IMG/VR virus record: IMGVR_UViG_3300035698_018280
Coordinates: 62,001-126,000 of that record
Source: a virus
DNA: 64,000 nt
Strand: one strand, 5' to 3'
In this document: one piece after another, positions 1 to 64,000 of the stretch
Layout: each line of letters starts with the position of its first letter
How positions within the stretch are numbered: position 1 is the stretch's first letter
Program-made: the position numbers and the translations under genes
Notes under the pieces: generated by a model
Seen by the model: only the letters and a program-made list of their open reading frames with translations
Database searches by the model: none
What the model was told of the DNA's origin: nothing

Positions 1-815
1 TCAGATGCATCAGAGAATCTTGTGTTTATAATGTCAAAGAATTCTCCAGTTTCTACTGAAAGCTCTTTTTTTAAGTCACCAACAGAAAAATTACACCAAA
101 CAGGATATGGATTATGTTTCTCTGTAGCCTCTACTAGTTTATTATAAAATCCTTTATTGACCAACTCAACTGCTTCAGCAATAACGAATGTTTTGGCTTC
201 TTTCTCAGACATGCCTTTGTTTCGCATAATCCATATTGGCGATAAAACCAGCCCATACCTCAATACAAATTGCGAAACGCTAGATGCGTATACGGCGCTC
301 ATTGTTGAATCGCTAAAGATGTTTGAATCTTTCAAAACATTGTTAGCGCCAGTCTCTTTTTCTTTGATCTCTACATTTTTTTCATACTGTTCAAAAAAGT
401 TTACAATATCCATATTCGACATCATAAACTTCATCTTGAAACAATTATAGGTGCTAACAAGATACTCTGCTTTACCGGAAATGAACCAAGTAACATAATC
501 TTTAATAATAGAGATACTTGCTCTGTAACCAATGTATTCCGAAACTCTATCCTGCAAAACTTTTAAACGCTCGCAGCCAGCAGCAAGTGCGATAATGAAC
601 TGATCATTCATGTATTCTTCGTATAATTCCATGAAGTAATAGTAGAGGTCTTTGATGCCCCAAAGCGAAACATCTTTCTGGCTGTGATGTATATTACCTT
701 TGATAGTTTTTGACCACCCACCATTACGATCGCTGATGTCTCCTTTTGTAAGATTTTTCTTACCTTCATTGGTGACACTAACGGCTGCAGACAGTATGTT
801 TTCAAAATTATCCAT
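1..815 (-). CDS. Unknown protein, 3' end cut by window edge
   Basis: This reading frame is open without a stop from the ATG at 815 to the left edge, so at least 271 codons are visible and the C-terminus lies outside. It starts MDNFENILSAAVSVTNEG. An AGGA lies four bases before the ATG, and the gene begins 10 bases after the methylase stop. The visible protein looks mostly helical and soluble, rich in Tyr, Phe, Lys and Glu, with no signal peptide or clear membrane segment. I recognise no family or catalytic motif. Its position last in the helicase-methylase run hints at a role in DNA metabolism, but that is only context. A 65-codon frame at 608-805 on the same strand is a shadow of this gene. 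Confidence 0.75.
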   Translation of the reverse strand, partial: MDNFENILSAAVSVTNEGKKNLTKGDISDRNGGWSKTIKGNIHHSQKDVSLWGIKDLYYYFMELYEEYMNDQFIIALAAGCERLKVLQDRVSEYIGYRASISIIKDYVTWFISGKAEYLVSTYNCFKMKFMMSNMDIVNFFEQYEKNVEIKEKETGANNVLKDSNIFSDSTMSAVYASSVSQFVLRYGLVLSPIWIMRNKGMSEKEAKTFVIAEAVELVNKGFYNKLVEATEKHNPYPVWCNFSVGDLKKELSVETGEFFDIINTRFSDAS

Positions 816-825
816 TATTTCCTAT

Positions 826-2007
826 CTATGGTAAAGCCACTATAAGATACTCTGTACCAGCAGACTTTTCCTTTGCTCGATACAGATACTTATACTCAAT
901 TTCATGCATAACAACGCTAGGGCCAAAAGATTCAATACATTGTTTTATTTCTTCCGGGCTAGCCCAACTAGAATCATTATAACTAAAGACCCATGGGCAG
1001 TTAGGGAGCTTGCTAAGAAGCTCTTCAAAACTTTCCCTATAAGTTTTAGACTTAGTAAATCTTTTCTTATTTTTCTCAGAATGCTTCTCGTCATATCCCA
1101 GGAAATCTTCAAAAATCTGGTACATATGAGCATAGTCACTCTGATCTCCGCCGTAGGGAGGATCTATGTAAGCAACATCAAAATCTACAGGATTGGTTTT
1201 GAACAGATCAAGTAGCTCTATAGCATCAAGTTTTGTTGAAACAGAAGTTAGACCATTGCCAAAAGGCATGTCATACGAGTTGATTCTATTGAATGTCATA
1301 TTCTGTCGCTGCAGTCTGTGATTTACTTCTGCAACGACCTGTCCGTTGTTCAGCCGCCCGCCGAGATCGCAGTTGCGCATGACATAGTGCAAAATAGCAA
1401 TAGCTTCTTGCGCAAAGTTTTGAGCAACGTCAATATCATCAGTAGTTTCTGATAGTTTTCCAAAGTTGCGAAATGCTAACGTATGATCGCTGAACATATC
1501 TATTAGCTTTGTTAAATTCTTCTCGCCATCGGGAAGACAATCCCCGTATTGCTTTAGTAAGTTATGACGAGCAACATCCAATCGCTCAGCCTCTTCTTCG
1601 GTAAACCTTTTGCCAGCGTACTTGTCCCGCATGAACGTGTCAACATTGCCTGGATCATTCCAAATGATGTCATGAATCTGTTCTTCGCTTGTATAGTTAC
1701 TATCACCTTCAACCAACGCGGCTGATCCAAGATATGAAAAAGCTAATAGATCGTTAGACCATACAGCAGCGCCCTGCCTCTTCATAAAGTAGCTAACAAA
1801 AGAACTACCAGTAAAAAGATCCAGAGCCTTGCCTCCGTCGAGATTAATATCATGTTTCCTAAGAACGCCTGCAAGATCAGAGATCAACTTACGTTTGTTC
1901 CCTCTGTATGGATTAGTGACGCTTCTTAGCTTGTTCTGAGTATCCAAAACATCGCCTAGCCAATCATCTGTACTGAACATATCATTTGATTCTAAGCTTT
2001 TACTCAT
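826..2007 (-). CDS. DNA N6-adenine methyltransferase (D12/Dam-like)
   Basis: Predicted to transfer a methyl group from S-adenosylmethionine to N6 of adenine in DNA. In order: NPYRGNKRKL (about residues 32-41, the SAM-binding motif X region of D12 methylases), DLFTGSS (63-69, motif I), and a DPPYGG catalytic motif IV near residue 281. This order fits the D12/Dam family; 393 aa is longer than Dam itself (about 280), with a helical insert between motifs I and IV that may carry target recognition. I chose the ATG at 2007 because it overlaps the helicase TGA as ATGA; a TTG two codons upstream is less likely. No restriction enzyme is visible next to it, so it is probably an orphan phage methylase that protects or marks phage DNA. 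The recognition site cannot be read from sequence. Confidence 0.9.
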   Translation of the reverse strand: MSKSLESNDMFSTDDWLGDVLDTQNKLRSVTNPYRGNKRKLISDLAGVLRKHDINLDGGKALDLFTGSSFVSYFMKRQGAAVWSNDLLAFSYLGSAALVEGDSNYTSEEQIHDIIWNDPGNVDTFMRDKYAGKRFTEEEAERLDVARHNLLKQYGDCLPDGEKNLTKLIDMFSDHTLAFRNFGKLSETTDDIDVAQNFAQEAIAILHYVMRNCDLGGRLNNGQVVAEVNHRLQRQNMTFNRINSYDMPFGNGLTSVSTKLDAIELLDLFKTNPVDFDVAYIDPPYGGDQSDYAHMYQIFEDFLGYDEKHSEKNKKRFTKSKTYRESFEELLSKLPNCPWVFSYNDSSWASPEEIKQCIESFGPSVVMHEIEYKYLYRAKEKSAGTEYLIVALP

Positions 2008-3536
2008 TTCCAATCTCTGATCTCAAACTTTGGTTCGGTTTCATATATTTGACGACGCTTACGAGAATGACCAAGCATGTATTTCATGTTATCTTGGAAA
2101 TCGACAACAAACGCATCTTTCTTTATAAAACCACTCGCTTCTTCTGAATAAGGTCTAATGATACGACCGACTCGCTGTAGGGCTCTCGTTTGACTCTTAC
2201 CGCTCCCGCCAAGGATAAGGCCATCCAGAGGCTTTACATCAACGCCTTCGTCAAAGATGCTTGTAGAGATTGTGATGCTAGCTTCTCTCTGCCTCATTTT
2301 AGTAAGTCGATCAACTCTTTGCTTTTCAGTATGAGAACCATGAATAAAAAAGCTGTCAGGAATCATTGCTTCTAAAGTTGTTCCATGCTCAATGAATCGA
2401 ACAAGGATAAGAACCTGGCGACCATGCTCAACCATTTTTTGAGCAACATTAGAAATCATTAGATTACGATCCGCATTCTCTACGATGCCTTCTTTGTAAA
2501 CTGTTTGGTATGCTCCTTCAAGATTTGGCAAACGGTTATGAACAAAGTAAATCGTAGGCTTGACAAGAAAATCTCGATCGATCAAAAATGAAGCGTTGAT
2601 GTCTGCTATAGCCTTGCCAAAACAAGCATCAATAAGCATATCGTCGCCAAGGTCTCTCCATGGCGTAGCACTCAATCCATAACGGTTGCGAGCGCTATAA
2701 GATGCTTCTGAAATTGCTTGACAAGTTTTTGCAGCCCAATGCTGTACCTCATCACATACCATGACATTAGCAGAATGAATTAGGTCTTTAATTTCTTTCT
2801 TCTGCTTATCGTTTAGTTTTTGCTTGTCTCGCTTAGCGCCATCATCTTCTTCGTCGTATGGCGTATAGCGATGTCCAAGCGCACGAATAGCGGTCTGAAC
2901 AGTCATAACGGTGATCGGTTGTATGTTGAACTTACCGCCGCCGACCTCGCCGACCTCAATATCCTGTCCATTTTTACGAATGAACTTCTCAAGCTCATCT
3001 TTCGCCTGCTTGCGTAGGTCATTTGATGTGACATAGAAGATCGTTGGCTCGCAACCAAGTTCGGCTATAATACTAGCAGAAAGGGCCGTTTTTCCCCCGC
3101 CTGTCGCGACTTTTATAATGCCCCTACCTATATTACAAGCATCGTCTCGTATAATAGATTGATAGTCTCTGGGCTCGAACCAGTCAGACATAGAGTAGCC
3201 GCCAACCTTGTGGGTGGCTGCTCTTGCATCAACAAGGCCAACAGTTCTACCAGTTATTTTAAAGAACTCGCGAGCCCTAGAAAGCAGTCCGCTTGGAAAG
3301 CTGATCTCTTTAGTTTTTCTATTGTATTGAACGGTTGTTTGAACGCCGTCCCAATTTTTTACCCAAGAAGTATTCTTGCCTTGAGATGCCAACTTTTTCT
3401 CAAGCTGTCGAGCGCGCCAAATCGCCTTATCATCGGAAAAACCGAGATATTTCTTAAATGCATCATACGTTGATTTGTCCAAATGTCCGTCAACACTAGT
3501 ATTGACGTTTTGAACCCGCAATTTAATATGGGTCAT
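2004..3536 (-). CDS. Superfamily II DNA helicase, UvsW/XPB-like
   Basis: A 510-aa ATP-dependent helicase/translocase. Motifs in order: ATGGGKTALS (Walker A, about residue 147), DEVQHW (Walker B, DEAH-type variant, about 262), LSATPW (motif III, about 288), FDEGVDVKPL (motif V region, about 430) and QRVGRIIRP (motif VI, about 455). The length and the roughly 110-residue N-terminal domain before the helicase core resemble phage T4 UvsW, which unwinds branched recombination and origin intermediates; RAD25/XPB-type helicases share the core. The ATG at 3536 overlaps the TGA of the upstream 87-aa gene as ATGA, and no strong Shine-Dalgarno is seen, so translational coupling is likely. The role in replication restart or recombination is inferred from the family. 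Confidence 0.88.
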   Translation of the reverse strand: MTHIKLRVQNVNTSVDGHLDKSTYDAFKKYLGFSDDKAIWRARQLEKKLASQGKNTSWVKNWDGVQTTVQYNRKTKEISFPSGLLSRAREFFKITGRTVGLVDARAATHKVGGYSMSDWFEPRDYQSIIRDDACNIGRGIIKVATGGGKTALSASIIAELGCEPTIFYVTSNDLRKQAKDELEKFIRKNGQDIEVGEVGGGKFNIQPITVMTVQTAIRALGHRYTPYDEEDDGAKRDKQKLNDKQKKEIKDLIHSANVMVCDEVQHWAAKTCQAISEASYSARNRYGLSATPWRDLGDDMLIDACFGKAIADINASFLIDRDFLVKPTIYFVHNRLPNLEGAYQTVYKEGIVENADRNLMISNVAQKMVEHGRQVLILVRFIEHGTTLEAMIPDSFFIHGSHTEKQRVDRLTKMRQREASITISTSIFDEGVDVKPLDGLILGGSGKSQTRALQRVGRIIRPYSEEASGFIKKDAFVVDFQDNMKYMLGHSRKRRQIYETEPKFEIRDWK

Positions 3537-3796
3537 AAGCTGATAAGGTTTTTCTTGATATCGCGCTGCATCACAGGAACATCTATACCTAGTTGATAAA
3601 TACGCTTCTTCAATTCTTTTTTTCGTCGTTTACGCTTCTTCGGGTCTTGCTCGAAGTATTCCATGATTTCTTCTTCAGAAGGATCTCTGGGCCTCTGGCT
3701 TAAACCGCCAGGATGCCTATCTCGATTGACAAAACCGGGTTGATCATCCCAGCTAGCCGCTCGCTTTTTAAATCCTTCAGTCTGAATTACTCTCAT
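3533..3796 (-). CDS. Small basic unknown protein
   Basis: An 87-aa protein starting MRVIQTEGFKKRAASW. I chose the ATG at 3796 because GGGAG lies five bases upstream (3802-3806); an in-frame TTG at 3811 would add five residues but lacks that site. The middle carries a dense Lys/Arg block (KKRKRRKKELKKR, about residues 53-65) preceded by an acidic stretch, which suggests nucleic-acid or protein binding. I recognise no family. It overlaps the upstream gene by 20 bases and the downstream helicase by four, so it is translated as part of the helicase-methylase cluster and may be an accessory factor, but that is inference from position only. Confidence 0.75.
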   Translation of the reverse strand: MRVIQTEGFKKRAASWDDQPGFVNRDRHPGGLSQRPRDPSEEEIMEYFEQDPKKRKRRKKELKKRIYQLGIDVPVMQRDIKKNLISL

Positions 3797-4028
3797 CGAT
3801 ACTCCCGCCAAGTTCTACAACTCGTCGCTCTATGTTATTAACAAGATGCTTAACGCCATCTGATACGCCTTGAAGCTGTTCATAAGAAACAACTTGCTGA
3901 CCGTTTCTAAGCAAATTCTTAGAGCTTTCAATCTTTGTCCAAAGAACACGCATCTTTTGCGAAAGATAATTATCAAACTCTAGTTCTGTGAAATCCCCAT
4001 TTACCACTTCTTTTATTTCTTCACTCAT
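3777..4028 (-). CDS. Small acidic unknown protein
   Basis: An 83-aa protein starting MSEEIKEVVNGDF. AAGGAG sits eight bases before the ATG, which is a strong start signal. The sequence is mainly helical with heptad-like hydrophobic spacing in residues 20-72, so a short coiled coil or helical dimer is possible. There are no cysteines or catalytic motifs, and I recognise no family. It lies between an unknown 354-aa gene and the small basic protein, with which it overlaps by 20 bases. An acidic-basic gene pair could hint at partners, but toxin-antitoxin pairing is not supported by any motif. Confidence 0.75.
   Translation of the reverse strand: MSEEIKEVVNGDFTELEFDNYLSQKMRVLWTKIESSKNLLRNGQQVVSYEQLQGVSDGVKHLVNNIERRVVELGGSIDESNSD
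3802..3806 (-). promoter_or_regulatory. Ribosome binding site fixing the 87-aa gene start
   Basis: GGGAG lies five bases before the ATG at 3796 and favours it over the upstream TTG at 3811. Confidence 0.7.
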
Positions 4029-4040
4029 TACTTCGTCTCC

Positions 4041-5105
4041 TTACCAAATTCTATTATCAGACAATAGTGCCTGAAGCGTTTGCATACCGTCTACACTATC
4101 TAATTGGTCCAAATCTCGTTGAACATCTAATAGCAGTTCAAATGGTGCTTCGTCCAAACCTCGACTTCTTCTCTCTGTTTCCACCCTTTGCCATAGTTCA
4201 TCAGTAAAAGGTTTCCAATTTTGATAGACTGTCCAGTCTTCAGATCGGGCAGGTTCTAAAAACTTCTCCATCAGCCCCATGTACCACCAGTTGTGAGTAT
4301 TACCCTCAGCCTGTGCTTCCTTGACCTTCTTCTCTTCTGTTTTGCCATTGATTGCTAGTCGCTCTAGATCTTCAGACTGGCAAAGAATAGAAAGCGTACC
4401 AAAGAAATCAGCCTCATCTCGGTCTTCGACATAAACCATCTGCACAAAAGAAATCATACGTTCCTTCATAAAGAAGTTCGCAAAAAGGTCTCTAATAATA
4501 GCCTCAGCCTCATCCCCAAAATGAGCCCTTGTCGCTTCTACTAGCATATATGCTGATCTAATAGAGTCTCTACCAACATCTAAATTCATAAAAACAAATG
4601 GAAACTCGTCTTTATCCAGATTAGCTTTTGGCATTTCTTTTTCAGTAATAAGTCGAGCAACATCAACAATCGACGACTTAGAAGCTAGGACTCTAACATT
4701 TTTGCAAGGCGCATCCCTGGATGGGCATATGATATTCTTTAACAGAATCCAAGGCAAAGGACATTGGTCGAGTCGCATAGGTACAACTTCATCAGGTTCT
4801 ATTGAATCAAAACCGCAATGGGGACTATGCTTGAAATCCTTAACAAGAGCCAATACCATCATCATCGCATCTCTGCGAGCATCATCTGGTATATCGCTCA
4901 AAAAATACTGTAGATAAAGAAATATAATAGAAAAAATCGTCTTCTGTAAAGACCCGTTTTCCTGTAGATAAAACACGCCATCACGATGTTCAGGGCCTTC
5001 TTCTCCGAAGACTACTTCAACATCAACAAATTCGCAATCAAACCTAAAACATAAAAGTTCAATGGTTTTCTTTGCTAGAGCAAAATCACTTATCTGAGCG
5101 TCCAT
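4041..5105 (-). CDS. Unknown 354-aa protein
   Basis: A soluble, acidic 354-aa protein that I do not recognise. The N-terminal 90 residues include a hydrophobic helical stretch (IFSIIFLYLQYFL, about 57-69). A cysteine-containing region follows (HCGFDS, DQCPLP, ICPSRDAPC, about residues 95-134); its spacing does not form an obvious zinc ribbon. The C-terminal third is rich in Trp, Glu and Arg and contains THNWWYMGLMEKFLEPA. The ATG at 5105 follows purine-rich repeats of AAGGA inside the upstream gene, which it overlaps by 20 bases. The neighbouring zinc-ribbon protein, phosphoesterase and helicase suggest a nucleic-acid or assembly role, but no function can be assigned. Confidence 0.7.
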   Translation of the reverse strand: MDAQISDFALAKKTIELLCFRFDCEFVDVEVVFGEEGPEHRDGVFYLQENGSLQKTIFSIIFLYLQYFLSDIPDDARRDAMMMVLALVKDFKHSPHCGFDSIEPDEVVPMRLDQCPLPWILLKNIICPSRDAPCKNVRVLASKSSIVDVARLITEKEMPKANLDKDEFPFVFMNLDVGRDSIRSAYMLVEATRAHFGDEAEAIIRDLFANFFMKERMISFVQMVYVEDRDEADFFGTLSILCQSEDLERLAINGKTEEKKVKEAQAEGNTHNWWYMGLMEKFLEPARSEDWTVYQNWKPFTDELWQRVETERRSRGLDEAPFELLLDVQRDLDQLDSVDGMQTLQALLSDNRIW

Positions 5106-5550
5106 CCTCGTCCTTATCCTTATCTAAATTTTTCAGCCTCTTAATCTCTTCATCGTCTATTCCGATGACTCGCAAAAAATCTTCATGAGAATTACAGGAA
5201 GCAAGATATTTTTTGAAGCGTTCAAACTCTTTGTTCGATATTTTGCTCTTTGATACCTTGTTCCTAGCAGCCTTACGAGCCTCAACAAAGGTATCTAGCA
5301 TATTTTGCAGCATATCTTGAGCCGTAAGCTCTGCGTCATCTGGATCTGCTAGCCATATCGTTCGTTTGTCGCAAGAAGGACAATGATATTCAAACATTAG
5401 AAGAACTTCGCCTTTTTGAGGAAGACGAGGTGATTCTCTGCGTTCTTTAAGACCTATAGCTTCAACGCATTTAGGATCAGTTTGTTTTTCGCAAACTGGG
5501 CATTTCCTGTCCGTAAGATATGGTAGAGCCCACCTTGGTAGAGGCATCAT
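5086..5550 (-). CDS. Zinc-ribbon-like protein
   Basis: A 154-aa protein with two CxxC knuckles: CPVC at residues 17-20 and CPSC at 57-60. The spacing is typical of a treble-clef or zinc-ribbon fold binding one zinc ion. A charged helical tail follows (about 85-154) and ends in a Lys/Asp-rich run. I place the start at the ATG at 5550 (MMPLPRW), which has AAAGGAG seven bases upstream at 5558-5564; a longer frame to 5583 lacks such a site. The gene overlaps the end of the phosphoesterase gene by 74 bases. Phage proteins of this build often bind nucleic acid or RNA polymerase, but nothing here shows the target. Confidence 0.75.
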   Translation of the reverse strand: MMPLPRWALPYLTDRKCPVCEKQTDPKCVEAIGLKERRESPRLPQKGEVLLMFEYHCPSCDKRTIWLADPDDAELTAQDMLQNMLDTFVEARKAARNKVSKSKISNKEFERFKKYLASCNSHEDFLRVIGIDDEEIKRLKNLDKDKDEDGRSDK

Positions 5551-6934
5551 TTTTAGACTCCTTTGGCGAACGGTCTGCGTCAAGGTTAACGTCGTACCTA
5601 AACGTTATGCCTCTTTTATCATGTATTCCGAAAATCTTCTGCTCTGCCCTTGTTCCGGGTAGACAGTTTTTCAATGAATAGACATCTGAGCCTACAAAAG
5701 AACCATTCATAAGACATTTACCATTGCTGCTAGTGATTTCAGATGCGTTATGAAAGTGGCCAGCCAATGTGTAGTGAGCATGATCATTGACGAAGCCAGC
5801 CATTTTTCGTTCAATTTCCAAGAATGAAGCAATAGGAGGGTTCTTGCCTTTGGCGTCATCTCCATGCATCATCAGGAACTTATGATTTCTGATTTCTGCC
5901 ATATGCCACCATGATTTAGGAACATGGAACTTGATACGAGGATTGTTACGAAATTCTTGTTCTAAGAATAAGTAAACAACTCTGTCCCAGTTGCTATAGT
6001 CTTTCTCAGCGCCGCTCTTGGCAACTCGCCCATGGTTTCCTCGAATACCATAGAACTCAATTTCTTCAAATATCGTTAGCCAATACCAGATAGCATCAGA
6101 TAACGATCTCATACCAATAATGACCTGTTCCATGATTGGCGTACCAATATAAACAGGAGACCATGCGCCAACATCGTTCATACCATCAACAACATCGCCG
6201 AGACTAAAGATGTGCAATTTAGGGATTTTGTAAAGATGCGAATGAATCTCGTAGATATCAGCAACCGCATATTTGAGATTAGAAAGTCGTTGCTCATACA
6301 TCTTGATATTATACTGAGAAATACCGCCAGTTTCTTCAAGCGAATGCTCATGGCCGATATGAAGATCACTCAACATAAGCCCCATATCTTCAGGACAGCT
6401 TTGATATTTCTCTCTCCTAGGCTTCCATTTAGACAGAGGAGCCCTGGGTAGTCTGTCTGCGGCTTCTGCGAGAGCATCCCCAATAGAGTCCGATCGCATT
6501 CTCCAACGGTCCAGAGACCTGTTGACGTTGTTCTCAGTCTTAGTCTTGAATGTATCCAACGCACGTTTATGAGCCCTGGATTTCATACTGTTTGCATATG
6601 GTTTTTGAGACCAATCTGTTTTACCATAAACATCTCGGCAAGAGTTATACGCTCTTCCAAGAGTACGGGAAATTAATGAATACGGCAAATTATCAAGACG
6701 ACTCTCGAAAAGATACTGAAGTTCATCTTCTTCCCATGGCGAGGAAGATTTTACAGGAGTCAAATCATCATTGATTTCTCCATTATTAAATGCATCCCAA
6801 TTAAACTCTTTGAATTTACATTGAACAGAATCTAAGCTACGTCCTAGGGAACGTGCGATTGTTGTCCAATCGTGATTTGCTTTGCGTTTGTCGTGCAGTG
6901 CTGCTAGTTCTTCGAGTGTCCATTTGCGAGCCAT
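5477..6934 (-). CDS. Metallophosphoesterase with two N-terminal Myb-like domains
   Basis: A 485-aa fusion. Residues about 5-46 and 67-108 are two Myb/SANT-like helix-turn-helix repeats, each with spaced Trp and a LGR turn (SLGRSLDSV; TLGRAYNSC). A basic linker follows. From about residue 183 the calcineurin-like phosphoesterase motifs appear in order: SDLH (D190, H192), GDVVD (D247), GNH (N300, H301), H357 in MMHGDD, and GHFH (H393, H395). The complete metal-ligand set predicts a two-metal phosphoesterase, probably a nuclease given the DNA-binding repeats. The ATG at 6934 has GGGAG five bases upstream. Its first 98 bases overlap the end of the GT2 gene in another frame. The substrate is unknown; DNA repair, packaging or host DNA cleavage are all possible. 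Confidence 0.85.
   Translation of the reverse strand: MARKWTLEELAALHDKRKANHDWTTIARSLGRSLDSVQCKFKEFNWDAFNNGEINDDLTPVKSSSPWEEDELQYLFESRLDNLPYSLISRTLGRAYNSCRDVYGKTDWSQKPYANSMKSRAHKRALDTFKTKTENNVNRSLDRWRMRSDSIGDALAEAADRLPRAPLSKWKPRREKYQSCPEDMGLMLSDLHIGHEHSLEETGGISQYNIKMYEQRLSNLKYAVADIYEIHSHLYKIPKLHIFSLGDVVDGMNDVGAWSPVYIGTPIMEQVIIGMRSLSDAIWYWLTIFEEIEFYGIRGNHGRVAKSGAEKDYSNWDRVVYLFLEQEFRNNPRIKFHVPKSWWHMAEIRNHKFLMMHGDDAKGKNPPIASFLEIERKMAGFVNDHAHYTLAGHFHNASEITSSNGKCLMNGSFVGSDVYSLKNCLPGTRAEQKIFGIHDKRGITFRYDVNLDADRSPKESKNDASTKVGSTISYGQEMPSLRKTN
5558..5564 (-). promoter_or_regulatory. Ribosome binding site fixing the zinc-ribbon start
   Basis: AAAGGAG lies seven bases before the ATG at 5550, inside the phosphoesterase coding sequence. 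It argues against the longer frame from 5583. Confidence 0.8.
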
Positions 6935-7682
6935 AATTACTCCCGAGCCTTTGTTCTTTTAGCTGAGACTTAAATTCTCGCCAAACTATCATGTGGGCTC
7001 TTATCATTTCTTCTTTGTGTTTTCCAGTCATCCCATCAGGGTTTGTTCTGTATCTAATGAGCGGTTTCTTTATATTTGCCATTTTGCGACCTGCGAGAAT
7101 AGCTCTACACCAAAGGTCCATGTCTGGAACCGTGTATATCTCAGTTCTCGTCGTATATCCGCCTAGCTCAAGAAAATCCTCTCGTAGAAACATTGTTGTC
7201 GGATCTATCATTGGATTCTGACATCGGTACAATTGACCTACGATTTGTTCATGCGATGTCTTGGGGTAGTCCATTTCGCCCAACGGCTCGCTTTCTAAAT
7301 CAATTTTTAGAGCATGTCCGCCAACACAAAATACATCAGGATTAGATTCAAGAAATTCAAACTGCTCACTCAGTCTGTATGGAAGACTAATATCGTCCCC
7401 ATCATGGATAGCAATGTACTTTCCTTTGGCCATACGAATTGCCTGGTTCCTCCGACGAGGAATCCTTATGTTATCACTGTCGTCTATTAGACGAACGGAA
7501 ACCCCAGCTAGACACGCAAAATCGTAATCGCACACGATATCCCAAGTCAAATCTGTAGAACCATCATTCATAATTAACCATTCAAAATCTCTAAATTTAT
7601 TCTGTTGACAAATAGATTCAAGAGATTCTTTTATATACTTTTCACAATTGTAAACAGGTGTAATTATGCTAACTGATGGCAC
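6837..7682 (-). CDS. Family 2 glycosyltransferase
   Basis: A 281-aa GT-A fold glycosyltransferase predicted to transfer a sugar from a nucleotide donor. It begins MPSVSIITPVYNCEKY, with the nucleotide-binding NDGSTD at residues 39-44 and the metal-binding DGDD at 94-97. The probable acceptor/base region includes PDMDLWCRA. I place the start at the GTG at 7682, with AAAGGAG seven bases upstream (7690-7696), rather than 13 codons earlier; the conserved fold begins exactly there. The last 33 residues are basic and Ser/Thr/Arg-rich and are encoded over the start of the Myb-phosphoesterase gene. It overlaps the sulfotransferase gene by 14 bases. The product could decorate virion proteins, DNA or host surface glycans; position beside adhesin genes favours virion glycans. 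Confidence 0.88.
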   Translation of the reverse strand: MPSVSIITPVYNCEKYIKESLESICQQNKFRDFEWLIMNDGSTDLTWDIVCDYDFACLAGVSVRLIDDSDNIRIPRRRNQAIRMAKGKYIAIHDGDDISLPYRLSEQFEFLESNPDVFCVGGHALKIDLESEPLGEMDYPKTSHEQIVGQLYRCQNPMIDPTTMFLREDFLELGGYTTRTEIYTVPDMDLWCRAILAGRKMANIKKPLIRYRTNPDGMTGKHKEEMIRAHMIVWREFKSQLKEQRLGSNYGSQMDTRRTSSTARQTQSKSRLDNNRTFPRT

Positions 7683-8424
7683 TGCAATTCTCCTTTGCCC
7701 AGTTATATAGCTCAATATCATATCTATTAAAATCTTCTAATAAATCATTGACTTTTTTACTGTAATCTTCTGGATTGCGAGATAAATGACTTTTAGTGAT
7801 GCCGCAAAAATAATCTGAATCAGGAATTCTAACTTTATCACCGAACTTTTCACCTACAGTAATTTCTCCAAAATCATCAAGCGAATCCGTATATCCTATC
7901 TTTATGTTTTGAAGATTGATTTTAGCCCTTTCATAAGCTTCATCCATTGGATATCCTTCTCTCCAACACCCTGCGCCGAATGGCTCTCTTATAGCTTTAT
8001 TCTCCATGAAATCATTAACATAAATATCTGGAAGAACACCGCTAAGTTGTCTTGTTAGAAAATTGAAGTTCTTATTTAATTCTCTATAGCGATCAAGCTG
8101 TTTTATAATAGATTCTTCGCTACAGGATTCTTTGGTCTTAAAATATCTTTTGTTATAGAATGCTAAAATAGATAGCATTCGTATTTTAGGTTCCCTCAAA
8201 ATTGTGTAATATGAAGCATCTAAGCCAAAACATTCGTGAAATCCATACGGAAGATGACCATGTATCCAACAATCATCAACAACATCTAAAGGCATACCTT
8301 TTGCTTTTCTCCATGCATATTTACGAAAAGTAACCGGAACTAATGTCTTGTTATGATCCAGTAACAGATTTATAAACGAATGACCACCTGTCTTCGGTAT
8401 ATGTAGGAATATATTAACTTTCAT
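7669..8424 (-). CDS. Sulfotransferase, heparan-sulfate 2-O-type (Sulfotransfer_2-like)
   Basis: Predicted to move a sulfuryl group from PAPS to a sugar hydroxyl. The 5'-phosphosulfate loop HIPKTGGHS lies at residues 8-16. IHGH (H55, H57) matches the catalytic His pair of heparan/uronosyl 2-O-sulfotransferases. LREPKIRMLS (about 74-83) matches the 3'-phosphate-binding strand-helix motif. The length of 251 aa is short for the family, so it is close to the minimal domain, with no membrane anchor. The start is uncertain: ATGs at 8424, 8433 and 8454 are in frame and none has a strong Shine-Dalgarno; I prefer 8424, at the start of the conserved fold. It lies between GT4 and GT2 genes, which implies a sulfated glycan product. 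The acceptor is unknown. Confidence 0.85.
   Translation of the reverse strand: MKVNIFLHIPKTGGHSFINLLLDHNKTLVPVTFRKYAWRKAKGMPLDVVDDCWIHGHLPYGFHECFGLDASYYTILREPKIRMLSILAFYNKRYFKTKESCSEESIIKQLDRYRELNKNFNFLTRQLSGVLPDIYVNDFMENKAIREPFGAGCWREGYPMDEAYERAKINLQNIKIGYTDSLDDFGEITVGEKFGDKVRIPDSDYFCGITKSHLSRNPEDYSKKVNDLLEDFNRYDIELYNWAKENCSAIS
7690..7696 (-). promoter_or_regulatory. Ribosome binding site fixing a GTG start (GT2)
   Basis: AAAGGAG lies seven bases before the GTG at 7682 and decides that start over the longer frame, which would begin at 7721. It lies inside the end of the sulfotransferase gene. Confidence 0.8.
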
Positions 8425-9538
8425 TATTGGCATGTTCTGCTGTGAAGACTTCATGATATTTTTTACTTATATTATTCCAGTCAAATTCCTTGAGAATCTG
8501 CTGATATCCATCTTCTGCTTTTTCTTTACGAAGTTTTTCGCTTGACAACAACTCATCTAAATGCTGAGCAAAACTCTCATGCATAACGCTGTTATACAAC
8601 CATCGACCGCCTGATTTCTTCGCCCCATTAACTATAAAGCCTCCGTCTAATTGATCCATGTTGCCAACATTCAATGAAACCCATGGCAGCTTACTCGCCA
8701 TAGCTTCAAGAGCAACAAGCGGCGCAACCTCAACCTGAGAAGGAAATGCAAAGATATCCGCATCTAAAAACGCCTGAATTGTGTCATCGCGAGGAATATC
8801 AATCAAAAGCTTACTATCAAAGCTGGCTTTCTTCAATGCTTCTTTATGGCGATGCCTCATAACATTTGCTGGTTGAAAATTAACACTGGTGCAAATAAAA
8901 ACTGCTACAAAGTCTTTGCCTCTAGCTCTAAGCTTTTTAAGAACATGCATTAGATGTTCTTGGCCTTTTCCTGGGAAGAAATTAGAAACGCACAAAATCA
9001 TTGGTTTATCAGGAATACGGTACTTCTTTCTAAATGAAAATCCCTTATCCTGAAACTCTGTCAAATCAATAGCATTAGGAATAACATTGACCTCAGCACC
9101 CATCGCTCGGCATGTCTGATAATCTAGGTAATTGTTTGAATGGGTTATTATCGAGAAGTGTTTATGATTTCTGCGAAAAACTCTACCTACATCTCCGTGG
9201 CTGCGCATAAAATTCATGCCAACCATCGCTATGCTCTTCGAGCAATTAATCTTATCGGCTCGACGAATGGTTGTCTCCCATTGCATAAATGAATCGCTAT
9301 AAACCATATAATGATCTGGTTTTAGACCATTTATCTGCCTTATATAAGCATCTGGGTCTCGATTGACAGGATGTATTTTGACGCCATTATGCTCTATAGT
9401 TTTATTGGCAAAGTGAGTCAAGACATGGCAATCCATGCCAAAATCTTTTGTCATAGATTCTGTTATCTGTTGAACTACTTTTTCCGATCCGCCTATATGA
9501 TGCGGAGCCGAATGATTAACGCCTATTACAAGTCGCAT
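8414..9538 (-). CDS. Family 4 glycosyltransferase
   Basis: A 374-aa retaining glycosyltransferase of GT-B fold. The N-terminal acceptor domain starts MRLVIGVNHSAPHHIGGSEK, with the typical glycine loop GGSE at 16-19. The C-terminal donor domain shows CVSNFFPGKGQEHL (about 185-200) and the donor-binding pair in EVAPLVALE (about 272-280, the E-x7-E motif). Both glutamates are present, so it should be active. The ATG at 9538 follows an AAGG about 10 bases upstream. It overlaps the sulfotransferase by 11 bases and follows the GT2 gene after 24 bases. The donor sugar cannot be deduced. It is probably one of the enzymes building the same glycan as its neighbours. Confidence 0.88.
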   Translation of the reverse strand: MRLVIGVNHSAPHHIGGSEKVVQQITESMTKDFGMDCHVLTHFANKTIEHNGVKIHPVNRDPDAYIRQINGLKPDHYMVYSDSFMQWETTIRRADKINCSKSIAMVGMNFMRSHGDVGRVFRRNHKHFSIITHSNNYLDYQTCRAMGAEVNVIPNAIDLTEFQDKGFSFRKKYRIPDKPMILCVSNFFPGKGQEHLMHVLKKLRARGKDFVAVFICTSVNFQPANVMRHRHKEALKKASFDSKLLIDIPRDDTIQAFLDADIFAFPSQVEVAPLVALEAMASKLPWVSLNVGNMDQLDGGFIVNGAKKSGGRWLYNSVMHESFAQHLDELLSSEKLRKEKAEDGYQQILKEFDWNNISKKYHEVFTAEHANNES

Positions 9539-9562
9539 ATGTTCTTCGCCTTTTCAAATCTT

Positions 9563-10300
9563 TTATTGCAAGACGGGTACAGGATGCTGCCTCATTGGTC
9601 GAACCTTTTTACCTCGCCACTTCTCAAGAAACTTCGTTCTACTACGCTTAAACAATTCGAGACGACGAGGATTTTTTCCTAAAGTCTGATGCGGCAAATG
9701 AATAACTCTCGCTTTATAATTCCAACATAATTTATAGCCAGCATCCATCGCTCTGAAACAAAAATCAGGATCTTCATAGTAACAAGGATTAAATCGTTTA
9801 TCAAACATCCCTAGCTTGATAGGGATTTCGCCCTTCATCAACATGCCTCCACATCCGACATATGTCCAGGGTTCATTGGGCCTCTTACATTGGTGAACCG
9901 GAATAAAATCATTACTCATTAACCAGGCTTCTACTCCTACAACATCTGCATTTGATTGTTCTAGAACATCATGATGGTGCTGAAGCCAGTCAGATTGTAC
10001 ATACTGATCATTATCTAAAAAGTTAATATATTCAGGCCTATCAGCTAGAGATTGATAAATATTAAAACCATGATTTCGACCGCCTATAACTCCTAAATTA
10101 TTGTCATTGCAGGCTAAAGTAATATCGTCTCGCTCAGAAGCAAGATCACCGAGATATTCAACGGAACCATCTGTGGAACCATTATCAATCATAATAACAT
10201 GAAAATTTTCTGTATGGGCAAAAAGATGAGTGAAGAACTTTTTTGTTACTTCAAGCCCATTATAGTTCAGTACAACGATAGCGGTTTTGGGATGGCTCAT
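9563..10300 (-). CDS. Family 2 glycosyltransferase, rhamnosyltransferase-like
   Basis: A 245-aa GT-A fold enzyme. The start MSHPKTAIVVLNYNG is the typical first strand of WbbL-like rhamnosyl- and related transferases. DNGSTDGS (39-46), the metal-binding DND (96-98) and YYEDPDFCFRA (174-184, holding the likely catalytic Asp/Glu) are all present. It ends in a basic tail with WRGKKVRPMRQHP. AGGA lies close before the ATG at 10300. It is the first gene after the 9.8-kb adhesin gene, only 14 bases away, and opens the glycan-modification group. The rhamnose donor is suggested only by family resemblance. Confidence 0.88.
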   Translation of the reverse strand: MSHPKTAIVVLNYNGLEVTKKFFTHLFAHTENFHVIMIDNGSTDGSVEYLGDLASERDDITLACNDNNLGVIGGRNHGFNIYQSLADRPEYINFLDNDQYVQSDWLQHHHDVLEQSNADVVGVEAWLMSNDFIPVHQCKRPNEPWTYVGCGGMLMKGEIPIKLGMFDKRFNPCYYEDPDFCFRAMDAGYKLCWNYKARVIHLPHQTLGKNPRRLELFKRSRTKFLEKWRGKKVRPMRQHPVPVLQ

Positions 10301-10314
10301 ATCATCCTATCGTC

Positions 10315-13300
10315 TTATTGGACTGTTGCGGTATTACTTCTTACAGTTATCCCAACTGAAACGCCATCAAACGGTATAACTTCCGCATACCATAGATCGC
10401 CGCTAGCAGTCAATAAATTAGAAACAAGCGACTGATTTGCTACCGAAGCAACTTCTTCAAATAAATCTGCGCCTGATGATTTACGGAACCAACGAATTGA
10501 ACTTTCGTCAGATTGTTCGGTATTTCCCGTGTCAATGTCTTGATCAAAGAACGACCATACAACCGTTAGGTTAGAATTTGAAGTTGGATTTTCAGGTTCA
10601 ACAATAACATTAGTAACAACCGGAGGAGCATTTTGAACAGTAACTACAGGACTCGTTACTGGATCTCCAATAGTGTTACCAGTTGCAGGTCGAACTTCAA
10701 CCTGAATATCATTTCCAATGATTAGAGCAACTACGCTAGTTGATGTTTGTAATTCACCTGGTATAAGTTCATTGTTGTTGAATCCGTTTGTGTTTCCATT
10801 TAGGTTTCCTCGCTTAAACTCAACGCCATTGATATACCAAATGATAGTAGAAACATCTTCTCCTCCATCATCAAAGAAATCGAAATCAGCGAAAGCTATT
10901 GTAGCTGTTGTAACTTCAGTTTGAACTACGCCGCTCGAAGTTCTTCCATTGACAAGAAGAGTTGTAATGAACGGAGGAGCGGCCTCAACTGTAACGGATG
11001 AAGAACGAACAAGAGTTCCAAGAACTTTACCATCGCTCGGTTTAACCGTAAAGTAAATGATGTCACCAACATTCAACAAACTTTCATTTCGTTCACGAGC
11101 AAATTGCTCAGCAGTTGTGCTAGAAGGAACATCCTCTGGCTGAAAACTAAAGCCAAAGGTCCATAGGGGGTCTGCGAAATTAGTAATATCATTCCATTCT
11201 CGTAATCCTCTTAAAAACTCTATTTCAACTCCATTGACATACCATCGTATATCTGTTTTATCAAGATCTTCTATATCTAGATTGAGATCAAAGAACCTAT
11301 AACTTGCAGAAATCTTGTTATAGATAGTCGGAATAGTCGGGAATATTTTAAGATCCAATGCTTCTGGTGGCCGCTCGGCCAATGGCGGCGGCAAGAAAAC
11401 GTTGCTGTTAAAGAAGTAACCAACGCCCTCAATAGCAATAGGATCTGTAGCAAACTTGTTCGTTATTTTTAGACCTATTCTTAATTTTCCAGCATTCTCA
11501 ACGTCTATTATAAACGAGTCAACCTGTTTTGTTTTGAAGACAATCAGTCCATTGCGAGGATAAGATTTGTAATCAGTTTCCTCAATGATGGTCTTATCAG
11601 TTTTCTTAACAACAACTCTGGAAGTTGGGTTCCAGCGTCCATACTTAGCCGAGAAAACAAAGCCATCAATGTTCTCCAGCGGCTCATTGAGAGCATCGTC
11701 AGTTTGTTGTGTTCGAATAGGCAGGTATATCTTTCCATACCTGTCAGCGGCGGGTTGAGATCCGCTCTGGTAGTCATCCCAATTATAAGAATCGCTTGTT
11801 GCTGCTCCTACTTCAATAAAGCTATTAGGTGGAGTATTCGCTCTGATAGCGACAGCGATCTGTTGAGCGCTGAACTCCGGAGTATCACAATCAATATAAA
11901 CAAAACTGTCCTTTGGAACGCTATAGTTGATATTTATATCTGTCAGCGCAGGGATACCTGGCGTAGCAACATCTTCATACACTTCTTCAACGGAAGCGCT
12001 AAGACCGCTCAAGATAGTTGCTCGGAATCTAAAGTAGCGACCGTTAAGTCTGAAGAACTCGACTTCTGCATCAGGATTGAATTTATCACTAAATTCCCCG
12101 AAGTTAAAACCATCATCGCTTGCTGAGACTTGCCAGTTACCGTCTGTGTTATCAAATAAATCGTAATCAAGAGAGATGCTATGAACAACAGCGTTTACGC
12201 CAAGGTCAATAGTCCTTTCATAAACTCCGTAGCCAATAGAACCAGCAACTCTTCCTAACGTATTATTTAGAATTTCATCAAGGAAAGCAGCATCAAGAAC
12301 AGTCTGCGATTGACCGCCTGTAGTCCTTGCTATTTCTTCAAGCGAGTCTGTATCTGTACGAGAAACAAGCGCTGATAATGTAACTGGGAATACGATCGAG
12401 AAGTTATTGATAACAACTGGCGTCTGCCCAAAACCATCAATAGCCTGAATATCTTCAATCGCTTCGGCCTGAGTAGCAAACGATAGATTTTCTTCATTGT
12501 CAGTATGCGAGTAGATTGTTTTCGCTCGACCATCTGCATTATCATTAAGCAGATCTTCTGTTATTTCAGTTAATCCATCAAAATACGGAGACGCTCCAAA
12601 AGGTATAGCATTATCTAAGCGAGCAATGACGTTAAGAGCTTCTGACGCTGTTCCTACATTACCGCTTAGGTGGCGAACTATTTGAGGAATCCATTCAATG
12701 TCCGAAAAATATTGAATAGATGGGCTCTGAAGCTGAGACGTTTGTGAAGGGTTGATATTGAATATCAAGCTACTGTCATCCAGCCCGTCATCAATAGGTT
12801 GATCTGGATTGCTGCTGCTGTCATCATCGCCAGGATCGTCATCATCGCCTGGAAGATCCTTGCTAGCAGAATATTCTCGGCAACCTTCAAACTCGACGAT
12901 ATCGACACCGCCCCCATCATCTCCGCTATCGCCATCGTCTCCCGTATCCCCGTCATCATCGTCGCCATCGTCGCCCGTATCGTCGTCTGGATCTTCAACT
13001 ATATCAGGATCTTCATTGTCCTCAATATCAACTACGGTCTGTCCGTAGAAAAAATCATCAACAACAGTAATCTGAATTCTAATCTTATATGGCCTACGAG
13101 TTGTCCCTTCCTTGATAAGTAAGATATCATCCTGCCCGCCCTGTCCTTCGCCTGTAACTGTTTCTGAAATTCCAAGCTTGTTTTTAATATCATCAATCTT
13201 TCGAAGAATATCATCAGCCCTTGGCAACATTGTTGTTGTACCAAATCCGCTCGATATTTCAAAATCATTACTACTAAATACAACAGGGTAAACAAACGCT

Positions 13301-16300
13301 TGTCGGGAAATAGTATCAGATGCCGACTGCTGTCCCTGGTCGCTGCCGCTAGAAGATTCCTCTGAACCTTCGTCTGTGTTATCTTCGTTACCTGGAAACA
13401 GCAAAAATCCTCGAACTAAAATCCTGATGTCCTTCGGAGGAATTTCGCCAGCATCATCTTTGAGTTCAATGTCTATTGCAACAGACTGACGGCCATCGAG
13501 CCTAGCATTAGCTGGCTCTGCCTTAGCGAGGATCTGAAGGAATCCAGGAGGACGACCGCTTGTTATTCCGCCAGCTACATAGATGAACTGATCGCCGTCT
13601 GACGCAATCCCAAACGATTGTCGTCCAACCGGGTTCTCTGTTAGATTTTGTAAAGATAGTCTAGGGACTGTTCCGCTTTCACCAATAAGTTCAAATCTTC
13701 TTAATGTAGGTGATTTTTTATTAGCGCCTCCGAGGAAGTAAACTCCTTCATATGCTCCAGTTTCAATAGCTGCTGTGCCGCCCTTGTATCTAGGATGAGG
13801 AATATCTCCAAACGAATTATCGTGAACCGTAATAGAGTTTGGATGTAACGGATCAAAAGAAACCGTATCTGTAGGGAATTCAAGTTCCTGATTCTCCCCT
13901 GATCCAATCAATATGGCTCCGCCAAGAATAACTATCGACGGCGTAGATACTGCAAAGTCATCAATAAAAACAAACGGAGATATACGATGATACAATTCAT
14001 AGTCCTGATCAACAAACGAATCGGAATACGTCCAGCTATCTGTCATAATATCATATATCAAAATACGATCATTGAAAAATCTAATTCCTCCCTGACTATC
14101 GATTTCAGTTAAACCTCCGACAATATAAATAGAATCTCCATACTTGACAGCAGAGCTAAGAGCGGTTCCATATTCTGTGCCCGAAATCTCTGGCATTGAA
14201 GAACCGACAGTCCATGTATCAGTAAAGACATCGTAAATTTCTAACTTATTAGAAACATGTAGATCTCCATTTTCTGAAGACAAACCTCCAAAGACATATA
14301 TCTTGCCAGCATCTTCAACAGCTACATGATGCATACGAGGATTTGGAATTGGGGCAAACTCGGTCCATTCATCTGTATCAATAAGATACTGTTCATTACG
14401 TCCAGAGATGCTAGTCCCATTAACCCCTCCGATCGCATATGTAGCATAGCCATAAGGCGTTATTGTATAACTGAGAGAAAGGGCTCCTCTCGGGAAGTTC
14501 ATAGCAGCCTTGTCTTCCCAAGCATCAGTTGATGCATCATAAATGCTCATCTTTGCATCAAAGACGTTATTTACAATTCCTTTTTCATCCGTATCATCGT
14601 CGTCAGTATCTTGATCCTGCTGCTCGGAATCATAAACAATAGTCAAACAAGTGGTCATATTTCGTTCAACATCGCCCCTCTTATCATATTGAGTTTTTGC
14701 TTGAACCTGTGCACTAAAGCTTTCAACAGGGTTCAATGGCAATATAGTAAAGGACGCATAGGATTTGACACCTCCGCCAAGAAACTCATCCTCCTGTTGG
14801 AATGTAAAGACAACTGATTCAGTGACTACAACCTTAGATGGATTTTCTCCTGCGATAGTTAAGAAGACAGGAGTTCCGTTTGGAACTGGCTTGCCAGAAA
14901 ATGAAACCTCAAGAATAAACGTATGTCGAGATTGTCCATCAACTAGCAAATCTTCTATAGGCTCATTATCTCTACGAACATCAACAATGCGGATTTTGAG
15001 AGGTTCTTTTAATCGAAGGACTGTTGGTGGGATTCCGTTTTCGTAGCCGCCGCCGCCGTTAAGAAAGCGAGTCTCTCCATCAAGAATAACTGTTGTTCTT
15101 CCTATTATCGATCTATCAAAAGGTTCTTCTTTCAATCCTCCAGGAAGTTCTATTGCAGAACAAATATTACTTAATGAACCGGGTGAATCGGTATTATCGT
15201 TCTTCTGCGGCGGGCCAATAAATCTATTTATTCTTAGATAGACATCAGTTGTATCATTCTCTTCTGATAATGGAAGAGATACGAACGCAGTCTCTTTATT
15301 AGCATCTAAGAAAACGAATTCATCAAGATAAGGATCTAATTCAATTGAAAGATCTTCTCCATAAAGTATTTCAAACGCATCGCCTGTTTCTATTTCAATA
15401 AGCTGTCCAAAGTTCAAAATAAACAACGTTCCGCTAAATGCGCTCGCGCACGATCTAAACTCAGTTGAAAATGGAATCGATGCAGTATTGGGGTCTCTAG
15501 CAATCTTTAGATTTTCAAAATCATATCCATCGGCCCACATTTCATTAATGAGACGACGAAAACTCATATGGAAACGAGAGCCAAAACTGCCAGGAACAGC
15601 CTGCGGATACAGAGTTAAAGGCCTTTCCTCAAAAGCATTCAATCCGTCATAAGTTATAGATGCTTTGAGAGCATACATTTCAGGGACGAGAGCAGGACCA
15701 CCTCTTTCTGGTCCCAAATCAACAACTGTCCATGTAACCCCGCAAGCAGGACCAAAGAAAATCTTTCGGGCAGTATTATTTCGAATGAATGAAAATACTC
15801 CTGATGCAATCGGTACATTATCAAGAGAATAAAATGGTCTATCTCGACCACCAAGACCTTTCTGCAGGTTCCATTTACAAATCTCATTATCAGGAATACG
15901 AGTTTTACGAGGATTTCTTGAATCAGGACTATCTGGATCGATCAAGTAACAATGAGCAAATTCCTCAACAATATCAATACAGTCTGGATCGGGGGCGCTA
16001 ACAGTAAGCTCGACTCGCAAGATATTTTCGAATGCTATGTAAAGGCTTTTACGACCAACAAATCCGTTGAATGTAGCTTGAGCAAACAGCATAACTCCCT
16101 GCGGCCTATTGGGAGCCAACAATGGTATATCTGCAAAACTAATCTCTGTAAGATTACCTTCCCCGTCGTCCTCAAGCCCAAGACTCAGGTCCAAAGTTGT
16201 TGACGGAGGAAGAACTTCACGGCTCTTACGGTCAGAGAATCCTGGATCAAATGGTACTGGCGGATCAGCATCAGGATCATCGCAAATTGGATCTGAAGCC

Positions 16301-19300
16301 TCATGAACAGCAACAAAAGCTCGACCGCCAATTCTTACTGGCTCATCTCTGTACTGTACTTTTATTCTAGCTACAAACGGAGTTGTTTTACGAATATATG
16401 TTCCATCAAAGTCTTTCTCGTGATTAGGATTAAATCCGGTGCCGCCAGAAGCAATAAAATCAACATCAAACAATGGAACTTCTTGCTTACAAAGATGAGT
16501 AATACGATCTCTACCAAAGTTGATAAGTTCCATCTTAAACGGATTTTTCATCGTTATAGAAATAGGTAGCGATGTAAAACGAAACGCATCTTTACCTGGA
16601 TCTTCTTTATCAGGTACAGAAAAAATAATCTTGATCGAAAGAGACAATGTACTGATAGCAGATATAATATTGAAATCAGGGGCCATGCGAACAATGCCCT
16701 TAAGAATTCCGTTGCCTTGCGGAGTAGATGATAAAATAAACGTCTCTTCAGGCGTTGGTCTGAATGAAGAGCGATCAATCGTCTCGCCAAATACATCCTC
16801 TGCTAATTGAGACGAACTTGTTGATGCTATCGCCTCGAAACGAAGACGAGAATCATCTGCCAGAGGCGCTCCAAACTCATCTGTTATCTGCGCAAAAAGA
16901 GCTATTCGTTGATCGAACCATGCCTCGATGTTCTTCTGGAAGCGGATAGGCTGCTCCCATTGAAGACTAAGAGCATTCTCGTTTACCAATTCGTAGCGAA
17001 GCTTCCTTACCTCAAGAAGGGGTATACCAGTTTCATCAGCAGTCTCAAGAGGTATGCCTTGAAAATAGAATGGAATAGATTTATAGCCATACCTATCCGT
17101 AGAAACAATAGCATAAAAAGCAACAGTATTATTACTTATGTTTCGATGAACAAACTCAGTTTGACTATCTGTTCCAGAGAAAATACGTTCCGCATCGCTT
17201 GATACAATTCCATTATCATCAAAAACAGGTAATGAGTCTTCAGAGTAATATATTTCAGTCTGTGTATGCCTGTCGTCAGTGGCAGACAGGTTCCATTTAA
17301 TATAATTCTTTCTATTTCCAACTTGTTGTGTAACATTTGTTATTTGCAATAACGCCGGCGACGGAGGATCAATTGCATTAGCCCGGTCAGTGGCATTGGT
17401 TTGATCTTCAGTTGAAAAAGCTGGTATTGTTACTGACAAAACAGGAGAGTCAGCCCAGTTGCTATAGTTGCCAACCGTGTTGCGAGAAAATATTTTATAA
17501 TGGTAAACTCTGCCATGAACATAATCCTGTTGCAAACTGAAAACAAATGCGCCAGATGAAACAGTGTCATCGAATACGATAGTACCATCATTTTCATGGA
17601 ATGGTTCTAATCCATAACCATTGAATTCTCTAATTAGATCGCCGTTGTCATCGACTTCTCCAGTAAACGAGTAATCAACGCCGCCTGCAGCTTGTTTCTC
17701 AAGAATACGCACTCCGCCGCCTTCAAAATCAAAGTTATCAGGAACAGAGTAGTTTAGTAGCAATAACCTATCGCCGTTGTCATCGACTTTTTCTCGAAAA
17801 TCTTCCGGAAGAACAGCGGCAGCAGAAATGAACTCAGCAGATTTTACTTCATTATAAACAGCAACATCGGAAACTTTTCCAAATAACGATTGCGATAAAC
17901 TTCCATTATCAATCGATCCTACTTGAAACACCTTATTAGAAGTTCCATCTTCAAAAGGATTAAGATCGCCTGTCGGAACGGATGACGTTAGAACTTCTCC
18001 ATTCAGATAGAATAGAACCGTATCAGTATCGAAATCAACAGTAACAGCAATATGAATCCACTCATCATAAGGAATGGTTTCAGATGCTACTACAAGCTTT
18101 ATTGAAGGGAACTTCGTTGCTAATAAAATAGACTGACTTGAAGTAACGCTTATCCAGTATGAAACATCATTGGTAACAGTATCAAATCTGGAAAATAATG
18201 TAGATCCTCCAGCACTTTCCTGTATATAGAACCAGCCTGAAAATGTCATCTGGTTATTTACTAAATTGTTTTCATTATCATCTACGCTAAAACTATCTCT
18301 AACTGTATCAAACGTTTCGCCGCTCATTCTAGCGCCGCTACGACCGCTTGGAACATCTACAGGATTTAGCCAAATTGGATCAGAGTCATCTCCCGCCCAG
18401 GTTATATGTCTTTGATTCTGAGTAAAGTCATATGCAATTCCGCCTATTCCCTCATCAAAGTGCCAAAGACCAAGAGCATTATCTTCTACCAATGGACCGC
18501 TGCCCGTCATGATATTAGCAGTAAACTGACCTATGCCAGTTGGAATATCTCGAATTCGGGGAGTTGCTTGAACTTCAACCCCCTGGCTAAAAGTTCCATT
18601 TTCATCAAATGTGAAAACCTTATAGAATAGCTCGGTATCTTCGGCAAGATTATCATCAAAAGTTCGATCAAAAAATCCTTCTTGAACAATGTCCCCATCA
18701 ATAGCATTGGTTGGGAATCCCCCAGCTTTACGGACAATTCTAATGCCAGCATAACCGCTTTCTTGATCTGAAAAGAATGACGAAGCAACAGCGTCAGTAT
18801 CGCTTGTATCAATCGAATCATCTTCAACAACAGCAAAGAAATTAACCCTAATCGGAGTACCTTCAAATGAATAGACATTCCATTTGACATCGCCAGGATA
18901 AGTAGAGTCCACCCTATTGATCATGCGACGACTTAGTTCAAGCCTAGTGTTCTCGCTATCATTCCAAGACATCGAACCGCTCTGATCGACAAGCAAACTG
19001 ACAACTCGATCTGGAAGATTGAGTTCAACTTTTTCTTCGCCATTATCATCATTTGGAACAACGCTAGTATTTAATAATACAGGATCTCCTAATGGATCAT
19101 CAAAATCATTAACGATAAGCGTCTGCGCTTCGGAAGGAGGCGTATTTATTTTGCAATCAGCAACGTCAAAAGAATCTCGGAATGACCACGCTTGTATAGC
19201 CAAGCTGTCGTTACTAACAAGAGTCCAAAGGCCAGTATCAGGATCAAACGTAACTGTAGGAGTCAAAAAAGTAGTTGGCTCATAAGGATCAAGATCAGCT

Positions 19301-20109
19301 TTTGCCAAATCCCAGATAACATAATGGTCGTCAGTCTTCTCAGAAGAAAATAGTAAGAATCCCAAAGAAGTATCATCATCAACAGATATAGGAGATTGTC
19401 CTGGAAGAACCCCTATATCAAAATTGTACCAATCATCGATCGTAATATGATCTTTAGTATTTTTTAGATCATATATAGAAAGCTCTGTAGTCGGTAATAG
19501 ATTACTATCTAGTTCAAAAACCTTACTATGAATAGTCACATATGGAGGAGTACCGAAGCCAGGATTATTTACATCCCAACCTACAATATCAAAATCACCT
19601 CGACTTAATGCAATCGCATCTATATAAACTCCATCTCCAACATCATTACTGGCTGATATGCCAAGAACATGTTCTGCATTATCTGGTATAACAAAAGGAG
19701 AAAAAAGATCAGCATCTATCCACGCCCAAATATTGGCAGGTAAGGAAAACGAACCAGTTTCAATAATCTGGTTATCATCGAGATATATTTTTACATTTAT
19801 ATTGCTGGACGAGATATTTCTAACTCTTACCCAAATATTGATCTTGTCTGATTTTTCAGCCTTCACGGGAAATTCAATAATAGGCTGAGCTTCGCCAATC
19901 AAACTATCGGATCTCATGCACCCGGTTCCAGAGAAATCAACAACCTGATTATCGAAAACTACAGGATTAGTTCCGTGCGAAACGCTTGCGGCGTTAGCAG
20001 CATTGATCATAAGAACTTCAGAATCGTCTTCAGGCACGACAAAGAAATCTGCAGGCGATGAGCCAACAGGTCTTAAATAAGTTGATACTTTTGTTGGAAA
20101 ACCTGCCAT
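10315..20109 (-). CDS. Giant modular adhesin, 3264 aa (VWA, LamG, kelch, Ig-like)
   Basis: A very large virion or tail adhesin. Modules by rough residue: a jelly-roll sandwich (60-160); the first half of a von Willebrand A domain with MIDAS DQSGS (D375, S377, S379); an FN3-like unit (425-510); a LamG-like lectin fold (540-760); FN3-like units (770-1030); many beta-sandwiches including an invasin-like one (1040-1800); a kelch propeller (1850-2185); Asp/Gly-rich linkers (2373-2400, 2417-2430); the second VWA half with GASPYFDGL (S2507) and TDNEEN (D2537) up to about 2610; a discoidin-like unit (2620-2710); and three Ig-like repeats with IRWYVNG-type strands (2910-3264). I see no signal peptide, transmembrane or autotransporter domain, which fits a phage tail protein. 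Receptor binding is inferred from the modules. Confidence 0.85.
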   Translation of the reverse strand: MAGFPTKVSTYLRPVGSSPADFFVVPEDDSEVLMINAANAASVSHGTNPVVFDNQVVDFSGTGCMRSDSLIGEAQPIIEFPVKAEKSDKINIWVRVRNISSSNINVKIYLDDNQIIETGSFSLPANIWAWIDADLFSPFVIPDNAEHVLGISASNDVGDGVYIDAIALSRGDFDIVGWDVNNPGFGTPPYVTIHSKVFELDSNLLPTTELSIYDLKNTKDHITIDDWYNFDIGVLPGQSPISVDDDTSLGFLLFSSEKTDDHYVIWDLAKADLDPYEPTTFLTPTVTFDPDTGLWTLVSNDSLAIQAWSFRDSFDVADCKINTPPSEAQTLIVNDFDDPLGDPVLLNTSVVPNDDNGEEKVELNLPDRVVSLLVDQSGSMSWNDSENTRLELSRRMINRVDSTYPGDVKWNVYSFEGTPIRVNFFAVVEDDSIDTSDTDAVASSFFSDQESGYAGIRIVRKAGGFPTNAIDGDIVQEGFFDRTFDDNLAEDTELFYKVFTFDENGTFSQGVEVQATPRIRDIPTGIGQFTANIMTGSGPLVEDNALGLWHFDEGIGGIAYDFTQNQRHITWAGDDSDPIWLNPVDVPSGRSGARMSGETFDTVRDSFSVDDNENNLVNNQMTFSGWFYIQESAGGSTLFSRFDTVTNDVSYWISVTSSQSILLATKFPSIKLVVASETIPYDEWIHIAVTVDFDTDTVLFYLNGEVLTSSVPTGDLNPFEDGTSNKVFQVGSIDNGSLSQSLFGKVSDVAVYNEVKSAEFISAAAVLPEDFREKVDDNGDRLLLLNYSVPDNFDFEGGGVRILEKQAAGGVDYSFTGEVDDNGDLIREFNGYGLEPFHENDGTIVFDDTVSSGAFVFSLQQDYVHGRVYHYKIFSRNTVGNYSNWADSPVLSVTIPAFSTEDQTNATDRANAIDPPSPALLQITNVTQQVGNRKNYIKWNLSATDDRHTQTEIYYSEDSLPVFDDNGIVSSDAERIFSGTDSQTEFVHRNISNNTVAFYAIVSTDRYGYKSIPFYFQGIPLETADETGIPLLEVRKLRYELVNENALSLQWEQPIRFQKNIEAWFDQRIALFAQITDEFGAPLADDSRLRFEAIASTSSSQLAEDVFGETIDRSSFRPTPEETFILSSTPQGNGILKGIVRMAPDFNIISAISTLSLSIKIIFSVPDKEDPGKDAFRFTSLPISITMKNPFKMELINFGRDRITHLCKQEVPLFDVDFIASGGTGFNPNHEKDFDGTYIRKTTPFVARIKVQYRDEPVRIGGRAFVAVHEASDPICDDPDADPPVPFDPGFSDRKSREVLPPSTTLDLSLGLEDDGEGNLTEISFADIPLLAPNRPQGVMLFAQATFNGFVGRKSLYIAFENILRVELTVSAPDPDCIDIVEEFAHCYLIDPDSPDSRNPRKTRIPDNEICKWNLQKGLGGRDRPFYSLDNVPIASGVFSFIRNNTARKIFFGPACGVTWTVVDLGPERGGPALVPEMYALKASITYDGLNAFEERPLTLYPQAVPGSFGSRFHMSFRRLINEMWADGYDFENLKIARDPNTASIPFSTEFRSCASAFSGTLFILNFGQLIEIETGDAFEILYGEDLSIELDPYLDEFVFLDANKETAFVSLPLSEENDTTDVYLRINRFIGPPQKNDNTDSPGSLSNICSAIELPGGLKEEPFDRSIIGRTTVILDGETRFLNGGGGYENGIPPTVLRLKEPLKIRIVDVRRDNEPIEDLLVDGQSRHTFILEVSFSGKPVPNGTPVFLTIAGENPSKVVVTESVVFTFQQEDEFLGGGVKSYASFTILPLNPVESFSAQVQAKTQYDKRGDVERNMTTCLTIVYDSEQQDQDTDDDDTDEKGIVNNVFDAKMSIYDASTDAWEDKAAMNFPRGALSLSYTITPYGYATYAIGGVNGTSISGRNEQYLIDTDEWTEFAPIPNPRMHHVAVEDAGKIYVFGGLSSENGDLHVSNKLEIYDVFTDTWTVGSSMPEISGTEYGTALSSAVKYGDSIYIVGGLTEIDSQGGIRFFNDRILIYDIMTDSWTYSDSFVDQDYELYHRISPFVFIDDFAVSTPSIVILGGAILIGSGENQELEFPTDTVSFDPLHPNSITVHDNSFGDIPHPRYKGGTAAIETGAYEGVYFLGGANKKSPTLRRFELIGESGTVPRLSLQNLTENPVGRQSFGIASDGDQFIYVAGGITSGRPPGFLQILAKAEPANARLDGRQSVAIDIELKDDAGEIPPKDIRILVRGFLLFPGNEDNTDEGSEESSSGSDQGQQSASDTISRQAFVYPVVFSSNDFEISSGFGTTTMLPRADDILRKIDDIKNKLGISETVTGEGQGGQDDILLIKEGTTRRPYKIRIQITVVDDFFYGQTVVDIEDNEDPDIVEDPDDDTGDDGDDDDGDTGDDGDSGDDGGGVDIVEFEGCREYSASKDLPGDDDDPGDDDSSSNPDQPIDDGLDDSSLIFNINPSQTSQLQSPSIQYFSDIEWIPQIVRHLSGNVGTASEALNVIARLDNAIPFGASPYFDGLTEITEDLLNDNADGRAKTIYSHTDNEENLSFATQAEAIEDIQAIDGFGQTPVVINNFSIVFPVTLSALVSRTDTDSLEEIARTTGGQSQTVLDAAFLDEILNNTLGRVAGSIGYGVYERTIDLGVNAVVHSISLDYDLFDNTDGNWQVSASDDGFNFGEFSDKFNPDAEVEFFRLNGRYFRFRATILSGLSASVEEVYEDVATPGIPALTDININYSVPKDSFVYIDCDTPEFSAQQIAVAIRANTPPNSFIEVGAATSDSYNWDDYQSGSQPAADRYGKIYLPIRTQQTDDALNEPLENIDGFVFSAKYGRWNPTSRVVVKKTDKTIIEETDYKSYPRNGLIVFKTKQVDSFIIDVENAGKLRIGLKITNKFATDPIAIEGVGYFFNSNVFLPPPLAERPPEALDLKIFPTIPTIYNKISASYRFFDLNLDIEDLDKTDIRWYVNGVEIEFLRGLREWNDITNFADPLWTFGFSFQPEDVPSSTTAEQFARERNESLLNVGDIIYFTVKPSDGKVLGTLVRSSSVTVEAAPPFITTLLVNGRTSSGVVQTEVTTATIAFADFDFFDDGGEDVSTIIWYINGVEFKRGNLNGNTNGFNNNELIPGELQTSTSVVALIIGNDIQVEVRPATGNTIGDPVTSPVVTVQNAPPVVTNVIVEPENPTSNSNLTVVWSFFDQDIDTGNTEQSDESSIRWFRKSSGADLFEEVASVANQSLVSNLLTASGDLWYAEVIPFDGVSVGITVRSNTATVQ

Positions 20110-20110
20110 A

Positions 20111-23100
20111 TTAAATAGTCTTACCAGTTACAAGTCTACGAATTGTACTGTCTCCTCTAATTTTGAATTCATCATAACTGAATAACCAAATATCATCATT
20201 TACAAATAAAACTTGGTGAATAGTGTCGAACTCCGTTACATCTACAATCAAAAATCCGCTATCATCCCATACTAGATATCGGCCATCTGCAAGAGTTGCT
20301 ACAGCGGTTGTGAAATTCGATGTAACGTCATTGATAATAGCGCTTCGAGAATCATCCGCATCGCCTAAGAAATTTACAAGTGACGTATTGACGCTTTCGG
20401 CATAAAAATTACCGCCATCAACATACAGTCCTGCATCAGTCGCTATAAGAATTTCAGATCGATGTTTTGTAAGTTCATTAACGTTCTTACTTGATATACT
20501 TCCAATTAAAGTCCAAGTAAATCCTTCTGTAGAAAGCCAAACTTCGTTATTTGCAACCGCAAAAGCAGCATCAGGGACGATCAATGTGCTAACTGGACCA
20601 GATGTTTCAGCAACCCTTTGCCACTCGTCCTGAGTCTGGCGACGAGTATAAATGCCGTCTGAGCCTCCAATAACCAAGTTCGAGCTAAACATCACAGCAA
20701 CTCTTGATAAAATATCTGGCAATCCAAGACCTGAATCTTTTGTAACTTCTCCTGTAAGCATATCATAAACGTAAAGATTTCTTTCATCAAGAACATAGAG
20801 CTTATTAGAGAACGTATCTAGATAAAAGTCTTTGATAAAAAGTTCTCGTCGAGAATCTATTACAATCTTTGAGACTACCAATGTATCTGTGTCAATCGAG
20901 AGTACGCCTCCCTGCCCTCCGACCCAGACCTGCCCCAAATCCCCTAGATGTATAACGGCGCTCGGATACGGCAACGACAGCCCTCTGTTGCCATAATCTT
21001 GATCGAGATCAAAATCTACTGTTGAATTAAAATTATCATACCATTCCTGATTACACGCAACAAGGAATCTACCCTGATAAATCGGAGCGCACGCTTCCTG
21101 AAGGCCAGGATTAGTCTTAGCAAGATCTATCCCAAAGTTTACGATATTAGAATGATAAACCTGTGACATATGAGAAGGCATACCAGAGTTTATCCATTCA
21201 AATGAATCTTCAACAACCCAATGCGGAAAACCAGTATTCTTGAAAGCTACGTTAATAACATCTATCTCGACCCTTGTATACTTACTCAAAGGGGCAGCGA
21301 ATGAAAAAATACCATCAATAGAATTTGCAATTGCGACAACATCATAACTGCTATAATCCTCTGGAAATTTATCTCCTACCGCCCCGCCAAATCCTCCTAC
21401 AAATCTTTGTAAACCAAAGCCATCAATGGTATCTATAAGATTAGTACCTGAATTGGCTATATCAGCTTCATTTGGGCCGGTGCCAGTTGAAGGGTTGTTA
21501 ATAGATCGACCTCTCGATGCATCGTTTTCATCCTCAAACCCCACACCTCCATCATTATTTCCATCCCCGTCGCTGCCTGATCCACCGCCGCCTCCGCCTC
21601 CCTCAGCAGGAGGATCGCCAAGGTTCGGTTCAAGAAGAACAGAGTCATACCATCCGGGGGTTCCCCATACGACTATACCAAGAGAAGCAATGGTTCTAAT
21701 ATCATCTGATGTCAAAGACATATCAGCAGTTAAAATAACCCCAATTTCTGTCGTGGTGCTATCAAATTTCCATTGCAACAAACCCTGTAAATCATCTAAA
21801 TCGTCATAAGGTAGTATCCATGGAATATCGTTGATTTCAACATCTGGCAATCCATCGCTATCTAGGGGAATTCCTCCTCCTGCAATTTTTCTGCCCAACA
21901 TCCACTGGGTAAATGCTGTCCTAGTAATATGATTTCTTACTGCGATCGGTGAGGTCTGATGAAAAACAAGCATGTCGATACCTACGTCATCAAACCATGG
22001 TCCCCAGTTTCTACGAAAATATTCAGCATGAATAGGCGCTCTTATATCATATGGAACGCCTCCGTCTAAAACATCATGAATATTGATTCTGTCTAAATCT
22101 TCATTTATATAATAACCAGCATAAATTGATACAGATACTTCTGTATGACTGTCTATCCAGCCTCCCAGCTTAGTTTTGATTTCATTTCTTCTATCTTCAG
22201 ACATAGTAAACCAATGGTTAGGACTGAATATGCCTCCAACGTTACTGCCTGCAGGCAACCATAGCATAAACCTTCTAAAGCCCTGTTCATAATCAGTATT
22301 CAAACGAGATATTAGATTATTAACGCCTTCAGCAACTTTCCACCAAGATATAAGTTCGCCAGAGACTTCTCCTGTTTGAGACAGGAACTCGTCTGACCAC
22401 AAACGATAAACTCGACCAGATCGACGGTCAATATCAGAAATTATAGAAGTCTCACCTTCGCCAAACAATAGAATAGGATCTGCTATAGGATCAATAAATT
22501 CATCCTGTCGAACAGGAATTGGCTTTCTTACATCAGGATCAAATTCTATACCTGTAATAGAACTAAACGCATTTATATCAATAAGCTCTCTCAGAGTTGG
22601 TTCAATGATATCATCTAACTGATCATTGATCTGTCTATCTCTGCCTTCGTTCTCTAGCGAATCAAAAATAACATATCCAAAAGCTCCTATGCTAGCAGGA
22701 TTTCTAAGAACATGGTTCCAGTTGACATTGTTCAAAGGACGACGGTGATATGGCGCTGCACCTTCTGTCTTATAAACATGCCATATCTGTGGCATGAACT
22801 CTTTGTTATGTTTTTTTCCTAGTCTTAGATTCTCTTTGCTATTACTCGTTATCCATTCGCTATTGTCAAAAATACTATTCTCAAATCGCTCAGGCGAAGG
22901 GAATAAACTATTTCCAATTGTATATCTTTGAGAATAAAATGATGGAAGAAGTACGCCAACCTCATCCCATAACCAGTTGATAGAGTTATTGATTGACTGT
23001 CCCGTATTAAGAGATTGATCCGCATTATCAATATCGATAAGCTCCGAACGACCATATCCTAAAACACCAGGGCCTCCATTGTTGAGATTAGAATCTGCAT

Positions 23101-23710
23101 AGATTGCACCTGGCAGATCAAAGAATCCCCATACCGCATTCGGCCTAGCTTCTTTGCAAGCATTGAGAGTCTTTAGAAAGAAATCTTTAGCAAGAGAGTT
23201 CCACTCTTCTCTCATAAAGTTTTCAAGAACATTCTCGCCTTCATCATATAGAGACTGTATAGCTACGGGGTTATCAAAGTACCACCAGTTATAAAAGTTT
23301 TCTTTGTAATCGAAGTCTGCAGGATTCATCAGATTAGACTGTGAAGCCTGTAAATTAAAACCTTCGTCAAAAAAGAATCCTGAACCGCTGTCGTAATTGC
23401 TCCAATCAAAACTCGGATGAAAACGACTGTAATCAATAATAGCAAGACCGTCATAATCAGCCGTTATTTTACGCTGAGCGTCATCTACGACCTTGGCAAT
23501 ATGAGATTCTAAGAGATCTGGATTATCAAGGAATTCATGAAGACCAGCATATGGATAGCGACCAAGCTCAGAAGGCCGATAGATAGCTGCGTCAGTCATA
23601 ATATCACGAGGATATGTGATAATATCCTGCGGATCTATAAACGAAAATCTACCAAACTGGCCTCTTTCGTAGGCAGTATGAAAGCGAAATCTTTCAAACC
23701 TAGTTGTCAT
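20111..23710 (-). CDS. GH56 hyaluronidase-like tail protein with C-terminal propeller
   Basis: A 1199-aa protein. Residues about 40-355 resemble GH56 hyaluronidases: RYPYAGLHEF (51-60), GLAIIDYSRFHP (88-99), RPNAVWGFFDLP (about 188-199), INWLWDEVGVLLPSFYS (about 241-257), FMPQIWHVY (about 302) and SIGAFGYVIFDSLE (about 337-350). The Asp of the catalytic Asp-x-Glu is kept (D93), but the Glu proton donor position is S95, so classic activity is doubtful. A second alternating alpha/beta region (about 455-690) looks like another TIM-barrel. A Gly/Asp linker (698-722) leads to a C-terminal beta-propeller (about 950-1199). The ATG at 23710 overlaps the previous stop as TAATG, after GGAGGAGG. It may bind or cut a host capsule glycan. 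Confidence 0.82.
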   Translation of the reverse strand: MTTRFERFRFHTAYERGQFGRFSFIDPQDIITYPRDIMTDAAIYRPSELGRYPYAGLHEFLDNPDLLESHIAKVVDDAQRKITADYDGLAIIDYSRFHPSFDWSNYDSGSGFFFDEGFNLQASQSNLMNPADFDYKENFYNWWYFDNPVAIQSLYDEGENVLENFMREEWNSLAKDFFLKTLNACKEARPNAVWGFFDLPGAIYADSNLNNGGPGVLGYGRSELIDIDNADQSLNTGQSINNSINWLWDEVGVLLPSFYSQRYTIGNSLFPSPERFENSIFDNSEWITSNSKENLRLGKKHNKEFMPQIWHVYKTEGAAPYHRRPLNNVNWNHVLRNPASIGAFGYVIFDSLENEGRDRQINDQLDDIIEPTLRELIDINAFSSITGIEFDPDVRKPIPVRQDEFIDPIADPILLFGEGETSIISDIDRRSGRVYRLWSDEFLSQTGEVSGELISWWKVAEGVNNLISRLNTDYEQGFRRFMLWLPAGSNVGGIFSPNHWFTMSEDRRNEIKTKLGGWIDSHTEVSVSIYAGYYINEDLDRINIHDVLDGGVPYDIRAPIHAEYFRRNWGPWFDDVGIDMLVFHQTSPIAVRNHITRTAFTQWMLGRKIAGGGIPLDSDGLPDVEINDIPWILPYDDLDDLQGLLQWKFDSTTTEIGVILTADMSLTSDDIRTIASLGIVVWGTPGWYDSVLLEPNLGDPPAEGGGGGGGSGSDGDGNNDGGVGFEDENDASRGRSINNPSTGTGPNEADIANSGTNLIDTIDGFGLQRFVGGFGGAVGDKFPEDYSSYDVVAIANSIDGIFSFAAPLSKYTRVEIDVINVAFKNTGFPHWVVEDSFEWINSGMPSHMSQVYHSNIVNFGIDLAKTNPGLQEACAPIYQGRFLVACNQEWYDNFNSTVDFDLDQDYGNRGLSLPYPSAVIHLGDLGQVWVGGQGGVLSIDTDTLVVSKIVIDSRRELFIKDFYLDTFSNKLYVLDERNLYVYDMLTGEVTKDSGLGLPDILSRVAVMFSSNLVIGGSDGIYTRRQTQDEWQRVAETSGPVSTLIVPDAAFAVANNEVWLSTEGFTWTLIGSISSKNVNELTKHRSEILIATDAGLYVDGGNFYAESVNTSLVNFLGDADDSRSAIINDVTSNFTTAVATLADGRYLVWDDSGFLIVDVTEFDTIHQVLFVNDDIWLFSYDEFKIRGDSTIRRLVTGKTI

Positions 23711-26700
23711 TAGCCTCCTCCAGAATCATCATTGTCTTCGTCAACCTGATCTCCGATATCCCCAAATGTATCATCCTCTCCTAGTTCAGTGCCAAATCCT
23801 CCGATGCCAGCTTCGCCAGTGTAAAGCTCATTATAGATACCAAGCGAAACGACTCCTTGGCTTTCAAAATCCTTGGTATCAGCTAAAAGAACAACATTGA
23901 ATTCAGGAAGAATAAAAGGTACAGTTTTTTGTATAGCGCCAGGAATATCTTCTGTAATAATATTTTCATTACTATCGACAAATATTGGATTACCATTACC
24001 GTCAAGTTCTGGCACGACTCTAGCATCAATGTATATCTGAGAGGTAAATCTCTCTGTCTTATATATTAACTGTCGAACATTTTCCTTGTTAAATGCTGTC
24101 AACTGAGGATTATCTTCATCATCGCTCAAAGCCAAAATAGCAACTTGTTGAATACCTAAATTATCAAATGCAATCTGAGCGCCTACTGCATGAGCATTCC
24201 TATCATGGAATGTAGGCCAAATTATTGTCGAAACAGCAATTGCTGGTTTTTCAGCTATGCTTCCTCTGTTGATTCGAAAACCATCAATATAAGCGAATAC
24301 CTTAGCCGCATAATCAGCACCAGTCCATCCCCCAAATTTGGCCTTATAATTCTGATACTGATTAGCTACAGTAACTATCGCTTCAACATCTATTTTGATA
24401 TCAAATGTAACAAATTTTCTCAAACGATTAGTATCAGTTGTATATCTAAAACCAATTCTTTGTTCTATACCATTGATATAGACAGTAGGAATTACCCCGA
24501 GAATAATTTCACTTTGAAGAGACATTTTTCCAGGTGACTCCGAAATAAATAGTCTCTCCTCTGTTCCTACAAACAACTTGTCATCAATAAGATTCATCGA
24601 TGAGGGAGGAGAGAGGTAGGCTCCTCTATTCATTTGCGCAAAAGTAAAACCGAACTCAACAGCAGCATCATTCTCAATATCTGCTTCTATATTTGAAACA
24701 AAAACTCCAAGATCAGTTGTTATGTAAATACGATCCCGCCATACGAATAGTTTACGAGCAATTTCAACATCATCAAGTATAGTGATACGTTGAAACTCGT
24801 CTTCGCCCAATTTTCGTCGCCATACCATGAAGCGAGTTAGCGCATATATAGTATCGCCGTCCTTGAAGAAAGCGAAGATATTTCGTTGTTCCGGGAATTC
24901 ATCGCTGAAGTCCCATCTAACACCAGCATTCGGAGTTTCAAATATACCAAGCTCATTACTGACTATAACACGATCTCTCAGATCATCGTAGAACATAGCA
25001 AACGACTCAGTTGATCTTGGGCCGAAGATGGGAGTCTGCTCCCAAAAGAAAGAGCCTCGGCCAACATCTTTAACCAACTTGAATACGCCGATATCGGCAG
25101 AACAAAAAACCTGTCCGTTATTGTCTTCAACAATATCTCTGGCAACCTTAGCATTCTCCATGCCTCGAATTTCGTTCCATATACTAAAACCGCCTGCGGT
25201 TCCGCCGCCGGAGCCAAGAACTCCTCGGTTCGTCAGTGCAAAATAGAAATCATAAGTAGGCGAGTAAAACAGCTTAATGACTGGTGTAATCGGTGTAAAT
25301 CTTTTATCCCATGTCAGCCCAAAATCTTCGCTTGTATAGATACCATTACTTGTTGACGCCACAAGAATGTCGCCTTCTGATCCTTCTGCCAAAAGAACAT
25401 CATACCATGTAAGAGCTTGTCCAACTCTCTCAATTTCAGAATCTACAGGAGCAAATCTAAACCCATCATCAACCGCAAAGAAATCTTCTTGGATTGGTAA
25501 GAGGCGTTCCTTTATCCGTCCTTCATGATTGATTTCAGGAAGCTGAAACTCTTGAATAAGCCCATTAGAAACTTGTTGAGCGCTAGCCCCTTCAATTCTT
25601 TCGCGAGGTAAAGTATTCTGAACCTCAGTTAGATTGTCGAAAATAACAGATACCGTTGGAGGATCTTCAAACGGGAAAGATTCATCATCATCCGCAAAAA
25701 GACCGCCTCTCGTCAAACGAGTTTCAAACGTTATTCTGCCAATATCCTGATCAATGGTAAAGAAAATATCAAGATTTTCAGGACGTTCTCCATTTAAAAA
25801 TACAGTAAACGTTGTTGAATCTGTAAGATCTGTTACAGTAAAGTAATTCTGAAAATCATTTGTTGTCCAGTTAGTTATAACAAGAGTATCTGCAAGGTTA
25901 ATACGACGATCATCAATTTCAGTAAGATATTGATGCTTATGCGCCGCAATCCTAACTTGAGCTTCTTCCCGTATAGGATCTTCAAGGTCTTTGATGTTTC
26001 TAACATCTTCTAGATCAAATGTCATAACTCCGCTGTCTGTTACAACTTGTCCTATAAACAAAGCGCCAATAACAACCGCACTAGATTCAGTTACAAAAAG
26101 ATCAGCTTCATTACGGAATTTTCTAACAATATAATAATATACGCCGTCTGAATCAAGAACATCTTCATCAGTATAAGAAGTAACAGATGGAGCGACAGTA
26201 GCAATTCTCTCAAACGAGAATTTATTATCAAAAGATCGGAAAATTTCATAACCATCAAATTGACCAGCGGTAACATCCCATACCAAATCAACATCAACAG
26301 AATTTGAACCGCTAATAGTAGCAAGTAACCCTGATGGCTCAGGAAGGTCTCCTGTTCTCGATGGAGTCAATAGTACAAGGTTATAATCAAAGAACCCATC
26401 TTCAACCGGATTAAGAGATTCTCTCCCATAAATATCAATAGTCGTTACAAAATAAACATAGTTGATATCATTTTCAACTTCAAAATCATCAAACTCAAAT
26501 ACATCAGAACCGACAGTCTCGACAGCAACAAAATTGCTTGTAGAATAAAGTACCTGCTCTTCTGATCTATAAATTTTATAACCTGAAACAAATTCAAGAT
26601 TTGGTTTGTTCCACGCAATAGTTGCTTGCTTATCTCCCGCAACCCCAAACTGTTGGCTTGGAACAGGCGGCCTTGGAATATCGCTAAGATCAGGAATACT

Positions 26701-28293
26701 AAAAAAGCCAACAGCTTCATCGCCTTCGTTTCCAAACTCATCAACTGCTCTAATTCTAAACTCAAAATTAACGCCAGCCTCAATATCTCCTACCTCAATA
26801 ATATAAGATTTTGAAATACCAACATCTACTTCATCAAGAATCGTCTCAAGAGTGCTAGGAGAATCCGGATCAACCTTATCAATACTCAATAAGTTGTGAT
26901 CAAAAATAGAAACCGAATTCGCCCATGTAAGTAGCAGGCTTTGATCTTCCAACTGTTCAATATTTAATTGAGATGGAGGACGAGGAGATTCAAAAGAGCG
27001 AGTTGTATAAACACCAACTTTACCAACGCTTCTTAATCCATTGATATCGATAGCTCTAACCATGACAAAATATTGAGTTCTTGCTCGAATGGATCTATTG
27101 ACAATTCCGAATTCATTATCATAAGGGTACAATTTGAATGACCGTGTATTTCCTTCAGGTACCTCAATAAACTGAGAGACAATTTCTCCACCGTTTTCTC
27201 CATCGAGTTCCGTAATTTGTATTTCATGGGATACAGCAGCAGGACTAAGATCATACGGGTCACTAAATGGAACCCATTCTACAATAAGAGTAACATCAGA
27301 TATGATGCTATCTCCCTCTTCATCTGTAATAATAAGATCCACAATGTCCTTGGGACCATTAAACAAGTCAGGCGTACCGGAAACAGTTACTCCTTCAGAT
27401 TCAACACCATTTGTCCCAACAGACCTAAGTATAATTCTATATCTTTGCCCATTTAACAAATCTCCTAGCGTCATATAAAGCTGAGTTCCTGGAACTGAGA
27501 CAGAGAAGATATCGCCAGAAGGAATTCCTTCTACTGAGACAGGAGTTATATAGGCAACGTAATCGGCAATATCGCCAAATGCAGGACGCCAAATGAGATG
27601 CAATACTTCATCAGCAATAGTAACTTCAACCGTAGAAGGATCAGATGGAGGGGTTGTGTCTGTCTCCGTCAGAACTGCCAGAGATGCTGTCTGCGAACTT
27701 TCATTGCCAGTCTTATCTACAGAAGATAAACGATAATAATAAGTCGTATCATCATCAAGACCAGTGTCTATATAAGAATTACTACTTGTTTCAGCAAGAA
27801 GCGTGAATTCTATATTATCAAGACTTTTAAAGACCTTGAAGACACTGAAATCAATATCAGATATATCATCCCATGTCAAAGCAATAGACGTAACCGTAAT
27901 TGTTCCTGCCGCAAAGCTTGTTGGAACTATCGGCGGCGATGAATCTTCATGATCAATCAATTCTATATTAGAAAAAGCGCTCGTTTGACCAATTACTCCA
28001 GGACGACGTTTCATCCAAACATAAACAACATTGTTATCTAGTAATGTCTTTGTATATGGACCAATTGTTCTGGTAACAAAACGATCAATCATACCCATGC
28101 CTGCGGAAACTTGCAAGACGAGAGCGCTCTGCTCACTTAGATCCCAACCCTCGATGACTCCCTTGCCAATTAAATCAGCAAGAAAAGCAAAGTGGTTATC
28201 AATCTGAAGCATTCGTCTGCGATCAGCGGTTGCTGAGAACGCATCGCCAGAAACAAATGCTTTCAGTCCAAAGTGTGGTGTCTTTACAGGCAT
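23710..28293 (-). CDS. Tail fibre protein with tandem FN3 and Asp-box propeller
   Basis: A 1527-aa fibre-like protein. Residues 1-110 form a module shared with the 1174-aa protein at 49847-53371 (TPHFGLKAF, KGVIEGWDLSEQ, VSAGMGMIDR), probably the end that docks to the tail. About six FN3 repeats follow (115-750) with the usual Trp and YYYRLSSVD-type strands. A linker with AHKHQYLTEID (about 782-792) resembles one in the paralogue. A beta-propeller from about 965 to 1240 has an Asp-box, SEDFGLTWDK, of sialidase/BNR type. The C-terminus ends in an acidic Gly/Asp tail. No catalytic sialidase arginine triad is evident, so binding is more likely than cleavage. The start is an ATG two bases past the 2808-aa gene. 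Confidence 0.85.
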   Translation of the reverse strand: MPVKTPHFGLKAFVSGDAFSATADRRRMLQIDNHFAFLADLIGKGVIEGWDLSEQSALVLQVSAGMGMIDRFVTRTIGPYTKTLLDNNVVYVWMKRRPGVIGQTSAFSNIELIDHEDSSPPIVPTSFAAGTITVTSIALTWDDISDIDFSVFKVFKSLDNIEFTLLAETSSNSYIDTGLDDDTTYYYRLSSVDKTGNESSQTASLAVLTETDTTPPSDPSTVEVTIADEVLHLIWRPAFGDIADYVAYITPVSVEGIPSGDIFSVSVPGTQLYMTLGDLLNGQRYRIILRSVGTNGVESEGVTVSGTPDLFNGPKDIVDLIITDEEGDSIISDVTLIVEWVPFSDPYDLSPAAVSHEIQITELDGENGGEIVSQFIEVPEGNTRSFKLYPYDNEFGIVNRSIRARTQYFVMVRAIDINGLRSVGKVGVYTTRSFESPRPPSQLNIEQLEDQSLLLTWANSVSIFDHNLLSIDKVDPDSPSTLETILDEVDVGISKSYIIEVGDIEAGVNFEFRIRAVDEFGNEGDEAVGFFSIPDLSDIPRPPVPSQQFGVAGDKQATIAWNKPNLEFVSGYKIYRSEEQVLYSTSNFVAVETVGSDVFEFDDFEVENDINYVYFVTTIDIYGRESLNPVEDGFFDYNLVLLTPSRTGDLPEPSGLLATISGSNSVDVDLVWDVTAGQFDGYEIFRSFDNKFSFERIATVAPSVTSYTDEDVLDSDGVYYYIVRKFRNEADLFVTESSAVVIGALFIGQVVTDSGVMTFDLEDVRNIKDLEDPIREEAQVRIAAHKHQYLTEIDDRRINLADTLVITNWTTNDFQNYFTVTDLTDSTTFTVFLNGERPENLDIFFTIDQDIGRITFETRLTRGGLFADDDESFPFEDPPTVSVIFDNLTEVQNTLPRERIEGASAQQVSNGLIQEFQLPEINHEGRIKERLLPIQEDFFAVDDGFRFAPVDSEIERVGQALTWYDVLLAEGSEGDILVASTSNGIYTSEDFGLTWDKRFTPITPVIKLFYSPTYDFYFALTNRGVLGSGGGTAGGFSIWNEIRGMENAKVARDIVEDNNGQVFCSADIGVFKLVKDVGRGSFFWEQTPIFGPRSTESFAMFYDDLRDRVIVSNELGIFETPNAGVRWDFSDEFPEQRNIFAFFKDGDTIYALTRFMVWRRKLGEDEFQRITILDDVEIARKLFVWRDRIYITTDLGVFVSNIEADIENDAAVEFGFTFAQMNRGAYLSPPSSMNLIDDKLFVGTEERLFISESPGKMSLQSEIILGVIPTVYINGIEQRIGFRYTTDTNRLRKFVTFDIKIDVEAIVTVANQYQNYKAKFGGWTGADYAAKVFAYIDGFRINRGSIAEKPAIAVSTIIWPTFHDRNAHAVGAQIAFDNLGIQQVAILALSDDEDNPQLTAFNKENVRQLIYKTERFTSQIYIDARVVPELDGNGNPIFVDSNENIITEDIPGAIQKTVPFILPEFNVVLLADTKDFESQGVVSLGIYNELYTGEAGIGGFGTELGEDDTFGDIGDQVDEDNDDSGGG

Positions 28294-28294
28294 T

Positions 28295-31200
28295 TTAAGT
28301 AATCTTCAGAGTTACAAACTGGTTTCCTTCAAGCTCAAACATAACAGAGAAATTCTTGACAACAGGGACATCGACATACGGGCCACAATAAATGTCAGTA
28401 TCAATATCGCGAGCCCTAAACGTAAACGAATTACTATTGTTTATAAATTGCAAGCCATCAAAAACATCAATCGACAGATAATATGTAACGCCTGTTTCAA
28501 AGGTTGACAATGTTGGCGGCTGATACGTTATAGTTTTTGTCTGACCGCCTAATATTGTTAAGCCTGATCCTGGGAAATCTGCATCATCAGCAATCCAACC
28601 AGAAGTATCATTTCCGCTATAAGCAGTAGTTAGAAGATCAGTTCTCTCAGCATTCTTGTAGAATCTTACTCGGAAGTGAAAATCATCAGCTATGCCAGAG
28701 TTCGTGAAATCAAAATCAATGATATCAACATATGTTGTACCGCATGCTTCTATAAACGATCGGTTATCAAAGATAGTCGAGAAAATACTTGAACCATTCT
28801 GCTCTTCAACCTTGATGAAGTAAAATGTGTTACAGCGTATTGGGTTTTCTCCAACTGGTACAAATGAATATTCCTTCGTAGATCCTGCTGCCAAAATAGA
28901 TCCAGTTGATTGGAAAATATCACCATCGTCTGTAAATCCCAATGTACTCTCGCCAGAATAAGCAATATAGACAGGCTCAGACAGAGAGAAATCGTCATAG
29001 AACGAAACTCTGTATTGGAATGTGTCATCGCTGCCAGAAGAGTTGGTATTAGCCCATTGGATAGCATTGAATGACAAGGCTGTATCATATGGACCATACT
29101 CGCCAAAATCATCGGCAATCGACTCGCCCTTACTTGGAGTAATGAGCTTGATAGCAACTCTAAGGTTATCGCCAATCTGGTCATCAGCAGTTGTGAAAAT
29201 ACGATTCTCGTCAATAACCTGGTAGTCTGCAAAGTCTACAGAGTTATTAGCATTGACTCCAAATACGATGTCGGCAGCAATAGGAATCATTTTAGTGCTA
29301 GTCAGTATACCGCTCTTAACTCTCGAAGGCAGAACAAAGTTTGTGGTAAAGAAGTGAGTTGAATCGCTAGCAATGCTTCGAACAATAACGCTCTGCAGAG
29401 AAGGGCTAAGGCCTCGAATCGAGCTATCCATAACAACTTTGAACTGAAGATACTGACCGCTGATAAACGATATATCCGCACTCTCATCCAGGCCATTGAT
29501 CTCGATTTCAAAGTCTTTATCAAGAACCTCATCTCTGGTATTACCAGTGCGAACGAATACGGTCAAAGAAGTATTCTCAGGGATCGTTGCGATCCAACTT
29601 ATGCGGTCCCATGAGACCAAGCTATTAGTACCATTGAATATCTCAGAGAAGTAAGTCCCTCTCTCTTCATCAACCTTATCAGCAGAATAAAATCTATCAT
29701 CGCCAGAAACCGTAAATTCAGGCAATGTATTACCAAACTCGTCAACCTCAAGGATGCGATTTCGATTAGTAAACTCAACAAGCTGCTCAAGCGTAATACT
29801 GTCAAAGAGAGTTGGATCTAATTCTGTTTGATTTTCGTCTAGGAATAAACTTGTTTCATTACCTGCTCGGTCAATCATCTTCATGTAAACATTTTTGACT
29901 GAAGTTGTAGCGCCAACCTTGAAAATGAAACCATCAGAGATAAACCATGGAACATCCCCAAGCCCTATAGCTATGTCCTTGATTCCTTCAGTATGAGTGA
30001 ATTTGGCATTCCAAACATTCTCAAGCGCAAAAAGCGTATTTCCGATTGAAGCGTATAGCGTACCGCCAACATTTCTCATAGCATAAACTGGGGCATTGAT
30101 AGTCTTGAACGAATGAACAAAGGCGTTATCAGGCAGTTTGCTTCTGCGAATAGTAGCGGATGATCCAGTGCCAGAGAAAACGAATTTCTTATCATTGACT
30201 TCTGCAAATCCAAGACTCAATATTCTTGAGTCAGCATTGACATCGAGAATCTGCTGTGTAGAGTTCGAAGGATCGAGACGATAGATACGACCTTCTGATT
30301 CTGTGCCTGCATATATTTCGCCTTTTGCTACAACCATTGATAATATGCCGCCGCTTATATTATCAAAAACAAGCTCGAACTGAAGTCCATCCCATGAATA
30401 AAGCTGTCCAATATCTCCGCCAGCGCCTATATAAAGCTTGCTCTCTAGCTCAACCGCATCGTAAGCATGAGCTACTGGCAAAGTTCCTATAATAGCATAG
30501 TTTTCGCCGTCTGTTGAAGCCCATAATTTTCCTATGCCGCCCTCAATGCCGGTTCCAATAATAAGAGTTCCCTGGTATTGCGTGATAAAATTGATCTGAC
30601 TATCTGTATTTCCATCATCAATAGTTGCCTTGAGCGACCAGGTTTCAGTAATTGCATCGAAGATATATATACTAGATGGAGATGCTGTTCCAGCAACCAT
30701 TTTCTGAGATCCATCAAGTCTGTCCCAGCGATATATAGAACTTCCGTTTCCAATAGGAAATTCAAATTCTTGAGTGATGCTATCAAAAACAACGCCAAGA
30801 TCAAAGTCTGAGATACTAGTGACAAAAGGAATAGGATCAAGAGGCGTTTCGCCATCTTCAGAAAAATTCGTAAAGTTAGAAACAACCAATTTATCAATAC
30901 CTGATGTCGCATCGAATGGAAGATACTCGTCGCCTTCAAGAATAGGATTGATATTAATACGGAACCTAGTCTGATCGACTTGCTCCCCAATTCTAATCTG
31001 GCCAACTGGAGGAATAGTGTCGAGAGTAATACGGTCAAACGGTAGGTCTGTTGTTTCATCATTAAGTTGAAGCGTATTGATATCGCCGCCTGTTTGCGCG
31101 TAGATACCCCCTCTTGCAGATAGCAGCTTCTCAATCCTGGTAGACTGGTTACCAAGAGCAATTTTAGCAGCATCATTTTGCTTAAAATCATTGACCAACT

Positions 31201-34200
31201 GGATATCGAATCTAATATTTATTTGAACAATATCGCTCGATTTCAATGGGTAATCAAAACGAAGGACTTGCTTATCGGGAGAGAATCTAAAACCACGAGT
31301 AATTTTGTTGCCGTTAAGAACGACCTCGTATAGAACATTTTTTGGGATCTCTCGATCTTCAAGGCCAACAATGCGGAAAGTTTGAAGATCATCGTTTCTT
31401 TGAGTCGTTATATCAGTTAGCGAGAAATCTTGACTAGAGAACTGCGTGATCTCTGCACGCTCTGTTTGGAAGGCATCATCAACAAATTCAATCTGATAAA
31501 CAGAACTTGTAACTGCAATAAACAGAACATTAGGATTCTTCCATCTGACTGCCATGACGTTATTGAAACGAGGAACAAATATATCTGGCTTGATATCTTC
31601 GATCCCCCTAATTGGAGCCGTCATATTTCCAAAATCAAGTTTTTCTAATGTAACGCCAGTCATCTTGTCTACGCCTGCTGTTGTTGCTATAAAGCGAACC
31701 GCAGTATTTTTAACAGCAATATCATTGACTTTATTAGAAGACATTCCATTAGACATAGTAAAGACAGTTGTCTGCCCATTCGAAAGTCTTACAAGACCAT
31801 TATTGGTTCCAATCCAAGCAACATCATTAGCATCAATCTTGACGACCTTAACAAGATTGGTTGGCAACCCGTTGTCGGTATTGTATATGATAGCATTTTG
31901 AGCCTCGATGGTTCTTGCTATCGTTGCATTATCTTTATTCGTTTTAATAGTTGCAACAATCTGATCTGTTGACAATACTGTTACGCCCTCGAACGAACCA
32001 ATAAACAGTCTATTACGACTATCTGTTTCTATAGATGTCGCTTCTATTGGTATGCCTGTTCCAGTTATCTTATAGAAGAAAGCGTGATCTATACTTACGA
32101 ATATACCATTGTTTGTAGCGAGGTACATATTGGAATTGCGATCAAAAACAATTCCTTTTATTTCGAGTCCATCAATACCAAACTCTTCGCCTGTAAAGAA
32201 GAATGTTTCATTCGTTCTATTCTTGAAGAATATGAGACCTTCATCAGTTCCTAGCCATGCGTCTCCTCGGTTATTAGAGGCTGTTGACAATACATTGGCG
32301 TTTGGCATATTGACGGTTGCAGGAGAAACAAAACGAATATTGAATGGAGTATAGTTCCCTCCAAGGTAGTATCGCAACTTGCTGATTATGTAACGAACAC
32401 CAATCGTATCTGAAAAATCTCCGAATCTAATTTCTTTGCGAAGGACCATTCCGCTGACATCGATATCTCTATCGAAGTAAGGATCAGGTATAGCTATATT
32501 ATAAACCGAAGCCCATGTTAGATCGAAAACCGCATCGCGAATGTTAGTGAAATGAAGTCCATTGTCTAGAACAACGCCAGTATTAGCAATCATCTGAGAT
32601 TCATAAAGAATATGTAATTGACCATCATAGAAAACCGGAGGAACCGCTGGTCGTCTAGACCAACGAGGATCTGGTTCTTCTATACGAACGTCAAATCCTC
32701 CGCCCCCGCCGCCAACGTTATGAGCCTTATTGCTACTTTCCCACTGTTGAACAGAACGATTGTATCTAGCCAAAAATAGTTCTGGTTGACCAAAGCTAAG
32801 ATTCTGATCTGAAAAATCATTATAAGGACTATACGGATCTACCGCAGTTGTCTCGCCTCTTTCAAAGACGACATATACGCTCGATGTTGCGGCTTCGACG
32901 GATAATTGAGGGAACCTAGAATCAAGATCACCTTTTGTTAGAATAACAATTGCTTTGGGGATAGTAAGTCGAGCATTTGTTATTCTGGCATGAATTTGGT
33001 AAGTGTTACTAACTTCTTCATGCCAGGCAAAGAAAATCAAGCCCTTGGTATCATCGATAATGTCAACAAAATCTGCTCTTGTACTTGATATACCAGAAAC
33101 CAAGAAATCGGAACCACCCTGACCACTACTATTCCAAGATGTATCTATTGTATTAGGAATATTTGTGCCGGCAAGACCTAACTCCGAAGCAGTCGTCTCT
33201 ACTCCTTCTACAGATACAGGCAGTACAGAAGAATCGGACTCTTTTGCATTATCAATTAATTGGACTGATAGCCCAGAAAGGCTACCGCTATTCGATGCCG
33301 CATAAATTTGACTGTTACCATCTTTTGTAAAGGCAGTCCATGCAAGCGTTATATCAACATCGCCTGCTATAATCTTAGGCCTATATGCTCCTGCTGTACT
33401 ATCGCTTATTCGAGTGTCGCTATACCCAAAACCGCTAGATTCCCACTGCCCGTTATTTCCGTTACGACGGCAATAGAAAATTTCAGGCTCAATGAATCTA
33501 TAATCTTCCCAGGCCAAATGAACGTTATTGTTCCTGTCAATAGCTATACTAGGAGCCAAAGAATTTCCTATATCATTTGCTACTAGATAAGGATCGGACC
33601 ATCCGCCTGCTGTTCTCTGAATAACGGATATATCTGTAAAATCAGATTGATGAGTTTCAAATGCAACATAAATAGTTCCATTGTCGTCTATAGCTATGTC
33701 TGGATTCGATGCGCCAAACTCGTCAGAAACAAGCAGCAGCGGAGTTGTCCATCCAGAAGAAGAATCGTACTCAGCAAAGTAGATCTGACGCTTACTTCCA
33801 TCTCCATCATCATGCCATGCGAGATAAATATTACCGCTATCGTCTGTGACGGTCGTAGGCCGCCCTGCGTTCGCTTGAGCAGACGATGGGGAAGTCATCT
33901 TCGACTCGGTTAAAAGCTCATATTCGAGAGACTGAGGGCGTTTGACATATATCTGTATATTTTCATCGCTACCTAGTATTCGAAACCTATTTGCTTCAGT
34001 ATTATCATTTAGAACTGATTTTTGAGCTTCGGTAAAAATAACTTCTTGCGGCAGGAATTTGATATTTTCAAAGAACCTACCATCATTTATAAGCATACCT
34101 GCACCATCAGGAGAACCAACGTCAGAAGGCCTATCATTATCCTCGACATTCTCGACTGTCAAATCAAAATCAACAGTCCATCCCGTCTCGTTATCAACCC

Positions 34201-36721
34201 GGTCAAACCATGGGGTTCCTGGCTTTCTATGAGTGTAAAACCATTTACCGCCTGATGTTTTTGAATAAGGATCTGGATCATATGGATCAACAGCTATAAA
34301 CTCGCCAGGCAATGTAATAGCAACACTCTGGACGATATTTGTCTGAGGGAAAGAATTTAGATTAGAAGCAGGTTGATCATTTAGACCATTGACAGGCTCC
34401 ATGCCAATGAAAATACCTACAAAAGATGCGTCAACCTGAACATGCGGTCCTGTTGGATCATTGAAAATATCAGAAATCTCTTGAAGAGTCTTTCCTATAA
34501 ACGATATTTGCGCAACGATAAAATTGTCAATATTTCTTCTGAATACAATCTGGTTACCAGCAATAGTTACATTAAAATCAAAATTTCCAGTTGGAGCAAA
34601 GGCAAACAACCAAGTCAACTGTAGCCCGCCAATTGTTTGTTCAGTAAACAAGATACGATCATCTATACGGGCTGTATTAGCAAACGTTGTATCAAGAATC
34701 ATTCCCGTCTGAGAATAGCTAATGGCATTGAACGGCAATGTCTGAACGAGTTCCCAACCTGATTTTTTAGGATCAAAACCAGATGAAAATGTATCATTGA
34801 TATCAAAACTCGCAAGAAAGAAGTTTTCAAAATAACTTGCTCCCTTTGAATGAGATATATATGTAAATACATCATTTGGCGAACCGCTTAATGAATTTAC
34901 CTTTATCGCAAACTGATCAATATTTTCAGTTGAAGCAAGAACAGGAATTTCTGTTTCAACAATCTTGTATATCTTGCCGCTCTCGTTTAGAATGCGAGGA
35001 TTGACAGATACAAGAACATCTCCTTCATGTTCAATGATGTCGCTAACCGAACTTCCTACAAAATTGATGAATGATTCCAAAGCAAGTTCGGTATAAGTAG
35101 AAGAATCATTATCTGGATCAAAAGAGCCAGCTACCGTATAAACGATTCTCTTAAAAAACCCTGTTGTTTCAGAATCGGCTTCGCCGCCAACCTCAATAAA
35201 ACGATCAGCAGCAGATATTACAAACTCATCTGTTCCATCAAGAGCCAACTGATTGTCTATGTAAACCTTGATTGAGTTGTTCTGGGCAGTAATGATATAG
35301 TTGTGATTTACCGTGCCATCAACAGCGAAAGTTTTAACATTACTCTTACCAAGCAATAAGTCTGCTCTTGCAGCATACAATCGAAGTTCTGCAAAGTAGC
35401 TACCATCTCCGATTGATATTCTTTGAAAACTCTCGCCGCCCTCTATTCGGAAAGCTGCTTCTATTGTCCATCCTGTTGAGTTATTTACAGATGTCTCCCA
35501 TAAGGATCCTGCAAGCCTGAAGTGGGAAGTTATAGGATTATCAAACACATCGATCTGATCATTAGCAGCAACAGTTACATAATAATCAACACCTCTTTCA
35601 ACTACGTTATCCGGTATAGTAAACTTTTCATCAAACGTTTCAACAACTTGTTCAAAAATGTTATTAGCTTGCGGCGCTGTTCCGATCTGAATAAGCGCAT
35701 AACGAGAACTTCTATTGATAGGTTCAAGAACATCCCATTCAATAGTAGGATTGGCGCTGCTGACGCTAATATTCTCGGATTGTCCATCTACTCGAAGACC
35801 TAAGATACGAAAACCGCCATCAACAATAATAACAGGTTCAGATGATATTAAATTTCCATCAAATATTCCATCGCTAGGAGTAATCTCGTACCAAACCTCA
35901 TCGCCAGGAACCAATTCAAAACGAACAACTTTAAAATCTGCTGCTTCTGGTCGCTCTGTTCCATTGACATACCAGGTTATTTTACTTTTATCATCAAGAA
36001 GAACTGTTCCTGTGTTTCTATCAATTGGAGAATATGATGCTTCAAGAATGTCATAGGTATTAGGATTTCTTGGAAGCACTTCGATTTGCTCGGCGGTGGG
36101 GGATAGCTTCTGTACAAGAATAGCGTTTGAATCAATCGACGCTCCTCTTTCAAGCAAATCAAACGGAGTAACCTGAGCAAACCATACATCGTTAAATCTT
36201 AGGTAATCATTAGATATATTGTCATAGTCATCAAACTGCGACATATGAACGCCATTCTTAAACCATTTTATGCCTGCAGAGCCAGCCTCATTGAGAGTAT
36301 ATATTAGCGATAGATCATCGCTTGTTGATGGTTCTATAGGAGAAAGGGCTACATCGCTAACAAACGGTAGAGCATTGACTCGGAACTGGAATACAAACCA
36401 GGGACTATCGTTGCCGATCGTATCTCTTAGTCTAATCTGTCCATAATAGAGAGTACCTCTGTCAATATACTTGGTCCTCAGACGCCATGAGCGACCCTGT
36501 GCTGGCGTAAATTGCTGTCTGAAAATATCAGGTAGAAATAAATCTGTTCCTATAGAAGCATTATGCGTAGCTATCCTGATTTCAAAGAAAGCTTGTCTAA
36601 CCGTTCTGGAATTTGTTTCATAATCCCAATTGATTGTAAGAGGCGCATAGCGAATATCTATAGGAGCGCCAGGGGCAAACCCATTGTTATTAACAAACAG
36701 TTTTGTAATAGTAATTGCCAT
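28295..36721 (-). CDS. Giant modular adhesin, 2808 aa (Ig-like, LamG, two propeller types)
   Basis: Rough module order: FN3-like (1-110); two Ig-like repeats with IKWFKNG and ITWYVNG strands (120-290), like those at the C-terminus of the 3264-aa protein; FN3-like (300-400); a LamG-like sandwich (400-510); further sandwiches; a six-blade sialidase-like propeller (about 960-1330) with recurring blades such as VHLAWEDYRF and IYLAWHDDGD; a two-component-regulator-type propeller (about 1480-1700) with AWLGTDEGL and AWIGTNNGL blades; a third propeller-like part (about 1990-2200) with EIYAGTESEGRIYRL; and C-terminal beta-sandwiches. There is no signal peptide. This is probably a long tail fibre or side-fibre adhesin. 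The ATG at 36721 lacks a strong Shine-Dalgarno, so translation may depend on the upstream gene. Confidence 0.85.
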   Translation of the reverse strand: MAITITKLFVNNNGFAPGAPIDIRYAPLTINWDYETNSRTVRQAFFEIRIATHNASIGTDLFLPDIFRQQFTPAQGRSWRLRTKYIDRGTLYYGQIRLRDTIGNDSPWFVFQFRVNALPFVSDVALSPIEPSTSDDLSLIYTLNEAGSAGIKWFKNGVHMSQFDDYDNISNDYLRFNDVWFAQVTPFDLLERGASIDSNAILVQKLSPTAEQIEVLPRNPNTYDILEASYSPIDRNTGTVLLDDKSKITWYVNGTERPEAADFKVVRFELVPGDEVWYEITPSDGIFDGNLISSEPVIIVDGGFRILGLRVDGQSENISVSSANPTIEWDVLEPINRSSRYALIQIGTAPQANNIFEQVVETFDEKFTIPDNVVERGVDYYVTVAANDQIDVFDNPITSHFRLAGSLWETSVNNSTGWTIEAAFRIEGGESFQRISIGDGSYFAELRLYAARADLLLGKSNVKTFAVDGTVNHNYIITAQNNSIKVYIDNQLALDGTDEFVISAADRFIEVGGEADSETTGFFKRIVYTVAGSFDPDNDSSTYTELALESFINFVGSSVSDIIEHEGDVLVSVNPRILNESGKIYKIVETEIPVLASTENIDQFAIKVNSLSGSPNDVFTYISHSKGASYFENFFLASFDINDTFSSGFDPKKSGWELVQTLPFNAISYSQTGMILDTTFANTARIDDRILFTEQTIGGLQLTWLFAFAPTGNFDFNVTIAGNQIVFRRNIDNFIVAQISFIGKTLQEISDIFNDPTGPHVQVDASFVGIFIGMEPVNGLNDQPASNLNSFPQTNIVQSVAITLPGEFIAVDPYDPDPYSKTSGGKWFYTHRKPGTPWFDRVDNETGWTVDFDLTVENVEDNDRPSDVGSPDGAGMLINDGRFFENIKFLPQEVIFTEAQKSVLNDNTEANRFRILGSDENIQIYVKRPQSLEYELLTESKMTSPSSAQANAGRPTTVTDDSGNIYLAWHDDGDGSKRQIYFAEYDSSSGWTTPLLLVSDEFGASNPDIAIDDNGTIYVAFETHQSDFTDISVIQRTAGGWSDPYLVANDIGNSLAPSIAIDRNNNVHLAWEDYRFIEPEIFYCRRNGNNGQWESSGFGYSDTRISDSTAGAYRPKIIAGDVDITLAWTAFTKDGNSQIYAASNSGSLSGLSVQLIDNAKESDSSVLPVSVEGVETTASELGLAGTNIPNTIDTSWNSSGQGGSDFLVSGISSTRADFVDIIDDTKGLIFFAWHEEVSNTYQIHARITNARLTIPKAIVILTKGDLDSRFPQLSVEAATSSVYVVFERGETTAVDPYSPYNDFSDQNLSFGQPELFLARYNRSVQQWESSNKAHNVGGGGGGFDVRIEEPDPRWSRRPAVPPVFYDGQLHILYESQMIANTGVVLDNGLHFTNIRDAVFDLTWASVYNIAIPDPYFDRDIDVSGMVLRKEIRFGDFSDTIGVRYIISKLRYYLGGNYTPFNIRFVSPATVNMPNANVLSTASNNRGDAWLGTDEGLIFFKNRTNETFFFTGEEFGIDGLEIKGIVFDRNSNMYLATNNGIFVSIDHAFFYKITGTGIPIEATSIETDSRNRLFIGSFEGVTVLSTDQIVATIKTNKDNATIARTIEAQNAIIYNTDNGLPTNLVKVVKIDANDVAWIGTNNGLVRLSNGQTTVFTMSNGMSSNKVNDIAVKNTAVRFIATTAGVDKMTGVTLEKLDFGNMTAPIRGIEDIKPDIFVPRFNNVMAVRWKNPNVLFIAVTSSVYQIEFVDDAFQTERAEITQFSSQDFSLTDITTQRNDDLQTFRIVGLEDREIPKNVLYEVVLNGNKITRGFRFSPDKQVLRFDYPLKSSDIVQINIRFDIQLVNDFKQNDAAKIALGNQSTRIEKLLSARGGIYAQTGGDINTLQLNDETTDLPFDRITLDTIPPVGQIRIGEQVDQTRFRININPILEGDEYLPFDATSGIDKLVVSNFTNFSEDGETPLDPIPFVTSISDFDLGVVFDSITQEFEFPIGNGSSIYRWDRLDGSQKMVAGTASPSSIYIFDAITETWSLKATIDDGNTDSQINFITQYQGTLIIGTGIEGGIGKLWASTDGENYAIIGTLPVAHAYDAVELESKLYIGAGGDIGQLYSWDGLQFELVFDNISGGILSMVVAKGEIYAGTESEGRIYRLDPSNSTQQILDVNADSRILSLGFAEVNDKKFVFSGTGSSATIRRSKLPDNAFVHSFKTINAPVYAMRNVGGTLYASIGNTLFALENVWNAKFTHTEGIKDIAIGLGDVPWFISDGFIFKVGATTSVKNVYMKMIDRAGNETSLFLDENQTELDPTLFDSITLEQLVEFTNRNRILEVDEFGNTLPEFTVSGDDRFYSADKVDEERGTYFSEIFNGTNSLVSWDRISWIATIPENTSLTVFVRTGNTRDEVLDKDFEIEINGLDESADISFISGQYLQFKVVMDSSIRGLSPSLQSVIVRSIASDSTHFFTTNFVLPSRVKSGILTSTKMIPIAADIVFGVNANNSVDFADYQVIDENRIFTTADDQIGDNLRVAIKLITPSKGESIADDFGEYGPYDTALSFNAIQWANTNSSGSDDTFQYRVSFYDDFSLSEPVYIAYSGESTLGFTDDGDIFQSTGSILAAGSTKEYSFVPVGENPIRCNTFYFIKVEEQNGSSIFSTIFDNRSFIEACGTTYVDIIDFDFTNSGIADDFHFRVRFYKNAERTDLLTTAYSGNDTSGWIADDADFPGSGLTILGGQTKTITYQPPTLSTFETGVTYYLSIDVFDGLQFINNSNSFTFRARDIDTDIYCGPYVDVPVVKNFSVMFELEGNQFVTLKIT

Positions 36722-36730
36722 CTACTTTTC

Positions 36731-37831
36731 TCAGATCCTCGCTGAAGCCTTGAATAATTTAAGAGCCCCGTCTTCTACATCAACAACTGCATCCGAAGCT
36801 AATAATCTCTTCTTAACAAAATTGATTTCCTCTCGATTAGAGAAGTCTCTCCTTGATCTCCACATCGTCCTATCTCCCCTAAACACCTTACCATCTGTAC
36901 GGCCAGCATAGATATTTTTACCATTGCTATATACGCTTGAAATATCTATAGTTGTTGGATCGTCATATGCGAACGATTGATAAATTTCTTCAATATTAGC
37001 AAGAATCTCATTGATAACAAACTCGCTTCCCAGATTTATATGTCTAGCAATTATCTGTGTATCAGCAACGAATACTGACTGTAGTACCAGTTCGTCCAAT
37101 AATCCAAAATTGCCTCTTACCAATGTGTTATGACCAATTGCTGATTTATTAATATGCAATGGGGTGTTTACATTAGAATTCAATGAAGAAGGAACCCCTG
37201 TCCCTTCAACAAGAGTTAGATCCTGAGAGACGCCATCAATAAACACCCTAATTTGGCCTGCTGAACCGCTGTATGCTATCCAGAAATGATGAAAAACACC
37301 CGTTTCATATTCCGGAGTTTCATAAATAACTTCATTGCCTATAGACGACTGAAGAAGAACATACATGACGTTCTTATTATTCTCTCTGCTCTCTTCGTAA
37401 ATAACAAAATCGGTCTCATCAGGAACGGTCTCGATCATTCCGCTTGACGACAATTGGAACTGCCCTCGGTCGATCAATCCCATGCGATAATAATTTGACA
37501 AACCTGTTTGAGGATTGACTGTTGGATTTATATTTACCGATTTCAGCCAGAACCCAAGAGAAAAGGCATTCAAAATCGAAGCATCAAACTGATGAGATAT
37601 TTCAACCAGAGGCTTCATTCGAAGACCATTGCCAAAAGCTCCGCTCTCAACAAAGATGCTATCTTGTCCTGATTTAGTTACAATCAAGCTACCTCCGCTG
37701 ATTTCATCAACCAATGGAGTATTCTCGAATTTAGCAAACATAACAAATGTTGGATCGATATCCGCAGAAGCCACTGACCCTGAAGAATAGGATATATTGT
37801 TTATCGAAGCAGATGTTGAAAAAAACGGCAT
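36731..37831 (-). CDS. LamG/concanavalin-like fold tail protein
   Basis: A 366-aa protein dominated by a LamG-like jelly-roll (about residues 25-270): FVMFAKFENTPL at the front, a central FSLGFWLKSV strand, HHFWIAYSGSAGQIRVFIDG and FGLLDELVLQ, all diagnostic of this lectin fold. The C-terminal 90 residues include YSNGKNIYAGRTDGKVFRGD, one propeller-type blade, and end in a basic/hydrophobic segment. AAGG sits about seven bases before the ATG at 37831. It lies two bases after the 528-aa protein and 10 bases before the 2808-aa adhesin. A sugar-binding cap or fibre adaptor is likely; the ligand is unknown. Confidence 0.8.
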   Translation of the reverse strand: MPFFSTSASINNISYSSGSVASADIDPTFVMFAKFENTPLVDEISGGSLIVTKSGQDSIFVESGAFGNGLRMKPLVEISHQFDASILNAFSLGFWLKSVNINPTVNPQTGLSNYYRMGLIDRGQFQLSSSGMIETVPDETDFVIYEESRENNKNVMYVLLQSSIGNEVIYETPEYETGVFHHFWIAYSGSAGQIRVFIDGVSQDLTLVEGTGVPSSLNSNVNTPLHINKSAIGHNTLVRGNFGLLDELVLQSVFVADTQIIARHINLGSEFVINEILANIEEIYQSFAYDDPTTIDISSVYSNGKNIYAGRTDGKVFRGDRTMWRSRRDFSNREEINFVKKRLLASDAVVDVEDGALKLFKASARI

Positions 37832-37833
37832 AA

Positions 37834-39420
37834 TTAAACCTTACTAAAACTCAGTGATACAAACATTCTGTTATTCAAAAAGAAATCATTACTATCATCA
37901 ATTTTTCTTTCTACCCAAATATAAACTACTTCTCCAGGATGAAGATTGCTTCCATTGAGTCTAGCACCGCTGACATCTATATCTACTCCATTTTGCGTAA
38001 ACGTTGCAGAAGAAAAATCACTGATTGTAAACGGTGCCGTATCTGGCAACGACATTCCCGTTATTGGTGGGATTTTACCAGATGGTATCAACTGAGCAGG
38101 AGCGGTATCAACTGTGTATTCATGACCAGAACTGATATCAAATGGCCATGGTTCTCCAAAGAAGAAAGTACCTGTAGCTCCATCATAGCTTGATACAATC
38201 CTAGTTTGAGACTCATTTGGACCGCTATCAAAAGTTAGAGCAGCCGTCTTGAAATGGTCATCTACATGAACGCCGGCAAGCGTGGACTCAACAAGGTAAG
38301 TAGTCGATCCATCATTAGCAACAGACTGAAGTCGTTCGCTGCGAGGGATTTCGATAGCAAATCGAGGATTCGACAAACTATTTCTACTGGCAAGTTTGAA
38401 AAATACCTTCACGCTTCTAGCTATTTCTGTTTCATGATCATTTCTGATAGCAAAACATCTGTACTGGCTGTTACTATCGCTAAAAACAGCATTAAAGACA
38501 TCGTTACTAACAAGACCAATAATCTTTATGCCATCAGGATGAAATCTAATCGGAGTTCCAAAAGCATTTCTCTCAGAAATAGTAGCAACAGAATCATTCC
38601 ATTCTGAAATTCTTATAATCTCATCACCGATCTGAATTATGCTGAATTCCGTAAGTTCTTCATCCTCAGTCTCAAGTACCAAATCATAAAAAGAAACCGA
38701 ACCTCTAAGAGTTGATTCTTTATAGATCCGTGTAGGGCTAGTATACCCGCCAATTGACTGGCTAGGATTTGCCTGAGCTAATCCTGGTTCAACAGTAGTG
38801 TAATAATAGCGAATAGCGTCTTTAAGACCCTCGTTAGGCGTTGGGGCCTCGCAATCATCTCTTTTGAAAAAATACGCCCAACGCTCAGTCGCATCAAGAA
38901 CAGGGCTTTCCTTCAAACAACGTACATCAAGAAACTGAGAACCATTTAAAACCTGCGCCTGTACGCCATTATACCTCTGTAGCGCTAGGGCTAATGATCT
39001 AAGAGGTTGTCCAGTAAGATGTTGTCGAATAATGTTTGCAACCTCACCATCATCAGTCTCAAAAATACCAGATAATGTAGATATGTCGTTAGTATCATCA
39101 GAAGCTCCCTGTATAAACATGCGAGCGTTTATATACGGCAGATAAGGATCAACCTTTGAAAATGAAATTCTAAGAACAGCATCAGTTAAATCATTTTCAC
39201 TAAGATATGCTGCTACGTCTCCATTATCAATACCAACAATAACAGTATCGCTATCGCCTGTTCCAGAAGGCAAAGAAGGCTTGAGCTTGTCGATGTCTTT
39301 ACCAACAACCTCTGCACCGCCGCCCGCAAAGCCATCATCAAATCCCGGTAAGCCCTTGCTTCCTTCAGTAACTTTGCTTGCTGAACTGAATATAGATGTT
39401 TTTTTAGTAATGTCTGCCAT
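37834..39420 (-). CDS. Tail-associated structural protein of unknown function
   Basis: A 528-aa protein that is mostly beta-structured after a flexible Gly/Ser/Lys-rich N-terminus (1-55). Residues around 250-310 contain EFSIIQIGDEIIRISEWND and ERNAFGTPIRFHPDG, a pattern met in phage baseplate/fibre adaptor proteins, where a small barrel carries an RxxxGT turn. A second beta-rich part (about 385-528) includes a VWIYVER-like strand near the end. There is no enzyme motif. The ATG at 39420 overlaps the previous stop as TAATG. Between FN3 and LamG proteins in the operon, it is probably a connector in the adsorption apparatus, but I do not recognise a named family. Confidence 0.7.
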   Translation of the reverse strand: MADITKKTSIFSSASKVTEGSKGLPGFDDGFAGGGAEVVGKDIDKLKPSLPSGTGDSDTVIVGIDNGDVAAYLSENDLTDAVLRISFSKVDPYLPYINARMFIQGASDDTNDISTLSGIFETDDGEVANIIRQHLTGQPLRSLALALQRYNGVQAQVLNGSQFLDVRCLKESPVLDATERWAYFFKRDDCEAPTPNEGLKDAIRYYYTTVEPGLAQANPSQSIGGYTSPTRIYKESTLRGSVSFYDLVLETEDEELTEFSIIQIGDEIIRISEWNDSVATISERNAFGTPIRFHPDGIKIIGLVSNDVFNAVFSDSNSQYRCFAIRNDHETEIARSVKVFFKLASRNSLSNPRFAIEIPRSERLQSVANDGSTTYLVESTLAGVHVDDHFKTAALTFDSGPNESQTRIVSSYDGATGTFFFGEPWPFDISSGHEYTVDTAPAQLIPSGKIPPITGMSLPDTAPFTISDFSSATFTQNGVDIDVSGARLNGSNLHPGEVVYIWVERKIDDSNDFFLNNRMFVSLSFSKV

Positions 39421-40853
39421 TATACTTCTACCTCAACAAAGGCTATACCGTCATATATGAAAATAGATGAAGAGTTTCTAAGCAAAACATATAGCAGAGA
39501 CCCATCTGAATAAAGACGCTCTACTGGCGCATTGAAAGTATTCAAAAGGTTAACGGCTGTTTCATCATAAACGTACAACCCTCCTCCTAGCGATCCTAGA
39601 TATAGTTTTCCTTTATAAGAATTCATCGACAGTATCTCTGAAGACGGATCAGTCAGGCTAATAACCTCGCTAGCTTCTGATCCAGTATATCTGAAAATTC
39701 TAGCAGTATCATCTTCTGTTTGAACCGCAATATATACAACAGAGTTCAAAATTGCCAATGCATTGATGGGGTCATTTAACTTTGCCGCAAAACTTGTTCC
39801 CTCTTCAATCTTATATAAAGCGGGCTCTTCTCCATTGTAAGCTAACCAAATCGTATCATTAGAAGCCTGATAAATAACATCAGCAACATCCTTGTTATCA
39901 ACATCAAAGAAGACTCTAAAACTTTTCTGTATATCAGTTGTTCTATTGCCTCCGTAGTCTTGGAAAAGAATTTTGAGAGTCTTAGTCCCATCTTCTTCTG
40001 TTAACTTGACATATTTTACATTAACAAAACCTTCTGCAGAACCTACTTCTTCGCCTTCTTGGAACTGCATTGAATGAGTTCCTGTTATTTCATCAAACGA
40101 AAACAACTTGACTGAAACATCTCTTTCTCTAGTATACTCGTCTCCCTCGTTGATCTGTAAAAATCCCGCAGGAGGCTTAGTATCAATTAGGAAGAAACCT
40201 TCATTGATAACCTGTATATCTCGAACATTGATTTCAGATGACTTGTTGCCTTTATCATCAGAAAGATATACGGTCAGAACATAATCATCAGAAGGCTTCA
40301 ATGTTGAAATATCCCAAACAATCGGACCTGACCCAACTGGTATTTTCTGAGCGATTGGGGACAGAGGTATATCAGCCTTGTCTGAACTGAAGAAGATGTA
40401 ATACTTAGCTCGTTGACCAAAAGTCCCTCTAACCGCATTATCATCAAGAACGATTTCTATAGTTCTGCCATAACGTCCTTGCGGAACAGGATTAATAACC
40501 GCAGGCGTTGGAGGAGAAGCCCTTCGAACAGTAAACTCGCTTGCAGAGATAGACCAATCGCTACGTTCGCCGCGAGCATTGACCGCAGCTATAGCAACTC
40601 GAACTTTTTCGCTACTAAGATAGTTTCCAATCTCCCATAGATAAGACTTATTACCAGAAGGTATCGAAGCTATCATCTTCCAATCAGGCTCATCGAGTTG
40701 GTCATAGAATTCAGAATAATATATCTGATACCATACGGCCAGGCCATCATTAGAAGGAGGTATAATCTCTTCCCAACTGATCTCAATAGCTCGCGTAAGA
40801 ATATCTTCGCCGCCATTAGGAAATATAAGAGTTGGTTTGTTTGGTTGAGCCAT
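39420..40853 (-). CDS. FN3 and propeller tail protein
   Basis: A 477-aa protein. Two FN3-like units occupy about residues 1-110 (PNKPTLIFPNGGEDI start, IYYSEFYDQ strand) and 115-215 (KYYIFFSSDKADI). A third Ig-like unit spans about 220-320 (DVSVKLFSFDEITGTHSMQF, a motif common in phage and bacterial Ig-like repeats). Residues about 330-477 form beta-propeller blades (IWLAYNGEEPALYKI, GKLYLGSLGGGLYVYD, SLLYVLLRNSSSIFIYDG). AAGGA lies six bases before the ATG at 40853. Its blades resemble those in the 2808-aa protein, suggesting shared ancestry within the locus. Probable fibre component; no enzymatic residues seen. Confidence 0.8.
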   Translation of the reverse strand: MAQPNKPTLIFPNGGEDILTRAIEISWEEIIPPSNDGLAVWYQIYYSEFYDQLDEPDWKMIASIPSGNKSYLWEIGNYLSSEKVRVAIAAVNARGERSDWSISASEFTVRRASPPTPAVINPVPQGRYGRTIEIVLDDNAVRGTFGQRAKYYIFFSSDKADIPLSPIAQKIPVGSGPIVWDISTLKPSDDYVLTVYLSDDKGNKSSEINVRDIQVINEGFFLIDTKPPAGFLQINEGDEYTRERDVSVKLFSFDEITGTHSMQFQEGEEVGSAEGFVNVKYVKLTEEDGTKTLKILFQDYGGNRTTDIQKSFRVFFDVDNKDVADVIYQASNDTIWLAYNGEEPALYKIEEGTSFAAKLNDPINALAILNSVVYIAVQTEDDTARIFRYTGSEASEVISLTDPSSEILSMNSYKGKLYLGSLGGGLYVYDETAVNLLNTFNAPVERLYSDGSLLYVLLRNSSSIFIYDGIAFVEVEV

Positions 40854-40862
40854 TCGTTATCC

Positions 40863-43800
40863 TTATGATTCTCCTGTAGTGTTACCGCCGCCGCCATCGT
40901 CGCCGCCGTCGCCGCCAGGAAGCGTAAAACCGCCATCGCTCGGAGGCGGAGGAGCAGGGACAGAAGCCGATCCGCCTGATGCGCCAGTAATCGGACCATC
41001 TCCGCCGCCAGACCAACCATCGCTAGCACCCTTTGCATTCCGACCATCAGTACCAAAATTCCTAGTCTTGTAGTAATTAGGATCTCCGAATGATCCTCTT
41101 ATATCATCCTGCGTATAAGTATCAACAAAAGTTGTCAAATTATTGAAGACCGATATTTTTTGCTCAAGAGGAGCATTGCTGTCATCCGTATTTAGTCTCT
41201 CCATTGCCTCTTCGAGTGTAAACGGATTACAATTTCCAGGTACATTTACGATTATAACAGCCAAACCATCTCTATTTACAACAGTATCATCGTCTTCAAC
41301 TCGGAAAGCTCCGCCATAAACTCCAGGTCCAAAAACTGCATCATCCATTAGAGTCAATGAAAGATTTAACTGGTCATTCAGTCCTTGCTGAAAAACGCTC
41401 ATAGTTAGATCGCCCAAGTAATCAAAGCGGCCAAGCTGTCGTAACCGTTCTAGAAGATCAAGTCTTTCAATATCTCTAAATGTAATCTTGACATAAATTT
41501 CGCTTACATCTTCAGTTTCTTCAGTAATTGATACAAGATTATCATCTGTAATAGGAGTCACTGTTTTGCTTGTGCTGGCAACTGGGAGGCTTCCAAACTT
41601 AGGTATCGGCTGCATAAGCTCAGCATCAAAGAAGAAATCAACTTCATAATCAAGCTCTTTATAAGTAGCCTGAATATCAAGACAAAACTGCTGAGTCTTA
41701 CCAAAGAATGTTAGAATTTCGCAACAAACTCTCTTAACTCCGTCAGTAGGAGATAGAACCCAGGGAGCAGTAAATCTGTCTTTACCAGTAAACTTAGCCT
41801 TAAAGAACTCTCGCTCTGTTTCAGTTGTTGTAGAATCCGTATCTTGCGATGGCAAATCAGGGCCTACAGGTATCCATTCAGTATACTCTTCATCCTCATC
41901 ATTTTTCAAACGATAAGCATAGGTGCCTGGGACGCCGATGATATCAAGTTCTACAAAACAATCGTTAACAACAACGATAGGCGTTGTTAAATCAAGATAT
42001 GTAGAATACGCAATGTAGTCTTTCTTGACCCTCATCTTCATATACTGATCGATATCTCTTTCAGGAAAATCACCAACCGTGTAAAAACCGTCATCCGTAC
42101 CATCTGTAAACTGACACGGACGAATAGCCTCGTTGAATGCTTCAAGAGGGCAGCCTGTGCTGCAGGCTCTTGAGTACATTTTTGAACCATCATGGAAAGC
42201 TACATTTATATTTTGGAATGGATCGATAAAGACATCAGCGTCATAAAGAACCTGCCCTCCTTCATCTCCGAAGTACGTTACTCTTCTATCAAAGTCCCCC
42301 TGACCGCTAGAAATCAATTCGTTGTTTTCTGCGTCCCAAACTCCAAAGAAGTAATCAGGAGACAAGCCAGGCTGATCTGCAAGTATGCGAGTATATCTAT
42401 AATCTTCCCAAAGTATGTAGAAGATGTTATTTTCTGCTGCTGCAACATTTGGTTTCAGCGCATTGTCAGATGTCTCTGAAACACGGAAATCAGAGCCGCC
42501 TTGTCCGCTGCATGACCAATTTTTAGCATCTTTGTTCTCTCTCCATATAGAAGCATCGTCATAGAAGCAAGGACAATTCAATATGATTGTCTGAAGCTCG
42601 CTAAGAACACCATTAATAAACGTCTCAATCTTGACCGTATACGGGACTCCGCAGAGAAGAGAACGGAATGCCTTTTGCTCGTCTGTAGGCTGAAGAGATA
42701 TCGTAAACTCAGACATGAAGACGTTATCTTCAGACAGAGTATAATAGTCTGCAGGAATTTTTATAGCGTCAAGTTTTCTTAGAACTGATTTTATGTCTTC
42801 ATTAGTAGCAACGCCTGAGCTACCTCCAACAGGAGTAAATAACCAAACTCCTTCAGCAGCATTTTTATCAAACGTAAAGCTAAGCGACGTATAATCGGTG
42901 CTTCTATCAGGAATAAGAACTGGAGTTATTGGAACAAATGTAAGCAAACCATTCGGTCCATCAAAGAATAAAATAACAGTATGATCCGAGCCGCCAGCAG
43001 TAATAGTCGTGTCAAGACGCTGCTTGTATGTCACTGTTCCGCCAAAAAAGTTCTCTTTATTACCGAGGAACTTGGAAGGAGCCCAAAAATATTTATCATG
43101 TGTGGTGGTTAGATCATTAAGTTTTATAGAGCCGTTACCATTATCAGAAACCCATGTTGCATCCGCTGTTATATCATTCGGCGAACCCTCTTTCCACCCG
43201 TCATTATTAACATCAAATCTACTTGATACAGCAAACGAAAATGGCATATTGGTCTGAGAATCCCATTCTGTAAACGGCAAGAAGTTAGGCGAATATACAA
43301 CGCTTGCAACTTCTCCTGCAGGAACAGTTATGCCGTTAATTGGGAACGAAGTATAATCAGAAGTCCAATTGTCGGTGTCAATAAACGTTGCAGCCGAATA
43401 GACCAATACATCCTGTTCTGTATCAGCATAAAAACTAAGTTTAAAGTTTACATCTTTATCCAAAGTAGTATCGTTACTATAGAGAATATCAACATCACAT
43501 CTACGAGACTGATCTGCAGGACAATAGAATACAAAGTCAGAAGTACCAGAAATGTCTCCAAAGGGAGTAAGTATTACCCGAAAAGCATCCATAAATCCTG
43601 CGCTAACAAAAGTATTTAAGGTAAGACTTTTCCTATCCTCTGATATGGTAAAGAAATCTCCATCTGATTGCGGTTCTATTCCTCTTGAAGAAACAGATCC
43701 GTAAACAACAAGATCATGACCTAGTAACGAATCAGTATCATCAAGATCATTTGAATCAAATATTATTGCTGATATTGCCATATTGAAGTCAATAGTAGCA

Positions 43801-46800
43801 GTAATATTATTGGAACCAGATGTAGAAACAGAATCATGTTTGAAGTAAACAGATGTTATAGGATCGCCAGCAACAATGCCAGGCAATTCTGTTAATCCCG
43901 TTGGAAAGCTAATTCCGACTCCTTGACCTGTATTGAAATCTTCCGAATCTTGTGAATCGATAGTTGTTGGCGCAGCCCCTTGAAACTCAACAACGCCTGT
44001 AAGGTTTGAATCGCTTTCATTAGCTCCATTACTCATATCAACAGATCCCGTGATATCAATAATATTGACATTGTTGCTTGTTGATGTATTTACAGCGTCT
44101 ATAGGATTATCAAAATCAACAGTTTCAAACTCAACAGTTACATAATAGACAATCCCTGCTAAGTCGTCTTCATCTGAAACATTATATGTAATAACTGAAG
44201 CTTCGCCTTCAAGTAAGACAAACCCATCATAAGCCATTTGAAGATCATTGACTCTCCATCCGGCAATTCCGGTCTTTGAATTAACAATCTTGAATAGGTC
44301 TGTCTTATCTCTATCTGAAAAAAACGACAAACGAAAATGGAATTGTCCAGAAACCGATGGGATAAAATCAAATGAAACTTGACAAGAAAGCGTGTCTGTC
44401 TCGCCTCCATAAGGATCATATGGATCAATATCAAGATTTGTCGTGTAGACATATTCATCAGCTTCATCTACGGAACACTGATCAAAATACATATCATCAA
44501 TCTCATCAGATGTCGCCGCATAAACCTGCCAGTCTACATTACGGTTATCCTGCCATGCAATCAATCTTCTACCTTTAGGGTCCGCAGAAATCGATGGATT
44601 TATACTCTGGCTTTTAGAATCAGTGATACGAGTATCAAAGCGGAATGGAGTAGATTTGTTACGAGCACCAGAATAATAAATTTCCCAATAATCATCGCGG
44701 CTAGACTGAAAGGCGACATGAGGCTTGTTCATCTGATCCACATGTAAATCAGGGTTACGGTTCTGATGGTTATCAGATAACGTTATAGGAACTTGAGACA
44801 TAATCTCGTTATCTAATGAAAAATTGAAATTGAACTCTTCTACCGAAAGTTGCAAAGCATCCCAAGCAGTATCAGAAGATAATTCATCAAGAATATCATC
44901 AACTCCATAAACCCTTATGTCATCAAGGAGCCCGCCCAATACATGAACAGTTGTGCTTCCGTCACTGTTATATGAAGTCGGAGTTGTATTTTCAAACCTG
45001 ATTGTACTTGTTGTACTAGAAGCGGTGAACTTCATAAAATGGTCTTCATAGATAGTAACACCGCTATTTGCTGCCTTAGATGTTAGAGTAAAGGTCTTAG
45101 TGGTTGCTGCGGCAGATATTTCGATTCTTCTTCTAGTGCCTGCCCCGAAAATAGTATTGATTGATGGGTGAGGAGCAGCCCTTAAAAGAACAATGTAATC
45201 TTTGCCTATGACGGTTTGAATATCTTGTTCAATATAAGCAAGGGTGGAAGAGCTAGTACCAGAAAGCTCAATAAACCGGCTACCCTTTGCAGGATTGATA
45301 AATTGAGCATCTCCGCCTGGATCAAACCAATAAAGTACGCCCTGATTAGCAGTCCAGTTTTGAACTACTGTTTCTTCATTATCGATACGAATAAATGTGT
45401 CATTCGGAGCAAGAGTTAGTTCAAAATCTCCATTATTTAGAATATTGTTTGCAGCAGTACCTATAATAGACATCGCCGTAGTATCTCTGTCGTTGAAACT
45501 TAATCTAGAATATCTCTCATTAGGAAAAATTGTTACAGGGCCAATACTAATATCATTAAATTCCAATGAAACAATAGCATTGTCATATTTGTTTCCATTA
45601 TAGGGTAAGAACTCATTTGTAAAGAACTGAGAATCTGCAGGGAATCCAAAACCAATATCATACTGACGATACTGATCGCTAAAATCTGCAACGAACGACT
45701 GAGCAATTGCTGGCTCGTTATCTACAATAACAGTAATATCACCGTGGAATCGATAGTCTTGCTCAGATCCGTATTTATCTATTTCTAACAAATTATCTAT
45801 ATGAGTCGAGTTTGCCTTAGAATAATGAACAACTATCTTGAAGTTATGACTTATGTCTACACCAACATCTGTCTTGAAGGTCATAAAATCGCCGAACTGT
45901 CGTACTATATGGTGGCGTTTTCTAGAGACTTGGCCTGTTGATTCATCTTCGCTCGTTGCGACAATAAGAACCATCTTATATCGCCCTGTATAATGAACCT
46001 CTTCAATCTCTTTAAGATAACCCTCACAAGAGCCTAGACTAATTTCATTGCGTTCGCAATATTCAAAAAGAGGTTCCTGATTAGATGCCTTGAAACGAAT
46101 TTTTTCAGGCATAAGAGCTAGCATAAAGTGTCTAACATTGGCCGGGTGGGCTAAGTCAGCAGGATCCATAAAAGGAACATATTCGACATCGACTCCATGA
46201 GAAAAACCAGGAGCATCAGTTCCGCCCGAGATAAGAGAAGTTCTAAGATTTTCAAATTTGTAACACCCATTTATAGGTATTAGAGTGTCAAAGAACGGAT
46301 CAAACTTATCGATACTCATTCTGTTTCCTTGGAATTCATATCTATTATCATCAGTTGGGGTAAATTGCGCCTTCCATTCAGAATAAGTCTTGTTCTGCTC
46401 TCTCTCAGATAGAGGTACATTTTGCAGTCCAGATAGATTCATATCAAAATTTATCTGGTAACTTTGCTGTGTATGCAATCCGTCAAAAGCTTCAGCATCC
46501 TCATTCGCCGTCAGTGGAAATACAGCCAATGCCCCATCATCGCTTGGGTTGCCATGGCACGCTACATGCTGGCTGTTGACAATAGAGACGCCGCCATTGT
46601 TATCAAGAGCCCTTGTCCAGTCAACGCCAGTAATATGTATAGGATCTTCTCTAAGCGTCAGAATAGATTCAGAGATATCCGATTCTATTTCTTTCTCTAT
46701 AGCAGACATTAGGACTTGATTCATGATAATATTAGAGCTAGGCCCTAATACGCCGTAGTAAACTTGCGATGGGCCTGCCCTGTCAGACTCCCAGGCGATA

Positions 46801-48764
46801 TGAAGATTACCAACATAATCGACTTGAATACGGGCGTTCTTATTTTCTCCATCAAATGTTAATTGACGCCAATCAATATTTCCCTTTTCGGTATCATCTC
46901 CAAGTTTAAACGAGTAATAGAATAATTGATATGATCCGTTATCGATAGGAGCCTGGCATACAACATAGACATATGTCTCATCATCGATATAATCTTTACG
47001 AGAGGCAACTACGGGATAAACAGATGGTATCTCTCGCTGAAAAATATCCCTAACATGAGGCAACGGTAAAACTTCTGGTAGATTCTCGTTCGAAGGATCT
47101 GTTCCTGAAGCAATAACAACAAACTTTTGGCAGTATTGATTTGCTGTGATCGTTGGGCCGAAATTATTATTGACGCCCTCTGGCACAGTAAATCGAATCA
47201 GCCTATCGCTTCTTGACAAAATATCGTAAGTTCTTGCGCCGAGAGTCGGTTCCAAGAAAACTACTTTATTACCTGAGTCAGAAGTAGCCTGAGTAGTTGT
47301 TAGTATTTCAATTGTTCTATTGCTATCTAAGCATGTTTCAAAATCGCTTGTTCCATCAACCTTATTTAGAGTTCTAATAGAAAAACGATTCTCAGAGAAC
47401 ACATCAACTTCATTAGTTCTTTGTATTGCTTTAATACTCGCCGCTTGAGCATCTGCATTATCATTAATGGCAATAACAAACAATGCAGCAGTAGCAGGAG
47501 AATCTGATGTAGCCGTAACCTGTATTTCAAATAGCGCTCCACCCTCAAGACGGAACTCAATGCCAAGAAGCTCTCCTGCTGTAGCAGATTCGAGAATCGC
47601 CGTATGGTAAAAATCAGAAGGCTTGAGCAGAGTTCCGTTGCGAGTTGGATTTCCTTCTGACTTGAGAGACGTAGGAACATGCGAAAGAAAAACCCTGCTA
47701 GCAAGGGTTAGTTCTTTATTGACTTCTACCTGCGTAAGCTCTTCGACAGAAGGATCGTACTGAGACGAAAACGCAATAAGGGCCGTGCCGTTTGGGAGGA
47801 CGGTTGAAGATGTTGAATTATAGATACGGCATACGCCTTCTATCTTCGACGGAGATATACTGGCCTCATTGATAGGCCCGCAAAAGCCTGCTCTTGAATT
47901 GAAATAATCGCTCTCGCTATCATCTTTATCAAAAATACTCTCAGGCCCTACAACCGATCCATCAAAACAAAAATCATCTAATTTGCGTAGTCGAAGACCT
48001 GGCCCTGGCTCTAAGTCAAAGATAGCGCAATCAGGAGCATCAGGCAGATCGCTTGTAGCGGCTGATTGTAAGACTTTCATCTCTGCAGGTAAGTAATGGA
48101 TAAAACTTCCTGAGTCATAGATTTCCTCATAGTTTTCTTGCTTGCGCGAAAAACTAATGGGGAACTGTTGCATAGCAGAGCCGCCCATGGTTGAACCGCT
48201 AAGGACATCAATTCCTCGGAAAGTAAATGTGGCTTGGCCGTTGAAATTTGCCTTGGCTATAAATCGTCTACCGTTTATAAAGACATGAAAGACATTATAG
48301 GGTTCAGTTTCAATCTGAATACGAGCCTTCTCTTCAGGACCAATGAACGGAGGATAGACGCCAAGCCTGTCAGTTGTTGTCTTTCCAACTGGGTTCTCAA
48401 TCTGAAACGCAAAGGCCGAAATATCGGAAAGACGCCATTCTCCGCCGATCTCCTCTTCAACATTAGCAAAAATAGTTATGACGCTGCTCTCGACCTCTTC
48501 TGTGACGTTCAAATCGAGAACACCTCTCAAAGGGCCTCTGTCAGCGGGGGATGTAAGAGGAACGTCTATCCTCTCACAAGGAAACTCATTGTCCAGCGGA
48601 TCTTCGGTATCAATCGATAGAATTTGAGCGTTGACGCCAAGTGTGGCGTTTTCGAAGCGGACTCTCTGCTTTGTTCCCCACTTGATACCGTGGAGTTCAA
48701 ACTCAACCTTGCGTGTTTGGTTAAGCGTTCCGCTGAAGGGTTTTATTTTGAGCGTTACGGGCAC
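40863..48764 (-). CDS. Giant modular adhesin, 2633 aa (laminin-IV-like, CBM-like, propeller blades)
   Basis: The start is the GTG at 48764 (MPVTLKIKPF), with GGAG about 10 bases upstream inside the glycosyltransferase gene. Modules by rough residue: N-terminal sandwiches (1-220); propeller-type blades at about 650-675 (LHIAWESDRAGPSQVYYG), 1343-1366 (PHVAFQSSRDDYWEIYYSG), 1398-1416 (RLIAWQDNRNVDWQVYA), 2112-2123 and 2185-2204; a DUF642/CBM-like unit (about 1108-1288, LNNGDFEL and GSRFIELSG); a laminin-IV-type (laminin B) unit (about 1855-2015, KYFWAPSKFLGN); and a Gly/Pro/Asp-rich tail (about 2582-2633). Cysteines are unusually common for a phage fibre. No signal peptide or catalytic site is visible. 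Likely a large receptor-binding or spacer fibre. Confidence 0.85.
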   Translation of the reverse strand: MPVTLKIKPFSGTLNQTRKVEFELHGIKWGTKQRVRFENATLGVNAQILSIDTEDPLDNEFPCERIDVPLTSPADRGPLRGVLDLNVTEEVESSVITIFANVEEEIGGEWRLSDISAFAFQIENPVGKTTTDRLGVYPPFIGPEEKARIQIETEPYNVFHVFINGRRFIAKANFNGQATFTFRGIDVLSGSTMGGSAMQQFPISFSRKQENYEEIYDSGSFIHYLPAEMKVLQSAATSDLPDAPDCAIFDLEPGPGLRLRKLDDFCFDGSVVGPESIFDKDDSESDYFNSRAGFCGPINEASISPSKIEGVCRIYNSTSSTVLPNGTALIAFSSQYDPSVEELTQVEVNKELTLASRVFLSHVPTSLKSEGNPTRNGTLLKPSDFYHTAILESATAGELLGIEFRLEGGALFEIQVTATSDSPATAALFVIAINDNADAQAASIKAIQRTNEVDVFSENRFSIRTLNKVDGTSDFETCLDSNRTIEILTTTQATSDSGNKVVFLEPTLGARTYDILSRSDRLIRFTVPEGVNNNFGPTITANQYCQKFVVIASGTDPSNENLPEVLPLPHVRDIFQREIPSVYPVVASRKDYIDDETYVYVVCQAPIDNGSYQLFYYSFKLGDDTEKGNIDWRQLTFDGENKNARIQVDYVGNLHIAWESDRAGPSQVYYGVLGPSSNIIMNQVLMSAIEKEIESDISESILTLREDPIHITGVDWTRALDNNGGVSIVNSQHVACHGNPSDDGALAVFPLTANEDAEAFDGLHTQQSYQINFDMNLSGLQNVPLSEREQNKTYSEWKAQFTPTDDNRYEFQGNRMSIDKFDPFFDTLIPINGCYKFENLRTSLISGGTDAPGFSHGVDVEYVPFMDPADLAHPANVRHFMLALMPEKIRFKASNQEPLFEYCERNEISLGSCEGYLKEIEEVHYTGRYKMVLIVATSEDESTGQVSRKRHHIVRQFGDFMTFKTDVGVDISHNFKIVVHYSKANSTHIDNLLEIDKYGSEQDYRFHGDITVIVDNEPAIAQSFVADFSDQYRQYDIGFGFPADSQFFTNEFLPYNGNKYDNAIVSLEFNDISIGPVTIFPNERYSRLSFNDRDTTAMSIIGTAANNILNNGDFELTLAPNDTFIRIDNEETVVQNWTANQGVLYWFDPGGDAQFINPAKGSRFIELSGTSSSTLAYIEQDIQTVIGKDYIVLLRAAPHPSINTIFGAGTRRRIEISAAATTKTFTLTSKAANSGVTIYEDHFMKFTASSTTSTIRFENTTPTSYNSDGSTTVHVLGGLLDDIRVYGVDDILDELSSDTAWDALQLSVEEFNFNFSLDNEIMSQVPITLSDNHQNRNPDLHVDQMNKPHVAFQSSRDDYWEIYYSGARNKSTPFRFDTRITDSKSQSINPSISADPKGRRLIAWQDNRNVDWQVYAATSDEIDDMYFDQCSVDEADEYVYTTNLDIDPYDPYGGETDTLSCQVSFDFIPSVSGQFHFRLSFFSDRDKTDLFKIVNSKTGIAGWRVNDLQMAYDGFVLLEGEASVITYNVSDEDDLAGIVYYVTVEFETVDFDNPIDAVNTSTSNNVNIIDITGSVDMSNGANESDSNLTGVVEFQGAAPTTIDSQDSEDFNTGQGVGISFPTGLTELPGIVAGDPITSVYFKHDSVSTSGSNNITATIDFNMAISAIIFDSNDLDDTDSLLGHDLVVYGSVSSRGIEPQSDGDFFTISEDRKSLTLNTFVSAGFMDAFRVILTPFGDISGTSDFVFYCPADQSRRCDVDILYSNDTTLDKDVNFKLSFYADTEQDVLVYSAATFIDTDNWTSDYTSFPINGITVPAGEVASVVYSPNFLPFTEWDSQTNMPFSFAVSSRFDVNNDGWKEGSPNDITADATWVSDNGNGSIKLNDLTTTHDKYFWAPSKFLGNKENFFGGTVTYKQRLDTTITAGGSDHTVILFFDGPNGLLTFVPITPVLIPDRSTDYTSLSFTFDKNAAEGVWLFTPVGGSSGVATNEDIKSVLRKLDAIKIPADYYTLSEDNVFMSEFTISLQPTDEQKAFRSLLCGVPYTVKIETFINGVLSELQTIILNCPCFYDDASIWRENKDAKNWSCSGQGGSDFRVSETSDNALKPNVAAAENNIFYILWEDYRYTRILADQPGLSPDYFFGVWDAENNELISSGQGDFDRRVTYFGDEGGQVLYDADVFIDPFQNINVAFHDGSKMYSRACSTGCPLEAFNEAIRPCQFTDGTDDGFYTVGDFPERDIDQYMKMRVKKDYIAYSTYLDLTTPIVVVNDCFVELDIIGVPGTYAYRLKNDEDEEYTEWIPVGPDLPSQDTDSTTTETEREFFKAKFTGKDRFTAPWVLSPTDGVKRVCCEILTFFGKTQQFCLDIQATYKELDYEVDFFFDAELMQPIPKFGSLPVASTSKTVTPITDDNLVSITEETEDVSEIYVKITFRDIERLDLLERLRQLGRFDYLGDLTMSVFQQGLNDQLNLSLTLMDDAVFGPGVYGGAFRVEDDDTVVNRDGLAVIIVNVPGNCNPFTLEEAMERLNTDDSNAPLEQKISVFNNLTTFVDTYTQDDIRGSFGDPNYYKTRNFGTDGRNAKGASDGWSGGGDGPITGASGGSASVPAPPPPSDGGFTLPGGDGGDDGGGGNTTGES

Positions 48765-49872
48765 CGTAGACGTTCTCCATCATCTCTGTAAACTTGGAAG
48801 CAAATACTTCGTAACCATAATTATTCTGAACTAACTCATATGCTTTATCGGATTTATTCTGTGCTTCTTGATAGTTCTGCGAAACTTGCCTCATTGCCTT
48901 CTGTATGTCTGAGACTTTGACTCTCGGCCATTTTTTAAGCTTAAATTGAGGGGAAGGATCCAGACAATCATGAACCATATATCCGGATGGCTCAAGAAGC
49001 ATGCAGTTACCGCTATCGGCATAGTCTTTGCATCCTGCAAAGTTTGTTACTATGACAGGTACTTTGATTGCCATTGCCTGTATAGGCGGCAATCCAAAGC
49101 CTTCGCCAAGAGTAGGGGAAATGAGACAGTCCGCTGACTTCATAAAGCGGGCCATATCCTGTTCTTTGAATACTTCTCTTTCGAAAGAAACATGGGCTGT
49201 TTCCTTCTTTCCCCAGTTCTTCTTAATTTGCTCATACGATTGACGAGCTTTATCCGCTGAATCAGTTTTGATAATAAGACGAACATTCTCATCTGAGTCA
49301 AATTCCCTGATCCATGATTCTAAAAGAAGTTGACCTCCTTTTCGGGGCCTCCAAGTTCCTATAAACAAAAATGTAAACTGGGGCTGATCATGCATGGGAG
49401 TTACTTTGTCATTCCAAATACCGAGATCCAAAACGTGCGGAATATGAAACATCGGACGCTTTACGCCTGCACGGGAAAAAGTACGAAAATTGAACTCTGA
49501 TGGGACAAAGACGCAATCGCATCTATTTAACAAAGTTACCCATTCAGACGGCGGATTGAATGTCTCAAAAGTCGCAAAGGCTATTTTCTTCTTTAGACTC
49601 TGTACTCTTCTATGCTGAGAAGGTATAAGATGAAGAACCTGATATGCGTCAGTATTGATTGGCTTTTCTCTCATCTCCATGAGAATATCGAACTGTTCTT
49701 TAGTATATGCTTCTTTAGAAGGCCTACTATTAACCGCTTGAATACGGATATCAAATAATCCTGTTTGGTGTAGCGCAAAAACATTCGACGATGCAGCCTG
49801 TCCATAACCAGTCTGATTGAAAAAACCGCAATAATCTATTGGTATTTTAGGTAGAGATGACGACATGCCCAT
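48721..49872 (-). CDS. Family 4 glycosyltransferase within the fibre operon
   Basis: A 383-aa GT-B fold glycosyltransferase. IDYCGFFNQTGYGQAA (12-27) is the N-terminal glycine loop, FLFIGTWRPRKGGQLL begins the donor domain, and SPTLGEGFGLPPIQAMA is the donor-binding motif. The usual E-x7-E here reads E-x7-Q, so the second glutamate is Gln; this may alter but need not abolish catalysis. The ATG at 49872 has AGGG about nine bases upstream; an ATG at 49866 is an alternative. It overlaps the upstream fibre gene by 26 bases and the downstream 2633-aa adhesin by 44 bases, so it is tightly co-translated with both. It probably glycosylates a virion protein, by context. Confidence 0.85.
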   Translation of the reverse strand: MGMSSSLPKIPIDYCGFFNQTGYGQAASSNVFALHQTGLFDIRIQAVNSRPSKEAYTKEQFDILMEMREKPINTDAYQVLHLIPSQHRRVQSLKKKIAFATFETFNPPSEWVTLLNRCDCVFVPSEFNFRTFSRAGVKRPMFHIPHVLDLGIWNDKVTPMHDQPQFTFLFIGTWRPRKGGQLLLESWIREFDSDENVRLIIKTDSADKARQSYEQIKKNWGKKETAHVSFEREVFKEQDMARFMKSADCLISPTLGEGFGLPPIQAMAIKVPVIVTNFAGCKDYADSGNCMLLEPSGYMVHDCLDPSPQFKLKKWPRVKVSDIQKAMRQVSQNYQEAQNKSDKAYELVQNNYGYEVFASKFTEMMENVYGARNAQNKTLQRNA

Positions 49873-52800
49873 TGTTCAATGCCCTAACATCATTAATCTT
49901 GCTGAACAGTCCGCCGCCAATCTGGAATACAACGTTTCCGAATGAGTCAAGCTTGACAACTCTTCCTGAATTAGAAACAAAACTCGTCTCCGCAACAACG
50001 TAATTACCGTTATCATCAACAACCGCATCGGAAGCATATGACCCATCTGGCGTATCGTACTGAAAGCTAATCGCCTTTGTAGTCCTATCGACCACAATGA
50101 CCTTCCCTCTAAACTGCCGCAATTTACGAGCCGCCTGCTCTTCAAACGTCTCTTCGCCTTCGCCGCCTTCGGGCTCTGTAAGCGTATCATCATTCTGTAT
50201 AATACCTGCAATCAATAAATTGTCATCATCGATTTCGTAAACAGAACCGAGACTGAAATCAGAAAATTTGATAGCATCGTAATTGAATCCAATTTCCTCG
50301 GTCTCATGATTGACCTCAATAATACTCGCTTGTTCGGTGCTATCATCGCCCTCGCCAGTATCTCCTTCAGCCAAAATAACCAAAAGTAATTGATTTTGAG
50401 TGCTAGAAATAACTTCTTGAGTATTGATATCTCTGTATTCTGCAATAAATGTCAGAATCCATTCTCCAACAACATCTTCTGCTGGTGAAGAAATATTGAT
50501 TGTTGCCTGGTTGCCTGGCGGTGGAGCAGAAAAAGAAACATACTGCTGAACTTGCGTAGGAACCTGAGATTGCCATTGAACAAAGAAGCCATCATCAGGA
50601 GCGTCTACTTCAACTTGGATGCTCGCATCAGAACCAACATTGACTTCTAGTCTTGTTTGTGATCCCGTCTCGCTTCCTTCATCTAAGAAAATACTAGAGT
50701 TGCCAATAATCCAATTGCCATTATCAAGGAAGTTTCCAAAAACTGGTCTCTGTATACCATCAATGAAAACAAAATCTCCTATAAAGACTTCTAGCCCCTG
50801 TATCCCTGTAAGCTCTTGGGCGCTCTGCGTAAGACTGAACTCCGCAGGGAATGAACCAGGACGATACTGAATAGTCACATCGCTCTGCGTATCTCTTAAT
50901 TGAGCAATCTTATCCGTCGAAAGCTTGATTTCAAGAATTCTCTTAGTCTTCGTTGGCTCAAGAACTTCATCATTCGCTCCTAAATCAACTGCGGAACCGC
51001 CGATCCATAAACGAACATTCCCTATCTGTAAATCATCGCCATCAACTTCTTGAGAGAATGTTGTAGAAAGAATACCTGTTCTAGGATTATAAACAGAAGT
51101 TAAAGGATAGAAGAAGTTCTCATCTGATATATTGTGGCTTCCTATTCCCTTGATCAATGTTCCATCTGGATTGACTTCAAACAATCTATCATTGTCTAAA
51201 TCTGCGATAACAAAACTGCGATCTTCCTGCCTGTAGGCTGAGAATGCAAATTTGAATCCCCTCTGTCCTTGGTTAGGAAAGAAATTGAATGCCTGCTTTG
51301 GAGATAAAAGGAAGCTTGGCCCCTGAAAGCCGACCACTGCAACGTTGTCAGTATCAATCTCGGTTATAACATTCTTGAATGAGTAATAGATATTGCCAAC
51401 TGGTACCGGATCTGATATAGAAAGAAATGATGTCAAAGCATTGTCATCGAACTTGCGAGTTGTATTTATATAGCTGCCTCTATCAAATGTTTCTGCATCA
51501 GATATCGTAAATCCAACTTCTTCAGAGTCTATGATAAGTTGAAGCTCTAAAAAATCCAAAACAGGAGTCGCATTTCTTGCCTCATTAGAAAAGAACATAA
51601 CATCTATTTCAATGTCCGAACCGTCTATCGAGAAAACATCCCCCGAGTTAAGAGGTGAACTGAAAACAGATCTATTCAATAGACCAGGAGAATTTGCTAT
51701 TCTTGTACGAATTCTGAGATCGGTACCGTCCGGTATCTCAGCATCAAATATAATAGAATTGAAATTGACATTTACCGCGCTAGAATATCTAAAACGTATA
51801 AAACCTTCCGGAGGATACAATGCCTGACTACGAAGAAAAATATTATCAATAAAGAATGTATGCTTAGTAACAACGTCATCCGTATAAAAAACAAGCGTCT
51901 TTATATTATTTCTTGCTGCGCCATCAATCGAAAAAGCTCTTCGCTCAAATCCATTAACATCTGGATCCGGGTTGGTCGTAATCTCATCAGGACCAAGCAG
52001 TAAAAAATCCTGAGACTTTGTTTCTGTTCCATCTTCTTCCTCATTAATAAAGTACATGAAGACCGAACCATGCGAGATCGAAAGGCTCTTAACATCAACT
52101 ATCAATTCATCGAATAAAGACCAATCTCTGTTGACATTGATTGTTTTTGTATAGACAGCCCTAAAACTTCTATCTGTTAGAAACTCTCCGCCATAAAAAC
52201 CTTCGGTTCGAAAAGAATCAGCATCATTGGAGATTACTTTAAGATTATCAGAAATAACTTGCGTTTCAGTAACGAAGCCAGGAATGTTTTGACCGCCCGC
52301 TGTCACTGACTCAAAGTTTTCAATAAACTGACTATCAGCGCCGCCTCTTGCAAGAGTAACCTGATCATTAGCAATAGTTACAAGATTTCTATCATAGGCT
52401 GTCAGGAAAGCTGTTGTTGTTTCCCAGATGATGGAGCGAATTTTTCCAATACTGGTTGGCTTTCCAGAGATACACTTGCTAACAAGATCTATATGAGACG
52501 TAGACGCATCAAAATCAATGAAGCGATTATCTGTTATTCCTGGTATAATAGTTACACCGTTAATAAATCCGTCTTCAACTAATGGATTCTCATACTTCCA
52601 TGCAGTTGTCAACTTCATAAGGTTGACAGATCCGATTTCTCCGAGAAGCTCTCTGTTGCCTGCTGTGATCGTTCTAACAAACGAATCAAGGGCAGCATGG
52701 GTTAACAGACCGTTATTGCCCAGATCGTTATGATCGAGCTTAGGAATACGTTCTGTATCAAATCGACCGCTGATAATCTTTGCCGCATCAAAGTCTTCCA

Positions 52801-53371
52801 TGCGAGCGCCGGGAAGCTGATTGCGAGTTTCTTTTTGAAGATCAATCTTAGTAGGCGAACCTCTGTGCTTATGTTTGGCAATCTCTTCTTTGATAAGTTC
52901 AATAAAACCAATCTCATCTCGGAATGAACTATCGATATTAACTATTTCATTAGAGCCAGTAGAAACTCGTCCTAATCTGACAGACCCTTCGCCAGGATTA
53001 GTTCTACTCCAAATAAATTCAACGTCTCTATCGTTTGCTGTTCCGCCTGTGAGAATAGCATAAATATCGACAGTATCATTTGAAGGAATATCCTGAACAA
53101 GTTCGGGAAGATCTGTCTCGGTTGCAAGAAGACTAATAATACCCAATCCAGGTTCTACTGTAATTGATATAGAACTTAGAGAAATGGAATCATTTGGTTC
53201 TGTTAGATTCCATCCTCTAACAACTCCGTTTCCAAATATTGTATAAAGACCGTATAGCTGCTTGTCAATAAGCAGAAATCTCTCGATCTCTTTGCGCACG
53301 TTAATAGGGAGATCCAGACGATCCCTAAAATCGAAGAAAGCCATACCGAAAAATGGTGTCTGTCCAGCCAT
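49847..53371 (-). CDS. Tail fibre protein with shared N-terminal module and NHL-like propeller
   Basis: An 1174-aa protein. Residues 1-130 carry the same module as the 1527-aa protein (TPFFGMAFFD, GNGVVRGWNLTEP, VEPGLGIISL). AKHKHRGSPTKIDL with QLPGAR follows at about 165-195, then LDHNDLGNNGLLTHAALD (about 208-225), a pattern seen in phage fibre shafts. Mid-protein beta-sandwiches include a jelly-roll (about 330-490). Near 710-740 and in the last 160 residues there are NHL/WD-like blades (FVIADLDNDRLFEVNPDG; GKVIVVDRTTKAISFQYD; GRVVKLDSFGNVVFQIGGG). The last blade looks incomplete at the stop. AAGG lies six bases before the ATG at 53371. It is the first large fibre after the hub gene, so it may sit nearest the baseplate. 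Confidence 0.83.
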   Translation of the reverse strand: MAGQTPFFGMAFFDFRDRLDLPINVRKEIERFLLIDKQLYGLYTIFGNGVVRGWNLTEPNDSISLSSISITVEPGLGIISLLATETDLPELVQDIPSNDTVDIYAILTGGTANDRDVEFIWSRTNPGEGSVRLGRVSTGSNEIVNIDSSFRDEIGFIELIKEEIAKHKHRGSPTKIDLQKETRNQLPGARMEDFDAAKIISGRFDTERIPKLDHNDLGNNGLLTHAALDSFVRTITAGNRELLGEIGSVNLMKLTTAWKYENPLVEDGFINGVTIIPGITDNRFIDFDASTSHIDLVSKCISGKPTSIGKIRSIIWETTTAFLTAYDRNLVTIANDQVTLARGGADSQFIENFESVTAGGQNIPGFVTETQVISDNLKVISNDADSFRTEGFYGGEFLTDRSFRAVYTKTINVNRDWSLFDELIVDVKSLSISHGSVFMYFINEEEDGTETKSQDFLLLGPDEITTNPDPDVNGFERRAFSIDGAARNNIKTLVFYTDDVVTKHTFFIDNIFLRSQALYPPEGFIRFRYSSAVNVNFNSIIFDAEIPDGTDLRIRTRIANSPGLLNRSVFSSPLNSGDVFSIDGSDIEIDVMFFSNEARNATPVLDFLELQLIIDSEEVGFTISDAETFDRGSYINTTRKFDDNALTSFLSISDPVPVGNIYYSFKNVITEIDTDNVAVVGFQGPSFLLSPKQAFNFFPNQGQRGFKFAFSAYRQEDRSFVIADLDNDRLFEVNPDGTLIKGIGSHNISDENFFYPLTSVYNPRTGILSTTFSQEVDGDDLQIGNVRLWIGGSAVDLGANDEVLEPTKTKRILEIKLSTDKIAQLRDTQSDVTIQYRPGSFPAEFSLTQSAQELTGIQGLEVFIGDFVFIDGIQRPVFGNFLDNGNWIIGNSSIFLDEGSETGSQTRLEVNVGSDASIQVEVDAPDDGFFVQWQSQVPTQVQQYVSFSAPPPGNQATINISSPAEDVVGEWILTFIAEYRDINTQEVISSTQNQLLLVILAEGDTGEGDDSTEQASIIEVNHETEEIGFNYDAIKFSDFSLGSVYEIDDDNLLIAGIIQNDDTLTEPEGGEGEETFEEQAARKLRQFRGKVIVVDRTTKAISFQYDTPDGSYASDAVVDDNGNYVVAETSFVSNSGRVVKLDSFGNVVFQIGGGLFSKINDVRALNNGHVVIST

Positions 53372-53379
53372 ACCTTACC

Positions 53380-53595
53380 TTATCGACCTGCTACAGGAGG
53401 ACCGCCAATATCAATAACATGGACACCCTGAGCGCTATATAGTTTTTTCATTTGAAAAGCGCCAAAACCTCGAAAGCCCTGTCTGCTCTCTCGAATGCTT
53501 GAACTTACTTCGACAACGGACATAGTTTGCTTAACTTTATCCTGTATTTTTACACCGGCCCCATGAGCCTTCTGTCTGTTATTAGCAATACCCAT
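53380..53595 (-). CDS. Small unknown tail-operon protein
   Basis: A 71-aa protein starting MGIANNRQKAHGAGVK and ending VIDIGGPPVAGR. AAGGAG is five bases before the ATG (53601-53606), and the gene fills the space between the hub-like gene and the 1174-aa fibre, eight bases from the next start, so it is probably real. It is basic, Gln/Ser-rich and without cysteine or hydrophobic segments. I recognise no family. Small proteins at this place in tail operons may be baseplate linkers or assembly factors, but nothing in the sequence proves it. Confidence 0.7.
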   Translation of the reverse strand: MGIANNRQKAHGAGVKIQDKVKQTMSVVEVSSSIRESRQGFRGFGAFQMKKLYSAQGVHVIDIGGPPVAGR

Positions 53596-53628
53596 AATAT
53601 CTCCTTATGATAAAACTTATAAAATCCT
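53596..53628 (-). other. Largest intergenic gap in the window
   Basis: These 33 bases separate the TAG of the hub-like gene from the ATG of the 71-aa gene and carry that gene's AAGGAG. The remainder is AT-rich. I see no inverted repeat with a T-tract and no recognisable promoter boxes. Confidence 0.6.
53601..53606 (-). promoter_or_regulatory. Ribosome binding site of the 71-aa gene
   Basis: AAGGAG lies five bases before the ATG at 53595. It supports this small gene as real. Confidence 0.75.
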
Positions 53629-56600
53629 CTATGTTCCGCCAAGGGTATCAGGCCCAATCCCGATTTCCGTTGGTGAACCCCAATCAATATTCTGTGAAGG
53701 GAAGATCCAATAGCAAGAGAATGTCTGCCACCACTGATTTGTGGCTGGATCAATTTCATTCTCTATCTCTCCTATAATCAAAACCTGCTTATCCCTCCAT
53801 CCGAGACCTTGAAAAGTAACGATATCTAATGCCTTAAGAAGGTTGTGGCCAATAGCTTTGAATTGTATTTTGACAGGAGGCAAGAATAGTTTAGTATAGT
53901 GCTTGACTATCCATTTGACATTTAACTCATCCCCATATATACCGTCCATAAGCAACAGCGTTTTAGGGTACCCAATAAAACCAGGCTTCTCATTATCAAA
54001 CAACGAATCAAAGTTCGTATGTCCAGCTAAAAGCAAAGTACCATCAGGAGTGTTTGAGATAACCCTGATTTGGTTAATAACACTATCCATATCTCTAGTA
54101 ACTGTATAGTCTCCAAAGACCTGTCTATGAATTTCAGAACCCTCACTACGGCTAAAGTCTTTTGGCGATGCAAAAAAATCAACCTTACTCAAAGCTTCCC
54201 ATTTTCTGATATTCAAATCGGGGCCAGAACCTTCTTGTCCTCCAAACAACTCTTGATCATAAGGAAGCTTCTCGTAATGAAAAACCCCCAAACGATCGAA
54301 GTAAATAATCTTACCTGCTATCTGCGCTATTTTGCGAACACCGCTCCACATATTTTCGCCATCCTTGAAACGGAACATAGGCTCATGTAGTATGTTGTAG
54401 GATCCTGGCAAAGCATATTCTGAGTTATATATGTTGTCTCCATTATGGGGAATATGAAACCATCCTGACTTGTCCGAAGAAGCCAATCTAGCAATCAATG
54501 AAGCAGGCTGAGAATTATCTACAGAGCTAATATCTCCGTTGAGTCCTCCAATATCTTTTTCTCGGTCTACACCGTCTCTAAGACCAGACATTTGAATAAT
54601 TTCATTGATCGCATTAAAATCTCTCATCTTGTCAAAAAACGGAGAATTCAAAAATACTTGTTCTTCAAGAACCTTAGTGTAATCATTGAGATCGCAAGTC
54701 ATCGTATGCTTGTTGTTCTCAATATTGATAGATGTATTAGTACATATTCCAGTGAATATAATACGATCTCGTTCGAGAGAAGGAGTTGGCATAATAGGCC
54801 TGCCCTCAACATTCGTATATCTGCTATTTTCAAATCCTATTTCGCCAGTTCTAGTAGAAGCAGGAGGACCATCTACGTTCTCACCCCACCAAACAGCTAT
54901 CTGTATAAAGAAGTTTTTATCAGCCAAGCTTCTCAAATAATTAGAATGATTAGGTCTTCCATCTTTAAAGCGACTGTCCATTCCGTCATTTACAAGAAAC
55001 GTAATTCTCCCGCCATGAGAGATATTAAGCATGTCATTTTCAGACCAACTTGTCTGTAACTTCATTATATGATGACCAACCTCAATGGCATTTGTATCAA
55101 ATGCCGGTAGTTTTGGCGGGACGAATAAGCGAAAGCCCGTCATGATTGGAGTTATGCAATCATTTAATTTCCATTGTAATTGATCATCTTCAGAACCCTC
55201 TGCATCAGGAGAAACAAACGTGTAATCACCAGGAATCATAGATATGCTGGTTTCAATGACTTTGGCAAATGGCGCGCTAGATCCTAGTCGTTTAGAACAA
55301 TCTTTAGCCGCAATAGTTATAGCAGATGCACCGTCTTTGATTTTTCTTCTTCGACGATGCTGATCCGGCGCTTTTCCAAAATCAAGAACCTGCTGAGGCA
55401 TAACCTCGATCGCATGAGTCGTTTCAAACTTATCTTCTATCCATTCTTTATATAGTTCTGCCTCTTGTGTAAATTGAACTTTTTTGCGACGAGTTCCTAT
55501 CAGAGGGTTCTTTGATACTCCTTTGTCTCGAAGAAGAAGCTGTATTTCTTCCATATCAACAGGCCCTTCAATGCTGAGCCTCTGAGGTAATGAAACACTC
55601 TCAATAGTTTTATACTGCAAAGGAGCCATATGTAATGCGACCTTAACATTCCCGCCCATAATAGCTATAGACTTAGCAGGGATTACCATAGGAACCTGCT
55701 CTTGAATAAAATTCTCTTCGCTTTCAGGCTCGTCTGTTGGTTCAGGAACTTCAGTTAGATCAGTACGAGAAATTACCCATGGAAAATCTTCATAACCACT
55801 AAAAGTAACAATAAAGCGGCCCAAGTGTTGGCGAACAGTAACTCGTAAAAATCCAGGTTCCATAAGTTTTTGAGATGAAACAAATGGATAGGTACTTAGG
55901 CGACGAAGGATCTTGCTTTTAGACTGAACAATACGAGATGAACTACCGCCGGACTTATCTCCGCTATCATCATTATCATTGCCTCCGCCTGCAGATTCAG
56001 AAACACAATCTTCTTCACCATCATCTGTTATAGCCGTAGCAGTTGTCTCGCTCTCGTCTTCGCCGCCCTGCTGCGATTCTTCTTGCTGATTAGGTTCTCT
56101 AATAAAAACTTTGCCAGCATGACAAAAAATAGGATTGTTTCTTTCAGAAAGAATAATATAGTAATTATGAAAGGCATCTTCTACGCCTATCTCTATCATG
56201 TAATAAGCCTGATCGCTAAAATCAAACTGCTTCTTTGACTCTTCGATTTTTTCGGCATCTTTACCAACTTCTACAATAGCAGTATTCTGAACCTCTCCAT
56301 CTATAGTAGATTGAGAATTGGTATCAAGAAACTCAAACCCAGTTCTCATACGAAACTTAGAACCTTTAGTAATAGAAATATCAGTTTCTAAAGCCATCTT
56401 CCTGAATTCAATCCAGAAATCTTCGCCCTGAAAAAGATTTGTTCTTTTCTTGACTCTCCAATGTATACCTGGATTTACATTCTTGTAGCTATTATCAGAA
56501 CCAACGTTAAACTCTTCATCGCTATCCAGTCCCTTTAGTTCAAGGAACTTAACAGGATCTCCTGGCGATGTTTTATTTTGCAAAAGAAAATGTCGGAAAT

Positions 56601-57249
56601 TATCATTTGTTCTTGTAGAAACAGTTCCTTCGCCAGGAACTCCCTCGGGACGAACGTTTGGAAATGCATATTCCCAACGAGGGTAGAACAATCGTTTGAA
56701 ATCTTCTTTACTATCAGCAGGAGCTTCTTTGAGTCTGGTCTGAGAGAATGTCTCGCTAATATACAGACTGCCATCATCAATCCACATATGCTGAGCAGCC
56801 TCAGCCGAAGCAAAAGCATTAGGAATAGGGTCTCCGTTGGCATCTTTGCGAAGAAAAGCTGCAACTGCATTTTCGTTATATAAATCAATAAACTCAAGAC
56901 GACTAAGCGGAATAACTCCAGTTTCTTCTTCCAACAATCTGGCTGTATTCTTTTCTTCTTCATCATTAGACTCAGGCTTAACAGTAGCAAGAAAATTGTG
57001 ACGATACTTGTATTCTGTCTTCAAGTACAAACCATCATGCCTTTGTATAGACTCAACCTTGTCGCTATAATCGCTGGGTAAAGTAGCAACTGTTTCTGGC
57101 GCAAAGACAAATGTCTCATCCTGAAGCTTTCGCTTATAGATAGGAGCATTGTGCCAAATAGTAGCTTCGCAGTTGAGTACCCCAGGAAATCCAGGAGAAC
57201 CCTTTTGAAACTTACCAGTTGTAGTTACTTTTGTTCCCTTACTACCCAT
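53629..57249 (-). CDS. Probable baseplate hub / late-control-D-like protein
   Basis: A 1206-aa structural protein placed two genes after the tape measure, where tailed phages usually encode the hub. Residues about 827-887 (IIFTGICTNTSINIENNKHT, then LNDYTKVLEEQVF and FFDKMRDFNAINEIIQMSG) and the C-terminal barrel (about 1120-1180, FKAIGHNLLKALDIVTFQG then KQVLIIGEIENEI) recall gpD/gp27-type hub domains. An acidic Ser/Gly linker lies at about 387-437. The front half has many beta strands and may hold inserted domains. The ATG at 57249 overlaps the previous TAA as TAATG, after GAGG. There is no lysozyme or peptidase motif. The hub assignment rests on position and weak pattern resemblance. Confidence 0.6.
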   Translation of the reverse strand: MGSKGTKVTTTGKFQKGSPGFPGVLNCEATIWHNAPIYKRKLQDETFVFAPETVATLPSDYSDKVESIQRHDGLYLKTEYKYRHNFLATVKPESNDEEEKNTARLLEEETGVIPLSRLEFIDLYNENAVAAFLRKDANGDPIPNAFASAEAAQHMWIDDGSLYISETFSQTRLKEAPADSKEDFKRLFYPRWEYAFPNVRPEGVPGEGTVSTRTNDNFRHFLLQNKTSPGDPVKFLELKGLDSDEEFNVGSDNSYKNVNPGIHWRVKKRTNLFQGEDFWIEFRKMALETDISITKGSKFRMRTGFEFLDTNSQSTIDGEVQNTAIVEVGKDAEKIEESKKQFDFSDQAYYMIEIGVEDAFHNYYIILSERNNPIFCHAGKVFIREPNQQEESQQGGEDESETTATAITDDGEEDCVSESAGGGNDNDDSGDKSGGSSSRIVQSKSKILRRLSTYPFVSSQKLMEPGFLRVTVRQHLGRFIVTFSGYEDFPWVISRTDLTEVPEPTDEPESEENFIQEQVPMVIPAKSIAIMGGNVKVALHMAPLQYKTIESVSLPQRLSIEGPVDMEEIQLLLRDKGVSKNPLIGTRRKKVQFTQEAELYKEWIEDKFETTHAIEVMPQQVLDFGKAPDQHRRRRKIKDGASAITIAAKDCSKRLGSSAPFAKVIETSISMIPGDYTFVSPDAEGSEDDQLQWKLNDCITPIMTGFRLFVPPKLPAFDTNAIEVGHHIMKLQTSWSENDMLNISHGGRITFLVNDGMDSRFKDGRPNHSNYLRSLADKNFFIQIAVWWGENVDGPPASTRTGEIGFENSRYTNVEGRPIMPTPSLERDRIIFTGICTNTSINIENNKHTMTCDLNDYTKVLEEQVFLNSPFFDKMRDFNAINEIIQMSGLRDGVDREKDIGGLNGDISSVDNSQPASLIARLASSDKSGWFHIPHNGDNIYNSEYALPGSYNILHEPMFRFKDGENMWSGVRKIAQIAGKIIYFDRLGVFHYEKLPYDQELFGGQEGSGPDLNIRKWEALSKVDFFASPKDFSRSEGSEIHRQVFGDYTVTRDMDSVINQIRVISNTPDGTLLLAGHTNFDSLFDNEKPGFIGYPKTLLLMDGIYGDELNVKWIVKHYTKLFLPPVKIQFKAIGHNLLKALDIVTFQGLGWRDKQVLIIGEIENEIDPATNQWWQTFSCYWIFPSQNIDWGSPTEIGIGPDTLGGT

Positions 57250-60200
57250 TATCTAATCCTCGCCTTGGCATCTAACAAAGGCTCATTGGTTGAATAAGAA
57301 AACCCTCTAAGATCACCGTTGCTGTCCTGATAAAACATCCTCGCTAAACCGCTCGCTCCGACATACCCTCTAGCTGCAACCTGCGAAATAGACATTGTAT
57401 CATCAAAAAGAGGCAAAGAATCAGAAACATATGGAAATACTATTTGAGATGTTTTGGATAATATTGAACTTTGTATCTCTGAAGGAATAGATCCAACAAT
57501 AAATACTGGTCTAGTTGTGTCATCGTCAGGATCTACTTTTTTATGTATAATATCCTGTCCCTCCGAAAACAAAGTTGCATTGAAACTTCTAATAAACATC
57601 ATTCCATCTACTATATAGCTAAGATTCAATCTATCATTTTCATCATCTAAAGCAAAACCAAGATTGGCTATGAAACGAGGTTCTTGCACATCTATGTTTC
57701 TGTGGAAAAATACACCATCTTCAAAGACATCTCTCCAACCCTTACCAGTTGAATCACTAACTCTTGCGAACAGCTTACCATTCTCAACATAAAGAATCCT
57801 AATAGCTCGTTTTCGATCAAAGAAAGCAATAAAATCAGTTAGAGGAAATCCTTCAGAAAAGCTCTTGAAATCGCCCGAAACGGCAAACCTAGTTGCTTTT
57901 GGCATTGAAGAGCTACTAAGATCCTGATTCTCTCTCCTAATATCGCTAGCTATTTTAAGCTGCTGTGAAAGAAAACCGCTCTCATCTTCTAAATTACCAA
58001 TAATAACATCGTTTTCCTTCTTTCTAAGCTGCCTTCCTTCAATCGAGAAATGCGATAATCCGAAGTTTGCTGGCGTATCTTTTGAATATACCGCCGGACG
58101 ACGCCACGCTTTATATGCATCCTCTGATCTAAATAACTGAGGATTAATAGTTTTGTGCATCAAGCTATCATTAAGAACATAAAATAAATGAATCGTATTA
58201 GACAAATGATCTGAAATAGCAAACGGATTACGAATGGTCTCGTCGCCAGTAGTATAAACTACACCTTTATGATCAAACCATGTATCCCCCATGTCATTCG
58301 ATATCATACAGGAAATCTCAGTCATACTGCTATCAAGAGTTTCTCCACCGGACTCTGCTTGGTCCCCATAGATTCCTACATTGGCAGAACTATCTTCATA
58401 AAAAACAAAAGATTCTCCCGCAGAAGAAAAACAAATCGCTGGCGTTCCTGTATCTATTCTATTTTCTTCATACTTCTCTTCAATAATGGATGTAAATTCA
58501 ATTTTTGTAACAGAAGTATATTTCAAAATATCACCAGATATTCTTATCGTATCATCAAAATAATAACGACAATCAATACCGACATACTGCTCTTGATCAA
58601 CAGGCCCTCCAAAATAAGGAAGAGTTATGTTGTCAATAATAAATCTACTACTAGGAAATATAAACGAAACGTATCTTGAAGGTTGAGAAGAAAAACCAGA
58701 TTTTACCTTAAAAAACAATTTGATAAACTTGAGCTTCTTACCCTGAAGACCATTGATTGTTACTTCGCCTGTCTCTTCATTTTGAACGAATGTTGTCGAA
58801 CCGAGCCCGACAGATGTAAATGTTTCGTATATGTCTTCTGCGTTTTCAATGTTAAGAGCTATCTTGCCGCTCTCTTTTGTTATTTCAAGGCCCTTACTAT
58901 AGCCCGGCTGATTGCCAATAATTTTATCAAATCCAATTACATCAATGTCAGACTGAGATATGGTATCTAGTTGCTGAGTGCTATGATTAAGATCAGCGTT
59001 CGAATTATCATAAGCAAGCTTGCCTTTCTGTATATTAGATGACCAATCTTTTAGTCTATGAAAGTTTAGAGTTTCATCTTTATTGAATACCAAAAATGAT
59101 TCATGGCTTAGAGGATGGCTCTCGCAAGCAATGCCCGCTCCGAACGTAGGACGAGTCGTAACCCATACCCCCCCGTCCCTCTCAAGAGGAAGCTGAGGAC
59201 TAAATCTCTCAACATAAACCCTGGTCTTTCTCCCTAAGTCCTCAAAGAAAATAGGTGTTCTAATAAACATGTCTGCCTGCAAGGTTCCAAAAGTACAAAA
59301 ACCCTGATCATAAGTAAATATTTTATTACAATCTCTAACAAAATATGCTCCTCCCTCAATAGACGACATACGATATGGCTCAAACTTAGCGCTGCTAAGA
59401 TCAAAGTTATTCCTTTTAGGTAATCCTCGTCTTTCAAGATCAAGATTAGGAACGCCTACTCCTGTTCCTTCTATATCAGGATTAAATGGGCTAACGCTTT
59501 GTAATGCAATAGCTAGATCTCTCTGATATCCATATTTATCATTATCATAACAAGTAGAATTGACATGATCGCTAACATCAAAAACAAAGCCTCTCAATTT
59601 ACGATTGGCTCTTACAAGATCAGTTGTGTCAAGATGGCCTTCATCAGTAAAACCTGGTCCATTTTCAACAAACGTTGCTATGAAATTCTGCCACCACACC
59701 TGATCCCTAATATCATCAGCAGCTATCAATAACTCTTCAGGAATTAAAATATCCGTTGTATCGAGCGATAATATCCCTCTTGTATCTGCGAAATATATTC
59801 CTCTTATATAAGGAACGGACGCTTGAGTATCATTGATACACTCAACAATTCTCTGTCCTTCTATTAGCTCTAATCGTTGTTTATCTTTTCGTTCCTCCGG
59901 CGTTAGCTCTGGGTTACTAAGAACAGAAACGTCATTAAGCCAATCATTGATATCTGCTTGATCTTCTATATCTGGAAAATTGGATACCCCCTGGCTCTTC
60001 TTGACCTTGAAAGTATAGGGACGGAAACTCCAGGCCCTTATTCGTTCTCCGCTAATTCTTTCAACCTGGAAACCTGGAAACAAAAAGAAAAAACTTCTAA
60101 TTTCAATTGCATGTCTAATATTTCTTTTTGTCGCAGGCACATAGCTAATGTACAGGGGGTCGCCAACGGCAAGCGGCAAAATTTCGTCATCTCCCGTAGG

Positions 60201-60974
60201 AGGAGGATCAGTACCGTCAGTTAACTCAAAACCTGGTAATGTAAACATAATCTTGTTGTCTACAAGATCGTCTTCGCCAGCATTTAGAAAAGCATTATCT
60301 GCTCCGCTTTGACTGATATTTCTATCAGCGCGATAAAGCATTTTGCGTTTATCTCTGAATATCTTGATAAACACATTTTCTTCATCCTCGTATTTGAAGC
60401 CTTCAAATTCTGCCTCAATTTGCCCGTCGCTTGAAATTCTCCAACCTCGTTGAGTCGATCGACTATCAGCCCCTATTGATTCAAGCTCTTCATCTGTAAT
60501 AATAATTGGATCTCTTGATACAGAAAGAACCCCCAACGGATACTCTCTAAAAAACGTATGACTAGCAATCCCTTCGTTCGCAGTTGCCTCGTCAATCATC
60601 GACTGAGTAACAGTTATTACTCTATTGATACGAGTTTCTGATTCGCAAACATTGATAATAAAACGAGATGTTGTTGGCTCGATGTCACCTAGAAGACTAC
60701 ATCCGAGCGCTGCTCCGATTCTAAAACCAGCGCCGCCACCCAAACCTCCAAGGAGAAACCCACAGTTGCCGCCAGGGCAAAGATCATTCAGGCTAGTGCC
60801 TGTAACCCCTGATTGAATACTATACTGTAATTCAACAGTAATGCGACTTGAGGGCAATTGTTGGACTTCGCTACCAGAACGATCTTCATCAAGCTCATTG
60901 ATAAATCCATTTGGTACGAGGTCAATGTTGTTATACGCTAGAATACCCTGCGTAGAGCTTGAACATCTGCTCAC
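57249..60974 (-). CDS. Large tail structural protein with Asp-box
   Basis: A 1241-aa protein immediately after the tape measure. It starts with GTG at 60974, which has GGGAG seven bases upstream (60982-60986); the stop of the tape measure lies between the two. A Gly-rich hydrophobic stretch sits at about residues 70-96. The middle part contains FVFDVSDHVNSTCYDNDKYG and other unassigned beta regions. At about residue 895 an Asp-box, SNDMGDTWFDH, belongs to a sialidase-like or BNR-type propeller that continues with HLFYVLNDSLMHK and LGFALDDENDRLNLSYIVDG. No catalytic sialidase set is apparent. Position suggests a distal-tail or baseplate component that connects the tail tube to adhesins. Confidence 0.72.
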   Translation of the reverse strand: MSRCSSSTQGILAYNNIDLVPNGFINELDEDRSGSEVQQLPSSRITVELQYSIQSGVTGTSLNDLCPGGNCGFLLGGLGGGAGFRIGAALGCSLLGDIEPTTSRFIINVCESETRINRVITVTQSMIDEATANEGIASHTFFREYPLGVLSVSRDPIIITDEELESIGADSRSTQRGWRISSDGQIEAEFEGFKYEDEENVFIKIFRDKRKMLYRADRNISQSGADNAFLNAGEDDLVDNKIMFTLPGFELTDGTDPPPTGDDEILPLAVGDPLYISYVPATKRNIRHAIEIRSFFFLFPGFQVERISGERIRAWSFRPYTFKVKKSQGVSNFPDIEDQADINDWLNDVSVLSNPELTPEERKDKQRLELIEGQRIVECINDTQASVPYIRGIYFADTRGILSLDTTDILIPEELLIAADDIRDQVWWQNFIATFVENGPGFTDEGHLDTTDLVRANRKLRGFVFDVSDHVNSTCYDNDKYGYQRDLAIALQSVSPFNPDIEGTGVGVPNLDLERRGLPKRNNFDLSSAKFEPYRMSSIEGGAYFVRDCNKIFTYDQGFCTFGTLQADMFIRTPIFFEDLGRKTRVYVERFSPQLPLERDGGVWVTTRPTFGAGIACESHPLSHESFLVFNKDETLNFHRLKDWSSNIQKGKLAYDNSNADLNHSTQQLDTISQSDIDVIGFDKIIGNQPGYSKGLEITKESGKIALNIENAEDIYETFTSVGLGSTTFVQNEETGEVTINGLQGKKLKFIKLFFKVKSGFSSQPSRYVSFIFPSSRFIIDNITLPYFGGPVDQEQYVGIDCRYYFDDTIRISGDILKYTSVTKIEFTSIIEEKYEENRIDTGTPAICFSSAGESFVFYEDSSANVGIYGDQAESGGETLDSSMTEISCMISNDMGDTWFDHKGVVYTTGDETIRNPFAISDHLSNTIHLFYVLNDSLMHKTINPQLFRSEDAYKAWRRPAVYSKDTPANFGLSHFSIEGRQLRKKENDVIIGNLEDESGFLSQQLKIASDIRRENQDLSSSSMPKATRFAVSGDFKSFSEGFPLTDFIAFFDRKRAIRILYVENGKLFARVSDSTGKGWRDVFEDGVFFHRNIDVQEPRFIANLGFALDDENDRLNLSYIVDGMMFIRSFNATLFSEGQDIIHKKVDPDDDTTRPVFIVGSIPSEIQSSILSKTSQIVFPYVSDSLPLFDDTMSISQVAARGYVGASGLARMFYQDSNGDLRGFSYSTNEPLLDAKARIR

Positions 60975-60976
60975 AC

Positions 60977-63900
60977 TTAGGCTCCCTTATGGATATCTGA
61001 TATGACTTTTGTCATTGCGGCCTCAGCAACGCCCTTCATTGCGGCTGTCATTTCTTTGACAAGACCATCTTTGAGATTAGACATCTGTCTTTGACTAAGC
61101 TCAATCTGTATCTTCTGCGGGCCGCCTGATGCTGCACCTAACCCGTCAACAGTTCTATTGACGTTTCCTACAACGCCTCCCATTGCATCAATCACGCCCT
61201 GCCTTGTACCGTCTCGAACAGGAACAGTAATTGTTTTCATTGCGCCATTCTTGATTTCGCTCGTAAGACCGCTTGCTCCAAACGGAGTCCCTCCGGCTGC
61301 CGCCGCTGCCGTACTGGCATTCTGCCCAACAAGCTCTTGCCACAGGCTAAAACCGCGAGACATGCCGCCAACGCCGCCTTGGGCAAATGGATTCATGCCG
61401 CCGGATACTCCAAGAGGCATTCTTCTATCAATAGCCGCAGCCCATTCGTCGCTTCCTGCTCCAAACGCTCTACCAGCATTATCTGAATTTGTAAGCATAC
61501 CTGGCCCCAAAGCCGAGTATCTTACAGAACCTTCCTGCCCTCTACCTGCAAAACCTGTACGAAGCCCAACAACAGGATTCGGCGCATTAGACATCAATGT
61601 CCCGACTCTTGTATCCTGATCAATTTTTATTTTAGTGAACATGCCAACGCCATTATTCATAGCATTGATCGCTCCTACCCAACCGTCTCTAAGAACTCTT
61701 GTCATCTGAGCTTGCTTGTTGATATTTTGCAAAATATCAGTTTGCGTTTTATTACGATCAATTTCAAGCATATTCAATTTTGCCGCTTGGTCTCGTTGAC
61801 CCTGCAAAGAAGAATGCTCTTCAGCAGCTATTTTTGATATCTGATCGTTTATGAGAGTTATCTTGCCCCTTTGTTCTACAATAACATCGCCCAAAGCTCG
61901 AACAGACTGCATTCTCATTTCTGCAGAAGCAGCAACACCCATAGCAAAATTATCAGCTAACTGAATATGAGCCTCAAGAAGGCTTGATTCAGTTTGTTGT
62001 TTCTGTATTCGTGTATCAGAAAGAGCAGAAAAGCCAGTTTCAAGAGCTATTATTTCCTTAGATTTCGATAAAATCTGATCTTTTATAGACAGTATCGCTG
62101 TATCTGCCTCTAAGCTGCCCCGAACATCTGCTCCTGCATTTTCTAGAATATCTCGTCTAGCTTCTTCTGTAGGAGCATTCTCTAAATCAATTCTAAGTTT
62201 CGTCATTCTATTTCGCTGCTCTTCAGCAGTCATTTGTAGACCTGATAATTCGTAGTTTCGCTCTTGTATAGCCAGCGAATTTTCAAGTAATGAAACCTGC
62301 GATCTAATACTACCAGTCATTTGATTTAGCTGATCAACTGATTGAACATATGAACCAGAAAGACTGGCTCCACCCATTTTTATAATATCAAAAGTCGTAG
62401 AATAAATAGACATCTGAGATTGTAGCAACTTACTTCTTGATTCGACAATACTATTCAAAACAAGATTTTGCTGATGTAGTGCCAGAATTCTATTCGTGGC
62501 CTCTTCTTGTAGCTTTTTCTGCTTTTCAAGTTCTGCTGTCTTCTTCTCTTCTTCTTGTCTAGCTTTTTCTAGCTGTCCAAAATGGCCGCTGTCAGCAGCC
62601 GATGATCTTGTTGTTTCAAGCTTCTTTCTCGCTTCTTCAGCTTTCTTTTCTAGCTCCTTAATATCTCCACCGCCAGCGCCAACAAGTCTATACCAAAAAC
62701 CAGATTTAGCTTTAATAACATCCTCATCTAGTTTCATCATTTCTTGACGAGCAGTCTCTATTTCTACTTTCCACTTGCTTCCAGATTCCGTTGCAAGAGA
62801 CATGCTCTCTTTCATTAAAACATTAGTATGCTCAAGAACTTTGTCCATTTCTTTGACGACTTTTTGACCTTCAGCAAATACGTCATAAGATTCTTTGGCT
62901 CCGCCAGCAGCCGCGCCTATTCCTGCGCCAACAGCAGTTCCTATAACCGGAACAAAAGAGCCAATAGCAGCGCCAGCAAGAGCGCCTCCTACAACCGCTC
63001 CGACTCCTCGACCAGCCATACCAGCAGTAGTATTTTGTGCGCCTTTGCCAAATACAGCATCAGTACCCATCCCAACGCCGCCTGCGCCGAGATCGCCGCC
63101 AGCGGCACCCGCAAGGACGACTTGGCCTAGAGCTAATGTTCCGCCAAGAGCAAGCCCCCCTATGCCTGCTGCTCGACCGCCCATCGCCAACGCTCTACCG
63201 CCGCTGCCGAGGCCTCGACCGCCAGGAGCGCCGGGTGCGAGAAGACCGCCTCGGCCTGCTCCTTTAATTGCACCAATTCTTGCGCCTCGGCCTGCTCCTC
63301 TTCCAAGAGCCCTTCCGCCTGCTCCCCTTCCGCCTGCTCCCCTTCCGCCGCCCATACCTCCGCCAAAGCCAGGATTCATTACCCAAACCTTTTGGATACC
63401 GCCCATAGCTTCTACTGCTCGACCGGATCCGCCAGCGCCACGTCCTCGTCCCATACCTCCGAGTTTTCCAACCATGCCGACTTTGCTTATTGAAGTAACA
63501 AGCCTAAGCATATGTCCCAGATTCATAACAGCAGAACCAAGAATAGCTAGTCCGCCAAGAGCAGCAATCGTAGGAACAGCAACCTTAGAAATCGAAATAA
63601 TCAAATCTTTATGCTTGCCAAGCCATCCGCCAGCATCCGCTAGCCACGGTACAAGTTTTTCGCCTACTGCGATTTGTATATCATCAAACAGAATTTTTAC
63701 TTTTTGCTGAGCAAGTACAAGAGCGCGAGCTTTATCAGCAGCAGCTTCTTGTTCTTTGGTAAGTCCCTTAGCAAGACTTCTCATACCAGCAAGAGCAGCA
63801 GAAGCTTCTTTAAACTGATCAGTAGACATTCTCCCGGTTATAAGGGAAATATCTAGAGTTTTCTGATATTTTATAGCCGCCGCTGCTGCTGCTTCGGTTC

Positions 63901-64000
63901 CGCCTGCAAAATCGTTACGAGAAAACTTCTCAAACTCAGGAAATACTTGAGAAATCCCTTTGAGGGTTCCCATGTACTTTTGCATCTCAGTCGTATTTAC
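60977..64000 (-). CDS. Tape measure protein, 5' end beyond window
   Basis: The frame stays open to the right edge (VNTTE precedes the first visible ATG at 63985), so the start lies outside and at least 1007 residues are visible. Tape-measure hallmarks, numbered from the 63985 ATG: ILFDDIQIAVGEKLVPWLAD (about 99-118); hydrophobic helices such as VAVPTIAALGGLAILGSAV and VVGGALAGAAIGSFVPVIG; a long coiled coil with KELEKKAEEARKKLETTR; and a Gly-rich middle. About residues 170-260 are an unusual Arg-Gly-rich stretch (GGRGAGGRGAGGR), GC-rich at the DNA level. The protein sets tail length and helps DNA injection in known phages. At about 0.15 nm per residue, the visible part alone would imply a tail of roughly 150 nm or more. 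Confidence 0.88.
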   Translation of the reverse strand, partial: VNTTEMQKYMGTLKGISQVFPEFEKFSRNDFAGGTEAAAAAAIKYQKTLDISLITGRMSTDQFKEASAALAGMRSLAKGLTKEQEAAADKARALVLAQQKVKILFDDIQIAVGEKLVPWLADAGGWLGKHKDLIISISKVAVPTIAALGGLAILGSAVMNLGHMLRLVTSISKVGMVGKLGGMGRGRGAGGSGRAVEAMGGIQKVWVMNPGFGGGMGGGRGAGGRGAGGRALGRGAGRGARIGAIKGAGRGGLLAPGAPGGRGLGSGGRALAMGGRAAGIGGLALGGTLALGQVVLAGAAGGDLGAGGVGMGTDAVFGKGAQNTTAGMAGRGVGAVVGGALAGAAIGSFVPVIGTAVGAGIGAAAGGAKESYDVFAEGQKVVKEMDKVLEHTNVLMKESMSLATESGSKWKVEIETARQEMMKLDEDVIKAKSGFWYRLVGAGGGDIKELEKKAEEARKKLETTRSSAADSGHFGQLEKARQEEEKKTAELEKQKKLQEEATNRILALHQQNLVLNSIVESRSKLLQSQMSIYSTTFDIIKMGGASLSGSYVQSVDQLNQMTGSIRSQVSLLENSLAIQERNYELSGLQMTAEEQRNRMTKLRIDLENAPTEEARRDILENAGADVRGSLEADTAILSIKDQILSKSKEIIALETGFSALSDTRIQKQQTESSLLEAHIQLADNFAMGVAASAEMRMQSVRALGDVIVEQRGKITLINDQISKIAAEEHSSLQGQRDQAAKLNMLEIDRNKTQTDILQNINKQAQMTRVLRDGWVGAINAMNNGVGMFTKIKIDQDTRVGTLMSNAPNPVVGLRTGFAGRGQEGSVRYSALGPGMLTNSDNAGRAFGAGSDEWAAAIDRRMPLGVSGGMNPFAQGGVGGMSRGFSLWQELVGQNASTAAAAAGGTPFGASGLTSEIKNGAMKTITVPVRDGTRQGVIDAMGGVVGNVNRTVDGLGAASGGPQKIQIELSQRQMSNLKDGLVKEMTAAMKGVAEAAMTKVISDIHKGA
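60982..60988 (-). promoter_or_regulatory. Ribosome binding site fixing a GTG start
   Basis: AAGGGAG lies seven bases before the GTG at 60974. The tape measure TAA sits between the site and the start, so the 1241-aa gene is translated from a site inside its neighbour. Confidence 0.75.

What the first reader, a model, noticed from the sequence alone, without database searches (positions are those of the whole stretch)
6837..10300. Glycosyltransferase-sulfotransferase group next to giant adhesins
Four contiguous, overlapping genes encode GT2, GT4, a 2-O-sulfotransferase-like enzyme and GT2, directly downstream of 43 kb of adhesin genes. All keep their catalytic motifs. Glycan synthesis plus sulfation encoded with the adsorption apparatus suggests a virion-borne or host-surface sulfated glycan. 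I know of no described phage system that combines sulfated glycan synthesis with such adhesins.
Basis: partly seen in the sequence, partly recalled or inferred. Interest (0 to 1): 0.75.

Follow-up and report, generated by a model that had tools for sequence, protein, structure and literature searches.

The report
Giant-fibre-linked phage sugar-attaching enzyme genes
A large uncultured phage related to Bacillus phage G carries three sugar-transferring enzyme genes that travel with its giant fibre gene in every relative found, probably to put sugars on the virus particle, while the sulfate-adding gene among them is a one-off insertion seen only in this virus.

Summary
They are not one unit. A scan of IMG/VR from the first GT2 found 15 loci, and all 15 lie directly downstream of a homologue of the 3264-aa fibre protein. 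GT4 is beside it in 13, the second GT2 in 11, the ST in none. A reverse scan from the fibre protein agreed and added one more contig. The conserved unit is therefore giant fibre – GT2 – GT4 – GT2 – exonuclease. The ST is an insertion with the lowest GC of the eight genes compared; its relatives lie in sugar clusters or near a capsid gene. Further GT4 genes sit among the fibre genes (window 48721-49872) and beside the major capsid gene in 21 of 80 relatives. A ~32-kb sugar gene island lies elsewhere in the contig, and no flippase or polymerase-like membrane protein was seen. Best reading: cytoplasmic glycosylation of virion proteins, here optionally sulfated. This works like mycobacteriophage virion glycosylation, but no homology to that system was found. 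Product, acceptor and sulfation are untested.

The parts
9563..10300 (-). GT2a: family 2 (GT-A) glycosyltransferase, 245 aa, LDNDQ (DxD-type) motif
   Evidence: Pfam PF00535 E 8.7e-19; homologues next to the giant fibre gene in 15/15 IMG/VR loci; FLDNDQ invariant in 5 relatives
8414..9538 (-). GT4: family 4 (GT-B) glycosyltransferase, 374 aa, ExxxxxxxE motif (E270/E278)
   Evidence: Pfam PF00534 E 2.1e-18; conserved in place in 13/15 loci; alignment
7669..8454 (-). ST: PAPS-type carbohydrate sulfotransferase-like protein (start probably at about 8424, 251 aa); 5'-PSB HIPKTGG, GHxPYGxH, 3'-PB ILREPxxRxxS
   Evidence: Profile hit to HS 6-O-ST E 6.3e-15 and 2-O-ST 4e-6; weak Foldseek top hits all sulfotransferases (low-confidence model); absent from 15/15 homologous loci; GC 0.337 against 0.386-0.429 for the other genes compared
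6837..7721 (-). GT2b: family 2 glycosyltransferase (start probably GTG at about 7682), IHDGDD motif
   Evidence: Pfam PF00535 E 3.7e-25; conserved in place in 11/15 loci; alignment
10315..20109 (-). AdhA: 3264-aa giant fibre/adhesin protein, the constant upstream partner of GT2a
   Evidence: Homologue directly upstream of GT2a in 15/15 loci plus L139
48721..49872 (-). Fibre-embedded GT4 (383 aa, phrog_2170) between giant structural genes
   Evidence: phrog_2170 E 1.3e-35; 41-49% identical in 8 relatives, between the same structural genes in G001
5477..6934 (-). Exonuclease (metallophosphoesterase), usual downstream flank of the GT genes
   Evidence: phrog_284 exonuclease E 3.6e-44; present in 12/15 loci

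Best explanation
The GT2-GT4-GT2 trio is a conserved accessory of the giant fibre gene in a clade of large phages related to Bacillus phage G. Shown here: fixed gene order with the fibre, conserved catalytic motifs, no transmembrane segments, and parallel GT4 genes inside the fibre operon and beside the capsid gene. Inferred: the three soluble enzymes work in the cytoplasm late in infection and build a short sugar chain on the giant fibre (or a neighbouring fibre protein) before the virion is finished. GT2a, the only one of the three present in every locus, would add the first or key sugar, and GT4 and GT2b, which are sometimes lost, would extend it. Nucleotide sugars come from the host and, in this phage, from its own sugar island. 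Inferred and less sure: the inserted sulfotransferase uses host-made PAPS to sulfate that glycan, giving this phage a negatively charged variant. The glycan would shield or tune the fibre's binding.
For: All 15 loci found by scanning IMG/VR with GT2a alone have an AdhA homologue directly upstream. The reverse scan from AdhA gives the same and adds L139. The GT genes are 38-57% identical to those of G001, G016, G010 and G014 with catalytic motifs invariant. A GT4 lies among the fibre genes and is kept in 8 relatives. A capsid-type GT4 lies 1-9.5 kb from the major capsid gene in 21 of 80 relatives, despite many truncated loci. No GT in the set has a transmembrane segment, and among 136 ORFs of the contig there is no flippase or polymerase-like membrane protein (control P22 GtrC 8 segments, GtrB 2) and no PF02397 initiating transferase. 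The contig carries a sugar island with CMP-Kdo synthetase above cut-off, NeuB-like, KdsC-like and UDP-sugar dehydrogenase genes. Precedent: mycobacteriophages glycosylate capsid and tail tube proteins with their own GTs (PMC12363180).
Against: No acceptor, sugar or product is shown. Adjacency may reflect only a permissive site or late expression. The contig is a fragment (163,887 bp of a probably larger genome), so missing export genes may lie elsewhere or be the host's. No homology was found between these GTs and proteins of the Myrna structural region. Phage G itself lacks the phrog_2170-type GTs, so the system is not needed for this kind of virion. The ST occurs at this site in one genome only.
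Confidence: 0.58

Rival explanations
1. The enzymes remodel the host surface (LPS, capsule or teichoic acid) during infection to block rival phages, as proposed for the lipopolysaccharide gene clusters of cyanophages such as P-SSM2.
For: The same contig has a large sugar island with CMP-Kdo synthetase, UDP-sugar dehydrogenases and many GTs, resembling the cyanophage clusters described in PMC7824862. Soluble GTs can act on lipid-linked sugars at the inner membrane.
Against: No flippase, polymerase, GtrA/GtrC-like or undecaprenyl-phosphate sugar transferase was found. The trio and the island are uncoupled: CMP-Kdo synthetase is in only 3 of 26 records although most of those carry trio genes. The strict link to fibre and capsid genes is not expected for surface conversion.
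Confidence: 0.22
2. The GTs glycosylate phage DNA to resist restriction.
For: Phage GTs that hypermodify DNA exist (Pyle 2024, cited in PMC12619734), and the trio is followed by an exonuclease and a helicase gene.
Against: No thymidylate synthase/hydroxymethylase family gene in G000, G010, G014 or G016, which all carry the trio. The upstream partner is always the fibre gene, not nucleotide metabolism.
Confidence: 0.06
3. The sulfotransferase is an unrelated passenger inserted at a tolerant point in the late operon, acting in the sugar-island pathway or on the host and not on the trio's product.
For: Absent from 15/15 homologous loci. Lowest GC and GC3 of the eight genes compared. Its relatives lie in sugar clusters (L113, L114, L115) or near a capsid gene (L112), never beside the fibre. 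Diverse bacteria carry distant relatives.
Against: It is neatly placed between two GT genes with about 11-14 nt overlaps, which suggests translational coupling, and its active-site motifs are intact.
Confidence: 0.4

Closest known systems
Mycobacteriophage virion glycosylation (Che8, Corndog, Myrna; Freeman et al. 2023, as cited in PMC12363180)
   Same: Phage-encoded GTs modify the phage's own structural proteins; Myrna's major head protein is a distant homologue of this phage's (25.7%).
   Different: No homologue of the GTs here was found in a 40-kb structural region of Myrna. Here three or more GTs are tied to a giant fibre gene, with a separate GT4 by the capsid gene, and one genome adds a sulfotransferase.
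Cyanophage lipopolysaccharide/capsule gene clusters (P-SSM2 type; PMC7824862)
   Same: Large phage-borne sugar island with epimerase/dehydrogenase-type genes, a nucleotidyltransferase (KdsB) and many GTs, as in this contig at 3.6-36 kb.
   Different: The trio in question sits apart from the island, in the fibre operon, and is conserved in relatives in which CMP-Kdo synthetase was not found.
Phage sulfotransferases (Sulfotransfer_3, OM43 phages and Synechococcus phage S-SRM01; PMC10580990)
   Same: Sulfotransferase gene in a phage genome with unknown substrate.
   Different: This ST has no Sulfotransfer_3 match and is nearest to the heparan sulfate 6-O/2-O-sulfotransferases.
P22-type gtrABC O-antigen conversion
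   Same: Phage glycosyltransferase genes.
   Different: No membrane flippase or GtrC-type transferase; virion-gene context.

Membership tests
GT2 glycosyltransferases (GT2a, GT2b) | PF00535 domain with DxD-type motif | tested here: met
   E 8.7e-19 and 3.7e-25, above curated cut-offs; motifs invariant in relatives
GT4 glycosyltransferase | PF00534 domain with ExxxxxxxE motif | tested here: met
   E 2.1e-18; E270/E278 invariant
PAPS-dependent carbohydrate sulfotransferase (HS 2-O/6-O type) | 5'-PSB P-loop, 3'-PB motif and full-length profile similarity | tested here: met
   HIPKTGG, ILREPxxRxxS and GH motifs; profile hit to HS 6-O-ST E 6.3e-15
PAPS-dependent carbohydrate sulfotransferase (HS 2-O/6-O type) | Sulfotransferase fold in a predicted model | tested here: inconclusive
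   Model pLDDT 58.9; the four best Foldseek hits are sulfotransferases but E >= 1.6e-3
PAPS-dependent carbohydrate sulfotransferase (HS 2-O/6-O type) | Transfers sulfate from PAPS to a sugar | not testable with these tools
   Needs enzymology
Phage virion glycosylation system (mycobacteriophage type) | Homologous glycosyltransferase | tested here: inconclusive
   No match of the GT profiles to proteins of the 40-kb Myrna structural region; only that region was tested, and the Che8/Corndog GTs were not
Phage virion glycosylation system (mycobacteriophage type) | Glycan found on capsid or tail protein | not testable with these tools
   Needs mass spectrometry of virions
Gtr-type O-antigen conversion | Membrane flippase (GtrA) and membrane GT (GtrC) | tested here: not met
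   No such membrane protein among 136 ORFs of the contig; control found P22 GtrC and GtrB clearly, GtrA only weakly

The most novel reading that the evidence does not exclude
A clade of large phages carries a dedicated, multi-enzyme system that builds an oligosaccharide on its giant fibres, with other dedicated GTs for the capsid, and at least one member decorates that glycan with sulfate: a virion-borne, phage-made sulfated glycan.
Probability: 0.25. Interest if true: 0.8.

Novelty: new variant of a known kind. Interest (0 to 1): 0.52.

Why it matters
A fixed pairing of glycosyltransferase genes with a giant fibre gene across divergent large phages is a clear, testable sign that virion glycosylation extends beyond actinobacterial phages and can be protein-specific (fibre GTs, capsid GTs). 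It also narrows what to test: GT2a first, and the sulfotransferase as an optional addition.

Tried and rejected
Single-protein scans with the ST and the helicase found no close relatives in IMG/VR; tblastn of the ST in phage records found none, and the GT2a and GT4 searches gave only weak hits. The AlphaFold model of the ST was poor and is used only as weak support. The idea that the four genes form one unit was rejected. The idea that the trio depends on the sugar island was rejected on present evidence. DNA glucosylation was tested through PF00303 and not supported. A coupled phage PAPS supply was tested through APS kinase (PF01583): none in this contig, one in G014 in a context without a recognised sulfotransferase.

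Full report
Source. The window is bases 62001-126000 of a 163,887-base IMG/VR virus record, probably a fragment. Its major capsid protein matches phrog_2522 and is 54% identical to that of Bacillus phage G; 99 relatives were found in IMG/VR, on contigs up to 548 kb.

Observation. The four ORFs exist and are GT2, GT4, sulfotransferase-like and GT2. The sulfotransferase call rests on a five-member profile that matches heparan sulfate 6-O-sulfotransferase (E 6.3e-15) and 2-O-sulfotransferase (4e-6), with intact P-loop, GH and 3'-phosphate-binding motifs. The structure model is poor (pLDDT 58.9), though its four best PDB matches are sulfotransferases.

Conservation. In G001, G016, G010 and G014 the order is giant fibre - GT2 - GT4 - GT2 - exonuclease, without the ST. 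A scan that used only GT2a found 15 loci (two of them nearly identical): the fibre homologue is directly upstream in 15, GT4 is present in 13, GT2b in 11, exonuclease in 12, helicase in 14, ST in 0. The reverse scan from the fibre C-terminus gave 8 strong hits, all followed by GT2a, one of them on a new contig. The trio is therefore a fibre-linked unit and the ST is an insertion. Its GC (0.337) is the lowest of eight genes compared. Its nearest relatives lie in sugar clusters or near the capsid gene of other contigs, and distant ones in diverse bacteria.

Wider glycosylation genes. A fourth GT in the window, GT4 at 48721-49872, lies between giant structural genes and is kept in 8 relatives. 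A GT4 next to the major capsid gene is found in 21 of 80 relatives. Outside the window, at about 3.6-36 kb of the contig, is a sugar island with CMP-Kdo synthetase (above cut-off), NeuB-like, KdsC-like and PseF-like proteins, UDP-sugar dehydrogenases, a GalE-like epimerase, many GTs, methyltransferases and MptE-like proteins. CMP-Kdo synthetase was found in only 3 of 26 records, so the trio does not depend on it.

Mechanism. The GTs have no transmembrane segment. Among 136 ORFs of the contig no flippase or polymerase-like protein was seen, nor a PF02397 transferase; the same scan found P22 GtrC and GtrB. With the fibre and capsid linkage this favours cytoplasmic glycosylation of virion proteins. 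DNA glycosylation is less likely: no thymidylate synthase/hydroxymethylase family gene in four records that carry the trio. The acceptor, the sugars, the order of action and any sulfation are inferred, not shown.

Known systems. Phage glycosylation of capsid and tail proteins is described for mycobacteriophages (PMC12363180). Phage sugar clusters are described for cyanophages (PMC7824862), and core GTs of unknown role in another large-phage lineage (PMC12619734). Phage sulfotransferases are known without function (PMC10580990). No homology was found between the GTs here and the Myrna structural region. I therefore rate this a new variant of a known kind.

Noticed in passing
window 20111-23710: The N-terminal part of this 1199-aa fibre protein resembles GH56 hyaluronidase (Pfam E 1.2e-14), but the catalytic D-x-E reads D-Y-S ('IIDYSRFHP') and in G001 D-Y-R; it may be a binding domain that lost hydrolysis.
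   Followed up: partly
L004 and L003 (contig 3.6-36 kb): Sugar island with CMP-Kdo synthetase, NeuB-like, KdsC-like and PseF-like genes, several MptE-like proteins and many GTs; parts recur in G008 and G057.
   Followed up: partly
L006:6026-7453 and the loci: A GT4 (phrog_2170) lies beside the major capsid gene in 21 of 80 relatives, 1-9.5 kb away.
   Followed up: partly
L004:607-2754: A UDP-sugar dehydrogenase-like ORF runs into an intein N-terminal domain (TIGR01445), followed by a short ORF with an intein-like C-terminal motif.
   Followed up: no
L120, L121, L123, L129 (HEL homologues): The helicase downstream of the GT genes is 850-986 aa in several relatives against 510 aa in the window, suggesting intein-like insertions.
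   Followed up: no
L212:10570-11538 (G014): A related 494-kb phage encodes an APS kinase (PF01583 E 1.3e-57) in a context without a recognised sulfotransferase.
   Followed up: partly
L126, L129, L138, L139: The giant fibre AdhA is split into two consecutive ORFs in these relatives.
   Followed up: no
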